DNA of 64,000 bases from Bryoerythrophyllum caledonicum. Lineage: Eukaryota; Streptophyta; Bryopsida; Pottiales; Pottiaceae. This document shows, piece by piece, positions 1 to 64,000 of this stretch. The notes under the pieces are model-generated. The model searched no databases. It was not told where the DNA came from and saw only the letters and a program-made list of their open reading frames with translations. The DNA is taken from contig OZ020515.1 of assembly GCA_963971425.1 (NCBI GenBank), positions 4,580,678 through 4,644,677 of the forward strand. Direction: 5' to 3'. A program made the position numbers and the translations under genes. How positions within the stretch are numbered: position 1 is the first letter of the stretch; each line of letters opens with the position of its first letter.

Positions 1-441
1 TGGATCCTACAACCCAAATCAACTAAATATTCAAGGGTGCCCACACTGTCCCACCACATTTTAATCGTCTTCACTGAACCACCATGGTTGGCACTATTTG
101 TATGTATTTATGTATCATGAGTAAAAAATGTTGATCAAAATCTATAGTTCAAACCCCGCCATGGTTGAGAGATTCTTCAGTTGATGTGCATAAAAATTGC
201 TACATCCCGAAAATCTTCCATCCAAAGCACGGTACGAATTATAGTTTTTAACATTGGAAATTTATTTTTTTGGTCGGAGAAATAGTCAAGGTAATATAGC
301 ATCATTTATACATAAAAACTGAACGACCCTAAACGCCTTCACCGAAACTACAAATTCAATTGGTCCACTATTGAAATTCTTTGCAGTCTCCGGTTTGAAT
401 CCTAGAACGATAAAGGTCCGCAATGGCAAGATGAGTTTGAA
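1..441. other. AT-rich intergenic sequence, no gene seen
   Basis: No open frame here has recognisable protein features and no structured repeat was seen. It runs directly into the dispersed repeat that begins at 442. Confidence 0.5.
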
Positions 442-762
442 TTGTAGTTTTGTAGATTTTCATAGTCACCCATGTTTGAAATGGACCCATATTCTAAAGC
501 AAGTTTATTACAAACTTATCAATGTTTCAATCCAAAAATGTCAACAATTTCCACGTGGCATTCACATGGCAAATTATTGTTGTAATGTAGCATATTTCTT
601 ACATATAACTTAAAAACTAGCCCCTTTATATATACTAAACCCTTAACCCTAAACCTAAGGGTGCTCTTTGCCATCTCCAATTTTGAATCTAATTTTACTT
701 TTTCAAACATATTTTCAATCCAAATACAATTTAACATTAACCCCTAAATGTCCTTGGGGGTC
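442..762 (+). repeat. Dispersed repeat R1, copy 1
   Basis: About 320 bp that recurs at 56814-57136 at roughly 95% identity by eye. The shared block opens with TTGTAGTTTTGTAGATTTTC and ends just after CCTTGGGGG. It contains CCCTTAACCCTAAACC, a telomere-like string. The small frames inside it appear in both copies but look non-coding. The left edge of the shared block is where the (TTC)n tail of a LINE abuts the second copy, so this copy shows the sequence before that insertion. The repeat class is unknown. Confidence 0.8.
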
Positions 763-972
763 AAAACGCTGAAATACAGTAAAAAATCCCTCAAAATTAA
801 ATTCCATGTAGAGCTCAATGGGAAAAAAATATTCAAAAAGTAACCGTAAGATCCTCTTTGAACATAGCCAAATAATAAGTGAGCCAATTCTTGTGTACTT
901 TGGACATGATTTGGGCATCCATCCATTCCAAAAAGTGCTACGTTTGGGGGCTGAAATTAGTCAGGCAAACCC

Positions 973-1112
973 TAGCAGCTGTTTTTGAGATCCCAGCAGC
1001 TCTTGTTGGGGGCCCGAGCAGCTATTGCTGGGGGCCCAAGCGACTGTTGTTGGGGCCCCTTTAGCTGTTGTTGGGGACTCTAATTATTATTGTTGGGGTC
1101 CCAATTAGTGCG
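973..1112. repeat. Minisatellite, about 22-24 bp unit
   Basis: Six degenerate units of the form AGCAGCTGTTGTTGGGGGCCC follow one another. The later units drift to TAATTATTATTGTTGGGGTCC. An open frame runs through it but only reads the repeat, so no gene is called. Confidence 0.7.
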
Positions 1113-1750
1113 GATGGGGCATAATATGGAATTCAATATGCAATCCGGTTTAGAAGAACTGATTCAAATTTTAATTTGTTGGATGTTTTTCATTTGTAAA
1201 ATCATAACGTTCAAAGTTGAATCAAAACTTTTTTTCCCTTTGCCCAAGAGGCAATGTCTAGATGGTGCAAAGGAGGACTTGATCATTGTTGCCCCTAAAT
1301 TTTTTCTCATATTTTTTTCTATATAGGAAACTAAGTTGACTATGTACATGCAAAATTTTAGAAACTCGTTTGAGGTTGATGAATGATGTTAAAAAAATAT
1401 TGGATGAATCTCCTTTCAATCAATTTCAACTCTAAACTTGTAAGTGTTGTAATTCTAACTCTTAAACATTTCTCACGCGGCATTTATTTGTAGTAAACAA
1501 ATTAATCATAGGATAGAACTTACTTAATTGTTATGAAAATGTGATTTATCTAAAAATTAAATATAGAAGGAAAAAAAATCTTAATGCATATTTAAAAACA
1601 AGAAAAGATAATCCAGATTTCAAATGTGGATATAGGCTCTACTTCTGCAAAAGTTCCACGGAAATAGGCAACATGACACCAAATTTTTCACGGATATTGG
1701 GTACTGTAGAGCCTAATTTCCACGGTTAATCATCCAGTTTCTACAAAAGC
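1113..1750. other. AT-rich intergenic sequence
   Basis: Poly-A/T-rich sequence with no recognisable coding frame and no repeat array. Nothing is supported here. Confidence 0.4.
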
Positions 1751-4075
1751 AGGGCTAGAAATTTCCGACAATTCATCGCTCACGTCCCACCGCTCACGTC
1801 CCACCGTTCATCGAGCATTGCTCACCGCTCACAACCTAGCATTCCTGCACTTCGTATTGTGGTGATCAATGCGTATAGTCTTGAATGTTGGATGGTTTTT
1901 TGGAATATAAGGACTAGTTTGAAAGTACAGTTCATTGAGACAATCATACTGCAACAAATACTACTAGCAACCTTATCGCTCCTCACTTACTACTTCAAGC
2001 ATTTTAGAAGTGGGTGAGTCAATCCAATCACCAACAACAAATAAAAGCACCAGACTTGTCGCTTATCCACATTTTACGTAAATGAAGGACGATAGGGTTG
2101 CTTCTAGTGAAGCAAAGAACTTCCCTTCCACCTTCCTTCTTCATAAGAGTTCGCCACCACTCCAAAAAATTAGGGGGATGCCATAAAAAGCGGCGTTGGG
2201 CTAGATGCGGGGTCGGTGACCATTTTAAGCAACCAAACACCAGAGCGACCACGCTAGATTGTTCCAGCAAGAACTTGGGGAACACATGATGCACAACTAT
2301 TTGTTGCAGCACATTTAGCATAGTAGAGCATAAAGAATTATTCCGCTTCGGCACGTGAGAGCTCAGAATCCGGCCAATCTACTCTAAAATGTTTGGCGCC
2401 CACTCAAGCTCACACTAAGTTTTTGTGTATTTGCAAAAAATTGGCATCCCCCTATATTTGGGGTCCTAAGTATCCATCGTGATGGGGAGCTTCCCGTTGA
2501 CTAAATTCTTGGTGTGCTTGTTGGCACAATTGCCATGCTCAAATATGCTCAGGTGCTTCATCACTGCCGAAGTCGCTATTCTTGTATAACAGAGTAAGGT
2601 CCATAATCTCATATAGAGCATTTAACCCTTAAACGTGAGAATGACCTGCTGATGGCCACAACATTCTACATGTATGGTGTTATATTCAACCCTTGAACAA
2701 CAAAGCCTTTGGACATGGCATCAATCCCAATTTCCATTCTATTGTGTGCTCTAATTTTTCGTTAGATATAAGTGGAATTTTTTTTTCAATTTTTAGAAAT
2801 GAGATCACATGTCTTGTTTATGTCACAAAAATCATAGACTTTTTGGTGAAAATATGAAATTATTGTGATTTTTTGAAGAAAATGTGATTTTTTTTCATAT
2901 CAAGTATAAAGTTTGCTTAAATTTTTTGAAAATTACACCAATGGTGTACATCATAGTTCCAAAACTTGTAGAGTGAATGAAACTTCTATGTTTAGTAAAT
3001 TGGTCAGCCATGGTTTCAGGCCCATAGTTCAAATTGCAATAACTTATTCAATTTTAAGTATTTTTCAAAAATTTACACTTCATTTTATTCAAATTGGAGT
3101 GGAAATTTTAAATTTAAATATGTCGTTTTATTGGTTGAATTCAGATTTAGAGCTAAAGCTAGAAGTTTCCAAAACTCACTACATTAAGATCCATGTCACA
3201 AACATTTTCTTCTTTAAATTAAAGATGATCACCTCAATTTGGCAAGTTTTATGACAATCTAATGCTTATACATTCAATACACTCTATACAAAAGAATTAG
3301 ATGAAAAGTGATTGTTTACATCAATCATCATCTTTGAAATGTCATCCAAGAAGTCTGCCCTTGGTTGCTTAGGTTTGTTCTATTGTTAACCCCGAAAGGA
3401 AAATTCGTCCCTATGGGTTACAAATCAATTTTGGGCACGTTCCTAAAAATCAATTTTAAATATAAATTCTTGAAATTTGTATTGCTAATAGAAAAAAAAT
3501 TATGGTGCTTCAAACATAAAAAGCTTGACTCTTTTGGCAACTCGGTAGGGTACTACAGAGATGAAGAATGCTACTGTAGAGTTGACAATTGCACTTTTTT
3601 GAGTTGGGTAGTAGTGAAGGAAGGTTATTGGCTACCTTCATTGTTTTCACCTAAAACTGCATAGAAATTAAGGATTTTGTTTTTTTCAAAAAATATTGTT
3701 TTCTATTGTTAGAATATGACATAATAATTCTATTCACCATTCGGATATAAGATCCAAAAATGATATCTCTATTTTTTTTTTAAATTCTTTCCTAAGAGAA
3801 GAGCCACTTTCTATACTCCTAGTCGTTGCAGGTCCATTTTTCTTATCCTAAACACCTCCATTGCTTGTGATTTTTGGCGTGCAATGACTTAACACAAGGT
3901 CGAACATAGATCCATTGAGTTTATGCAATGTGTAATGGAAAAACATGCCATTATCTTGAGCCAAAGTATTCTGAAACAGTCTAGGTACAATAGAAAAAAA
4001 CAATTTTGCACTCTTCAAATGCAGGAATGCTTGTGAGCGGTGAGCGGTGAGTGGTGAGCAATGAATTTACAACAG
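1751..4075. mobile_element. Possible non-autonomous element bounded by CTCACCGCTCAC inverted repeats
   Basis: The left side (about 1770-1850) carries several CTCACGTCCCACCG/CTCACCGCTCAC units and ends in AGCATTCCTGCA. The right side (about 4020-4075) carries the reverse complement: TGCAGGAATGC, then GTGAGCGGTGAGCGGTGAG, then AATGAATT. The two arms are about 2.2 kb apart. Sequence just outside the left arm begins CAGGGCTAGAAATTTCC, which resembles a hAT terminus, but no matching right terminus or target duplication was found. The interior is AT-rich and non-coding as far as I can see, apart from weak frames at 2028-2354 and 2913-3254 that I could not recognise. Confidence 0.35.
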
Positions 4076-4674
4076 TTATTCGCATGGTTTATTTTAGGGA
4101 ATTGAAAGAAACGCCTGCTGCTATGGATATAGACAAACCTTTTTTACAAATTTAAGAAAAAAATTGTAGAAGGACGAGAAAATGTGGACCTTGAGCTGCA
4201 ATATATTTTCTTAAATAAAAAAAGTGACGCCTATATCCGTTGTTTACATTTAGACTATTTGGACAAATTTAAAACAAAATGAAGAAGGACAAGAGTTAGG
4301 GACGTAGGTTTCCAGTGACCTTGAATGAATGGCTGTAATTGTTTGGTGGAGGAGAAAATTCATAATTCAATAATGGAAAATGTCGTTTGTAGATTTAGGG
4401 TAGTAAATGTAAACGTCAAAATGAGATGATTATTTTAAACATTTATTATCCTATTTCAATATTCACTATGCAGTCATTCTATATCTAGTGTCAGAAATTA
4501 AGATTTTATTGATAATTTAAATCCATCCGTCAGCGATAAATCAAAGAATGCTGTGAGGGAAATTGGAATTGCAACAGTGATAACCACAAATCAAAATCGT
4601 CATGAAATTAACCAACACATATAAACAAAACGGAGGAATCACAATTTTTCTCTAGACAAGTCATCGTTGCTTAC
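4076..4674. other. AT-rich intergenic sequence
   Basis: No recognisable frame, repeat or RNA gene. It lies on the intron side of the relic exon at 4675-4911. Confidence 0.4.
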
Positions 4675-4911
4675 CTCGTGGATAAATGGTTCACCACTAC
4701 CAAATCCACTATCATTTGAGTAAAAACTAGCCTCGTCCGCCTCTACGTCTAAAAAAACCTCCGCTCCCGAGTCCAGTCTATTAGTCGATGGACAACGTGG
4801 AGGCTACGGCTGCGCTACAAGTGCAACAGCAACAACCTCTACATACTTAGGCAAGACATGCGGTTGCTTCGGATTGACAAACACGCTTGCTAAGCGAGCC
4901 AACACTCCAAC
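4675..4911 (-). pseudogene. Relic exon of an unrecognised protein gene
   Basis: On the minus strand a 79-codon frame is bounded by a splice-acceptor-like TACCTCAG upstream and a donor-like GTAAGC downstream. The frame reads VGVLARLASVFVNPKQPHVL near its start and FLDVEADEASFYSNDSG near its end, which is protein-like and acidic at the C-terminal side. It is interrupted by one in-frame TAG about half way. I do not recognise the family, and neighbouring exons were not found, so this is either a single surviving exon of a decayed gene or a chance frame. The acidic FLDVEADE stretch is the best argument that it once coded. Confidence 0.35.
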
Positions 4912-5039
4912 CTGAGGTACTCATGGAGAAGCCATCAACGACAGCGAGAATCGTCTGCAAATAATTATGACTAGAGATGCGACTTGATAGATGTCGTACC
5001 ACACATTTTTTGTTTTTTTAGTTAGGTAGATATAGGTAT

Positions 5040-6099
5040 TAAAATTAGACAAGATAAGCTAGGGTAGAAGGTTATCTCCACCCGGGGTTAATCTTTAAGT
5101 TAGATTAGGATAAGAGGAATACGGGGCTTTTATGAAAGCCTTAATAGTAGCAAGAAGGGACCTAGAGCTATGACTTAGACTCTAGCTTAAAAATAGTCCC
5201 TCGGGCCCCAAAACCACATGAAGGCCAAGAGGCAGGGAATGCCATCATCCGGGTCAACCCGCAGCACTCGAATCTCGCCCGGAAGAAGGAAGGAGACCGA
5301 ATCTGGCCCGGAAGAAGGACACAACCCGAATCTGGCCCGGAAGGTGGGAAGAAGCGGGGTTGGAAGGGACCAGGAATATCTCCAAGACGCGGGGCCCCGA
5401 GCATAAAGGCGGCTTCACCAAGGAAGATCATCACAGCAAGACAAGGCGGCTTCACCAAGGGAGCTCATCACAGCAGGACGAGGGAGCTCATCAACAGCAG
5501 GACGAGGAAGAGCTTCGAGCCAGCAGGGAGTGTCGGCACCGAGGGAGCTCACCACCAGCACGACGAGGGAGCTCATCACCATCTGGACAGGAAAGCTCAC
5601 CAACAGTAGGGAGTGCCGACACCGAGGGAGCTCATCAACAGTTGAGGGAGAGAGGCTCCCGGCCAGCGACGGGAGAGAGGCTTCGGGCTAGCAGGAAGTG
5701 CCGACACCAAGGGAGCTCACCACCAGTACGACGAGGGGGCTCACCACCATCACGACGAGGGAGCTCATCACCATCAGGACGGGGGAGCTCACCTACAGCA
5801 GGGAGTGCCGACACCGAGGAGCTCATCAACAGTTGAGGGAGAAAGGCTCCGGGCCAGCAGGAAGTGCAGACACAACAAGGGAGCTCACCACCAACACGAC
5901 GAGGGAGCTCACCACCAGCACGACGAGGGAGCTCACCACCAGCACGACGAGGGAGCTCATCACCAGCAGGAAGTGCCGACACCAAGGGAGCTCACCACCA
6001 GCACAACGAGGGAGCTCAACACCATCAGGATGGGGAAGCTCACCAACAGCAGGGAGTGCCGACACCAAGAGAGGCTCCGGGCCAGCTGAGGGACAGAGG
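5040..6099. repeat. Degenerate tandem array rich in GGGAGCTCACCACCAGCACGACGA
   Basis: From about 5410 to 6090 units of GAGGGAGCTCACCACCAGCA and GGAAGTGCCGACACC are repeated many times with variation. Sequence from 5260 to 5360 has a second short repeat (AATCTGGCCCGGAAG). All frames through it are repetitive, so none is called as a gene. It ends exactly where the LTR of element A begins. GCACGACGA is shared with the array inside that LTR, so this may be the remnant of an earlier, related LTR array, which is inference. Confidence 0.65.
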
Positions 6100-8407
6100 T
6101 GTGAGCCGCAAAAACGGCTCACGGTGATGAATGGACCTCATATCGGGTCCATTAAGGCTAATAAGTGGTGAAAATGGGTTATCCCATTGGTTAGCTCATG
6201 GTCTTTTGATCAAAATAGCTAAATAGCCTTCCATGCGCTAATTCCTTAACTAGGAACCACTTATTGGCAATCGCGGAATTTAGGTAGTTAGCCAAAAAAA
6301 ATAAATAGAAAGGAAAAAATGAAAAAAAGACAGAAAAGACAAAAAACAATAGAAAAAAATTAAAATTAATAGTGATGGAGAAGAATTTACCTCCTACCAA
6401 GTCGTGGATCGCAATTGGTCACGATGAAGAAATCACGAAACCAAAAAAATGGAAGAAGAAGAGAAATGATGGTGAAGGGAAGAAAAGAAAAGAAGAGGCT
6501 TAAAAGCCCTTAAAACAAAATAGTGGGAAAGGTCCAAAAGGCTTGGACAACCCCCTCATCACTCGCTAAGTAAAATTAGGAATTACCCCAAGCAAGGGGA
6601 TTCAATTTAGGTAGATTAAATTAGATTTAGCCTCCTTGGAAATTAGCTAATAGCTCACTTATTGAGATCATGCACACCCATGTGGCATGGAGTTAATGTT
6701 TAGAATTAGATATTCCTTGGTTAGTGGGACACCCACTCTTGTTAAATGCAACGGTGGCACGGAATTAGTAGTCATAGGATTAGTAGGTTTTGTAAGAAGG
6801 AAGCCATTTATGGAAGAAGGCCAAAGGTGGCAGGGAACTTCTTTGGGAACTCAAGGAGAGCAAAGGTTCGGGGGTTACCCCCTGGAGAAGCCTCATTCGG
6901 TTAGTGTGCAAGGAGTAGGAAGAGAGAGAACAAGGGAGAGATTGAATTTGTGTGGGGAGAGAGCCGAAAGCCCCGTCCCCGAACTGGTGAACGCGATTAG
7001 GTTAGACGAACAAGAGGAAGAAGATCACACGAGCTGGAGCAAGATCACACGACGAACAGGAGGAAGAAGATCACATAAGCTCGAGTGAGCAAGCACGGCC
7101 TACAGGAGGAAGAAGATCACACGAGCTGGAGTGAGCAAGCACGGCGAACAGGAGGAAGAAGATCACACGAGCTGGAGTGAGCAAGCACGACGAACAGGAG
7201 GAAGAAGATCACACGAGCTGGAGTGAGCAAGCACGGCGAACAGGAGGAAGAAGATCACACGAGCTGGAGTGAACAAGCACGACGAACAGGAGGAAGAAGA
7301 TCACACGAGCTGGAGTGAGCAAGCACGACGAACAGGAAGAAGAAGATCACACGAGCTGGAGTGAGCAAGCACGACGAACAGGAGGAAGAAGATCACACGA
7401 GCTGGAGTGAGCAAGCACGGCGAACAGGAGGAAGAAGATCACACGAGCTGGAGTGAACAAGCACGACGAACAAGAAGAAGAAGATCACACGAGCTGGAGC
7501 AAGATCACACCACGAACAAGAGGACGAAGATCACACGAGCTGGAACAAGGTCACGAGAGCTGGAGTGAGCAACTCGAAGGCGAAGGATGGAGGGTGAACC
7601 GAATTAAATCAGGGAGCCCCTCTTCTCCCTCGGACCTCTTAAATTCCTTGTGTATGACGTGAAACCTAATTTTCTAAATACAAAAACCACGTGGAAGCGC
7701 TGCCAATTTTTTGGTAGAATTAGGGTTTGCTATATATTCAACTAAACAATCGATTAAAACGCCATTAGTAAGGGAACGCAGCTGGAGGTTCATTCTTAGT
7801 AAGGCAGGAGTGGATTCTTGTGGGAATGGATGTGGTATATGCGTAGGAATATGGTGCACGATCTTGAATAAACTTATATGTTGAGTGTGCACTGCTGGTC
7901 GTTGGTTATGAGTTCATGATTGAGTCGCATGGTTGATAGAATGCTGCCCTCATGTTAAGCACAAAAAACTAATAAGAATAAAAAAAACAAACATAAGAAT
8001 CGGAGTTAGAGTCAAGGAGATAATTAGGATTATAAGTTTGTAGAAAATAGGGAAGCTTGTCTGCTGCCAACTGGTTCCAGGGTCACACCTAAGCCTGAAA
8101 CTGATCATTAAGGGTCTAATCAAGTTTGGAATGCTGAATTGAACCCATAAAAGTTGGAAACGTTGCATTCGGAGCCCTAGAACAAAAGTTACACTTGTTC
8201 AAAGGTGGGTTCAATCAAAAGGCTGGATTAAGTCACCACCTCACTAATCAACCACAAGGGACCTAAGTGAACATGAGATGTGTCACCATGCTTGTATAAG
8301 TTGTGTATGAATGGGCTGAGGATTGGTTACACAAGGAACTAGGCCCTCGTATTAGGATCTTGTGTTCAAGATAAGCCACCCTTTAGGGGCGGTTTATTTG
8401 GCTCACA
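6100..8407 (+). repeat. 5' LTR of element A
   Basis: The LTR opens TGTGAGCC and closes GGCTCACA, a perfect 8-bp terminal inverted repeat with the usual TG...CA ends. The beginning (AAAAACGGCTCACGG) and the end (GCCACCCTTTAGGGGCGG) match the LTRs of element B. The middle (about 7010-7570) is a purine-rich tandem array of a 46-bp unit containing AAGAAGATCACACGAGCTGG. Confidence 0.9.
7010..7570 (+). repeat. 46-bp tandem array inside LTR A
   Basis: About eleven units read GAACAGGAGGAAGAAGATCA followed by CACGAGCTGGAGTGAGCAAG. The period is 46 bp between 7146 and 7192. It occupies the same place in the LTR as a quite different purine-rich array in element B, so the array is replaced or remodelled faster than the rest of the LTR. 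Confidence 0.85.
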
Positions 8408-8410
8408 TTT

Positions 8411-8428
8411 TGGTGCGTCTGCCGGGAG
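8411..8428 (+). other. Primer-binding site, tRNA-Gly(UCC) type, element A
   Basis: TGGTGCGTCTGCCGGGAG lies three bases after the LTR end. It is the reverse complement of a tRNA 3' end CTCCCGGCAGACGCACCA, which matches plant tRNA-Gly(UCC) as I remember it. The same 18 bases follow the LTRs of elements B and C. Confidence 0.8.
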
Positions 8429-9906
8429 GAGACGTGTTCATGGTTTGATTGTGCTAATCGTTCTATCGTTGGATGTAGGGTACAAACGCTAATAGCCTTA
8501 TGGTGCATGGAGCAGCATTGAGTAGCTTGAGATAAGTGCTCAATTTGCTCATGAATGGTTGAGGTATTGTTGGATTGTGAATGCCTTGTGAATGTTTGGA
8601 AGAATGATGAATGCATGGATGCCAAGTTGTGTTTAAAGGTGGGGGTCTAGAGAGGAGTGTGGATTTCCCGACCCTCCAACCACAAAACACCTTGTGTTGG
8701 GGGGATCCCCTTCTAGGCTTGTGGCTTGAGTTGAGCAAGGGGCCTAGGGGTGAAAGGTTGAGGCCCTCTCATGGGAATCCACGAGGATTTCCAGTGAGCC
8801 CCTAGGTCGAAGGGGAAGGGTGCAAGTGCACGGGTATGGGACAAGGGCGCCCCTTTCTTCCCCCCGCGCTTGACTAACCACCAAGGTAAGAACAACTTGG
8901 TGTAACTTGAATGGTTGAGTCAAATGTGGCAAGTTAACGCTATGTATGTGTGAATGAGCTACTTGGTGGGGAGTTGGAGTCGTGGACGCATCCAAGACGT
9001 AGGGGTGCTGATTGGAAGGAGCGCTGTGTACGGTATGTGCAGTACACCCTCTTTTTAGGACCACGAGTAGTAAATAGGACCAACTTGGATGTGGTGACCA
9101 CACTAGGGCTAAGAAACCCTGATTTCTCACTTGAGCCGTGTGGAACACTTGCCTTAGAACCGCTAGGTTGGGCCAACCACGAAATTGCATGCAATGAATC
9201 TTCTGCTAACAAGTGGATTGGCTGGAGTTGCTTTAAGGTAAGTTATCCCCCTCTAAAAATATTGTATGCGACCCATGGGTTGGCCTTAGAATCGTTAGAG
9301 AACGATTAGGTCCACGGTCGACTTCAACTAATGGTGACAGGGTGGCTGGAGATGCATCAAGGTATGTCTTCTACGCGGTGATAACATTGTATACACACAT
9401 TGTTGCATGCCGTCCTGTGATTGTGTCGTTTTCCTCCTAGTAGGTGATGCCTAGCTCAAAGTGGTAAAAGGTGGAAGGGGGATACCAAGGATACCAAGGA
9501 ACCCCACCTTTTATCAAGTTGAAGCCTTGGTCAGCCCCACAGTAAGGATTTGTACCGTGTGGCGCCAGTTGGGGGACAACTTTTCCAACGGGGTGATGCT
9601 CGTGGAGACATCCCTCAATTCGGTTAGCTTTTTGGCGTTTGCCCTTGAAGGGTAGTCCTTAATAGGATTCTTCGGCGACTTCATCGAGCTAAAACTCCAC
9701 CACTAAAAATTGGGTCTTGGTCTTGAGTCAGTCCATCCTCGTGATAGAATCGGGAGTTGGAGTGTTGGAAACACCCACTCACCGACCGAATTAGGCCGTG
9801 CTTTGTGTAGTTCCACCCACGACCTTAAACCTTGGACGGAAAATCTTTCGGGGGACATGACTATCATCAACGAACAACAAGATCTTACCCTTGGACCTTA
9901 GAGTAG

Positions 9907-10903
9907 ATGTCCCGTGCCACAAGGTCCCAAAGACCTTCCCTCACACCACCGTGGGAACCGACGAGCGAACGAAGGAATTGGTCTAGGGAACTCATTGAAG
10001 ACACGGCGGAAGGATTCTTAGAGGTTCAGCTAGAGGCTATCCCAGCTCCTCCCCTTCTTTTTCCCCCATCTTTCCCTATCTCTGCATTTGATCCAGTGAA
10101 CACCACCAACACCACTAGTCCACGAGGCACCACCTCAGCCCCTACTATGGCCTCTGGAGGACCACTTCCGGTTCGGCCTCCCATCAACTCCTTGGTTCAG
10201 CCAAGGGGTTTACCAATCGTAGTACCCCAGGGCTTACAGGCGGCGCCTATGCCACTCAATTTGCCCACGTTTAGAGGAACTAGGGATGAAGACCCCTCCG
10301 CACACGTGGAACGGTTTCAAAGCTCCTCACTACTTGCCTCATCACCAACACTGGGTATTTCCTAGTGTGGTTCTCGTGTACCTTAAAGGATGCTGCTTAC
10401 GAGTGGTGTAGGAACCACCCCCCCAATACCTTCGAGGATTGGGATAGCCTCATGAGGGCCTTTTTGGAGCACTTTAGACCCGAAGTAGGTCAAAGTAATG
10501 CCTTCACAGCCCTAGCCGCGCTACGCCAAGGTCCAGGGGAGGATATCACGACATACATTAGGAGATTCGACCTGGTGGTTACAAGGTTCGTGGGAAACCT
10601 TCTCACCAATGACACCTTAACCCAATTCTTTATCCAAGGGTTCAACAATGAGGGAACCATTAGGGAGATTTTGAAGGTCCGCCCCACATCGTTAGACGCT
10701 GCCAAGGCACAAGCTAGGCTAATAGAGCAGGTGGATCGAGACCAAGAGCGTATGTGGAGAAAGGAGGATCATCATATTCCTAGTTTCATACCCATCCATG
10801 CCCAGGGCAAGGGACCAGTCTTAGAACCTAACCAAGGATCCACAGGCGCACAAGTTCCTATGTGGAACTACTATGCTCCACCCTTGGATGTTAGGCCACC
10901 GTA
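9907..10903 (+). pseudogene. gag remnant of element A
   Basis: Frames at this position encode a Pro/Ser-rich N-terminus (MSRATRSQRPSLTPPWEP) followed by the retrotransposon gag core (EWCRNHPPNTFEDW, FLEHFRPEVGQ, FFIQGFNNEGTIREIL). It is closely similar to gag of element B at 46764. The zinc knuckles are missing because the copy ends before them. It is a fossil: broken and truncated. Confidence 0.8.
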
Positions 10904-11174
10904 GGGTTGTCTATCGTGACATTGTGACAGTGACGTGCCATCATGACGTGACATGTCGTGACGGACCCTCTCGTCACGACACAATTGAGTCAACCTAGGG
11001 TCAAAGCTGAACTTTAACCCTATGTATGGTACATATGTTACCTCGGCGTCGACGTGGCCGTCCTATGTGGCATTGATATCCTACGTGTCTCTCACCACTT
11101 TTACCCTTTGTTGTGTTGTATTAACCTTTGAGTGAAAATCAATTAAGTTGGGGGGTTTTTAAGAGGGAGCAGTT
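10904..11174. other. Intergenic sequence with a 10-bp perfect inverted repeat
   Basis: TGTCGTGACG (10954-10963) and CGTCACGACA (10972-10981) form a perfect stem with an 8-base loop within a GTGACG-rich stretch. No gene is seen. This is the sequence that replaces the rest of element A. Confidence 0.5.
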
Positions 11175-11985
11175 TAGGAGCGGACTGCACGCTGACATGC
11201 GATGACCGTCCGCGGACATGCCACGGACTACGTGCGGACACTGCCGCGGACTGGCTACGGACTGAACTTGGACCCGCGGACTGAGTGCAGACCCGCGGAC
11301 TGCCTGCGGATACGCAGTGGACTGGATATGTACCCACAGACTGGCTGCAAACGCTGCTGCGGACTGATCGCGGACTGGCTGCGGACACTGCCGCGGACTG
11401 AATGTGGACCCGCGGACTAGCTGCGGATACGCAGCGGATTGGATGGAAACCCGCGGACTCGCTGCGGACTGGCTACAGACGCTGCTACGGACTGGCTGCG
11501 GATGCTGCTGCGGACTGGCTGCGGACGTTGCCGCGGACTGATCGTCGACTGGCTACGGATACACTGCGGACTGGATGGGGACCCGCGGACTAGCTGCGGA
11601 CGCTGCCGCGGACTGATCGCGGACTGGCCGCGGATACGTAGCGGACTGGATGTAGACCCGCGGACTGGCTGCGGACGCTGCTGCGGACTGGCTGCGAATG
11701 CTGCCGCGGACTGATTGCGGACTTGCCACGGACACTGTCGCGGATACGTAGCGGATTGGATGTGGACCCGCGGACTGGCTGCGGATACGCAGCGGACTAG
11801 ATGGGGATCCGCGGATTGAGTGCAGACCCGCGGACTGGCTGCGGACGTTGCTGTTGACGCTGCTGCGGACTGGTCGCGGACTGGCCGCGGACACTGCCGC
11901 GGACTGGCTACGGACACTTCTGCGAACTGATCGCGGTCACTGCCGTGGACTGGCCGCGGACTGATCGCGGACTCGCACCGGCCTA
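11175..11985. repeat. GCGGACTG tandem array 1
   Basis: About 800 bp of short repeats built on GCGGACTGGCTGCGGAC and GCCGCGGACTGA, with loosely recurring longer units containing ATACGCAGCGGACTGGATG. All six frames stay open because the repeat has few stop triplets, so the long frames on both strands here are artefacts. Arrays with the same GCGGAC core occur at 14488, 17765, 21060 and 57219. This one has no obvious gene in promoter position; it lies 3' of the kinase pseudogene and next to truncated element A. Confidence 0.85.
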
Positions 11986-12282
11986 GGTGTGGGGGCGCTA
12001 ATGCAACGCGGATTGGGAGTGGAGGAGCGCGGATATGGTAGTTAGGATATTTTTTAATTACGTTATTCCATTTTTATTTCTGAAGATACAAAGGGCGGAT
12101 TGGGAGACCAATTCAAAACAATTTGTACAAAGTTGTTCTTCATTCAAAATTACAGGGAAGTCCAAAATGGCATTCTATTCTTGCAAATAACCAAATACAA
12201 ATTAGACAACACTTCACAACATAGAGAAGATGCTACATACCCTACAGTATCTAAGGACTATGAAATCACAATATACTATATA

Positions 12283-14235
12283 CTACTCATTGCGGAAGAA
12301 ATCCCATGGTGTAGCTAGGTTGTAGGGCAGTCCTTTCAACAAGTCTACTACATGCGTGGACCTCTTTAGTGGATCGGGTTTCAACAACTCGTCCATGGCT
12401 TGCTCAAATCGCTTGGACAATGAACTCGGATCTTTGTTCTTTTGGAACAAGCTGAAGAGCAATCGCGGTTGTAGATCCTCCTTGCCAAGTACCCCACTGC
12501 ATACGCCTCAGATCTATGGTTGTGTTTATGCTTTATTCCCATTCTCCTCGGTGACGTTGGTGTTCCGGGCTTCCCATATACATAGAATAGCTCGGGGGCA
12601 GGATGACGATACTTAGCTCGGAAAGCACCGAGCTCTGTACTAAAGGGTCGACCGTAGTTTGACATCTTGTCTTCGCCATCCCATGATGCCATTCTCCAAT
12701 CACACACCCCGATGTACACTACATCTTTTTTCTCTTGCGGAAAATGAAGCATAACATTGTTGGAGCTCAAGTCGTTGTGCAAAATGCGCTGGGAATGTAT
12801 CACATCCATGATGCATAGTAGTGCCCATGCTAAATAGGCCCGATTTTTACGATACACGCATAGTTCCATACGAGCCTCAAGGTCGATTCCAGCTGTTTTA
12901 AGAATATCATCTTCGTGTTCTTCCTCATATTTTGAATCGATCCTAGTGAGCCATTGTTCCACAAATAGATGCTAGTGAGCCACCGTTCCACCATAGAGTA
13001 TACGACTCGTATGTTCTTCTATCCAGGTACTGGATTTTGATAACCCCTGCATGGTCCACTGGACATGCTAATGCCTCAATTGAACGTTTCTCCCGGTTTT
13101 TTTCACAACTATCCTCCTTCATTCTTTTCCCCGCAAACTCCATGTGTGCTCGAATGCAACTTACACCGTCAATACTCACACGACGGACAACTCCAAAGCC
13201 TCCTCTAGTATCCAACGCCTTTACCTCCGCATACATTGGAAGCCACACAACACCTTCACGACCTCTACTTGCAACCCGCGCAACCAAATCTTGATCAATC
13301 CAAGGAATAGCGAGGTTAGTTCTCCATTTCGGCTTGATTGCTTCTACCCCCTCTTTGAGTCTCTCAAACAATAACTTCACTTCCATTGCTTGTTCGCTTA
13401 CATCTTCCTTGTAATAGACATCCCAAATAGTCTTCACGGGGTTGTGAATAGCTTGTTTGGCAAACAAGCTGGGCCATGTATCCATTGAATGTCTCAATTA
13501 ATCTTCGCGAAAATTTACTTCATTGGCAATATTTTGGATAATGAGTATCAATCTTGCCTCCATAGCTTCTAGTCCTGTAGCGCCGTTACACAGGTACCGT
13601 TTCTCCAACTTGGATAGACCTTTCTCTATCATCCAAAATAATATATCTGCTACAACCCTGAACTTAAATTCCTTGCTCATTGCATCCAAATGGCTTGTCC
13701 TTGCTCTTTTCTTGTAGGGCTCTGAGTCCTCTGAAAAAGCTGGCCGTTTATCCCGCCCTCGTCCCGCTCCAACTGAAGGTTCACTTGGAACCAAGGAATT
13801 TGTTGCAGATGGTACCTCATCATGTCGAACAGCCCTTAGTGATGGCTCTCCTACTGCGGGCTCACCACTTGATCCGCGTGAACTGCGAGCTCCCGGGTGT
13901 CGAAATCCGCTCAAACTTTGAGATCCTCGTGACCACCCTCCTTCAGTGGTCCCCCGCGCTGATCCTCGTGGAACCCCTCGAGATCCTACTGCGCCTCGTG
14001 AATGTGATTGCGACCCACGAGAATTATTTCGTCCAAGTGCATGAAATTCTTGGTGCAGTTCTTCCATGCCGTCCCTGCGACCCCTGTCACTTCGCCCACT
14101 TCCACTACCTTGTCCTCTCGCCAACATACCACCGCTCACACGGTCGGCTGCAGCAGTGATTGATTGAATTTCCACCTGATGAGCCTCATGGAGTTGCATG
14201 TCTGCATCTTGATAATGCACCCTGCTATCGGCCAT
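12283..14235 (-). pseudogene. Protein-kinase-like gene, broken
   Basis: The minus strand encodes a Gly/Arg/Ser-rich N-terminal region (about 150 residues, SRG and RG repeats), a basic KKRARTSH stretch that could be a nuclear signal, then a helical segment and a protein kinase domain. Kinase signs in order are the glycine loop GGFGVV, the ATP lysine region EFAGKRMK, the catalytic loop HNDLSSNN (Asp and Asn kept, HRD changed to HND), CDWRMA where DFG is usual, and YRHPAPELF near the activation-segment end. The C-terminus PYNLATPWDFF reads to a stop at 12283-12285. It is not intact: one in-frame TAA lies at 13498-13500, a 29-bp tandem duplication near 12943-12991 shifts the frame after WWNGGSLASI, and another shift lies near 12450. 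It probably was a single-exon gene. Substrate and function are unknown. A TATA box and a GCGGAC array lie upstream (14457 and 14488). Confidence 0.75.
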
Positions 14236-14456
14236 TCTTGTAAAGTAGTTAACCGGTCACTTAAACCGGTCACTTAAAGTGCAGTGCGAAAGTGAGTGAG
14301 TCTCGAAAAAAATGACAAAGGTTACCCCCGCATTCGTCTTTTCCAACTCCTATACCCTCGAAACCCGTGCAATGGTGCTCGCGCAACAAGGTCTCGGGTT
14401 CCTATTGAGCAAGGAAATGGAGGGAAAAAAGTGAGGACGTCAATGGCCTATCCGCC

Positions 14457-14464
14457 TTTATATA
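14457..14464 (-). promoter_or_regulatory. TATA box of the kinase-like gene
   Basis: On the minus strand the sequence reads CCTATATAAAGGCGG, a strong TATA match, about 220 bp before the ATG at 14235. The GCGGAC array begins about 25 bp further upstream. Function is inferred from motif and position. Confidence 0.55.
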
Positions 14465-14487
14465 GGCTGCAAGGGGTCGGGAACATT

Positions 14488-14765
14488 GCGGATAGGGTTG
14501 GGAACCTGGAGAACCGCGCGGTCGGGGAGCGGACGGGCCACGGACTGGGAGCGGACGGGCCGCGGACTAGGAGCGGACGGGGCGCGGACTGGACGCGGAC
14601 GGGGCGCGGATTAGGTTGGAAGAGCCCGCGGACTTGCCCGCGGACTGGCCGCGGATTGGGTTGGAAGAGCCCGTGGACTGGCAACCGATTGCCCGCGGAC
14701 TGGCAGCGGACTGCCCGCGGACTGGCCCCCAGAGACCGCGGACTGCCCGCGGCCTATCCGCTGAA
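14488..14765. repeat. GCGGAC tandem array 2, upstream of the kinase-like gene
   Basis: Units such as GCGGACGGGCCGCGGACTGG and GCGGACTGGCCGCGGATTGG repeat for about 280 bp. A longer duplicated block contains GGTTGGAAGAGCCCG. It sits immediately upstream of a TATA box for the minus-strand kinase-like gene, and downstream of the 3' end of the gene at 15089-17327. Confidence 0.85.
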
Positions 14766-15088
14766 TGGGCGTCGTTTTTCTCCTTTGAATTGTTCTTTGC
14801 AACTGCCGTTGCTGTAGGGGTGGGGTTTGGGGGAGACAACAAGGTCGCCGTGTAACTACAAGTTTTGGCAATGTGAGAACGGTAATGTCCAAATTTGAAC
14901 CTCGATATAAATGCATTCAAAATGGGTAAAAAATATCCCGTTGTGTACAACTCACTGTGAATTCCATGTTCGTAATGTCAAAGATAACAACATGAGAGCT
15001 TTGGTTACACTAATTCAATCGGAAAATTAGACTTGGTCATAGTTTACTGAATCTTTAATCCTTCACTTCCACAAATTAATGTGGTGCT

Positions 15089-17327
15089 CTAAGCTCTTGC
15101 AGCATCTCTTGCATGAACATTACTCCGCGTTCGATATCCATGACGTCCATGGCCTTGCCGATATCGAGGTATCTCCCCACCATTAAGCCAATCCTTCACC
15201 TCCGGGGCGACGTCTTCCAAAATGGCATCCATCGCCGCCACAAGTAGTCGTTTTTGATGGTAGCGTTCTTCCCAATACAATTCCTCCGTTCTAGTGGTTG
15301 CAGGTAGTGTTGTATCACGATAAGCCCTTCGTAGTTCTAGATCCCCCACAGCTTGCTCGCCTGATGAGTTGTAACATGGTGGCGGTCCTAAGCCGTGCAC
15401 CAATTCGTTTCTTTGACGATTCCAATGCCACCCTAGGGTCTGGTAAAAAAACATCTTCATGCCGTAATCTGCCGGTTTGTCAGGATACATCTCATTTGTT
15501 GCATGTACTAGTTTGTCCGGATCATCTAACAATTCTTCCCCTTGAAAGGTATGCCACAGTTGTGCCTTGGACATATTATGTCTCCAACTCCACTCAACAG
15601 GGTTTCCATTGAAGTCTTCAAGTGCAAAGTCATAATCATCTTGACGATACATCCAGTGACTTGGCATGATATCCCGTAGGCCAAATTGAAGATACAAACG
15701 TGGATGTTATGGCCCCCTATATACACCGCAAGTACGCGAACGAATCATACTCTTGATTAGACAATGCGGATGGAACGAATGGCCACACGATCCAATCATA
15801 TAACACCCTTCAGGACCCCAAGGATTATCGCAGATAGGACATGATGATCCGTCGGATGTCATGGGGTGTGGTCTTTGCCACAACGGCTTTCCAATCATTT
15901 CAGTTGGATGATCATGCACTTCTCCAATGTCCCAACGGTGATCCTCTTCTGTCACAAGCCTCCAATCAATACTATTGTTGTTCAATAGTAGCGACGGATC
16001 ACTATCGTCCCAGCTGATTGGATACATGGTTTCATCACGAGGCCATGATGTGAGCAAAAGGGTCCTTAACTTCTTCTCCGATGTCCATTCAGCGCATATA
16101 CTCTGGAATTCCACCTCGTATTGTCGTGTCCGTGCCACAGCGAATAACGTTGTGATCATCATCTCTTCGCGCTCATCGATTATTGTTGAAACCAACAATT
16201 TAAGATTGTTTCGGGCCGATTCTTCATTCTCCCGATATGCTTTTAATTCATCCAACTCTTGCTGCAAACCTGCATGCGTCATCTCCGTTGCTACATGTTG
16301 TGCCTTGATTTCTTGTAGCTCCCTCTTTAAGTCTGCAACTTCAATCATGTACTTTTCATAAGTTACTATTGTTGACTTGATTGACTTGATTGCGTAGATG
16401 GGTCACTTCAGCAAGCAAGTTCTTCTTCTCTATCTCTAGCGCACGTACTTTTGACACCGTTTCCACATCATCGTCTCGTCCATGTTGCAACCTCTTTATC
16501 TCCACACTAAACACTTCCAATTGTGCTTGTAACTCACCATACTTATCTTCATCAAACTTCATCGGGGCGTCAGCGGCTTTGCTTTGAATAGCATTGGCCA
16601 TCTCCAAAGTTTCTGAAAGTGGGTTTGACCCCTCCCCAATCTCGTTTGGGGCATGCTTGTCCAATTCTTTGCAATGAGTGGCCTCAACCTTCCTTTCTCT
16701 ACGCTTTCGACCGCTACTGTTCCTTGGTGAAACAATTATTTCTCGATTGAACAGCACTTCATCATTTGGATCGTCGTACAAAGTAGGGTTATCAAGGAAC
16801 CATTGAGGGGCATTGTTTCTTGGAATCTCTCGAGGTTTCTTTGCTGAAAGATGGCGTCCAAGTCTCCGACCACCTGAAAAGGGGTCGTGAATCATTGACC
16901 AATCCACTTCCTTTCCTAATTGATATTCTGCATACATCAATGCTGCAATGGATCTAGGAATATTATTCTTAGGCCATTTCTCCAAGTTAGAAATGGCACG
17001 TAAGATCTCGAGGAACCTCCACTTCACATACACGTCATTGATCTGTCTGTACGTGACTGCTCTCGCTGCACAATGTTTAGGGTGGAGCTCCGCAGGCCAC
17101 CATCTGTCGAGATGCGCAAACTTGATGTACTCCAATGCACTGTCGGCTGTCCATGGCTCATGCACTGATTCCCAACCTTCCTTTGCTTGAAGATCACAAT
17201 TTGCGTATACCTCCAGCTCCAAATCTGTTGGGTTCCTCTTTGTCCTTTTCACTGTAAAACCCTCCTCGCTTGGTTTGTCCACCATCATCCTCCGTGCTCC
17301 TTGAACACCACCTCCGCTTTCCATCAT
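15089..17327 (-). pseudogene. Coiled-coil/RING protein gene, paralogue of 57567-60185, broken
   Basis: The minus strand encodes an N-terminal conserved domain of about 150 residues (LELEVYANCDLQAKEGWE, IKFAHLDRWWP, KWRFLEILRAISN, LGKEVDWSMI), a basic stretch (SGRKRRERKVE), a long coiled coil, a RING-like motif CPICDNPWGPEG...CGHSFHPHC...C, and a conserved tail starting GLRDIMPSH. The order matches the gene at 57567. The last CX2C of the RING is damaged (CGVY instead of CxxC). There is a frame change near 16350-16375, in a short repeat of AATCAAGTC, and an in-frame TAA at 15707-15709 just after the RING. RING proteins are usually E3 ubiquitin ligases, but nothing here shows the substrate, and this copy is unlikely to be active. 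The start at 17327 is the first Met before the conserved domain. Its leader resembles that of the gene at 20639. Confidence 0.75.
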
Positions 17328-17760
17328 GAAATTCTTCTAAAGTCTTCTACAGATTCCCGTATCAAAAAAGTTACTTACAATAATATCTATTTACTCTCCC
17401 ACATTACCTATTATCATACAAAAATTCTAGAACAACTGCTCTATTCCAAAAATTTGAAGACTACCTGCACTTCAAAATAGTGCTGCCTAGGCTACAAATT
17501 GAAGCATGCACTTCAAAATATTGTTGCCATGCTTGGATAGATTGCTGAAACCCCACCGTTGGCATAACCATCGCCTATAATAGTGAAAAAACAGATGCTT
17601 CTGAGGACAAACATCTCCCCATGGGAAAATGAAGGTCCTCAAAAGGAGCACTTTCCCCCTTTGAAGCCCCGCACACCGCCGTCAACGTGGAGGCAAGTGC
17701 GTCAAGGCTTTCTAGGACTAAGAAAGTGTCAAGCCATGGGCCCCTTCCGCTTTCTATAAC
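17328..17760 (-). promoter_or_regulatory. Leader and core promoter of the 17327 gene, shared with the 20639 gene
   Basis: The plus-strand string CCCCGCACACCGCCGTCAAC at about 17667 is repeated exactly at about 20952, followed in both by GTGGAGGCAAGT. Two copies of GCACTTCAAAATA with short tails lie closer to the ATG in both genes. A weak TATA-like TTATAGAA (minus strand, about 17752-17759) is followed upstream by the GCGGAC array. The shared order shows that the two genes were duplicated together with their promoters. Confidence 0.55.
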
Positions 17761-17764
17761 ATGT

Positions 17765-18075
17765 GCACCCCGTCCGCGTCCCGTCCGCGGACATTCCCTA
17801 CCCAGCCCGCGGACGGAACGCGGACTGCCCGCGTCCTGTCCGCGAACAGTCCGCGGGCAGTCCGCGGACTGTCCGCTCCCAGTCTGATCTCCGTCCGCTC
17901 CCAATCCGCGGGCATTCCGCGGACTGTCCACTCATAGTCCGATCCCCGTCCGCTCCCAGTCCGATCCTCGTCCGCTCCTAGTCCGATCCCTGTCCGCTCC
18001 CAGTTTGTCTAAACCGTACGCTCCCAGTTCGCGCCCTGTCCGCGAACTGTCCTCGCTCAGTCCGCGACCCGTCAG
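17765..18075. repeat. GTCCGC tandem array 3, upstream of the 17327 gene
   Basis: Repeats of CAGTCCGCGGACTGTCCGC and GTCCGCTCCCAGTCCGATCC, the reverse-complement orientation of arrays 1 and 2. It starts about 6 bp upstream of the weak TATA-like motif of the minus-strand gene at 15089-17327. Frames through the array are compositional artefacts. Confidence 0.85.
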
Positions 18076-20006
18076 CGCGCCCAGTCCTAGCCCACTAACC
18101 CCTAGTCCAGTACACTAAACACTGAATATAGTGTAGAGGGATTATTCACGAGATCACTCACACTAGTTTCCATAAAAGCATGTGCATGCCAGGTTCTGAT
18201 TGGGTATTTGTTCTCAAGCAAGTGTGTGTCAGTCAACAATTGCATGTAAATTTTCAATTAGTGTAGGAAATTTCAAATAGTCTGGTCTACACTATATTCA
18301 ACACTATACTCAAGGAACGGTGTAGTCTTCAAGGGTGTGAGAGCAAAATATTGCTCTCTTGTTTTGTTATTGTTCAATTGTTACTTTTATGAATGTAATG
18401 TTAACAAGCAATGTCATCTTGAGGTAATTTGACGAAATTTAAGTTAATTAAGTCGTGAATGCAAAATGCATGTTAGAGGATAGTTGTTGCAAGGCCTTGG
18501 GTAGGATGTTTGGCACTAATTTAAGCTTTAGGTTTGATTTAGTGGAGAAGGACTAGAGGAGGGAAGATCCCCCCTGGTGAATCCTGAAATTAGGAATAGG
18601 GTTAGTTGCTTAAATTAGAGTTGAGTGTTTTACCATGGGCCTTGCGCAATTAGCTTGTAATGTTCATGGTTGTGTTTATGGCTTGATTGTCTTGGTTTTG
18701 TTCATTTAACTTCGTGGTGGTGTTTGTGAGTTACATTCATTCGTGGAGGTTCGTCAAGAATGGAGCTCCATGGAGGTTGGGAGCAACATTCATCCGTGGA
18801 GGCCTTAGGGTTAGGGCCTTAGGGTTAGGGTGAGCCGCCTCTTTGGCGGCTCCTTTTTTGTACTTAAGAGCTTGTTTTCAAGCTATTCTCAAGCCCTCAA
18901 GTTCTCAATCAATCCCTCTCTTTGTATCTTGATTCATCTTGTGTCTCTCCCTCTTTCTTTTGTTATGCTTAGTTGTTGAGAGAAGGAAGGCCATGGGCCT
19001 CCTTCTCTCTAATATTGATCCCCTCTTCCATTGTGTTTGTACTTGCATTGTACTCAAGTATAGTGTGGAGTTTTTGCTCATTTCCATGGAGTGTCTCTCA
19101 GTCAATTGCTCATCAGTCCTTCAATTGTTGTCCAAACAGATCAAGATTTGAGATGGTAGTAGATCTTTTCAGTAGCTTTCCGTTGGTATATGGCGCGTCC
19201 AATTCGAAGTGATAGGGAGTGAGATACACCCCTCCAAAGTTACGGATGTAGTAAGGGCTTTCCCCGCTGGCAGTAGAAAAATAGGCCCCAGTCTTTTAGC
19301 AATCAGTCCTAGGGTTTTGGTCCTATGCTTCTGAGATTTGAGGGGTGGATGCGCAATTGGCTTAGCTTCCCAAAAAGCTATGGCACGCCCCAATCGGAGC
19401 TAGGACGAAGAATTGGCAAGCAAAAAGCTAGAGGTCACTTCCAAGGTGATCCGGCGGAGCAGTTTCCTACTCAACCCCTTCTTGTTTTTCATCCTCTTCT
19501 TGTCTCCTCTTCTTCCTTGATCCTCTCTTCTTGTGATTTCTTCCAATTAAACCCTTGTGACCAAAGACCACCGCCATGGTGGTTTTTTTGGGCTCACAAA
19601 GGGAATTAATACATCAAAAACAAAACAAAAACAAAAAAAAAACCGACAATGAAAGGGAATTAATACAAGAAAGTAAGCCTTTAAAACAATACTTGCACAT
19701 CAAATTTCATTTTTTACAAAGGTCGTGCAATGTGTGCTCTAGAAGAACTTATAAGGTTTTTTGAAGAACACGTAGAGAGGGTTGGGAAAATTGCCTCCAG
19801 TAGATGGGAGTTCTCTATATTTTTTTTCTCAAAATCAAGTAGAAACTTGTACACATGTACACAACATCATTTTTTTCTACTAAATATGTAATTGATTTTG
19901 CGACTTTAGGCACCTAAACTATTTGATATTCGCCTCGTGAAACACATATGCCAAATTAGTACGCATTATTTACATTCCATATCCGGAGCGCGACGAGGAG
20001 GCACCT
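18076..20006. other. Unclassified stretch with retroelement-leader-like features
   Basis: The stretch holds TTAGGGTTAGGG (about 18805-18830), a perfect 8-bp stem GAGCCGCC/GGCGGCTC with a 5-base loop (18832-18852) followed by CTTTTTT, and then pyrimidine-rich sequence to about 19560. That pattern recalls the U3/R/U5 part of an LTR but no paired LTR, PBS or coding region was found. The 16-bp direct repeat AAAGGGAATTAATACA (19598-19613 and 19652-19667) flanks an A-rich segment. No gene is supported. Confidence 0.3.
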
Positions 20007-20639
20007 TCACCGTCTTCGAATACGGGGCTTTGGTTTTGCTCGGTCTGCTGGCAACTCTTCGTTAGGTGGGTCAACCAAAGTACTGTCGCACATAAACCAC
20101 TCTGGCATGGGGTTTCTAGGAATCGATAGCACAGGTAGCTTTGAAGAAAGTGCTTTGCCTAGATGCACGCCAAGGTTACCAATAGTGTACAAAGGTTGAT
20201 CAAGCGTCGACCAATCAACCTGCTTTCCCAACTCACATTCCGCGCATATCATTGCTCCAATTCTTCTCGGAATATTATTTGATCGATACCGTGTTTCGTG
20301 GGAGATGGCTCGTAAAACCTCTAAAAACCTCCATTTTATCTCAGTGGAGGTAATATTCGAATATGTCAATTGCTTCAATCGACAATGGTCCTCGTGTGCT
20401 TCCGGAGTATACCATCGGTCGAGGTGAGCAAAACCAATGTGTTCATACACCTGTTGACAAGTCCATGGCTCCAGTAAATCCTCCCATCCTCTATATGCCA
20501 AATGATTAATGTTCCCGTAAATTTCTAGCTCCAAATCCGCAGGCTTCTTGGCTCTTTTCGAAGGACCCGGGCCCAAACGTGGGACATTTAAATTCTTCCT
20601 CCCCCCACCATCTCCACCACTTCCACCACCGCTATGCAT
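20007..20639 (-). CDS. Short paralogue of the N-terminal domain of the RING gene family
   Basis: A 210-codon minus-strand frame starts MHSGGGSGGDGGG and continues with the same conserved domain as the genes at 17327 and 57567: LELEIYGNINHLAYRGWE, IGFAHLDRWYTPEAH, KWRFLEVLRAISHE, NNIPRRIGAM, LGKQVDWSTL. It ends in a basic tail PKPRIRRR. The coiled coil, RING and C-terminal tail found in its relatives are missing, so it is either a truncated copy or a short form. The frame itself is intact. It has its own leader, TATA box and GTCCGC array upstream (20640-21240). The domain is not one I recognise. Confidence 0.65.
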   Translation of the reverse strand: MHSGGGSGGDGGGRKNLNVPRLGPGPSKRAKKPADLELEIYGNINHLAYRGWEDLLEPWTCQQVYEHIGFAHLDRWYTPEAHEDHCRLKQLTYSNITSTEIKWRFLEVLRAISHETRYRSNNIPRRIGAMICAECELGKQVDWSTLDQPLYTIGNLGVHLGKALSSKLPVLSIPRNPMPEWFMCDSTLVDPPNEELPADRAKPKPRIRRR

Positions 20640-21047
20640 GGTGAAAATGTTTCAAACAAACCTAAACCACTACGAAATACTTCTAATTGCTTTTCTAATA
20701 CTAGCTAACTATTCTAATATGATTATGCCGCCTATAACTAATTGCACTTCAAAATAGTGCTACAATAAATCCCATGCAAGCACTTCGAAATAGTGCTGTT
20801 AAGAGATGGAAAAAAAGGATTAAATACTCGGCTTCGTCAAATCTCTGACAACTTCAAAATATTCTGTACCTATGCTGATGTATCTGAGGACTAAAAATTC
20901 CCCTTTCGGGTAATCTCCGTCCTCAAGAGGACCACGGACCCACCTGGAAACCCCGCACACCGCCGTCAACGTGGAGGCAAGTACGTCATGGTGCCCAGGA
21001 TTCGTGGAAAAGTGTGCCTGCAAAATTTTCTCCCTCCCCCTTTATAA
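20640..21047 (-). promoter_or_regulatory. Leader and TATA box of the 20639 gene
   Basis: On the minus strand TTATAAAG (about 21040-21047) is a good TATA box some 400 bp before the ATG. Between them lie CCCCGCACACCGCCGTCAAC and two GCACTTCRAAATAGTGCT motifs, also present in the leader of the 17327 gene. The GTCCGC array starts about 15 bp upstream of the TATA box. Confidence 0.55.
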
Positions 21048-21059
21048 CACTCTGCCCGA

Positions 21060-21240
21060 CCATGTCCACCCATGTCCGGGCCTGTCCGGGCCTGTCCGCG
21101 GCCGTAGGGTCGCAACTGTCCGCGGGCAGTCCGCGTCTCGTCCGCGCTTTGTCCGCAGGCAGTCCGCTCCCTGTCCGCGCCCTGTCCGCGCCATGTCCAC
21201 GGGCAGTCCGCGTTTCGTCCGCGACCAGTCCGACGCAGAT
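21060..21240. repeat. GTCCGC tandem array 4, upstream of the 20639 gene
   Basis: Repeats of CTGTCCGCGGGCAGTCCGCG and TGTCCGGGCC run for about 180 bp. It sits just upstream of the TATA box on the minus strand. It is the shortest of the minus-strand arrays. Confidence 0.8.
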
Positions 21241-21284
21241 TCCTCGTCCACTCATTACTTGTTCGCGCGCCTCTAAAAATTTTG

Positions 21285-21395
21285 CGTATCCTTTTTTGTA
21301 TTCTTCATGTGGCCTTGGAATTTGGCACACTTATTATAAACATAGAGATGATCTTGTGCCAAAAATTTCAAGGTAAATTAACCCCTAAGGTACCA
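21285..21395 (+). repeat. Diverged repeat R2, copy 1
   Basis: Shares TTTTTTTGTATTC, GGAATTTGGCACAC and ATCTTGTGCCAAAAATTTCA in the same order with 22403-22520. The two copies are in direct orientation about 1.1 kb apart, and intervening sequence is AT-rich without genes. Confidence 0.6.
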
Positions 21396-22402
21396 AGACA
21401 GTTTTACACCAAAAACACTTCAAAATTAATGGATTCTAGTGCAATGAATTAAGAACGTAACAAAAACTTTGATTTTTAGTTCTGACCGTAGGATCTCAAT
21501 AAAGGCTTATTAAGTAATACATGTACAAAATTTCATAAACTTTGACCGCACGGATTGAAAGATTATAGTGTTTGAAGTCAAGCAAATGGTTCATTTTCTT
21601 CCCTGCGTTTAGTGGATCAGCAGACTTTGACTTCAGTTAGTGTCAAAAAACTTCACTACACAAGGTCTAAATCTATTACCATCTTGTTAAGCATGATGTT
21701 AGCTCCTTACACACCAATTTTTAGAGGTAGAGACAGGGTGTAGCATATTCAAAACAAGTGTGCAAGGAGCGGAGGCTCGAAATTTGTTAATTCACACTTT
21801 AATTTTTTTTGAACTTAATGTGTTTTCGATTGATATTCCGAATGGTCAATAAGAAGCTTTACATTACGTTTTGTTGTGGAAAAAATAAAAAGTGAAAAAT
21901 ATGAAGATCTCTAGGTTTTATGTGGAAAAGAAGAAGTTTTTTTGGTACCTTGCCCGACAATGAGTGACAATGTGTGAAAATGTTTGACTTGGGTTGGTAT
22001 GCTATTCTTCACTAAAGACAAGAACTTCTTTTTGACAATATGAAGGGAAATAATATTACTTGCAAGTACTGAAAATCTCACTTTCAATAGAGTGTCCTAT
22101 CAAAAGTTTTTGGAGGTGCCCAAGCCGCCCTCCCCTCCCCATCTAAAATTCAAGACCCTATAACTTTTTCATCAGATGTCCAATTTAGGAAAAAATTGTT
22201 TTCCCACTGAGCTCTTGATAATGTCTTTCTATAGTAAAAATTTCAAAGTGGAATGTTGGAAATTGACACCATAGGAACCTGACCGATTTTTCAAAAAGCC
22301 AAATTTGGACACTTGGTCCTTTAGGGGTTAACAAATAATCAGCCCTGGGGAGGATGTCAAAGTTGGCAGCTGTGAATGGCTCACAACTACACATCTTGGT
22401 AG

Positions 22403-22520
22403 ATTTTGAATATCTTTTTTTGTATTCATCATCTAGACTTGAAATTTGGCACACATTTTTTTAGCATAGAAATTATCTTGTGCCAAAAATTTCATGGTAA
22501 ATTGACAAATTTTTAGCCCT
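22403..22520 (+). repeat. Diverged repeat R2, copy 2
   Basis: Second copy of the block at 21285-21395, with GAAATTTGGCACACA and ATCTTGTGCCAAAAATTTCA conserved. The class is unknown. Confidence 0.6.
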
Positions 22521-22603
22521 AAGGAGGGCGCCAAAGTTGGCAGCAGTGTAGTGTGGAAACGTACATAAGCAAAAAATTCGAATTATTTTTGGACCCCACT
22601 GTA

Positions 22604-23861
22604 CACTATGGTGGAGAACTCCACCGGCCAAGAATTCAAGGGAAATGGAGCAATAAGATCGGAGTACAAATTGTTCTTCATTGGATTGAGTTTACACTAT
22701 GGCTACGACTTGACCGGTGAAGAACTTCAAGCATGGATGAAAATATGACATGGATGCCTATGTGGCGACACTGTATTGAAGAGTTCCTCTGCTCTGGATT
22801 AGTTTCTTCTGCGACCTCAACCCCCGGACAATAAACCAAACCACTTGACAAGAACAATTTGCTTAAAATATACTTTCCCTCTACAAATTTGCTGAATTTT
22901 ACATAAGTTCAAGTTCATTCTTTTTCTTCCACGAGTGTCTATCTTTTAAAAAAATTGTTGGGTAAGTTGCGCATTTTTTTCTAGTTTGTGTAGTACAAAT
23001 TTAAAGTTAGTGTGATTAGCATTTAGTGAGTTATGTGCATTTTAGTGGAATGGAGTTCTGCATACTGTGCAAATTTTTTTTGCTATTGACTTTCAATTGT
23101 ACTTTAATTGTAATGACATGATTGTGGGGTTTGTATTTAGAGGAGGAGTTTACTACTTGTTACTCTTTCTTAGATTTTCAAAGTTGATAGTAGCCCAAAA
23201 ACTCTATGCTAGATTATGTTTTCTATACAAGAAGTAGAGTTAACCCGGTGTAATAAGTGGCTCTCAATCTTGCATCGTATGTTGAAACCATGTGAGCTTT
23301 TTACCACACAAACTAGACAAGTAGAAACATTTTTTCCAACAACTTTTTCTACATTTTTACACTTGATATAAATGGTATAGATTTTGAAAGGTGATTGCGG
23401 ACAAAAATGCATGTTGGACCTTACAACATTAAGTAGATGGGAGATATCCATCCTTTGTTCAAAGAAATCAAAAACTATTCTGGAAAATGATTTTTCATCT
23501 ACTAAGGGTTGGTGCATTGAAGAAATTAGAAGGAAAAGACAAGATGACATGGCAAAAAGCGGGAAGGAAATTTTAAAAACAATTTATATTTATGACACAT
23601 AATTTATTTAGAATATTTTTGTCCTAGTTTGACCTTATATTTGGACATCAATCTTTGTCGAGATATATCTAGTCTTTAGTTTTATTTTCATATTGACATC
23701 TTTTTAAATTTCTTTTACACACTCGTCTAATGTGCGAATATCATTTCATTTCTATTAGTTGGGTCAATTCTTGTCCACATTAACAAACAATGTCCTAAAG
23801 ATTTATACTAATAATTTTGGCTGAGACTTCTTACCGGCCGGTGGAGTTCCTCACCGTAGTG
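22604..23861. mobile_element. Non-autonomous DNA transposon with CACTAYGGTG terminal inverted repeats
   Basis: The left end reads CACTATGGTGGAGAACTCCA and the right end, reverse-complemented, CACTACGGTGAGGAACTCCA. Both continue CCGGCC. The dinucleotide TA flanks both ends (22602-22603 and 23862-23863), as in Tc1/mariner insertions, although the CACTA start recalls En/Spm elements, which make 3-bp duplications. Part of the terminus is itself a hairpin (GGTGGAG-AA-CTCCACC). A degenerate second copy of the terminus lies near 22690. Internal frames (23209-23550 minus, 23384-23602 plus) show no transposase motif, so the element is non-autonomous. Confidence 0.55.
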
Positions 23862-23863
23862 TA

Positions 23864-24585
23864 AATTCCTATTAGGCACCGGTAACTCATAACACTTATA
23901 AGTTGTGATGTCGATGATTTGTAAAACTTATAAAAAAAATCCACTTAGCAGAATTTAAAAGGTAAATACATAACATTTATAGAAATAATGGATGTAATTA
24001 CGAAACTTTGATTCATTATTCATCTATTCGTGTCACCCTCAATCTTGAACCTCCATTAGGCACTTGTTGTCTAGAAAAAATATTAACCAACAAAAGTACT
24101 TTATCTTTCAGGGCACATACCATCATACTACTAAAATCATAATCCGCGCAGTGAACCACGGACCGATCAATCGCGTTGTCAACCTTGGAGTAAACTATGG
24201 GTACGGTGCAGCCAACCACATAGTAAATCATGTTACCTTTTTTAAATTATAGTTTGTAATATAAAAACTACATGAGAATCCCCGGACTATTGCGCTGCAA
24301 AGCATTAGCTTGAGTTTTTGGGTGTGACAAATATGCATTTGTGTGTTGCAATCTGCGCTTTTGATTAGAAATTGGACGTTCAATTTTTTTTTTGAGTTAA
24401 GCTCTAAAAGATTGAATTGTAAGTTATGAGTTGTAAACTTCGAGTGAAAAAGTTGTGAAGTTGGAGTTGTGAGCTTCGAGGTTGGCATACAAAGTTGGAG
24501 TTGCAAAATTACATATTCGAGTTGTGGAGATTGAAATTACAAGTATTGAGGTGAGATTGCAAGTTTTGAGACTGTAATTGCAAAT
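23864..24585. other. AT-rich intergenic sequence
   Basis: Nothing recognisable apart from simple A/T runs and a GAGTTGTGA-rich stretch leading into the tandem repeat at 24586. Confidence 0.4.
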
Positions 24586-24708
24586 TGAGTTTGTGGGTGT
24601 GTGAATTTGAGATTGTAATTGCAAGTTGAATTTGTGGGTGTGTGAATTTGAGATTGTAATTGCAAGTTGAGTTTGTGGGTGTGTAAAATTTGCATTTGTG
24701 TGTTGCAA
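24586..24708 (+). repeat. 41-bp tandem repeat, about three units
   Basis: Units start at 24586, 24627 and 24668 and contain TGAGTTTGTGGGTGTGTGAA followed by GAGATTGTAATTGCAAG. Frames on either strand here only read the repeat. Confidence 0.8.
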
Positions 24709-24948
24709 TTTGTGCTTATCCAAAATAAGATTGAAACTCTTGATTACACATTTGACATTCATAACATTTTTTTAAATGCCATGTTAAAATGCAAAAAATC
24801 TAATACTGAATTAATTGTTTACTATTCTATTCTATTACTAGTGGAACCCCCGTCCTAACCGATGGGTCATGAGCAATCTTGAGTTAAACAAATGTATGTG
24901 GATAAAAACTTTAAATTTTGGATTATATCAAATCCAAATCCTAATGAA

Positions 24949-25093
24949 AGGACACATTCAAAGGATTCCTCTAAAAGGTACATTCAAATGATTCCTTCAA
25001 AGGGCACATTCAATGGATTCCTCCAAAGGGCACATTCAATGCATTCCTCCAAAGGGTACATTCAATGGATTCCTCCAAAGGGCACATGCAAAG
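24949..25093 (+). repeat. 27-bp tandem repeat, about five to six units
   Basis: Units of AAGGGCACATTCAATGGATT plus CCTCCAA repeat from GGACACATTC to GGGCACATGC. The period is a multiple of three, so a frame reading (GTFNGFLQR) stays open through it, which I take as a by-product. Confidence 0.8.
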
Positions 25094-25308
25094 AAATTGT
25101 GGAATTGTTTTGTAGCGTTCATTCATTTGACGCTCCATTTTCATCTACGTGTTCATCCACTTGACGTGTTCTTCATCCTGTATTCTTTTATATATATATT
25201 ATAAAAATTCATGCATGGGTTTCAAAGATATATTTATATTTTATGTAGATTGTTGTTACCTTTCTTTTTTATATTTTGTGATTTTAAAACTACACTAAAA
25301 TGGTTGAA

Positions 25309-25782
25309 CTAATGCGTTGCAAAGCAAGCGCCAACTGCTAGTCCTCCTCTGAAAATATAATATAAATGGTTATATTTTTTTCTGTTGTCGTCCATGTTTT
25401 TTTTAGCATGGCATTGTATACATATATTTTCTGGGTTTAGAAAGTGCCTATACTGAGATACCAAGTGTTTTGATGTATTCTTTTTTTTTAAAACCTCTAC
25501 ATAAATGTCCCCTGAGCGCGTTTTCACCATGACGGGTATAGCCCTTGATATCATATCTCTTCTTGAAATTTGCACCCATCCATGAGAAAATAGAAGCTCT
25601 TTCTCGTTAGCACTTCCTGGAAGTAATGTGCAAAATCTCTTTGCAGTAGCCACCACAAGGTCATCAAATAGAACTACATTATTTTCGTGCATTGTCGTAA
25701 ACCTTTTGAAATTTGGCTTCCTCCACTTCAGGGAATTAAGACTCTTGTAAGAGCTTGGAATCACCGAGGTGCCCAACATCAA
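25309..25782 (-). CDS. Unrecognised 157-codon frame
   Basis: The frame has mixed, protein-like composition (FDDLVVATAKRFCTLLPG, MISRAIPVMVKTRSGDIYVE) in an otherwise AT-rich and gene-free stretch, which is the only reason to list it. It has no recognisable motif. It could be an exon or the decayed end of a gene; no clear splice sites were identified. The first Met at 25782 is simply the most upstream one. Confidence 0.25.
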   Translation of the reverse strand: MMLGTSVIPSSYKSLNSLKWRKPNFKRFTTMHENNVVLFDDLVVATAKRFCTLLPGSANEKELLFSHGWVQISRRDMISRAIPVMVKTRSGDIYVEVLKKKNTSKHLVSQYRHFLNPENICIQCHAKKNMDDNRKKYNHLYYIFRGGLAVGACFATH

Positions 25783-27272
25783 GTCAACTGAAGTGTTATT
25801 TTTGCACTATTGTTATTCCAATATTAATCTCAATCACGTTAACTTGAAAGTGTGCAATGGCCCACGCAGTTGCCAGTTAATGCTCTATTGGTAATCTTTC
25901 CACCAGTAGCTAACAGTCTCACGATATTGAATAATCTCTTGTTTATGTGTAACACTTAACACATAACACTTACTAGTATTAATTTGAAGGGATCGGAAAT
26001 CTCCATAACAAATATAGAGTGTTAACACTTTTCGAGGTAACCCTTATCGAGGTCTGACTGTACTAGGTACCTAATCGTGTGTTACAATGTCTAGAAATAA
26101 AAAAGAAAACATATGGTAAACATACAGAAAGTGTATAAAATAAGTCTTAAAAGTAAGTATTTTGTAAAACATATGGAAAACACAAAGAATGGATATCAAT
26201 ATAATTGTTTACTTGGGTTTAGGGTGTCGCGGTTTAGGTTTTGGATTCATATAGTAGTATATTTCAAGACCTTACGATTATGAATCCAAAATTTCACTTT
26301 AAATATGATTTTAATGTCTCCTTATGGGAGTGGTTGATTGAACTAGTCTTTGAGCGGGTTGGGGTATTATTTTGGTCATGAGTGACCCGCCCTTGTCAAA
26401 GATGGCAGGACGGGCCATGTAAGGAATCTTGCCGTTAGGGGTAATAGATCCCAATTAAATTGGAAGGAGAATGAATATGGAACAAAGGACCAAGGGACAA
26501 TAATGAATAATATCTAAATAAAATTAGAAGGGGAGGGAATGGAAGAGGGTTAATCGCAGATGACTATCTAAACTAAATTAGAATGAGAAGGAGGAGGAGA
26601 TTTATGACTAAAGCATTCAATTAAAATAGAATGAGAGGGAACCAAAGGAACAAGGTTCCCATTTCAAATTTTTTAAATTCCTTCTCATTCTATTTCAATG
26701 AAGTTAACACCATATTCGTTATATTGGGAGATTTAGCAACTCCCAAATTAACACATGGAGATCATAAGAGCTAAAGTGCACATCTAATTTCTACAATATG
26801 GAGGGATATGAGTTTCCATTAAATTGGGAGGTAATGTTTTCTACAAAAACCCCTAGAAAAATAAGTACTACGGATAACATTGCATTACAAATCTAACTAT
26901 AATATTGAAAAGAAGAACACATTAGTCGACACTTCTTTTATACCACATGTGTTCATTGAATATGAATAGCTAAATATTCACACTCGATCCTATTAACCCG
27001 GATTAACACCATGCTCCAATTTAGCTAAAAGTGAGCTAAATGACGGACAAATATCCACTTGTAAGAGAATTAGCTAAACAAATTTTGATGAGCCCTTTTT
27101 GATTTAAAAGAATTTTAATTCTCCTTGTGGAATACACATTGGCTAAAAATATATAACGAGTTTCAAATGATGGTGCTCAGAAGTGGGAAACAAATTGCAT
27201 ACACACTACCTCTCTTCGAACTAAAGTGTCCCCATCACTTAGAGGTGCAATGAACTCAAAAAGGCAATTCCA
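25783..27272. other. Intergenic, AT-rich, with a small fold-back
   Basis: No gene is seen. At 26616-26640 and 26678-26702 an imperfect inverted repeat (AAAATAGAATGAGAGGGA versus TCCTTCTCATTCTATTTCA) forms an 87-bp fold-back of MITE-like size. AATAGAATGAGA-type strings also recur just upstream. Confidence 0.4.
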
Positions 27273-27375
27273 CACACTTTAGCTCCACTTGACCTAAAGT
27301 GCGCACCATTACTAAGTACAATGAACTAAATAAGAAGATTTGCTCACACTTTAGCTCCACTAGAGCTAAAGTGCG
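27273..27375. repeat. Palindrome pair, CACACTTTAGCTCC type, 72-bp period
   Basis: Two 31-bp near-palindromes at 27273-27303 and 27345-27375, each CACACTTTAGCTCCACT then its near reverse complement. The spacer reads GCACCATTACTAAGTACAAT. Similar pairs with similar spacers lie at 33207 and 38443. Confidence 0.75.
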
Positions 27376-27686
27376 ACTCAACATATACTTTCTATCATTC
27401 ACCATGAAGACAATTACTGGTATTTTTGGTTTCAAGATTAGAAGCAATTTATCATATTGTTATTTAAAAAAGAGAATAAAACATACTGCAAATTATCACC
27501 GATACGCAAAAATAATGGAGAGAATATTTCATAGCAATCATTGGCATCACATATAATAGTCATACAGAGTGTAAACAAATACAAATGTCTACAATCTCAG
27601 CACCAATGGATCTGACCATACTACATGAAGTATTACGCCTCAGAATCCAAAATCTTGGAAAAGGAAAGTCCATTGATCTAAGTCCA

Positions 27687-30518
27687 CTACGACTCGGACC
27701 TGGCAAGTGCTTCCAAAGAGGCCTTGATAATCGCTACTTGCCCCTTCGGAATTTTTGTAGTTGAATCTTGCACATGACCTCCATCCCTCTTTGAAGACCT
27801 AGGTTTCCATGCTGTCAAGATTGAATCGGTACTCTCCCACGTTATGGCTATCCCCTTTTCAATTGTCCAACGAAGGTTGCTATCAGTATCCCAATCTTTG
27901 TAGAACTTCACAACATCCCGATCGCGCGATATAGGGCGGTAGAATTGGATACGCACAGTGTTTGGCATATCCGGATTAGAATTAGGATCTGAAATCGCTT
28001 GAGCAATCCAAAATGGGCGCTCGTCCCCATCACAAGGCCGCAATGCAACAAAATAGCCAGCAAAAAGATCACCGCCAACTCTAAAAGAAGGAGGTGGACG
28101 ATCGCGCCTCTGGCCAACAAAATGCTCATCTTCACGGTACTCCTCGCGAACCTCACCCTCCGCTGAGAACTCATCTTCAATGGCATGGGCAATTCACGTC
28201 GTTGGCCAAAAGCCGTCTTCCAATGATATCGGTGTATCCATTGGAAGTGTCAGAGCATCTCTAACATCGCGCCAATAATACGATAGCGGCTCAAAACGCG
28301 AACGGGCTTCAACAGACTCCCGCGATGATTGCTCCCAGTGATCGATGAATCCTGAAAGTCCCTTCACCACCTCATGGAGATGTCGCATCGTAGAAGGCTT
28401 CAATGCATCAGGTTCTCCGCGAGGCCATAAAGACCTCCCTTCAGAATCCTCCTTCCACAATTTGATGCCACTACCTTCTCCTCCCTTAGGAAGCCAATCC
28501 TCATCATGGCAAAGGATTTTATACTTCATTACCGGACAACCACTTGACTCCACATAAAACTTGAACTGATGAGCCTTCGTATGACCCTGCAAAGCTTCAT
28601 CACCGTCCGCAATCATATCCCCAATGAACTTCTTAAAGTCAGGAACCTCTTGAATGAGATGCGGGATTGTGGGAACACTCTCATTTTTCATGAACGACCT
28701 CATGAGCAAAGGAATGGTTAGAAAACTCTCCTTCCTCAGTGTCATACTCCAACGTCCAAATAATGCATCTATATCATCATGTGTATGACCAACTAGCATA
28801 AAATTAACATATACCTCGCGGAAGATGCGTTTTGCAACAAGAAGAGACCAAAAACAGAAAACAAATCTATTTTTGTTATCACCAACAGCATTGTCCATTT
28901 GCACGTTCAATATTGGTGGCAAAGACCTCTCTGGAACTAGGATATCTAGAATCGGCCCTAATGGATCCAAACACATCTCCGCACCCCGTAATACCGCCGC
29001 ATACAATGGATGAGAGCAAGATTCAGGAAAGAGTTGCCGGGACGATGACTTCGGAGGCGCCTCCAAGTCACGCAATAGTTTTGCGAACGACCCAACCGTG
29101 TAATTGGCATCATGGGAGTATAAATCAAGGCCGTAATGGGCGTAACGTTGGTCCACATGACCATGAGCAAGCATGCCTGTGATTGCGAGAGGCAACTTCA
29201 TAAGCCCATCTAAGTGCTTTGTTTTATGTGAAAAAACCGGGGAGGCGGTCTTTGAGTGATCCATCTTATCATGCATGATGGTAAGAACCTCCTGGGGCAA
29301 CGACTTTGATCGAAATCGGTTCAGGTAGTACAAGTCCCGATGTGAGAAGGCAGAATCGATGTGAACCTGCATCTTCTTTTGCCATAGCAGCGATGCTTGT
29401 GTTCCAGGTTGAGTAAGCTTCTTCTGATCCTGGTATTTGTCACATGTAGAACAACGGGCAAAGTTGTCTCCACCTTTCTTGGCATAGTACTCAGGAAAGC
29501 TCACTCGCCGAATCTTACTCAAGCTTGAGGTTGAGATTGGCGGCAATCCACAATCAGCGAGATGATCATCAAGAAGCGGTATCTGATCCTTCCACTTAAA
29601 ACTTGTAGGAAGGACCTTTGCCACAGCCTTCTCACCAGATGGGAGAACACGGGACTTGTGAGGCATGTGGTCCGCATGTCTATCGAGAATGGCTCCAAGA
29701 GGGGCAGTAGCCACAACCGTATGACCTCTAGGCTTACGCAAACCGGTATTCCCGTGGTGTTGAGCCGCATGACCAGCGGCAGCGTCCTTCGCATTCCGAT
29801 AGAAAGTACTCGAACTTACACCCATGATTTTCATCCAAGCATGGGCACAAACGTCCACACCCTCTAGAGTCACAACCTTCCTACCCACAGCGTTTCTATG
29901 AAACTGTCTGTGAACGTCGAGTTTGATATGATTTCTGAACTGCACAATGGTCTCACTGTACAAGCGAGTCCGAAGGACTTTTATTTTCTCTCTAGGGTAG
30001 TGTTGAACACAGTTTTGAGTGCAACAACTATTGCTCGCAACAGCGTTAATGGAATGAGGGGTCATGAGGAATTCAGCATTCCTGGACACTGTTGGACGTG
30101 TATTCCTTGAGGAATTGTCGTAAGAACGGGAGCTCCCACCTAGAGGTCTCTTACGCTCAACCAACCAGACATTGTAAACGTCCCTAAGGCAATGATGGAA
30201 GAGACTCACACCGTTTAAGAAGACTTGTTGAATAGGCCGGGACTTAAACGAGTACCTCCATTCATGAGGAGCTTCCTCCAGAACAAAAGTACTGGACACC
30301 TGTACTACAACATTCGAATCCCCAAGAGGACCAGAGGAACCTAGAATTGCACTGGACCGGACATTGCGAACCAACCCCTCTGCAACGCGAACACCCGAAC
30401 CATTGTGAAGCGAAACAGTCATCCCGACCCAGAGACGGCCAGGAATAACATCAAACTCAGGAAGGTCAGGGTTCACGGGAGCGTCAACATGAACATCGTC
30501 GTCCTCCGAAGACGACAT
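27687..30518 (-). pseudogene. DUF7869-like, transposase-related protein gene with one in-frame stop
   Basis: A single long minus-strand frame starts at the ATG at 30516-30518 (MSSSEDDD). A splice-acceptor-like ATACAG lies directly before it. It encodes 774 residues to a TGA at 28194-28196, then continues in the same frame as IAHAIEDEF and on to a stop at 27687, about 943 codons in all. Features by rough residue: acidic start; CSTCDKYQDQKK (about 356); VQMDNAVGDNKN (about 540) and VGHTHDDIDALF (about 577). The GHTHDDID block is the hallmark of DUF7869-type proteins as I know them, a widespread plant, algal and animal family thought to be RNase-H-fold and transposon-related. The part after the stop has a compact domain (PFWIAQAISDPNSN, VRIQFYRPI, ILTAWKPR). 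The stop is CGA to TGA in type, as CpG decay would give. One lesion in more than 900 codons suggests recent loss, read-through, or a functional 774-residue product. Confidence 0.65.
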
Positions 30519-30677
30519 TCTGTATTCCAATGAGGTAAATATTTAATAACCCTGCCAAATAAGAATGGGTGAATACCTTGTAGGAATAGGCATCAATGAA
30601 GAAGCATATGAAGAGGTAAAGTCTGGCGCTTGAAAATACATTTGATACAAGTGAATTGACATTAAAGAACAGGCAAA

Positions 30678-30999
30678 TTTAGCTCGACTCGAGGTAAACT
30701 GATGCAGTATTATATGACAAGTAGAAAATTTAATGCGATTAGTTTTATTCCGAATATGAAATAATCTCACCCTCGACAGTGACAATTTGGCCCGATCCGA
30801 CCTGATTTAATGACTATAAGACGCAATGTAATTTTATCCAGAGTCGAGTTAAAAAGACATAGAAAATAAGGTAGATCAGTTTAGCTCGACTCGAGCTAAA
30901 CTGTCCTTCGAAAGAAGGTAAGACAGTTTTGCTCGAGTCGAGCTAAACTGTCCTTCGAAAGAACGTAAGACAGTTTAGCTCGAGTCGAGCTAAACTGTC
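30678..30999. repeat. Palindrome array, GACAGTTTAGCTCGA type, upstream of the DUF7869-like gene
   Basis: Four copies: 30678-30698 (core only), 30877-30903, 30922-30952 and 30969-30999. The last is a perfect 31-bp palindrome: GACAGTTTAGCTCGA, a central G, then the exact reverse complement. The last two are 47 bp apart with the spacer CTTCGAAAGAACGTAA. They lie 160-480 bp upstream of the ATG of the minus-strand gene. Confidence 0.85.
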
Positions 31000-31113
31000 C
31001 TTCCGCGATTCTCGGCGCCTTTGTCGGGATTCGTATGGGGAAACTCTTCCGCCTATGAATCTGACTCTCTGTATACTACAACCCAAATCTTTCCGTTAGT
31101 CGTCAAGAAACTC

Positions 31114-31413
31114 TCACTGATGCTTCAAAATCACAGTAGCAGCTGGAACCAGCCGAATAACCCTACACACTGTCACATCATAATTGCTAGAGACTGTGCA
31201 CGGAGAATCCAAGAAGTATACATTGTGTACCTTATGAAGAAGACAACCAGTACGTTGTTGCCTCACCTGCTCAACCGTGCGCAACCTATAGGTGTTGCCC
31301 TCTTCAAGCTCCGACAGTCGTACTACCTCCAAGCCTCTCCACAACAACCTTGCACAACAACCAAAGCGAGAAGGAAACAAATGAAGAAAGTTTTCGAGTA
31401 TCGGCGAGGTCAC
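31114..31413 (-). CDS. Small unrecognised frame upstream of the DUF7869-like gene
   Basis: A 99-codon minus-strand frame with the stretch VVRLSELEEGNTYRLRTVEQ followed by YFLDSPCTVSSNYDV. The LSELEEGNTYRL pattern reads like a short beta-rich domain, in contrast to the plus-strand frame over the same bases (31021-31527), which looks less protein-like. It is oriented with the gene at 30518 and could be its neighbour or an upstream exon. The evidence is composition only. Confidence 0.3.
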   Translation of the reverse strand: MTSPILENFLHLFPSRFGCCARLLWRGLEVVRLSELEEGNTYRLRTVEQVRQQRTGCLLHKVHNVYFLDSPCTVSSNYDVTVCRVIRLVPAATVILKHQ

Positions 31414-31619
31414 TCACGGACACACGAACGTTTCAGAATTGGCGGGAGGAAACTTCAGAATTGGCGGGGGGGGGACTTTTTCACAGCCCCTAAAAAGTGC
31501 AAATTGGAAATCTTAGCGGGAAACTGAATCAACTATTTCCCGGTTGACTAAAATAAGAAAAGGTCAATACCTCGAATATACTCGCACATGCGAGTTATAT
31601 ACGCGGTTTTAGGGTAACG

Positions 31620-31760
31620 CTCAGGGTTTTTGATAGGTTTAGGTTTAGGTTTAGGGTTAGGGTTTAGGGTTTGGAGTTTCGGGTTTAGGGTTTGGAGTTT
31701 CGGGTTCAGGGTTTGGAATTTAGGTTCAGGTTTAGGTTTCACGGTTTAGGATCCTTGGTT
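31620..31760 (-). repeat. Interstitial telomere-like repeat
   Basis: Degenerate TTTAGGG and TTTAGGGTTTGGAGTTTCGGG units on the plus strand, for example GGTTTAGGGTTAGGGTTTAG. TTTAGGG is the common plant telomere unit. Lysine/proline-rich minus-strand frames across it are artefacts. Confidence 0.7.
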
Positions 31761-33206
31761 TAGGTGATATCTTCTGATGTCAATTCATTTCAATATAATA
31801 ATACTTTGAAGATTCATGATATTGACAACTCAACTAAGGTATAGGGAAATGTAGAGAAGATATTGAGATGATTAGAAATAGTTTTTATTACAATCCAAAT
31901 AGGACTTATCAATTATGTTGAAATCAAAGACCTTAAGAGACGAGTAGCATATAAAAAAACAAAAAAACATATTATATGTGCACGTGTATTTTTAGCCAAA
32001 ACAAATGTATTCAAACATGCTTTGGACATCATTTCTTTGGGGTTTTAAAAATGTGCGTCATGTAACTATTTCATCATCAATTTAGAATGTGCATTCTTTG
32101 GCAAGAATCCCAATGTCCCCATGGTCTGGATTTGCAATTGAAATTGGTTACTTTCCACTTAGAGGTACTCAAAGACTTGAAATGTGCGCAAACTAATATT
32201 TCAATTAAAATATCTTATTCTTGAGTTCACATTGTATTTTCATGACTTTAGGGTGTGGCAATCTAAGCATGACATAAAAGATGGAAGATTTCTTGACCAT
32301 ATACAATTTATTTCATGTTTAGACGTGAAATTGAAGACTTTGTCATTTGTAAAACATAGAGAGTGGAACAATATTAAAAGATTTAAATAAGAAACGGAGA
32401 GACCTCCTCATGACAAAAAAAGGATAATCAAAATATAAAATATAACTAATACAAAGTGTATCACTTAGTGCATCAGGCATAATTTAATGTTCGTAATGTA
32501 AGTAATTTTGAATTTATTTATACATGCAAAAATGGAATAATTAGTTTTTGAGCACGTTCTAGTGGTCGCAAATTATATTTTAAATTCTCAAAATTTTGTA
32601 AAAGGATGATAAAAGTAATGAGGCATATTTATAAGTAATGTATTTTCTCAATGAGAGGCATATTTATAAGTAATTTATTTTCTCAATGAACCTCTTCATT
32701 AAAAGTTATGCGAGCCGAAAGAGAAACTTCTCGATTGCCGGCACATCGAGCAACCTAAAAAACCTTTTGCTATGACACAGTATGGAATGTGGTATTTTCA
32801 ATACATAGAAGTAATATTAGAACAAATGATATTGTGAAAAAATATGTTATTTTTCTAGTGAAAAATAAGATTACATATTCATTCCTCTATTTTTCACATT
32901 GTCACATATTATTGATTTAGGGTACCAAGAATACTTAGACTTCATATCCACTAAAAATTAGAGGATCGTCATATTTTTTTGTTTTTTAATATTACTATTA
33001 GAGATTTAGATCCACACATTGTGAAAATCCTTTTAAAATTCAAAAGATTACTATTCCACTTGTGAAATACTTATCCATAAAGAGAAGTACGGAGTTCAAA
33101 ATGATTGTTTGTAGAAGTGGAAATACACATTGCACATACATCAGATTGGGTTTTAGCAGAGGTGTGCACCATCTCTACATGCAGTGAACTAAAAGGAGTG
33201 TGTGCA
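31761..33206. other. AT-rich intergenic sequence with a 35-bp tandem duplication
   Basis: AGGCATATTTATAAGTAATG and the bases following it are repeated at 32621 and 32656 (35-bp period). No gene is seen. Confidence 0.45.
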
Positions 33207-33306
33207 CACACTTTAGCTCCACTCGTGCTAACGTGTGCCTCATCACTAGGTGCAGTGAACTAAAAAGATAATATGCACAGATTAGCTCTACTAGAGCTAA
33301 ATTGTG
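33207..33306. repeat. Palindrome pair, CACACTTTAGCTCC type, 69-bp period
   Basis: Near-palindromes at 33207-33237 and 33276-33306 with the spacer CATCACTAGGTGCAGTGAAC. The second is decayed at the ends (CACAGATTAGCTC...GAGCTAAATTGTG), yet its two arms still match each other at most positions. Confidence 0.7.
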
Positions 33307-34809
33307 CACCATCACTAAATGGAGTGGATTAGAAAGCAAAAATGCACTATGTAGCTCCAGTATACAGAAGATGGCTTCTAGAGAAGTGGAAACTAAATAG
33401 GAATGCACACAGTAATTGTAAAATTTACAATAAGTGTAGTGACAAAACTATATTACACTAAATGCCAACTACTACACTAAATGTCAATCCTAGTAAATAG
33501 TAGAACATAAAGTTTTTACTTGTCGACAATTACTGTAGGGAACCATAATCATGATTTGATTACATCTTGAGCATCATAGTAAAGAAGGGTTGAGTGCATG
33601 TAGAAAAGGAAGAATTTGCAAGAAAGAGCTTGGGAATAAACGGACGTAGGTATGGAGCAAAAGGAAAATATAAAAAATTGGACAAAGTAGAATGTAAAAT
33701 ATGGAGGGAAAATGAAACTACAAGTAGAAGACTGGAAATATAAGAACATTCTTCTGGAAACGAAAATGAGAAAAAAAAAGAATATTGGAAAAGGAAAAAA
33801 CTTAAACATACAATAAATATAGGAATACAAGTAAAATACTCATTAGATATCCATCACATAATACGCATTCAATGTGCATTACATATTCAGTAAATATTAA
33901 TTAAATACTCATTAAATATTCAAATACACATTAATTTTACATTAGAAATTTATGCACTATTCATTAACTATTCATTAACAGTGCATTTAATACTCTTTAA
34001 ATAATCATTAAATATATAAATATTAATAAACTATCATAAATATACTTTTAAAACTTCCAACATTCAATAAATAAAATTCCAATATTCTTTAATTGTGCAT
34101 AAAAGTTACAGATATACCAATATACATGAATTATCCTCTAAAAAATCATTACAAAGTCATTAGTTATTGGCTAAATATTTGATTACACATTAAATATTCA
34201 TTAGATAATATTAAATAATGTAAAGAAAATGCAAGAGATGGGAATGAGAATAGTTGTGGATAAGAGGATATGAAATTGAGAAAGAAGATGAGACGAAGAA
34301 TAAATGCATGGCGACCGGTAGGTTGAAGACTTTGAGCTTATACTATTTATCAAGTATCAAAATTGTGTGCTAGGGAAGAGTTTTGATAGAGGGCTATTAC
34401 GAAATGAACTGTAGTAGGTGAACGAATGAGGGATAATATTCAGGACAATGGTGGCTAAAAATAGTTGCCAATTTGTTGACAAATAGTGTACTAGAAAAAG
34501 ATAATCTCCACCGGGGCCGAGTGACCGGAATGCAAGAATAAACACGGTAAAGCCGACTCCGTGAGGCCTAGGCCGGTGTCCCGGCCCACTGGATTGGCGG
34601 CGCCGGTTCCTCTAAATAGTAAATTTACAAAAAGTACAGGGGACACCAACAGTTCGCGAGAGCATGTGTTCAAGCATGAAATTACACGAGGGAATTAAAA
34701 GAAATCAATAAAAACCTCCCAAAAAATTAGCCTACTATGGCATTAGTGCTGGGCGCTGGCGTTCCCTCACAGTGGCCAATTCGGGGACGGTGCGGGGGGA
34801 AAAGGGTGA
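33307..34809. other. AT-rich intergenic sequence
   Basis: Dominated by ATTAAATATTCATTAAAT-like strings between 33840 and 34220. Nothing coding is seen. The last 300 bp are less AT-rich (GGCCGAGTGACCGG, GGCGCCGG) and lead into the hAT target site. Confidence 0.45.
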
Positions 34810-34817
34810 CCTCCCTC

Positions 34818-37800
34818 CAGGGTTGGTTTTTCACAAAGTTTTAACCCATCCATCCAAAAACCTTGAATTGAAAGGCAAAATAAATTGCAAGCCGTCCCAA
34901 AATCGGTAATCTCAAAACCAACCCGTCCATGGAAAGGTTAAAAAAAAACAACCCGTCCCAAAACCGGTTCAAAAAAGAAATACCCGTCCCGTATGTTTAT
35001 AAAACAAATTATATTAAAAAAAAACCAAAAAAAAAACACAAAAAAGGAATAGGCAGAGCCTACAGGCGGCAGCTGCAGAGCCTAGCCATTGCAGAGCTTG
35101 GTTTGGCTCGGCTCTGAAGCCTGGCCCGGCCAAGCTCTATAGCTCATGTCGAGGTTGAGGCTGCACAGGCTGCACAGACTACGAGGTTTAGTTTTTCGCT
35201 CGTTTTTTTGGGTCCAGCTCTTGCACAGCTCAATGGTGCGTTTTCAGCCTGGTTGTGATTTTTCGAGGTGGACTAAAGCTTCATGACCTAGGTATGTTTG
35301 TTTACTTTGATATTTCTTATTTTTTTCAAGTGATAGAGAAGTAATATATACAAGAAATCAACATAGAGTCTAGGTTTAGGGTAAGTCACACATTTAGGGT
35401 TTTTGTATTTCATGTGTGTGGTGATTGATCTGTTTTGAATATGTATTGCAGTTATGTCTTTGCCAGTGTCTGGAGTACCCAGGCAAAGGAGAGATGCCCG
35501 GCAACAGAGCATTCTCCATATGTTTAGGGCATCTTCTTCTTCTCAAACTTTGAGTGATGGGAGGAATGAAGTGCCTGAGTTGCCAGAATCTTCTACTAGG
35601 GGTTCTCTACGTGGTATTCCTGATGTTGAGGTAGAGCAAGGTGGCGTTCAAGGTCATGATCAGATCAGAGAGGACATTGAGATGGCGGAAGAGAATGAGA
35701 TAGGGGAGGACAATGATTTTGATGATAGTGCACATGAGGAGGATAGTGTAGGAGTACAGGTTCCAACTCATGGTGGTGGAGGGCGGCCTCCAAGAAAGAG
35801 GAAGTTTATGCCCGTATGGCATCAGGGAAGGCCCTGGTTGATGCACATTGCTCTCCCTAGACAGATGCCCTACATGAAGTGTGCAGCATGTGAAGCAGCT
35901 GGTCAAAACTCACGATGGGGGACTAGAGGAGACGGTTGTGAGTCATTGCGACTTTCAGCTGTGAAGGAGCATGAAGGATCAACCCTTCATGCTCATGCCA
36001 TGCTCGGGTGGAGATCGGTGAGAGATAACCCTGAGGCACTTGCCATGGCTAGACATGTGGTAAATGCTATTGATGCAGAGAGTACTAGAATTGTTTGTTG
36101 TATGAAGATTTTATACCATTTGGTAGTTAATGATAGAGCTATCAACCAATATGAGGATATGTGTCAGATAATTAGACACCTCAGGGCTCCAGACATGCCT
36201 ATCAATGATGAGTACGGTGCTTACACTAGTAGACAATCTGCATATGATTTTTTGTGGGCCATTTCACAGCATTTGAGGGATATTGATCTTTTAGAAATTA
36301 GAGATTCACTGGTGATCTCTCTTCTTGTAGATGAATCAACCGATCGTAGTCTAGAGCAGCATTTTGATTGTGTATGTTTGCAGTCTATCTTGTGGTGGCT
36401 TAGGCCCTCCACGTATGCAGTATGTTGGTTTGTCTGGTGTTCCACGAGCCACATGAGAGGTATTCTATAGGAATGTGGTGGATTTATTGGAGGAGTTGCA
36501 GTGGCCACTTGACAAATTAGTGGCTTTAGCTACTGATGGAGCGGCTTCTATGACTGGGGTGAGACAAGGACTAGCAGGCAGACTTCGGGCAGATGTACCA
36601 ACACTTGTTAATGTGCATTGCATTGCACATAGGTGAGTCTTTAATTTTAAGTTTTTTTTAATGAATTTCATTATTTTCTAGAACGTAATATATTCACTAA
36701 TTAATTCCCGTGTTTGTTTAGAGATGCACTGGCAGGCAGCGATGCAGCTGAGGCATCACCAGAGCTATAGGTTTTGGATGATTTCTCCAACTTTGCATAC
36801 ACGTGGGTGGGCAGGTCATCATTGCGGCGGACACAGCTTGATCAGTTGATGCTGGAGTTTGCGATGGATCCATTGGTTGTTCTCCACATACATGGAGTTC
36901 GATGGTTATCCCGTGGACAAGTGATGCAACGGATTTTGGATTGTATGCCCTCGTTTCTGGAGCTTTTCCGTGAAGAAGAAGCAATGTGGTATCGTAAATT
37001 CACATCCTTTCAGTTTCAATTCCTTCTACGGTTACTTGTGGATATTCTTACTGAGTTTAATAAACTCAATAAGCTATTTCAGAGTGACCATGTGGATATT
37101 ACTCAGATTGGAGGTCATTTAAACATTTGTATCACAATATTGAGTAGACGTTTTCTAGTAGCAAGAGGTGCAGCATTTGGAAGAGGTTCAAGGGCATTGT
37201 GGCCATTTTTGGAGACATGTGCAACTTCTATGGAGATGGGGTATCCAGTTGCAGATGTGGCCTGAGAACCTATCCAATGCATTTGGAGAGTGTTACTGGG
37301 AGAGCCGGTACTATTGAGGAGTGCAAACTCATTGGGGCAGAGTATGTGCAGAGGGTGGTGGATGCATTGAATAACAGGTTTCCAGACTTAGGCATCTTCA
37401 ATGCATGCAAGCTCTTCAGCCCCAATATCTATCCTGCAAATGATGATGAGAGGATTCGTATTACTGAAGAGTGGTTGGAGAGGTTGTTTGTGAAGTTCCA
37501 GAGTTCTGAAGAAGAACAAGATCGGTGTCGAGGTGAGTGCTTGGAGATGGTAGAGACCATGAGAGAGATGATCCCAAATAAGTCTTTATTTGAAGCATGG
37601 GAGTTTGCAGGTACAACTCCAGAGTGGTCCATCAATTAATTTTGTTTGAGTAACTTGTGGAGGAGAGTTATGGTGATTCCTGTGAGCACTGCAATATGTG
37701 AGAGGGGTTTTTCCAAACAAAACCTGATCAAGAGTCATCTCCGTACTAGGTTGAAGTTGGAGGCTTTAGATGCTTTGATGCGCATTTCATGTGCAAATAT

Positions 37801-38305
37801 TCCAGTTGAAAACATCAATTGGAATGCAGTGATGCTTGTCTGGAGAAATATGAAGGATAGTAGAATTCATCCACTTGTTTGAATGGTAAGTTCTTTTTTT
37901 TTTGTAAAAATTGAACATGTTTATATTAACTAAATTTTTATACAATTGCTTAGTTTACCTTCAATTTAAATCTTTGACATTGTGTTCTAAATATTGTGGT
38001 TGATAAATCAATGTGTGCAGGTGAATCCAGCCTTTTGAAGATTGGTATTTTGATTTGGTATTAGTGGTTTGACTCCATTATGTTTACATTCACATGTCAT
38101 ATATGACATAATGTAATTGATATCTGCATCATTCATTTTTTTGGGAAATAATTGTCAAAAAAAAAATTATTTTTAGAACCCGTCCAAAGTGAATTTGACA
38201 CGTCCAAAAACCAGTTCATTTTCAGAGAACCTGTCCACTGGAAATGTTTTTTTTTTCAGAACATGTCCCGGGACATGTTAGGGACCTTGTGAAAAATCAC
38301 CACTG
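34818..38305 (+). mobile_element. hAT DNA transposon, degenerate, with terminal repeats and 8-bp target duplication
   Basis: The left end CAGGGTTGGTTTTTCACAAA and the right end, reverse-complemented, CAGTGGTGATTTTTCACAAG form an imperfect terminal inverted repeat with the CAG start usual for hAT. The flanking octamers CCTCCCTC (34810-34817) and CCCCCCTC (38306-38313) match at 7 of 8 positions, as expected for an aged 8-bp target duplication. CCCGTCC/GGACRTG motifs cluster near both ends, as hAT subterminal transposase sites do. The transposase gene inside is broken. Confidence 0.8.
35454..37882 (+). pseudogene. hAT transposase, degenerate
   Basis: The frame starts after a splice-acceptor-like TTGCAG with MSLPVSGVPRQRRDARQQS; a donor-like GGTATGT at about 35291 suggests an intron in the leader. 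Signs in order: a zinc-finger-like CAACEAA...H...H (about residues 143-178), LLVDESTDRSLEQH (first catalytic Asp block), ATDGAASMTGVRQGL and NVHCIAHR (second block, 36520-36632), a GT-AG intron at 36633-36720, HIHGVRWLSRGQ, and the C-terminal dimerisation block IPVSTAICERGFSKQNLIKS (37676-37740). There is a stop TAG near 36765 and several frame changes (near 36440-36470, near 37200-37260, and around 37640), so it cannot make a full transposase. Confidence 0.8.
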
Positions 38306-38442
38306 CCCCCCTCACTTCATCTCAAACTTGGGCACCTTCCCGCTGGCGTGGAAAATTCTCCGTCAAGGGTGGAGATGCTCTAACAACTGTATTTGTACCG
38401 TTACAGTAATAGAAAAATGAAGTGAAAAGTACAGAAAAAATT

Positions 38443-38542
38443 CACAATTTAGCTCTATTAGAGCTAAAGTGTACACCATCAGTAAATGTAGGGAACTATA
38501 AAGCAAATACGCACACTTTAGCTCCATTAGAGCTAAAGTGTG
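38443..38542. repeat. Palindrome pair, CACACTTTAGCTCC type, 69-bp period
   Basis: Near-palindromes at 38443-38473 and 38512-38542 with the spacer CACCATCAGTAAATGTAGGG. The spacer is alignable with those at 27304 and 33238, showing a common roughly 70-bp repeat unit. Confidence 0.75.
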
Positions 38543-39540
38543 CACGGGCATTTATTTTTTAATTATACAATTGCAAGATGTGGTCTTAACATACTTATTG
38601 TCTGTTCGATTGTCATAGAAAATAATATCAAACTCATAAATAAACAAAACTTGAATTCAAAGTAATAGAATCTTAAAATCGTAGCTTTAAAACTCTCTTA
38701 AGTGTGCTTCACCTAATAATTGGTGTAGGAGGAACTTATATATATCGATGGTAATGAATTTACTCCTTGTGTAATGCAAAAATTGAAATCAAGTGAAGTG
38801 AAAGCCAGCTGATCCACTAAAACCATGAAAGAAAACTAAACACTAAATACTATAAGCGTTCACTTTCGTCCAATTTAAGTTTGTGTATTATTGAGAAAAT
38901 GTCAATTTAGAAGTTTTAATTGAGATCATACGAATGAAATTGGAAATAATAATTTTCCTTTTGCTACGTGTTCGTTGCCCCAAAATATGCAAAATTGTAG
39001 TGTTAATGGCTCCGGAAAATTGTGTTGGAAATTTAGGAGTACACAAATACTATAGGCGCGTAATATCTTAAACTTATTCTGGTAAAATTAAATTGGCTTC
39101 TTAAAAGTCCGGGTATCAGTAACGAAGGTTTAGGATTTGTGGAGCATCCGGCATAATACCCGGGAGTTACACCCCAATATCGCGAAGGGTATCCCGAGGG
39201 TATCTCGGGACCACCAAACGGCCACAGGGTTTCGACCCTCACGGCTTTAGGTGGCCCAGAAACTTCCCCACGAAGTCGTGGCGCGAGCCATTTTTCTAGT
39301 CTTTTCGTTGCAGTCCAGGTTTTCCGTGTACTTCCAGGCGTTGATGTTATGTGAGTTTTGTGAGTTGATGCGTTAGTTTGTGTTAGTTTCGTTATCTACA
39401 GGGATTGTTATGTTTTTACACTGTAGCGCTGTGTATAGGTTCCGCGTGCCATTTCTGGAGTCTAGGGTTTCCTGCGCATAGGGTTTGTAGGACGTGCGAT
39501 TTGTTGTTGTTGTGTGACTTCGTGTACACTGTAGCGCCAG
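38543..39540. other. Intergenic sequence upstream of the 40389 gene
   Basis: AT-rich to about 39060, then more GC-rich (CCCGGGAGTTACACCCC, GAAGTCGTGGCGCGAGCC) towards 39300. No clear TATA box was found. It probably contains the promoter of the gene whose leader exon ends at 39883. Confidence 0.35.
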
Positions 39541-39544
39541 AGTT

Positions 39545-39795
39545 TAGGGATGTTTGCATGAGATTGTGTGAGATTTGTGAGAGTTTCTGTGAATTTGTGA
39601 GAGTTTGTGTGAGTTTGTGTGAGTTTCTGCGAGGGTGTGTGAGTTTCTGTGAGCGTGTGTGAGTTTGTCTGAGTTTCTGTGAGTGTGTGAGTTTCTGTGA
39701 GTGTTTGTGCATTTCTGTGAGTGTGTGTGAGTTTCTGTGAGCGTGTATGAGTTTCTGTGAGTGTGTGTGAGTTGCTGTGAGTTTCTGTGAGCACG
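39545..39795 (+). repeat. GTGAGTTTCTGTGAG short tandem repeat
   Basis: About 250 bp of units mixing GTGAGTTTCT, GTGAGTGTGT and GTGAGTTTGT. It lies in the presumed 5' untranslated exon or promoter of the next gene. The Thr/His/Ser-rich minus-strand frames over it are artefacts. Confidence 0.8.
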
Positions 39796-40503
39796 TAGAG
39801 TCTGAAACGGCCGTGCGTGGAGGATTGACGTGAACAAGTAACAAGACTTCCAGCTTTTCCAGTCGGATTTCTCAGTTTTAAAGGTAAGTGTACTCATTCA
39901 GTCTTGCATTTCTTTTGATATTTGTGTAGTTTTGCTTTTGATATGATGTGTTGAAACATAATATATGTGTAGCATTGCTTTTGATGTATGTGTCAGCACG
40001 TAGATGAGAGTGTTTATTGGTTTCAATGTGCTGGTTTGAATGTGATGATTTGAATGTGGTGATTTGAATGTGGTGGTTTTGTGGTGGTTTGTGGATATTT
40101 GTTGTGCTAGTTTAAATGTGCTGGTTTGTGCTGGTGTAAATGTGCTACTTTCTGCTAGTTTGAATGTGTTGGTTTCAATGTCATTGTTTCAATGTGCTGA
40201 ATTCAATGTGTTTATTTCAAAGTGCTGAATTTCAATGTGCCCATTTCAAAGTGTTGATTTCAATGTGAAAGATTTCAATGTATTGGTTTCCATGTGCTAC
40301 TTTGATTGATTTTGTGTGTGGGTTTGTAATTGTTGTTGCAGGAAGTCTAGTTCCAACAGAATTTGTCTGGGATTAAGGTTCATAAGCAATGGCTGAAAGG
40401 TAAAATCCATACTCTCACCCAGGAGCCCTAAACCCTACGCCTTCAGTATCATATAACGAATGACGAATCTGTACAATCTGCGATGAATACGCTATTCATT
40501 GAA

Positions 40504-40984
40504 CACAGTTTAGCTCGAGTCGAGCTAATGTGGGAAATCCATATTGCACTATTGTCCACACTTTAGCTCGACTCAAGCTAAAGTGTGCCTCCACTGTGCA
40601 CTAATATCCACACTTTAGCTCGAGTCGAGCTAAAGTGGGCCTTTTCTGTAAACCTTTGGCCACACTTTAGCTCGAGTCGAGGTAAAGTGTGATCAATGAA
40701 GCAAACACGAAAGCGCACTTTGGCGCAACTCGAGCGTAAGTGGGCCAAATGTGCACACAAAAGTCTCACTTTAGCTCGACTCGAGCTAAAGTGTGGACTA
40801 TAATACACTATCAAGGTCACGTAATAGCTCGACTCCAACTAAAATGTACGACTGAGTACGTCTTCGGTTGACATAAAAGCGACTCCTGGAAATGTAATCT
40901 TAATATAAACTCTCAAAGACTGGGTTTGAAATATGTCATAACCTCTCTGTAAATACATTTTACCTCGAATCGAGCTAAAGTGTG
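40504..40984. repeat. Palindrome array, CACACTTTAGCTCGA type, in an intron
   Basis: Clear copies lie at 40504-40533, 40557-40587, 40609-40639, 40661-40691, 40765-40795 and 40955-40984, with decayed ones near 40713 and 40818. The first four are spaced 52-53 bp apart, then spacing becomes irregular. The half-site TTTAGCTCGA is much better conserved than the spacers. All lie within the intron at 40400-41733. Confidence 0.85.
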
Positions 40985-41078
40985 AGACAATCAACATACA
41001 GAACAACTCAAACACAACAACATTCAGACTTTAAACAGTCCAAAAGTATAGTAAACCAATGATACCGACGACCCATCT

Positions 41079-41229
41079 CATGTCAACTTCTCGTTATATT
41101 TTCACATGTGTGCAAGAGCTTCAGTCTCGCTTCAACCACTTGAGAACCTCAAAGAGTGAGGTTCGTGAGTGATTAGAGCGGAACTGAAGCTCTTTCGCAG
41201 TTCTGAGAGTGAAACGAGAAGTAGCCATG
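41079..41229. repeat. Fold-back element, copy 1
   Basis: Outer arms CATGTCAACTTCTCGTT (41079-41095) and AACGAGAAGTAGCCATG (41213-41229), middle arms AGAGCTTCAGT (41115-41125) and ACTGAAGCTCT (41183-41193, perfect), inner arms GAACCTCA and TGAGGTTC. The whole could fold into one long hairpin of MITE or miRNA-precursor size. Confidence 0.65.
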
Positions 41230-41311
41230 ATTTGAATAAAAATGTATAGGAAAGTCGTTTGAATCAATACTGTAAGTGTCAGAACTGTTCAGCTATGCAT
41301 TCCATGCATGA

Positions 41312-41341
41312 GCACTTTAGCTCGAGTCGAGCTAAAGATGC
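41312..41341. repeat. Single palindrome, TTTAGCTCGA type
   Basis: GCACTTTAGCTCGA, a central G, then the complement, between the two fold-back copies in the intron. Confidence 0.75.
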
Positions 41342-41395
41342 AGCTAAAACTTGAATACATCATTGATACATTGGTGTAATTGCAGTCTCCTAACT

Positions 41396-41558
41396 CAACT
41401 CACGTCTACTTTCCGTTCACCTCTCATAAATCGTGCAAGAGCTTCAGTCCCACTTCAACCACTTGAGAACCTCAAAGAGTGAGGTTCGTGAGTGATTTAA
41501 GGGGGAACTGAAGCTCTCCCTCATTTCTGAGAGTTGAGCGAGAAGTAGACATGAGTTG
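41396..41558. repeat. Fold-back element, copy 2
   Basis: Same design as copy 1: outer arms CAACTCACGTCTACTT (41396-41411) and AAGTAGACATGAGTTG (41543-41558), the same AGAGCTTCAGT/ACTGAAGCTCT arms, and a central stretch of about 45 bp (CTTCAACCACTTGAGAACCT onwards) identical to copy 1. The outer parts differ more. Confidence 0.65.
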
Positions 41559-41633
41559 ATTGTAAGCGTCTAAGAGAACGTTCTAAATGACTAAATTTTG
41601 TTTTAGAGTATTACTCACATACTTGAATATCAG

Positions 41634-41664
41634 TACACTTTAGCTCGAGTCGAGCTAATGTGTG
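41634..41664. repeat. Single palindrome, TTTAGCTCGA type, near the splice acceptor
   Basis: TACACTTTAGCTCGA, a central G, TCGAGCTAATGTGTG. It lies about 70 bp before the splice acceptor at 41733. Confidence 0.75.
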
Positions 41665-42296
41665 ACCTCGCCGTCCTAATCGGATGATCAATAGAGCAAT
41701 CTAATATCTTTGCTCTGTTTCGTGTTTGTGCAGATCTGAGAGGGACAAGATGGTGTCACAGCTGTAGCACTTCTTCCAGCCAAAGCCTGTCGACGTTGAC
41801 GATGACGATGGGGACGACAACAACCACTTGGATTGCTGGGAGCTGAAGGATCCATCGATGACACTGAAGTGGACGCTTCTGTGGGCGACCTATACGGATC
41901 ATATAGTGTTTGGTCAGACCTTTGCTGGTGCTATCGTCGATCCCCAGCACATCGACTTCAAGACCAAAGTTACTGATGTAGTCCACGAAGATAACGATCA
42001 CGTTAAGTTGTCGTGTGAGACGACCACTGAGTCCTTAGATCCGTATTTCTTTACTATTATAGTAAACAATAGTTCATCTCCCTTCTGTATCTTGGATTTG
42101 GTCGATTCTCTTAGGTCTTCCAAATTTGAGGAAATAGTGACTCAGGTCGAGCATGAGATCTCTCTTAAGAAATGGGAGACTAGTAGCGGACAGCCGCTGA
42201 AAGCAAAGGCTATAGCTAATAAACTGCGCGTCATTCTCTCTAGAATGAGTACCTTTGCCGCTCTAGATAAGGCGAAGAATATCGCGGCAAGACGCC

Positions 42297-45268
42297 TGTG
42301 AGCCGCAAAAACGGCCCACGATGTTGAATGGACCGCGCATCGCGTCCATAAAGGTTAACTAGTAGTCAAAATGGGTTATCCCATTGGTTAGTTCATGGTT
42401 TTCGATTGGATTGACCAAATAGGCCTTCCGACCACTAAATCATTAGTGGGAGCCACATTGTGGTAACCGGGAGTTTTATGAAGATAACCGAAAAAAATAA
42501 ATAAATAGAAGAAAAAAATAAAATAATAATAATGGAGAAAACCAAAACAATAGAAAGGAGGAAAAATGGTGAGAAGGAGAAAAAGAGAAGAAAAAGTTAA
42601 AGAGCCTCAAAGAAAAGGGAAAAAAAAAATATAGTTTAAGAGACCCAAAGGCTTGGGGAAAACCCTCACCATCATTTGGCAAATTAGCCGTAACCCAAAA
42701 CAAGGGGAATTCAATCTAGGCTAATTAGGTAGTTTTTGCATCGTTGAAATTATATTAGAAGCTCACTTATTGGAGATCATGCACACACATGTGGCATGGG
42801 ATTAAAGTAGGTAATTTAGACTTCCTTGGTTAGTGGGACGCCCAATTGTGTTAAAAGCAAGGGTGGCAAGGAGTTAGTGTCATAGGTGAATAGGTTTTTT
42901 ATTAAAAAGGGTCATTAATGGAAGGGCCAAAGGCGGCGGGGAACACCCATGGGAACGAAGGCGAGCTAGGCTGGGGGGTTACCCCTGGAGGTGCACCATT
43001 ATTCGAATGTGGGAGAGTGTGGGGGTAGAGAGAGAGGACTGAGGAATGAGAGCCGGAAGCCTTGGCCACTGTGAGGACGAATTAGGCACACGAAGAGGAA
43101 GAGCAAGACAGCATACGAAGGGGACGATCACAGCACACGAAGAGGAAGAGCAAGACAGCACACGAAGGGGACCATCACAGCACACGAAGGGGACGATCAC
43201 AGCACACGAAGAGGAAGAGCAAGACGATCACAGCACACGAAGAGGAAGAGTAAGACAGCATACGAAGGGGACGATCACAGCACACGAAGGGGACGATCAC
43301 AGCACATGAAGAGGAAGAGCAAGACAACACACGAAGGGGACGATCACAGCACACGAAGGGGACGATCACAGCACACGAAGGAGACGATCACAGCACACGA
43401 AGAGGAAGAGCAAGACGATCACAGTACACGAAGAGGAAGAGTAAGACAGCATACGAAGGGGACGATCACAGCACACGAAGGGGACGATCACAGCACATGA
43501 AGAGGAAGAGCAAGACAACACACGAAGGGGACGATTACAGCACACGAAGGGGATGATCACAACACACGAAGAGGAAGAGCAAGACGATCACAGCACACGA
43601 AGAGGAAGAGCAAGACAACACACGAAGGGGACAATCACAGCACACGAAGGGGACGATCACTGCACAGGAAGGGGACGATCACAGCACACGAAGGGGACGA
43701 TCACAACACACGAAGAGGAAGAGCAAGACAGCACACGAAGCGGACGATCACAGCACACGAAGAGGAAGAGCAAGACATCACACGAAGGGGACGGTCACAG
43801 CACACGAAGAGGAAGAGCAAGACAACACACGAAGGGGACGATCACAGCATACAAAGAGGAAGAGCAAGACAACACACAAAGGGGACGATCACAGCACACG
43901 AAGAGGAAGAGCAAGACAGCACACGCAGGGGACGATCACAACACACGAAGAGGAAGAGCAAGACAGCACACGAAGGGGACGATCACAGCACACGAAGAGG
44001 AAGAGCAAGACAGCACACAAAGGGGACGATTACAGCACACGAAGGGGACGATTACAGCACACGAAGGGGACGATCACAACTCACGAAGAGGAAGAGCAAG
44101 ACAACACACGAAGGGGACGATCACAGCACACGAAGAGGAAGAGCAAGACGATCACTGCACACGAAGAGGAAGAGCAAGACGATCACAACACACGAAGAGG
44201 AAGAGCAAGACAGCACACGAAGGGGACGATCACAACACACGAAGAGGAAGAGCAAGACGACACACGAAGGGGACGATCACAACACACGAAGGGGACGATC
44301 ACAGCACAGGAAGGGGACGATCACAGCACACGAACGGGACGAGCAAGACAGCACACGAAGGGGACGATCACAGCACACGAAGGGGACAATCACAGCACAC
44401 GAAGTGGAAGAGCAAGACAGCACACGAAGGGGACAATCACGAAGCAAGGAAGGAGGGTGAATTGAATTCAATCAGGGAGCCCCTCCCTTCCCCGGCTAGT
44501 AGTCAATGTTTTGTGTGCATGAGGGAAACCTAATTTTCGAAATACAACCAAACTACGCGGAAGCGCTGCCGATTTTTTGCTAAGATTAGGGTTTGTTATA
44601 GATTCAACTAAACAACCGGTTAAGGATCAGTAGTAAGTAACTCAGCTGGAGGTCATACTTAACAAGACTGACGTAGATTAATTATGTGGATGGAAGTAGT
44701 ATATGCGTGGATATGTGATGCATGACCTTGAGTAAAATCATATGTTGAGCATGTACTGCTGGTCGTCGGTTATGAGTTCATGGTTGGGTCGTATGGTTGA
44801 TAGAGGGCTGCCATCTTGTTAAGCAAGAAAAACTAATAATAATACAAAAAACAAACGTAAAAAACGGAGTTGTAATCACGAAGATAGTGAGTAATTAAGC
44901 TTAACATAAAAAGAGGAGCCTGTCTGCTGTCGACTGGTTCCAGGGTCGCACCTAAGTCTGAACCTGATCACTAAGGGTCTACTGAAGTTCGTAATGCTGA
45001 ATTGAACCCATAGGTGGTGAAAACGTTGGATTCGGAGCCCTAGAGCAAAAGTTACCTTTGTTCAAAGGTAGACTCAATCAAAGGGCTGGATTAAATCACC
45101 GCCTCACTAATCAACCAAAAGGAACCTAAGTACGTATGAAAGGTGTAACCATGCTTGCATAAGTTGGTTGTGAATGGGCTGAGGATTGATCACACAAGGG
45201 ACTAGGCCCATATTAGGATCTTGTGTTCAAGATAGGCCACCCTTTAGGGGCGGTTTATTTGGCTCACA
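42297..45268 (+). repeat. 5' LTR of element B
   Basis: 2972 bp, TGTGAGCC...GGCTCACA. It matches the 3' LTR closely outside the internal array, which here runs from about 43075 to 44450 and is some 500 bp longer than in the 3' LTR. Confidence 0.9.
43075..44450 (+). repeat. GAAGAGGAAGAGCAAGAC / GAAGGGGACGATCACAGC array in the 5' LTR
   Basis: Two kinds of 22-25-bp modules, GAAGAGGAAGAGCAAGACAG and GAAGGGGACGATCACAGCAC, alternate irregularly. They keep long frames open on both strands (RRGRARQHTKGTITAHEEEE and the reverse), which I do not regard as genes. Confidence 0.9.
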
Positions 45269-45271
45269 TTT

Positions 45272-45289
45272 TGGTGCGTCTGCCGGGAG
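45272..45289 (+). other. Primer-binding site, tRNA-Gly(UCC) type, element B
   Basis: TGGTGCGTCTGCCGGGAG, three bases after the LTR end, identical to the sites at 8411 and 63125. Confidence 0.8.
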
Positions 45290-46763
45290 GAGGCGTGTTC
45301 TTTGCTTGGAAGGTGTTAATCATTCTACCGTTGGATGTAGGTACAAACGCTAATAGCCTTATGGCGTATGGAGAAGCATAGGGTGGCTTGAGGTAAGTGC
45401 CAACTTGCTAATGCATGGTTGAGTGATTGATAAGTGTGAATGCCTTGTGGATGTTTGGAAGTATTGTGAATTCATGAATGCCAAGTTGTGTTTAAAGGTG
45501 GGGGTCTAGAAGGGAGTGTGGTTTCCCGACCTTCCAACCCCAATACACCTTGTGTTGGAGGGATCCCCTTCTAGGCTTGTGGCTTGAGTTGAGCAAGGGA
45601 CCTAGGGGTGAAAGGTTGAGGCCCTCCCACGGAAATCCACAAGGATTTCCACTCAGCCCCTAGGTCGAAGGGGAAGGGTGCATGAGCCCGGGTATGGGAC
45701 AAGGGCGCCCCTTTCTTCCCCCCGCGCTTGACTAACCACCAAGGTAAGAACAACTTGGTGTAAATGGAATGGTTGAGTCAAATGTGGCAAGTTAACGCTA
45801 TGTATGTGTGAGTGAGCCACTTGGAGGGGAGTTGGAGTCGTGGACGCATCCAAGACGTAGGGGTGCTGATTGGAAGGAGCGTTGCGTACGGTATGTGCAC
45901 TACACCCTCTTTTAGGACCACGAGTAGTAAATAGGACCAACTTGTATGCGGTGACCGCACTAGGGCTACGAAACCCTGATTTCCCACTTGAGCCGTAGGG
46001 AACGCTTGCCTTAGAACCTCTAGATTGGGCCAACCACAAAATTGCATGCAACGAATAGTGCACTAACAAGTGAATTGGCTGGAGTTGCTTCAAGGTAAGT
46101 TATCCCCCTCTAAAAACGTTGTATGCGATCCATGGGTTGTCCTTAGAATCGTTAGATGCGGTAGGTCCACGGTCGACTTCAACTAACGGTGACAGGGTGG
46201 CTGGAGATGCATCAAGGTATGTCTTCTACGCGGTGATAACATAGTATACACACATTGTGCGTGCCGTCCCGTGATTGTGTCGTTTTCCTCCTAGTGGGTA
46301 ATGCCTAGTTCAAGGAGGTAAAAGGTGGAAAGGGGATACCGAGGATACCAGGGAACACCACCTTTTATCAAATTGAGGCCTAGGTCAGCCCCACAGTAAG
46401 GATTTGTACCGTGTGGCGCCAGTTGACGGACAACTTTCCAACGGGGTGATGCTCGTGGAGACATCCCTCGATTCGGTTAGCTTTTTGTCGTTGCCCTTGA
46501 AGGGTAGTCCTTAATAGGATTCTTCGGCGGCTTCATCGAGCTAAAACTCCACCACTAAGAAATTTTTGGGTCTTGGTCTTGAGTGAGTCCATCCTCGTGA
46601 TAGAATTGGGAGTAGAAGTGTTGGAAACACCCACTCACCAATCGAACTAGGCCGTGCTTCGTGTAGATCCACCCACGGTCTCAAAAACTTGGACGGGAAG
46701 CCTTTTGGAGGACATGACAACCAACAACAAGCCACTGGACCCTACCCTTGGATCCTAGAGTAG

Positions 46764-48827
46764 ATGTCCCGTGCCACAAGGTCTCAACGACCTTCCCTCA
46801 CACCACAGTGGGAACCGGCGAGTGAAAGAAGGAGTAGGTCTAGGGAACTCACGGAGGACACGGCAGAGGGGTTCTTGGAGGTACAACTAGAGGCCTTACC
46901 AGCTCCCTTCCTTCCCTTCCCTCCCTCTTTTCCTTCCACTTCAATTGATCCGGTGAACGCCACCAACATCACTAGTCCACGAGGCACAACCTCAGCCCCT
47001 ACCATGGCCTCTGGAGGACCACCCCCGGTACGGCCTCCCATTAATCCCTTGGTTCAGCCAAGGGGTTTACCCATCTTAGTGCCCGAGGGCTTGCAAGCGG
47101 CGCCTATGCCACCCAATTTGCCCACTTTTAGAGGAACCAAAGATGAAGACCCCTCCGCACACGTGGAACGTTTTCTAGAGCTCCTCACGACGTGTCTCAT
47201 CACCAACACTGGTTATTTCCTAGTGTGGTTCTCGTGTACCCTGAAGGACGCCGCTTACGAGTGGTATAGGAATCACCCCCATGGTACCTTTGAGGATTGG
47301 GATAGCCTCATGAGGGCCTTTTTGGAGCACTTTAGACCCGAGGTAGGTCAAAGTAATGCCCTCACAGCCCTAGCCGCGCTATGCCAAGGACCAGGGGAGG
47401 AGATCACGACCTACATTAGGAGGTTTGAGCTGGTGGTTACAAGGTTCGTGGGGAACCTCCTCACCAATGACACCCTAACCCAATTCTTCATTCAAGGGTT
47501 CAACAATGAGGGAACCATTAGGGAGATTTTGAAGGTCCGCCCCACATCGTTAGACGCTGCCAAGGCGCAAGCAAGGCTCATAGAGCAAGTCGATCGAGAT
47601 CAAGAGCGTATGTGGAGGAAGGAAGAGCACCACATCCCTAGTTTTATACCTATCCACGCCAAGGGCAAGGTACCAACCCCAGAACCCAACTCAGGAGGTC
47701 CGGTTGCCCAAGTCCCCATGTGGAACTACTATGCTCCACCCTTGAACGTTAGGCCACCAGTAGCCCTCCCCGAACTCACCTATCACGAAGAGCGGGGCAC
47801 ATGGAAGGAGGAAATGAAGAACGAAATCCTCCAAGGCCAGCAAGGTTTCCAAGACCAATTAGCCCAACAGATCAAGGCCATGCAAGACCAAATGGCCTTG
47901 TTAATTAAAAACCAAGTCCCTAACCCCACACCCCCACCCATAGAGTCCGGTAGACATGCCTCGGGCCTATGGTGCACTCAATGTGGCCAACCGGGGCACA
48001 CTAGTCCCTTCTGCACCACCCCAGTGGCGGCACCGCGGTACCAGGTCGCTCAACCCCCGTATGTGCCTCCCCATAGGAATCAACCACCGGTGGCAATCAA
48101 CTATGGCCCGCAAGGCTATACGCCACCAAACCAAGGTTATGGGGGGCCTCCGCGACCACGACATGAAATCCATCACGCTTGTGGCAAGAGACACGCACCT
48201 GGGCAGTGTTGGGTAGAAAGTGGAGTAGTATGTGGTAACTGTCGGGGTAATCACCCTACCCAAGTGTGTCGACGACCAGATAAAGTGATCCCCATGCCTT
48301 CTCCACCGGGAAACTACCCTCAGCAGGCTCAAGACCATTTGAGAGGTGCACGTAATCCCACCACCGATAATACTCTTAGGCCACCTAGCCTCTACTATGA
48401 CTACAATAATAACCGCCAAAATCAAGCCTTCCCAATGGGGGTTAGTACCAAGGACGGTTACATCCCTTTGAACCAAGGGCTGAACCAAGGTGGCCAACAA
48501 AACCAAGGTGGCCAACAAAACCAAGGTGGCCAACAAAACCATGGAGGACAACAGAATCACGGAGGCCAACAAAACCAAGGGCCACAGGATGTGCGATATG
48601 CTACGATGTCAAGTGACATCGTGTCAACACACGGCCCTTCCCTCACACAGCTCAACGTCGTTTTTCACGAAGTTAGTACAACCAAGGAAGCAAAGACTTG
48701 TGAATTGCCCACATTGGCAGTTCAGACTCGGTCTAACCGACGGGAGCCTAAATACTCTAGCCCCCTCCACCCATACCTGAAGAGGGTGAGACTTCAGAGG
48801 AAGACTCACCTCACTTCTCTGACCTAA
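46764..48827 (+). CDS. gag of element B (fossil element)
   Basis: A 687-codon frame. It has a Pro/Ser-rich N-terminus, the gag core at about residues 110-260 (YEWYRNHPHGTFEDWDSL, FLEHFRPEVGQSNAL, FFIQGFNNEGTIREIL), two zinc knuckles, CTQCGQPGHTSPFC (CX2CX4HX4C) and CGNCRGNHPTQVC, and a run of GGQQNQ repeats near the end. Gag proteins form the particle and bind the element RNA. It is preceded by a leader shared with elements A and C. This gag frame itself looks whole. Confidence 0.85.
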   Translation: MSRATRSQRPSLTPQWEPASERRSRSRELTEDTAEGFLEVQLEALPAPFLPFPPSFPSTSIDPVNATNITSPRGTTSAPTMASGGPPPVRPPINPLVQPRGLPILVPEGLQAAPMPPNLPTFRGTKDEDPSAHVERFLELLTTCLITNTGYFLVWFSCTLKDAAYEWYRNHPHGTFEDWDSLMRAFLEHFRPEVGQSNALTALAALCQGPGEEITTYIRRFELVVTRFVGNLLTNDTLTQFFIQGFNNEGTIREILKVRPTSLDAAKAQARLIEQVDRDQERMWRKEEHHIPSFIPIHAKGKVPTPEPNSGGPVAQVPMWNYYAPPLNVRPPVALPELTYHEERGTWKEEMKNEILQGQQGFQDQLAQQIKAMQDQMALLIKNQVPNPTPPPIESGRHASGLWCTQCGQPGHTSPFCTTPVAAPRYQVAQPPYVPPHRNQPPVAINYGPQGYTPPNQGYGGPPRPRHEIHHACGKRHAPGQCWVESGVVCGNCRGNHPTQVCRRPDKVIPMPSPPGNYPQQAQDHLRGARNPTTDNTLRPPSLYYDYNNNRQNQAFPMGVSTKDGYIPLNQGLNQGGQQNQGGQQNQGGQQNHGGQQNHGGQQNQGPQDVRYATMSSDIVSTHGPSLTQLNVVFHEVSTTKEAKTCELPTLAVQTRSNRREPKYSSPLHPYLKRVRLQRKTHLTSLT

Positions 48828-48847
48828 ACAACACCACCAAAGAGGCG

Positions 48848-51800
48848 GTGGAAGGTACTAAACGGGCCAACTTGAGGTCCTCCCACGGAACACCTAGGCC
48901 ACGAGCACCATTGTCCACTTCCCCAGAACCATGGGAAGGTCCCCCGGTCCCTAGCCCTGAATTGAACACATTCCTACACATCGAGCAAAACGTGGGAGAA
49001 GGGCCTTACGATTTATGGGCGGATTTGAGTCATCTTAAGGCGGACATCACCATAGCCCAACTATTGGAGGTATCCCCACCCATGAGGAAAGTCCTTAGGT
49101 CGGGCACCCCGGTGAAGCGGAGGCCTAAAGCAAAGGTTAGGTTGGCGGCTCGTGTAAAATCCGCACACCCCAATATCGAAGTCAAGGCGGTTCAAATTGA
49201 GGTTTCAATAGTGGATAAGGTGGTACCCAACGTACTAGTCGACGGTGGTAGTGGTTTGAACATCATGCCCCTCTCAACCATGGAGAAATTGGGTCTAGAC
49301 ATCACGGAACCGTCACCATACATCATCAACATGGCTAATCAAAGCTCGGAGGCACCGTTAGGCCAAATTAGTGGTTGTAAAATCACCACGGGGGGTGTAG
49401 AGTATTCCCTCACCTTCCAAGTCATTTGAATGCACTCCAACAAGGAGGCATACCCCTTGCTACTAGGTAGGCCTTGGTTGCAAATTGCCAATGCCACGGT
49501 AGAATAGGGAGGGCCGAAACCCAACATCATCTACGGGCCCCCTGAGAACCCCACTACGGTCTACATCCAACCGAGTAGGCTAGGGCTATGCCATGGTTGT
49601 ATGGACTCTTCGGACGATGAGTCACAAGAGGTGTTGACAAAAGAACCCCCCAAGAGAGTGAGGTTCGCACCATACAAGGCGGTCGATCGAGTCCACCCCT
49701 CGAGGGCCAACGAGATGCCATGCAAAAGCATGGGGCCGGGCCTTTATGAGTGGGTTCCCACCGGGGAATTTGTGGATTGGTTGAGGGAGCACCCCACCTC
49801 GAGCACAGATGAAGCCATATCTGTGCATTTCATGCACAGTGAGCTCATTGGAATGGAAACCGGGTTGGAGCTTAGCCTAGTTCCTCTTCTAGATGACCTA
49901 GAACCTGCAGCAACGTTTGGACTGGATATCGATGGCACCCTAGGGACGGAGTTGGAGGTGTTAATCGATGAGGGCCCTCTCAACCCATCTCTCCACTTTA
50001 GGAGGACATCCACCGGTATTCTAGCAAGCGGTTCGGGAGCAACGTACCCCCAAGTTCCAAATGATTGGTACAAGGGCCCTACCCAACAACCGCACGTACA
50101 TCACGATGATTGGAAGTTGATGGTCGTCTCTCATGAGGGAGGAGAAGAGCGTAGGATAAAAGTGGGAATTGGGTTGACCGAGGACGAGATGGTAAACTAC
50201 AGGTCATTGGTGGTCGAGTTTCGGGACATCTTTGCATGGTCGTACAAGGACCTCAAGGGCATTTCCCCGGCGGTGACACAACATCACATTCCTCTTCTCC
50301 CCGGCACTACTCCCATTAGACAAAAGGAGCGGCGTATGAATCCTAACCTACAGCTCATTGTCAAAGCTGAATTGGAGAAGCTACTCTAGGCGGGGTTTAT
50401 TAAACCCGTGGAGATATCCGATTGGGTCTCCCCCATGGTATTGGTCAAAAAGAAAAATGGGAAGCTATGGGTGTGCATTGACTATAGGAAACTCAACCAC
50501 CACACCCAAAAAGATCACTTCCCCTTGCCATTTATCAACACCATCTTAGAGGAGGTAGGTGGTCATGAGCTTTACACGTTTATGGATGGCTACTCGGGTT
50601 ACAACCAAATCTCCATTGCCCCCGAGGACTACCATAAGACCGCTTTCACGACCCCATGGGGCACATTCATCTATTTGGTCATGCCTTTTGGGCTTTGCAA
50701 TGCCCCCTCCGCATTTCAGAGGGCCATGACCTATGCCTTCTCAGACCTCTTACACAAGTCAATGATAGTGTTCATTGATGATTTTAGCACCCAGTCCACA
50801 AAGGACAAGCACCTGGCATGTGTGAGGCAGAGCTTTGAACGATGCAGGCGCACCGGCATCGCTCTCAACCCCGAGAAGATCTTCCTCGCCGTAGAAAAAG
50901 GGGTCTTGCTAGGATTCGTGGTCTCTAAGGAGGGTAGAGAGCCGGACCCCGACAAGGAAAAGGTTATTGTGGAGTTACAACCCCCCACCAATGTCAAGGA
51001 GATACAGAAAACCCTAGGGCACATAGGGTGGTACCGGGAGGTTATCCATGACTATGCCACGAAGTCCATACCCATTACTCGACTTATCCAAAAGAATGTA
51101 AAATTCGAGTGGACTCCCCATTGCCAAGAGGCCTTCGACGTCTTGAAAGAGGAATTAACCACCTACCCGGTTTTGAGACCCCCGAATTGGGAATTGCCCT
51201 TCCACATCTTTTGTGACGCCTCGGCAGTGGCTGTAGGGAGCACATTGTGCCAACCGGTGGGCCTTAATGGCAAGGACCACCCCGTTGCCTTTGCAAGTAG
51301 GCAATTAAACCCCGCTGAAAAGAACTATACCACCACCGAACGTGAGTGCTTGGCAATGGTCTTTTCAGTCAAAAAATTCCGCCACTACTTGTTACTCAAC
51401 CCTGTAGTGTTCTACGTGGATCACATGGCCATCAAGTACCTTGTCAACAAGGCGGACTTGAGTGGTCGTTTAGCAAGGTGGGTCTTACTTTTAGAGGAGT
51501 TTGACTACACGGTGGAATACCGCCCGGGGCGGATGCACCTTCAAGCGGATCATCTCTCGCGCCTCTCCGAGGAACCTGGTGTAATCCCCATTGATGAGGC
51601 CTTGATAGACGAGGACTTGTTCAAAGTATCCTCCATTCTTTCATGGTACAATTTGGTGGCCGAATTCCTTACTACCCACCTTCTACCGGACTCATTGTCC
51701 AAAAACGAGCGTAGGAAAGTTCGCCTTCATAGCCGCCACTTTACTATAGTAGGGGGCAAATTGTACCGTCGAGGGGTCGACGGCTTGCTACGTCGATGTG

Positions 51801-52891
51801 TGACGCCCGTGGAAATCCCCACGATCCTCTCAGCCTGCCATGACAGTGCGTGTGGCGGGCACTTCTCTGGGACCTTGACGGCCCAAAAGGTCCTTCCCGC
51901 TGGTTACTATTGGCCCACACTATTCCAAGGCGCCCATGAGTACACCAAGCGATGCGACGCCTGTCAACGGTATGCCCGAAATGACCTTCGAATGAGCATG
52001 CCGCTACGCGTATCCTTGCCCTTGGCCCCATTTGAGAAGTGGGGTATTGATTATGTGGGGGAGGTACACCCGAGCTCTTCTAGTGGGATGAAGCACATTG
52101 TGGTGGCAACCGAATATCTCACCAAGTGGGCCGAGGCTCGAGCCGTGAAAACCAATGATGTTAATCATGCGGCCAAGTTCTTGTTCGAGCAAATCATTAC
52201 CCGGTTTGGTTGTCCCAAAATCCTCATTAGTGATAGGGGGAAGCATTTTTTGAACGAGATGATCGAGGCCATGACCACCCGGTTCAAGATCAATCATCGT
52301 AAGACCACCCCTTATCACCTTCAAACCAATGGGCACACCGAGCGAGTTAACCAAACCCTCGTAAATATTTTGAGGAAAACGGTCACCGATTCCAAGAGGG
52401 ATTGGGACACGAAACTCCCCGCCGCATTATGGGCTTACCGAACCACCTTCAAGGTGACAACCCATGCTACTCCCTTCTCGTTGGTGTACGGCATTGAAGC
52501 CATTTTACCCATCGAGTTCGAGATCCCCTCTCTGCGAGTGGCCGTGACCGAACGATGGTCCATGGCCACGTCCTTAGCCAATCGGTTAGCGCGATTGGAG
52601 GAGCTCGACGAGATGCGTTGGTGGAGCGCCCAGAACATGGAAGCCATTCAACGAAGGAGGAAGATTGCCTTCGACAAACGGAACAAGGTCCCGTCATTGA
52701 GACCGGGAATGCTAGTCCTCCTTCAAGACGCAAGGAGATTGGATTTTCCGGGGAAGTTCGACGCCCTGTGGTTGGGACCCTATCTCGTGAAGGAGATCTT
52801 CCCCAACAACTCTATTCAACTTCAAACCCTTAACGGTGAGGATTTTCCCACGAGAACATCGGGCAACCGGTGCAAGGAGTACAAGGTGTGA
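48848..52891 (+). pseudogene. pol region of element B (protease, RT, RNase H, integrase), fossil
   Basis: Protease signature VLVDGGSGLNIMPL near 49.2 kb; reverse transcriptase near 50.4-51.0 kb (VCIDYRKLNHHTQKDHFPLP, MPFGLCNAPSAFQRAM, FIDDF); RNase H near 51.2-51.6 kb (FCDASAVAVGS, TTERECLAMVF); integrase near 51.8-52.5 kb with the H...H...CDACQ zinc finger, WGIDYVGEV, DRGKHFLN and TNGHTERVNQTL. The C-terminus ends GNRCKEYKV with no chromodomain. The region is split by about two or three breaks. Confidence 0.85.
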
Positions 52892-53034
52892 TTTGTTCGC
52901 AACTTTCACGATTGGGCCTCCAAATTTTGGTTGCAACCATGGGTCATTCAAACACAAAAAGTTAGAATTTGACCGTGTGCCCATGAGCAAGAGGGGTTCT
53001 CTGCCTCTTAGAGTTGTCCCAGATGGCCGCCATG

Positions 53035-55498
53035 TGTGAGCCGCAAAAACGGCCCAGGATGTTGAATGGACCGCGCATCGCGTCCATAAAGGTTAACTAG
53101 TAGTCAAAATGGGTTATCCCATTGGTTAGTTCATGGTTTTCGATTGGATTGACCAAATAGGCCTTCCGACCACTAAATCATTAGTGGGAGCCACATTGTG
53201 GTAACCGGGAGTTTTATGAAGATAACCGAAAAAAATAAATAAATAGAAGAAAAAAATAAAATAATAATAATGGAGAAAACCAAAACAATAGAAAGGAGGA
53301 AAAATGGTGAGAAGGAGAAAAAGAGAAGAAAAAGTTAAAGAGCCTCAAAGAAAAGGGAAAAAAAAAATATAGCTTAAGAGACCCAAAGGCTTGGGGAAAA
53401 CCCTCACCATCATTTGGCAAATTAGCCGTAACCCAAAACAAGGGGAATTCAATCTAGGCTAATTAGGTAGTTTTTGCGTCGTTGAAATTATATTAGAAGC
53501 TCACTTATTGGAGATCATGCACACACATGTGGCATGGGATTAAAGTAGGTAATTTAGACTTCCTTGGTTAGTGGGACGCCCAATTGTGTTAAAAGCAAGG
53601 GTGGCAAGGAGTTAGTGTCATAGGTGAATAGGTTTTTTATTAAAAAGGGTCATTAATGGAAGGGCCAAAGGCGGCGGGGAACATCCATGGGAACGAAGGC
53701 GAGCTAGGCTGGGGGGTTACCCCTGGAGGTGCACCATTATTCGAATGTGGGAGAGTGTGGGGGTAGAGAGAGAGGACTGAGGAATGAGAGCCGGAAGCCC
53801 CGGCCACTGTGAGGACGAATTAGGCACACGAAGAGGAAGAGCAAGACAACACACGAAGGGGACGATCACAGCACACGAAGAGGAAGAGCAAGACAACACA
53901 CGAAGGGGACGATCACAGCACACGAAGAGGAAGAGCAAGACGATTTCAGCACACGAAGAAGAAGAGCAAGACAGCACACGAAGAGGAAGAGCAAGACAAC
54001 ACACGAAGGGGACGATCACAGCACATGAAGAGGAAGAGCAAGACAACACACGAAGGGGACGATCACAGCACACGAAGAGGAAGAGCAAGACGATCACAGC
54101 ACACGAAGAAGAAGAGCAAGACAACTCACGAAGAGGAAGAGCAAGACAACACACGAAGAGGAAGAGCAAGACAGCGCTCGAAGGGGACAACCACAACACA
54201 CGAAGAGGAAGAGCAAGACGATCACAGCACACGAAGAGGAAGAGCAAGACAACACACGAAGAGGAAGAGCAAGACAGCGCTCGAAGGGGACAACCACAAC
54301 ACACGAAGAGGAAGAGCAAGACGATCACAGCACACGAAGAGGAAGAGCAAGACAACACACGAAGAGGAAGAGCAAGACAGCACACGAAGGGGACGATCAC
54401 AGCACACGAAGAGGAAGAGCTAGACGATCACTGCACACGAAGAGGAAGAGCAAGACAACACACGAAGGGGACGATCACAACACACGAAGAGCAAGACAGC
54501 ACACGAAGGGGACGATCACAGCACACGAAGAGGAAGAGCAAGACGATTACAGCACACGAAGAAGAAGAGCAAGACAGCACACGAAGAGGAAGAGCAAGAC
54601 AGCACACGAAGGGGACGATCACAGCACACGAAGAGGAAGAGCAAGACAGCACACGAAGGGGACGATCACGAAGCAAGGAAGGAGGGTGAATTGAATTCAA
54701 TCAGGGAGCCCCTTCCCTTCCACGGCTAGTAGTCAATGTTTTGTGTGCATGAGGGAAACCTAATTTTCGAAATACAACCAAACTACGCGGAAGCGCTGCC
54801 GATTTTTTGCCAAGATTAGGGTTTGTTATAGATTCAACTAAACAACCGGTTAAGGATCTGTAGTAAGTAACTCAGCTGGAGGTCATACTTAACAAGACTG
54901 ACGCAGATTAATTATGTGGAGGGAAGTAGTATATGCGTGGATATGTGATGCATGACCTTGAGTAAAATCATATGTTGAGCATGTACTGCTGGTCGTCGGT
55001 TATGAGTACATGGTTGGGTCGTATGGTTGATTGAGGGCTGCCATCTTGTTAAGCAAGAAAAACTAATAATAATACAAAAAACAAACGTAAAAAACGGAGT
55101 TGTAATCACGAAGATAGTGAGTAATTAAGCTTAACATAAAAAGAGGAGCCTGTCTGCTGTCGACTGGTTCCAGGGTCGCACCTAAGTCTGAACCTGATCA
55201 CTAAGGGTCTACTGAAGTTCGTAATGCTGAATTGAACCCATAGGTGGTGAAAACGTTGGATTCGGAGCTCGAGAGCAAAAGTTACCTTCGTTCAAAGGTA
55301 GACTCAATCAATGGGCTGGATTAAATCACCGCCTCACTAATCAACCAAAAGGAACCTAAGTACGTATGAAAGGTGTAACCATGCTTGCATAAGTTGGTTG
55401 TGAATGGGCTGAGGATTGATCACACAAGGGACTAGGCCCATATTAGGATCTTGTGTTCAAGATAGGCCACCCTTTAGGGGCGGTTTATTTGGCTCACA
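53035..55498 (+). repeat. 3' LTR of element B
   Basis: 2464 bp, TGTGAGCC...GGCTCACA, with the internal purine-rich array at about 53820-54670. About 18 differences were counted by eye in about 1570 alignable bases compared with the 5' LTR. It is followed directly by LINE sequence, not by the host gene that precedes the 5' LTR. Confidence 0.9.
53820..54670 (+). repeat. Purine-rich array in the 3' LTR
   Basis: Same two modules as in the 5' LTR but in a different order and fewer copies. A block containing GCGCTCGAAGGGGACAACCA is duplicated within it and is absent from the 5' LTR array. Confidence 0.9.
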
Positions 55499-56540
55499 AC
55501 CTGTAACACCTATAATCACTCTAAACCTAGAAGACGTGCACGAGAAGGCGTAGGCATCTCCGTCATTGGATCCACGAAGTCCGGAGACACGGATTCCGCA
55601 CACAAAACCTCCCCGATCCCACGACATGAATTCCGCACTGACCCTTATACATTTGAAAAAGACCTTGCGCGGAAGGCAAAAAACGTATCCTTCACTGTCT
55701 CACATTGCAATGAAAACATAGTTGAAAATCTACTCACCTCTCACAATAAATCGAGATGTTTTATACTAATGAACGCCGGCACTTTTAATAACAACCCACA
55801 AAAAAATACGGTCCCCATGCTCATGTATGACCCAAAGATGTCATTGTAACGCTAGGCTCAAACCGGACATCCTTTGTGTGAAAGGTATACCATATAATGA
55901 CCCACCACCCGATAACATCAACGAAGACTACACCATTCAATTCATTGAATTCACATATTGCAACGATAGATTTTCCTCGGAAACAATCAAAAACAAAATA
56001 GATAAATACCAACCCCTTATAGACGACATCATCGCCCTCGGATGGAATGTCGAACCCCTTATTGTAATCACATCCGGCGCTCGTGCCACCACATTCATCC
56101 CATGTATGAAAGCTCTAGAAGATACCTTCAAGATACCCATTGAAACAATTAAAATCTCTTTTAGAAACATTAGCACCATAGCTATTCAACATGCCATGTC
56201 CATTCTTCTACATAATCGCAAAATCGAAAACAACCAAGCCCTCCCCGACACATAAGACCCCCCCCTTAATTCGTCCCCCGCATTGATTTATCATGACTAG
56301 TTGGTTTTGAGGTCTTTTACTACTTGCTTGTTTTGTGATTGGTTCGTTGGCTAGTTGCTAGGATTAGTAATTCGTTTGGTTGGTTGGTTGTTTTGTGGTT
56401 CATTGGCTACTTGTTACATAGTGTCTACCCTCGAGAGAGGGAAGTAGTTCCACCTTACTAATTCCTTGTCCTGTGGGCATGGTCTTAATAGTGGAACGAA
56501 CAAACACTTCATTCACGCCGGTCTCCTTCGGAGACCGGCG
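55499..56540 (+). mobile_element. LINE (non-LTR element) 3' end with a restriction-like nuclease domain
   Basis: Two overlapping frames cover the C-terminal coding part. One runs from the junction to the TAA at 55847 (HKTSPIPRHEFRTDPYTFEK). The other is 55827-56255 (RCHCNARLKPDILCVKG, IEFTYCNDRF, KNKIDKYQPLIDDIIALGW, LIVITSGARATTF, LLHNRKIENNQ). A frame change near 55827-55847 separates them. The KPD...IEFTY...KIDKY layout followed by a GW...PLIVI..GAR block matches the C-terminal PD-(D/E)XK-type region of many LINEs as I know them. A 3' UTR of about 260 bp ends in a perfect hairpin (56516-56540) and then a (TTC)n tail. The reverse transcriptase part is absent, cut off at the LTR boundary. 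Confidence 0.6.
56516..56540 (+). other. Perfect hairpin at the LINE 3' end
   Basis: CGCCGGTCTCC, loop TTC, GGAGACCGGCG: an 11-bp perfect stem, directly before the (TTC)n tail. LINE 3' hairpins followed by a microsatellite are known to be recognised by the reverse transcriptase at target-primed integration; that role here is inferred. Confidence 0.7.
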
Positions 56541-56813
56541 TTCTTCTTCTTCTTCTTCTTCTTCTTCTTCTTCTTCTTCTTCTTCTTCTTCTTCTTCTTC
56601 TTCTTCTTCTTCTTCTTCTTCTTCTTCTTCTTCTTCTTCTTCTTCTTCTTCTTCTTCTTCTTCTTCTTCTTCTTCTTCTTCTTCTTCTTCTTCTTCTTCT
56701 TCTTCTTCTTCTTCTTCTTCTTCTTCTTCTTCTTCTTCTTCTTCTTCTTCTTCTTCTTCTTCTTCTTCTTCTTCTTCTTCTTCTTCTTCTTCTTCTTCTT
56801 CTTCTTCTTCTTC
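56541..56813. repeat. (TTC)n microsatellite, about 91 units, LINE tail
   Basis: An uninterrupted TTC repeat between the hairpin and repeat R1. The poly-Phe, poly-Ser, poly-Arg and poly-Lys frames over it are artefacts. Confidence 0.95.
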
Positions 56814-57136
56814 TTGTAGTTTTGTAGATTTTCATAGTCACCCATGTTTGAAATGGACCCATTTTTTAAAGCAAGTTTATTACAAACTTATCAATGTTTC
56901 AATCCAAAAATTTCAACAATTTCCACGTGGCATTCACATGGCAAATAATTGGTGTAATGTAGCATATTTCTTACATGTAACTTAAAAACTAGCCCCTTCA
57001 TATGTACTAAACCCTTAACCCTAAACCTAAGGGTGCTCTTTTCCATCTCCGATTTTGAATCTAGTTTTTCTTTTTCAAACATATTTTCAATCCAAATACA
57101 ATTTAACATTAACCCCTAAACGTCCTTGGGGGGTCG
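56814..57136 (+). repeat. Dispersed repeat R1, copy 2
   Basis: Matches 442-762. Its left edge meets the (TTC)n tail, so the LINE inserted at or within this repeat. Its right edge leads into A-rich sequence and then the GCGGACGGCC array. Confidence 0.8.
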
Positions 57137-57218
57137 AAAGAATGGTAAAAAGAAGGAAAAAAAAAAGAAAAAAACTGAAAAAGAACCCAAAAAAAAACAG
57201 TCCCAAGAGGCTGGCGGA

Positions 57219-57362
57219 TGCGAGCCCGGCGGACGGCCGGGTGGCGGACGGCCAGTGGGCGGACGGCCTGCCGGCCCATTGGCCGACCGATTGGCCGTCC
57301 GCCGGTTTGGACGGCCGCCCGGTTAGGTTAGGCGGCCATCCGCATATACATGCGGACGGCCA
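57219..57362. promoter_or_regulatory. GCGGACGGCC array 5 and presumed core promoter of the 57567 gene
   Basis: GGCGGACGGCC repeats about six times in both orientations, sharing the GCGGAC core with arrays 1-4. Within its end CCGCAT-ATAC-ATGCGG is an inverted repeat with a TATACA core that could serve as TATA box, followed by a pyrimidine patch (CTTCTTTTTTCCTCACTTCC) like those at plant transcription starts. The ATG lies about 200 bp downstream. Confidence 0.5.
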
Positions 57363-57566
57363 CTTCTTTTTTCCTCACTTCCTCTCTTCTCATGCCGAGT
57401 CGAATGTGCTGCAGTTACAATTTTCTGTACTTGTTGCTCTTACTAGGTGAGGAGATGGGGGTCCTTTTATTGTGACCGGATAAACCGTTTTTTAATTTCC
57501 CAATCCATTCATTCACGAATTAATACCAGAGTGTCTGCGTTTGTTTTTTTAAAAGCAAGCGTTATC

Positions 57567-60185
57567 ATGGCGATGGAGAAGCAGATCGTGGTGGAAGATG
57601 TGAATGAAATTGGAACGGGAGAGTTGAAGAAACCGTTCAAACAAAAAGGTGCTACTCATGATCTACGGTGGGAGATTTTGGACAATGAAGACATTCAGGC
57701 GGAGGAAGGTTGGGAGGCTGAAATGGATGATTATTGGGTATCCAAGACATGCAAGAAATACGTGAAGATGTACCACATCGATAAATTTTGGCCAAGAGAT
57801 TGCCACATAAGTCATACGACTTACTTTGCTTGCAAGCCGTGGATGTGCAAAGATGATCACTTCATTCATCGTGCGGAGGAGGTTTGGCGGGCTTTGTTTG
57901 GGAATCGCCCAAAAAGCAAAGGGTTTTTCAATTACAGCCTACTATCAATAGTAAACACCGAGGTTGTGTTGAAACGAAAGGTGGATTGGAGCACGTTTCC
58001 AACTACAAAACAATATCCGCTTAGGATTGGGCAAAAACAAAAGCATATTCCTGATTTATTCAATCCTGAATCAACCTTGACCAAGGCTATTTTGGAGGAG
58101 TTGAAGAAAAAGCCTCGTCAGATGACCGTGGTGGATACCATGCCGAATATACAACCATCGGTGGAGGAGGTTGCCGTTGTGATGGAGTCTGACAAACATT
58201 TGGATATTGTGGTCGACAATATATTGTCAACCACAATTCCCAAAGAGACTTTGGAGACAACGACGGTAGAAGACCCCGTACAATCAAATATTCCAAATAT
58301 TGTGATTGTAGGAGGTGAAGACAATGGTAATGCGGAACAAGGGGGGGAGAATATAGATGGAGAAGAAAATATTGTTCCAAATGTTCAAACTTTGGAAGGC
58401 ATGGCACCAAAGACAATGGATGCCGGGCCAAACACTTCAACGCGGGAAACATTGGAACCAAATTCCAAAGACTCGATCATTGACAAGGATACTTTGATTT
58501 CCAATATTGAAGAAATGCTTCGAACAATGCCAAACAAGGATAAGTTGAAAGGCTTGCTCGACTTGAGTCTTAAGTGGACTGAAGCGTGCGCTCACGTAAC
58601 AGAATTTGGTCATCCAGTCGATCTGCGAAGTGATTCAAACAAATGGGACCAAATACATGGAATAGTGAGAGTGGCACGTAATTTGGTGGACGCGGCCGAA
58701 ATTCTTGCAGCAATGGCTCCTCATCTTCTAGAAATGACTCATACGTTTTCAACTATCACTCCGAGTGTGCTACGAGCCGCTGATGGCTTCGACACGTTGG
58801 CTTCTTCTATAACGCCAATGTTAAAAGACATGATCGCGCTAACTCTGAAAGTGATGGATATGGAGGAGGAGGCCTATAAAAATGAAACCCTCACTAGACA
58901 CCTTAAATGTAAATTAGAAAATAACAAGCGTATACTGGAGGCCAGTAGGAGACGCGTTACAAGGATGTCGGAGAAGATGAATGCGCAGGTTCGTGAGGTG
59001 GATGTGGTAGTCATTGACGACAGTGCCGGAACTTTTGACGACCTTTCTCTTTCCAAGTTTGGAGGGAACGATGCAGAGGATGCCACACCGGTCAAATCTA
59101 ACAGATCGGCTGAGCCATCTTTTGTTCAATTGGCAGTACCAGCTGGGAATAGCCAAGTACGGCCAGCAGCGTCTAGAAAAGAGAAGGTGATAGTGGAAGG
59201 TGAGGGGGAGATGGAATCGATGTCACAGAAGTTGGAGGTGGCAAATAAGGAGAGGGACGAGGCACGAGCGGAACTAGAGACACTGCGGAGGACATTGAGA
59301 TCGGAGGACGACATACCATGGAACGAGAACACAATGCCTTGGTTGGGTTGGATTCATCGCCTTCAGGACAGGGAGACCATGGTCTTGAAAGCACAACATG
59401 ATGTCGAGAAATTTGCCGCCGAATCACAAGAATCATGTGAACTCGTGGATACCTCATTGGAGAGATTGAAGAAATTCGTTGGACAATGTGGACATGAGTC
59501 CACGAAGGTTACTATTTGGGATGATGTACCGGAGATGATGGATCGTACAAACTATCATCGGAAGGGAAAGAGCCATGGTATTGATTGGGCTTTAGAAGTG
59601 GAGGAAGGATGGGTGCCCTTCAATACCTTCTCATCACATTTTGTAGAATCGGAGCGAAAAATAATCCATACTTGCGACCCTGTCCCGGCATTCCTCAATG
59701 ACAAATGCAGCTTGTGCCAAGATCATTTCGGTCCGGAGGGAGCGTATACGTTGGGCCAATGTGGCCATAACTTTCATGTTACTTGCATTTCCACAGGTTC
59801 TATGATACAATCGGCGTGTCCTATGTGTCACTCTCCAATTAGCTCAAGATTCTACGAAGTGATGGGGATAAGAGATGTTATGCCACCGGGGCACGAGTTC
59901 AACCGATGGAATCTCCCCTTGGATCAACTTCCGAAGAAATCCTTGAACTATCGTGAGTGGAGAAAACCACTTATGTGGAATAGTGAGTTTTCTTCTCACC
60001 AACTATACGGGGAGTATGGGATGGAAATTGATCCATTATTTTGGATGACACAAGACTATGACGTGGAGATACGGGCGCGAGAGATTGAAGATGGCAAGCA
60101 ACAAGAGTTGTTTTGCCGCAATTTTGGGGGGCATTGGAGTACTGAGCACAAGCGTTTCTTCCGATTTCCTCCCAAGGAGAGGTGA
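57567..60185 (+). CDS. Coiled-coil RING-H2 protein of an unrecognised family
   Basis: An 872-codon frame starting MAMEKQIVVEDVNEIG; a longer frame exists upstream but lacks an ATG start. Residues about 30-150 form the conserved N-terminal domain also seen at 17327 and 20639 (DIQAEEGWE, MYHIDKFWPRDCH, LKRKVDWSTF). The middle is acidic and of low complexity, then helical; a coiled coil lies at about 545-580 (KLEVANKERDEARAELETLR). A complete RING-H2 motif is at 714-754: CSLC...CGHNFHVTC...CPMC, all eight ligands present. A conserved tail begins GIRDVMPPGHEF. RING-H2 proteins are usually E3 ubiquitin ligases, so that role is inferred. The frame ends at TGA 60183-60185, but tail-like sequence (NDGIELRDEYKKYNRTL, ALVLAKLEEAAKL) continues in another frame to 60347, where the LTR of element C begins. 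The native C-terminus has therefore been lost by a frame change plus that insertion. Confidence 0.7.
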   Translation: MAMEKQIVVEDVNEIGTGELKKPFKQKGATHDLRWEILDNEDIQAEEGWEAEMDDYWVSKTCKKYVKMYHIDKFWPRDCHISHTTYFACKPWMCKDDHFIHRAEEVWRALFGNRPKSKGFFNYSLLSIVNTEVVLKRKVDWSTFPTTKQYPLRIGQKQKHIPDLFNPESTLTKAILEELKKKPRQMTVVDTMPNIQPSVEEVAVVMESDKHLDIVVDNILSTTIPKETLETTTVEDPVQSNIPNIVIVGGEDNGNAEQGGENIDGEENIVPNVQTLEGMAPKTMDAGPNTSTRETLEPNSKDSIIDKDTLISNIEEMLRTMPNKDKLKGLLDLSLKWTEACAHVTEFGHPVDLRSDSNKWDQIHGIVRVARNLVDAAEILAAMAPHLLEMTHTFSTITPSVLRAADGFDTLASSITPMLKDMIALTLKVMDMEEEAYKNETLTRHLKCKLENNKRILEASRRRVTRMSEKMNAQVREVDVVVIDDSAGTFDDLSLSKFGGNDAEDATPVKSNRSAEPSFVQLAVPAGNSQVRPAASRKEKVIVEGEGEMESMSQKLEVANKERDEARAELETLRRTLRSEDDIPWNENTMPWLGWIHRLQDRETMVLKAQHDVEKFAAESQESCELVDTSLERLKKFVGQCGHESTKVTIWDDVPEMMDRTNYHRKGKSHGIDWALEVEEGWVPFNTFSSHFVESERKIIHTCDPVPAFLNDKCSLCQDHFGPEGAYTLGQCGHNFHVTCISTGSMIQSACPMCHSPISSRFYEVMGIRDVMPPGHEFNRWNLPLDQLPKKSLNYREWRKPLMWNSEFSSHQLYGEYGMEIDPLFWMTQDYDVEIRAREIEDGKQQELFCRNFGGHWSTEHKRFFRFPPKER

Positions 60186-60347
60186 GAAGGGAGAAGATGG
60201 TGTATGGCATGAGGTAAACGATGGCATTGAGTTGAGAGATGAATACAAGAAGTACAATCGTACTTTGGTGGGAAGAGCCCTGGTCCTTGCAAAGTTGGAA
60301 GAGGCCGCAAAGCTACGGAGTTCAACAGAAGAGGATTCTTTTAAAGA
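60186..60347 (+). pseudogene. Displaced C-terminal coding remnant of the 57567 gene
   Basis: In a frame shifted from the main one, WHEVNDGIELRDEYKKYNRT and GRALVLAKLEEAAKLRSS align with the tail of the 15089-17327 gene (GDLELRRAYRDTTLP, KRLLVAAMDAILEDV). It ends EEDSFKD exactly at the LTR of element C. Confidence 0.5.
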
Positions 60348-63122
60348 TGTGAGTGGCCAAAGTGGGCCCTCACTCTTTTTTCTTTGTTTTTTTCGAGTTT
60401 TTGATAGTATTAACCCAATTTTAGATAAAGTAGTAGTCAATCCATCTATTAAAGTCAAATTCCTAGAGTAATAAACTTAGTGCCATGATGTCACGCTACG
60501 GTTCCTATTTTTCCTCTTCCCTACTAATATGCTTGAAAGTGTAGTGGAAGTGGAGTGGGAATGAAGAGAAAGATAAAAAAGGGAAAGAAAGGTCCTTGGA
60601 AAATGACTAAAAATTGAGAAATGGGACAAAAATTATGGAAAAAATTGAGAGAGTGTCTCCTAGCAGGTAGAAGTAGTGGTAAAATTTCTAGAATTTTCCG
60701 AGTTGAATTGCTATTTATTTCTAGGGTTTGACTAGTGGATCGGCGGTTGACCGTTCGGGAAAAATACTTATTGAACTCCAAAAATGCTAGGAAAATTCAG
60801 GTAGACTAATTAGGGTTCTGGGAGTCCAGCTGTGTGGTTTGTTTTTGAAGTTAGAAGTAAATTGCAAATCATCAGTAGTTAGTACTAGATCTAGTGTAAT
60901 AGTCTTTAAAAAATCAAAAGAAAAAGAAAAAGGAAAAAAGAAAAGAAAAGAAAAAAGGAAGTGGTTGGATGTGCTTCTCCATGCACATGCCACATGACAA
61001 TCCTTGTCACCATGGAGTTAATTTTAGAGCGGCTTGTCAGGAGCAAAGCGGCGAATTAATGTTCGTGATAAATTTAAACCCTGCCAAAACGGCTGGAAGT
61101 AGCCAATCCTGCTCTTCAGTGGGAGGTCATGGGCTGGCTCATTAAACTAAGCCAGTCTTGTCGGGGAAGAAAAACGAGAAGGATCGAAAGAAAAAAAAAA
61201 AAAAAAAAGGAAAAAAGTAGAAACCAGCCAGGCTGAGTCGCTGGCGAGGGAGCTGGAGCTCACGGGTTTTTTGGGGGGCCGTTTTTGGAGCGAGGAGGAG
61301 CTCCTGCGAGCAGGAGGGAGGGCTGGAGCTCTCGTTTTTTCTTTGGGTTGGGTTTGTTTTTGTTTGTTGTTGGTGGTGTGTGCGCCCTGGGCGCGAGGGA
61401 GAGCTGGCCTCTCTGTGTTTTTTTGGAGAAGAGGCTCCTGCGCGAGCTGGAGGACGTGCCTGCGCGAGCTGGAGGAGAGCGCGCGGGGACTGGCTCTTCA
61501 CTTTCTTGGGAGCTGAACCGCTCCTGTGCGCGAGGAGAGTCTCACCGTTTTTTTTGTGAAGTGCCGGGGTCGGCACCTGCTGCGCGCGAGGAGGTCTCGT
61601 GTTTCGGGGAGCTGGAGGGTGCGCACCGGCGCACGAGGAGAGCTGGCTCTCTGTTTCTTGTGTGTGTGCGCGAAGATCGGAGCTCGAGCTCTCGTTTTTT
61701 TCTTTTTCTTTTGTCGGCTGTTTTTGGTTGAGTGTGTGTGCGCCGCGAGGGCGTGCGAAGGGAGCTTGCACGAGCTGGGGCTCTGTTCCGGAAGGCTGCT
61801 CGGCGAGGGGCGCACCTGTGCGCGCAAGGGTCCGTGATTGTGATCACGAGGTCTGGTTCTGAGCTCGGGAGAGAGGGCCGTTTTTTTTTGTGGTTTTGAG
61901 AGAGCGCGCTGGAGTGCTCCTGCGGTGGGAGCTTCGGTGTGGAGGCGCTGTTGAAGGTCGGCGTTGGTGATCGTGGAGCCGTGTGCGTGCGCGGTGGTGT
62001 GAGGGTGCCGCGAGCTGAGAAAACTCGAGCTGGAGGATCCAGGCGAGAAGAGGCTGCAGCGCTCGGACCAGGGAGTATTTCCTGGGTGAAGCTACTTTCC
62101 CTAATTCCCACATGCATGCGGTCGTCGCAGTTCCTTCTTGTGTTGATTGAATTTGTGGGATCTCTAAACTTGTGCGGAAGCGCTGGAGGATTTTTTTTAC
62201 ATTAGGGTTCCAAAACTTGGTGATGATTGCTCGCTGGCCGATGCAAGAATGCCGATGCTTGTAAGTTGGTGCTTGCTGGAATCGTTGAGAATTTGGTGAA
62301 TGGTGTTCCCAATTGAATGAGGTGTGAACTCACGAGGAAGTTGTGAATACTTGTTGTGGTTGTTGAGTCGCCGCTGTCCGTCTGTATGTGGCAGTCCTCA
62401 AGGTCTGGTTGGACATTCTGAGGAGTCCATCGTCAAGAGCACGAAAAACTAATAAGATTAGAAGTTGAAAACGCTCAATTCGGAGTTAACCCTAGGAAGT
62501 TAAGATGTTGAGAAAAAAAACACAAAACCTGGGACTCACAGGGACTGTCCGCTGCGACTGCTGGTGGAGGCCGGTATCAATCTCAAATTAGGTATTTAGT
62601 GGTTTATCCAAGTTGGAATTGAGCTGGTGATCATTTTAAGAGGAAATTTTTTGGTATTCGGAGTCCCGAATCAAAAGATAAGGGCTGCCGAAGTTGCTGC
62701 TCCAACCAGGGTCTGGATCAGGCCTGATCAGCTGACCTAAACTCAAAAAGAAAAAAAAAAAAAAAAACAAATAACTAAATAATAAAAATAAAATGATAAA
62801 AATAATAAAAAATAATCATAATAATCATAATAACTAATAACCATAATAATTAGGTAACAAATAATTAAATAATTACCTAGACCTATTTAGATTCATCCAG
62901 AGTCGAGTATTTGATTACAAGGAATGGTTAATCAAATTCACTTAACTGGGTTAAGATAATAGTATTATTAAATTCTAAATGTATAAATAGATATGCCAAG
63001 GATCCGAATCCAGTAAGAGTAGAATGTGTGGTTAAGCATAAGGAATGGTTTAAGTGGTGCAACAATAGGACCTTGTAGGTTTAAAAATGGATTCTCTTAG
63101 GGGGTCTATTTTGGGCTCACAT
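60348..63122 (+). repeat. LTR of element C
   Basis: The end GGGCTCACA is exact and followed by the primer site. The start TGTGAGTGGCC at 60348 is chosen because it mirrors that end and because coding sequence of the 57567 gene stops there; it is less certain. GCGGAAGCGCTGGAGGATTT followed by ATTAGGGTT (about 62173-62210) matches a conserved LTR block of A and B. The middle (about 61250-62050) is a degenerate GAGCTGGAG-rich array. Confidence 0.65.
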
Positions 63123-63124
63123 TT

Positions 63125-63142
63125 GGTGCGTCTGCCGGGAGG
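63125..63142 (+). other. Primer-binding site, tRNA-Gly(UCC) type, element C
   Basis: TGGTGCGTCTGCCGGGAG again, two bases after the LTR end, identical to the other two elements although the LTRs have diverged. Confidence 0.8.
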
Positions 63143-64000
63143 AGCTTTTTGTTTGGTTTGTTGCTCTGAAGGTGTTTGTCTTGCCGCTGGATTGCTAAAT
63201 TTAGGTTTTCTAGGGTTCTGAATTGTCTAATTCTGACCTAAATCGTGAGTTGAGTGGTTTTTGGCACATGTGGGGAGTGGAGTGCGCTATTGCTTGAGGT
63301 AAGTCGTTGGACCTACTTTTGTGCATGTATTCTTGTATGAGGTGTTTCGTTCAAGTTGTAATGGAGGTGGGGAGTTAGAAGGGTGTGTGGAATTCCCGAC
63401 CTCCTAACACAAGCACATTGTGTTAGGCGGACCACCTTCTAACTTTTGTGCTTTGGTTGAGTAAGGGGGCTTAGGGGTGAAAGGTTGAGGCCCTCCCACG
63501 ATTGCTTGAAGCAATCAGTGAGCTTCTAAGCCGAAGAGGGAAGGTGCATGTGCCCGGGCATGGGACAAGGGCGCCCTTCCCTTCCCCCCCGAACTTGATC
63601 TACCACCAAGGTAAGGGCAACTTGTGTGTTATTGATAGTCTTGTATGTTGAATGGGATGAATGTTGTATACATGGAATGATATGCATATTGAAGGGGTCG
63701 TGAGGAAGGAGCACGGCATAAGGTGAGTATACAAACCTTCCTCACTACACCAAACCCTACACTAGGCACTTAGATTCAGTTAGGGATCGAACAGGGAAGG
63801 TGAGATTGCAGCCATGTACGTTCTCCCCTTCTTAATGAATGAATTATGATGAACCAATGAAGGATTTTTTTTTGTACATGTTGGTGTCGTTTCTCTTATG
63901 TTGGTGTCGTTTCTCTTAAGTTGGTAATGCCACCCCTTGGAGAGAAATTGGGGATACCTTGATACCAAGGAGAAACCTCCAGGTAGGTGGTCAGCCCAAC

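Follow-up and report, generated by a model that had tools for sequence, protein, structure and literature searches.

What maintains a family of 31-bp palindromes in the genome of the moss Bryoerythrophyllum caledonicum, and why do both arms of a copy appear to change together? The first-pass annotation of the window (the whole stretch of 64,000 nucleotides analysed here) described a dispersed family of at least fifteen copies, each with a shared half-site facing its complement. We scored sites against a model in which the arms TTTAGCTC and GAGCTAAA, 16 core bases together, flank a 5-bp centre. Nineteen sites in the window departed from the 16 core bases at no more than 2 positions, in agreement with the earlier count, and all were between 27015 and 41664. 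The motif TTTAGCTCSA, with up to 1 mismatch, occurred 46 times in the window compared to 7.66 expected (sd 2.38, largest 14; 100 shuffles). The 437-Mb genome contained 3,834 exact matches to the 21-bp palindrome and 0 to the reversed control.

We found that the palindromes are not an independent family. All 19 good sites in the window lie in one copy of a large DNA transposon (Table 1), and the repeated palindromes belong to a single transposon family. In blastn comparisons with seven fetched regions, the left boundary fell at 26706 in four regions and at 26697 in one more (the remaining two were partial), and the matches ended on the right at 42294-42296 in all seven. Full-length copies are 18-19 kb; one complete copy is C1:7661940-7680937. 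The 29-bp inverted ends of complete copies vary at 1-2 bases and begin AACACC. Approximately 2,100 matches to the transposon end (1,059 + 1,060, at most 2 mismatches) were found in the genome, and 0 for the control. Of the 8 copies read at both ends, 7 had a 4-bp target duplication (CATC, TAAT, ATAT, ATAG, AATG, TTTT within a T run, and TATT); at the eighth, C1:7661940, we did not find a clean duplication. The later 3.5 kb insertion, probably hAT-like, is missing from copies that cover that place, and the element sequence restarts at 38304. Two sites with 4 mismatches are within this insertion, and the best window sites outside the transposon copy had 5 mismatches. Five of six otherwise unassigned palindrome loci, among the loci listed, also matched the complete copy, three (L001, L002, L047) at 81-87% and two (L046, L048) at ~70%. 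The sixth (L045) had no match to the complete copy and carries palindromes of a second type (see below).

Table 1. Features of the transposon copy in the window.
Feature	Position	Strand	Remarks
DNA transposon copy, full form 18-19 kb	26706..42296		right end cut by LTR retrotransposon; interrupted by 3.5 kb insertion
Left terminal inverted repeat AACACCATATTCGTTATATTGGGAGATTT	26706..26734	+	29 bp; present at both ends of complete copies
Left subterminal palindromes	27015..27375		27015-27045, 27273-27303, 27345-27375; degenerate 27200-27230
Gene A, candidate transposase	28194..30518	-	stop-free ORF; DUF7869 (PF25273, E 2e-43)
Palindromes upstream of gene A	30673..30999		single 30673-30703; 47-bp tandem array with outer arms GACAG/CTGTC, 30875-30999
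Palindrome pair, 69 bp apart	33207..33306		between genes A and B
Later 3.5 kb insertion	34816..38303		zf-C17orf113 ORF (35439-36470, Pfam); outside palindrome system
Palindrome pair, 69 bp apart	38443..38542		between genes A and B
Predicted intron 1 of gene B	40400..41733	+	GT...AG by eye, ATGGCTGAAAG/GTAAAA to GTGCAG/ATCTG
Eight palindromes in intron 1 of gene B	40504..41664		five in 52-bp array, three single; outer arms mostly CACAC/GTGTG
Exon 2 of gene B	41734..42296	+	end cut off by retrotransposon

The palindromes occupy the non-coding parts of the element. Under the same limit of 2 mismatches in 16 core bases, the complete copy contained 32 palindromes, 0 of them in predicted exons. They occurred subterminally, in front of the DUF7869 gene, in intergenic stretches, and within introns, and each of the four delimited introns contained at least one. 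Of 9 aligned copies, 7 had orthologues of the left subterminal palindromes; the remaining two did not have that part. As first described, clusters lie upstream of the gene with DUF7869 and within an intron of a second gene, and the outer arms are GACAG/CTGTC at 30.9 kb and, for the most part, CACAC/GTGTG at 27, 33, 38 and 40 kb. The spacers had been called unrelated between loci, which is not true of all of them. Within clusters they form tandem units (at 30.86-31.00 kb, 47 bp; at 40.5-40.7 kb, 52 bp; at 33.2 kb, 69 bp), and the clusters at 27.07-27.37 and 33.00-33.30 kb are 69% alike (316 columns). An ordinary satellite with conserved spacers is ruled out: tandem arrangement and relatedness are confined to some clusters, and the sites are in many places of the transposon and at differing spacings.

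A second, related family of elements has the same gene order and 31-55% protein identity. Its palindrome is TTCAGCTC...GAGCTGAA, in which the core and the outer arms both differ from those of the first family, and do so in each half; by eye, both members of six base pairs had changed from one family to the other. We found 22 such sites when up to 2 mismatches were permitted and core base 3 could be T or C, and 674 exact occurrences of the core in the genome (control, 0). The introns of the second family no longer align with those of the first, yet the palindromes are at matching places. No site with up to 3 mismatches was found where the first family has its intergenic pairs.

The core of the palindrome is conserved. 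Among five distant copies, divergence at 19 single sites was 0.047 in the core compared to 0.190 in the flanks, an approximately four-fold difference, and 0.081-0.121 in coding sequence. At 13 array sites in the same copies, divergence was 0.105 in the core and 0.250 in the flanks.

Covariation of the arms is real between sites and between families. Across the outer arms of the 19 founder sites, 69 of 95 pairs were Watson-Crick compared to a shuffled mean of 53.0 (0/2000 shuffles as high). With three related clusters merged, the count was 62 of 85 compared to 45.8 (0/5000 as high). Within a site the picture differed. At 15 sites, 110 of 126 distinct variants were one-sided changes. Of 6,300 pair comparisons at 20 single-copy sites, 747 showed a one-sided difference and 58 a two-sided one (747/805 one-sided). 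The 58 two-sided differences compare to 29.6 under independence and to ~36 of 5,460 with slid partners; eight of them, from two sites, keep pairing. At array sites, 158 of 3,465 pair comparisons differed on both sides and 47 of these can still pair; shifted alignment of the arrays may account for this. Because changes within a site are mostly one-sided, symmetry is not enforced in inserted copies. Covariation at single sites is ruled out as proof of selected pairing. Transitions at 15 intron sites comprised 37 wobble-keeping and 29 wobble-breaking distinct variants, small numbers of which many probably arose after insertion.

These results divide what was first proposed. The palindrome is kept as a unit, as indicated by the conserved core, the covariation among the founder sites, and the distant family with both arms changed. 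The claim that both arms change together stands between sites and, by eye, between the two families; across copies of one site mostly one arm changes, and individual copies mostly diverge arm by arm, an outcome that the first-pass annotation had listed as counting against its proposal. Of the three origins offered for the symmetry, two receive separate support: a two-fold-symmetric protein site explains the fixed core, and a copying process explains the centre flips described below. The transitions lend no support to a selected RNA hairpin.

We found that the centres of the palindromes invert more often than expected. Ten G<->C centre flips were counted in five sites of 24 related copies compared to 1.35 expected, an approximately seven-fold excess (Poisson 1.6e-6; 0/100,000 resamples). 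All 113 centre bases at these five sites, the only ones in the count, were G or C. Such an excess is what template switching between arms predicts, and we infer that template switching causes the flips. In yeast, template switching homogenises arms and recurrently and reversibly inverts spacers of short inverted repeats with arms >9 bp, according to passages in PMC8604942. The yeast cases there are in coding genes, whereas here the sites are in a transposon and have a 1-bp or 5-bp centre, and the process would be the same by analogy. Separately, one loop read cacta in most copies but, in a single copy, tagtg, which is exactly its reverse complement. An apparent exchange of arms was seen between neighbouring sites 13381 and 13478.

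In the six main ORFs of the element that were scanned, the Pfam families above cut-off were DUF7869 and NIF phosphatase; Pfam found no Mutator domain in them. The AlphaFold model of the DUF7869 protein was unusable (mean pLDDT 35.3), and no relative was confirmed in viral contigs or present among PDB sequences. We found no mention of DUF7869 in the literature searched, and, judged by title and opening of the abstract, none of the papers listed dealt with this palindrome and transposon system. Gene B, which in the complete copy shows the same predicted splice signals of intron 1, matched nothing in Pfam or NCBIfam at cut-off when complete copies were used, and a gene B profile (three sequences) had no match in PDB. 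No DNA-binding family reached cut-off in the scanned ORFs of gene B and of the coiled-coil gene after it. A conserved FYIINGQHSVAAS stretch in gene B may resemble ParB/Srx-type motifs, a likeness that no search supports and that we set aside.

We suggest, at a probability of about 0.5, that the palindromes are cis sites of the transposon for a dimeric protein that it encodes, and that they work in the manner of VANC targets although the transposon is of a different kind. Such a protein would bind the fixed half-site on both arms, and the palindromes would be repeated in non-coding DNA because it binds there. The most likely binder would be a dimer from gene B or from the coiled-coil gene. By covering the non-coding DNA of the element, the protein might keep the element's genes expressed or unsilenced, as VANC does for VANDAL. 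Protein and sites would coevolve between families, and the related family would therefore carry its own palindrome at matching places. A protein site alone does not demand covariation at degenerate outer positions, which speaks against this reading, as do the mostly one-sided changes within sites, the lack of a DNA-binding family at cut-off in the scanned ORFs of gene B and the coiled-coil gene, and the missing intergenic sites of the second family. Template switching by DNA polymerase, copying one arm onto the other and inverting the centre, could aid symmetry beyond the core.

Other readings fit some of these observations. The palindromes might be transposition sites at which a transposase or accessory protein joins the ends, as at CACTA subterminal repeats. 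Some palindromes are 0.3-0.7 kb from both ends of an element that has inverted ends and target duplications, but most are internal and, by eye, the subterminal ones are no better conserved than the internal ones, which makes this role unlikely. Hairpins, either RNA hairpins in introns and leaders (acting in splicing or as small RNA) or DNA cruciforms, would have pairing rather than sequence under selection. They would account for the covariation at degenerate outer pairs, for the six pairs changed on both sides between families, and for the presence of sites in all four delimited introns. We nevertheless rate them lower again: the core is fixed in sequence beyond what pairing alone needs, wobble-keeping transitions were not clearly favoured, and several sites, e.g., the subterminal ones, are not obviously transcribed.

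It is improbable that the palindromes have no function and owe their spread and symmetry to mutation alone, by template switching, tandem duplication, and exchange between neighbours. Centre flips far over background, the inverted loop, the apparent arm exchange, and the tandem units are all as such a process would leave them. However, template switching alone leaves the four-fold conservation of the core over the flanks unexplained, as well as the lack of good sites in predicted exons and the matching placement in a family with introns that do not align. Least probable of all is recruitment of a host transcription factor or chromatin protein. The scanned element proteins have no recognised DNA-binding domain, as a host binder would allow, but two element families that share one genome have different motifs, which fits coevolution with an element protein better than one host factor.

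If sites for an element-encoded protein are the correct reading, then the VANDALs of Arabidopsis are not alone among transposons in labelling their non-coding DNA for a protein that they themselves encode. More tentatively, and with doubt outweighing belief, DUF7869 transposons could represent a second, independently evolved system of self-recognition. In such a system a dense palindromic address in introns and leaders would be read by the element's own protein, address and reader would coevolve, and template switching would refresh the symmetry and flip the centres. Two versions of the motif at matching places of homologous elements make coevolution of motif and protein directly testable, and thousands of short palindromes in related copies are a natural record of how often centres invert.

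The element shares features with several known systems. Like CACTA (En-Spm) transposons, it has a short motif in both orientations, with some sites near the ends. CACTA ends begin CACTA, the target duplication is 3 bp, and the subterminal repeats are bound by TnpA; in contrast, the ends here begin differently, the duplications are 4 bp, and most sites are internal. The duplication also differs from that of Mutator-like elements and VANDALs, which is ~9 bp.

Sola transposons, in the passages on them in PMC10741241 and PMC3627910, have 4-bp target duplications and inverted ends, can exceed 15 kb, and are reported in the moss Physcomitrella; those passages do not mention palindrome arrays. The element described here has 4-bp duplications in 7 of 8 copies, is large, and has 29-bp ends within the 11 to 1124 bp given for Sola in part of PMC10741241, a weak range that other superfamilies share. 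The element may be Sola-like, a likeness of duplication, ends and size.

The VANC targets of VANDAL, a Mutator-like element of Arabidopsis, are the closest in arrangement. The word stem 'palindrom' occurs 0 times in the main texts of the two VANC papers (PMC5735166, PMC10398659). Unlike VANDAL, the motif here is a 31-bp palindrome, the inverted ends are 29 bp, no Mutator protein was recognised, and anti-silencing is suggested by analogy. In part of PMC5735166, VANC motifs are described as tandemly repeated, both within introns and upstream. As the relevant portions of PMC5735166 and PMC10398659 present them, these targets are short motifs of one transposon family, often in tandem, that evolve rapidly and together and differ between related families. 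The features of a VANC-type mechanism seen here are a motif in the non-coding parts of the element, tandem units, and another motif in a related family.

We found that the palindromes, which the first-pass annotation had described as a dispersed family, are part of one transposon. A scan of the window with arms TTTAGCTC and GAGCTAAA and a 5-bp centre between them gave 19 palindromes with ≤2/16 mismatches, all within 27015-41664. Half-sites with ≤1 mismatch numbered 46 in the window (7.66 expected). In the 437-Mb genome the exact 21-bp palindrome (inner variable base G or C) has 3,834 occurrences, and its reversed control none.

The window copy of the transposon was compared with seven fetched regions, two of them partial. 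Collinear blocks started at 26706 in four regions and at 26697 in a fifth, and stopped at 42294-42296 in all seven. Two complete copies aligned over 19.0 kb at 97%. The termini are AACACCATATTCGTTATAWTGGGARATTT in inverted orientation, and this sequence has 1,059 and 1,060 genome matches on the two strands (≤2 mismatches; control, 0). A perfect 4-bp target duplication was present in 7/8 copies with both ends read; copies were 18.0-19.0 kb. We infer that the later insertion in the window copy is hAT-like. The right part of the window copy is missing, cut at the retrotransposon LTR starting at 42297. The two retrotransposon repeats are flanked by bases that do not form a target duplication, and we found no later transposon part elsewhere in the window, so the right-hand part was probably lost.

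Other features of the window include several separate arrays of 11-bp units like GCGGACTGGCC, in both orientations (11213-11973, 14516-14752, 17807-18004 and 21116-21232), a 319-bp repeat at 96% identity with copies 56 kb apart (442-760 and 56814-57132), and a TTC tract (56541-56815; 91.7 copies, 100% match) that one frame reads as a long stretch of serines. Three ORFs (57447-60185, 16356-17336 and 20007-20651), one with a C-terminal RING finger, have N-termini that look alike by eye and are possibly an expanded gene family.

A complete copy (C1:7661940-7680937) contained 32 palindromes (≤2 mismatches), none of them (0/32) inside predicted exons. Introns were predicted by visual inspection of GT/AG signals and open frames, and there may be more of them in later parts of the element. 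Gene A contains DUF7869, a later gene encodes an NIF-type phosphatase, and gene B had no protein family match. Intron 1 of gene B also holds two longer repeats (window 41074-41235 and 41393-41559; 82% alike). Each matches the other or itself reversed at about 71-72%, which suggests imperfect palindromes roughly 160 bp long.

Palindrome sites and associated elements
Feature	Position	Reference	Remarks
Left subterminal palindromes	326, 584, 656	complete copy	
Palindromes upstream of gene A	3967-4406	complete copy	
Intergenic palindromes	6713-8521	complete copy	
Gene B intron 1 palindromes	10518-11811	complete copy	
Intron 2 palindromes	13381, 13478	complete copy	
Intron 3 palindromes	14965, 15052, 15177	complete copy	
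Intron 4 palindrome	16291	complete copy	
Downstream palindromes	17630, 18349	complete copy	
Later insertion	34816-38303	window	3.5 kb; gap 34815-38304 against other copies; zf-C17orf113 ORF
LTR retrotransposon	42297-55498	window	repeats 42297-45268 and 53035-55498, about 89-91% alike; adjoins element
Related transposon family	L119:1-9500, L118:1-10000	two fetched loci	19.5-kb stretch; palindrome TTCAGCTC...GAGCTGAA; homologous genes
Second-family sites upstream of gene A		L119/L118	five; 34-bp array
Second-family sites before gene B exon 2		L119/L118	eleven; 6/10 spacings 52 bp
Second-family remaining sites		L119/L118	two intron 2, two intron 3, one between next two ORFs, one downstream

The palindrome core is conserved. 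We picked sites from one copy and compared them across five distant other copies. At 19 single sites, divergence was 0.047 in the core (78/1,653 comparisons), 0.124 in the outer arms, 0.245 at the centre base and 0.190 in flanks 21-60 bp away; coding parts gave 0.081-0.121. In the 13 array sites, whose alignment is less certain, the core diverged by 0.105 and the flanks by 0.250.

The two arms had been noted to change together, and this held between founder sites but mostly not within a site. The 32 tabulated sites, less 4122 and 10989, reduced to 19 founders, in which 69/95 outer pairs were Watson-Crick (shuffled mean 53.0; 0/2000 shuffles as high). Pairs -5, -4 and -1 covaried; pairs -3 and -2 did not, being C:G in 15/19 and A:T in 17/19. 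The cluster at 27 kb is related to that at 33 kb (69% alike); with three related clusters merged, 62/85 pairs were Watson-Crick, compared to 45.8 (0/5000 as high). Within 15 intron sites, 110/126 distinct variants were one-sided, and pairing was kept in 10 of the 16 two-sided variants. We read this one-sidedness as decay of inserted copies, over a symmetry that the active lineage has kept.

A second family has its own form of the palindrome. One palindrome locus (L045) did not match the first-family element and holds arrayed palindromes of type GCACATTCAGCTCGAGTCGAGCTGAATGTGC, whose core has 674 exact genome occurrences (control, 0). The L119/L118 stretch surrounds another cluster of this type and has the same gene order as the first family. 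Its homologue of the start of gene A is 55% identical over 192 aa (the DUF7869 part falls outside the stretch) and that of gene B 37-52% across three long ORFs. Identity is 31% over 61 aa for the next ORF, 42% for the phosphatase and 31% for the last ORF. Likeness by blastn in L118 was restricted to two coding pieces, indicating that introns no longer align between the families. The first family's inverted ends had no match in the stretch with ≤10 mismatches allowed. Permitting T or C at core base 3, we found 25 palindromes at ≤3 mismatches and 22 at ≤2; one of the three 3-mismatch sites falls in an exon and is chance-like. The 52-bp spacing before gene B exon 2 is also a period in the first family, and no site (≤3 mismatches) lies at the positions of the first family's intergenic pairs. 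A visual comparison of the most frequent forms showed six pairs that differ between families, five in the outer arms plus the third of the core, and 6/6 are still paired. Gene B retains a FYIINGQHSVAAS stretch between families otherwise about 39% identical (L006:2566-4071 against L118:2929-4581); we take this stretch to be reminiscent of ParB/Srx motifs, with no family or structure match.

The centre base also flips. Both G and C were seen at 6/10 single-copy G/C centres in 6-8 copies, compared to 295/3,006 non-coding G/C columns and 12/163 arm positions. Right-end anchors were used to sample 20 extra copies, of which 17 aligned with the wanted part; L074 and L083 aligned with a different part, and L081 had no match. 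We then examined six sites, each in at most 24 distinct copies, L071 and L076 being absent from the 13.3-13.6 kb part. When placed on a tree built from non-palindrome columns, the centres of five sites required 10 G<->C changes; 397 columns gave an expectation of 1.35 (Poisson 1.6e-6; 0/100,000 resamples). Their centre bases were G or C in 113/113 cases. One of these five, 16291, has an arm mismatch further out in most copies. The sixth, 15177, was excluded from the sum; this site has an arm mismatch, its centre is C, T or A, and it showed no G<->C change. In one copy the loop tagtg is the exact reverse complement of the cacta found in most, and the L037 copy has a near form of tagtg.

Three origins had been offered for the symmetry: a protein site, a hairpin or a copying mechanism. 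The fixed core, free centre, intron and leader placement and symmetric motif shift between families point to a putative two-fold-symmetric protein site rather than structural RNA. Wobble-keeping transitions were not clearly preferred (37, versus 29 wobble-breaking). The flips would fit copying. Template switching between arms, reported in one yeast study to homogenise arms and invert spacers (PMC8604942), predicts such changes. Conversion by other palindromes could also produce them, and site 13381 seems to have swapped arms with 13478 in some copies.

Based on target duplication and size, our best guess for the superfamily is Sola. The Mutator features that we looked for were not found in the moss element, and we do not claim that it is a VANDAL. 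The closest parallel to the putative protein-bound palindrome system is VANC of the Arabidopsis VANDALs, described in two reports as an anti-silencing protein binding family-specific motifs that are tandemly repeated within introns and in upstream regions (PMC5735166, PMC10398659).
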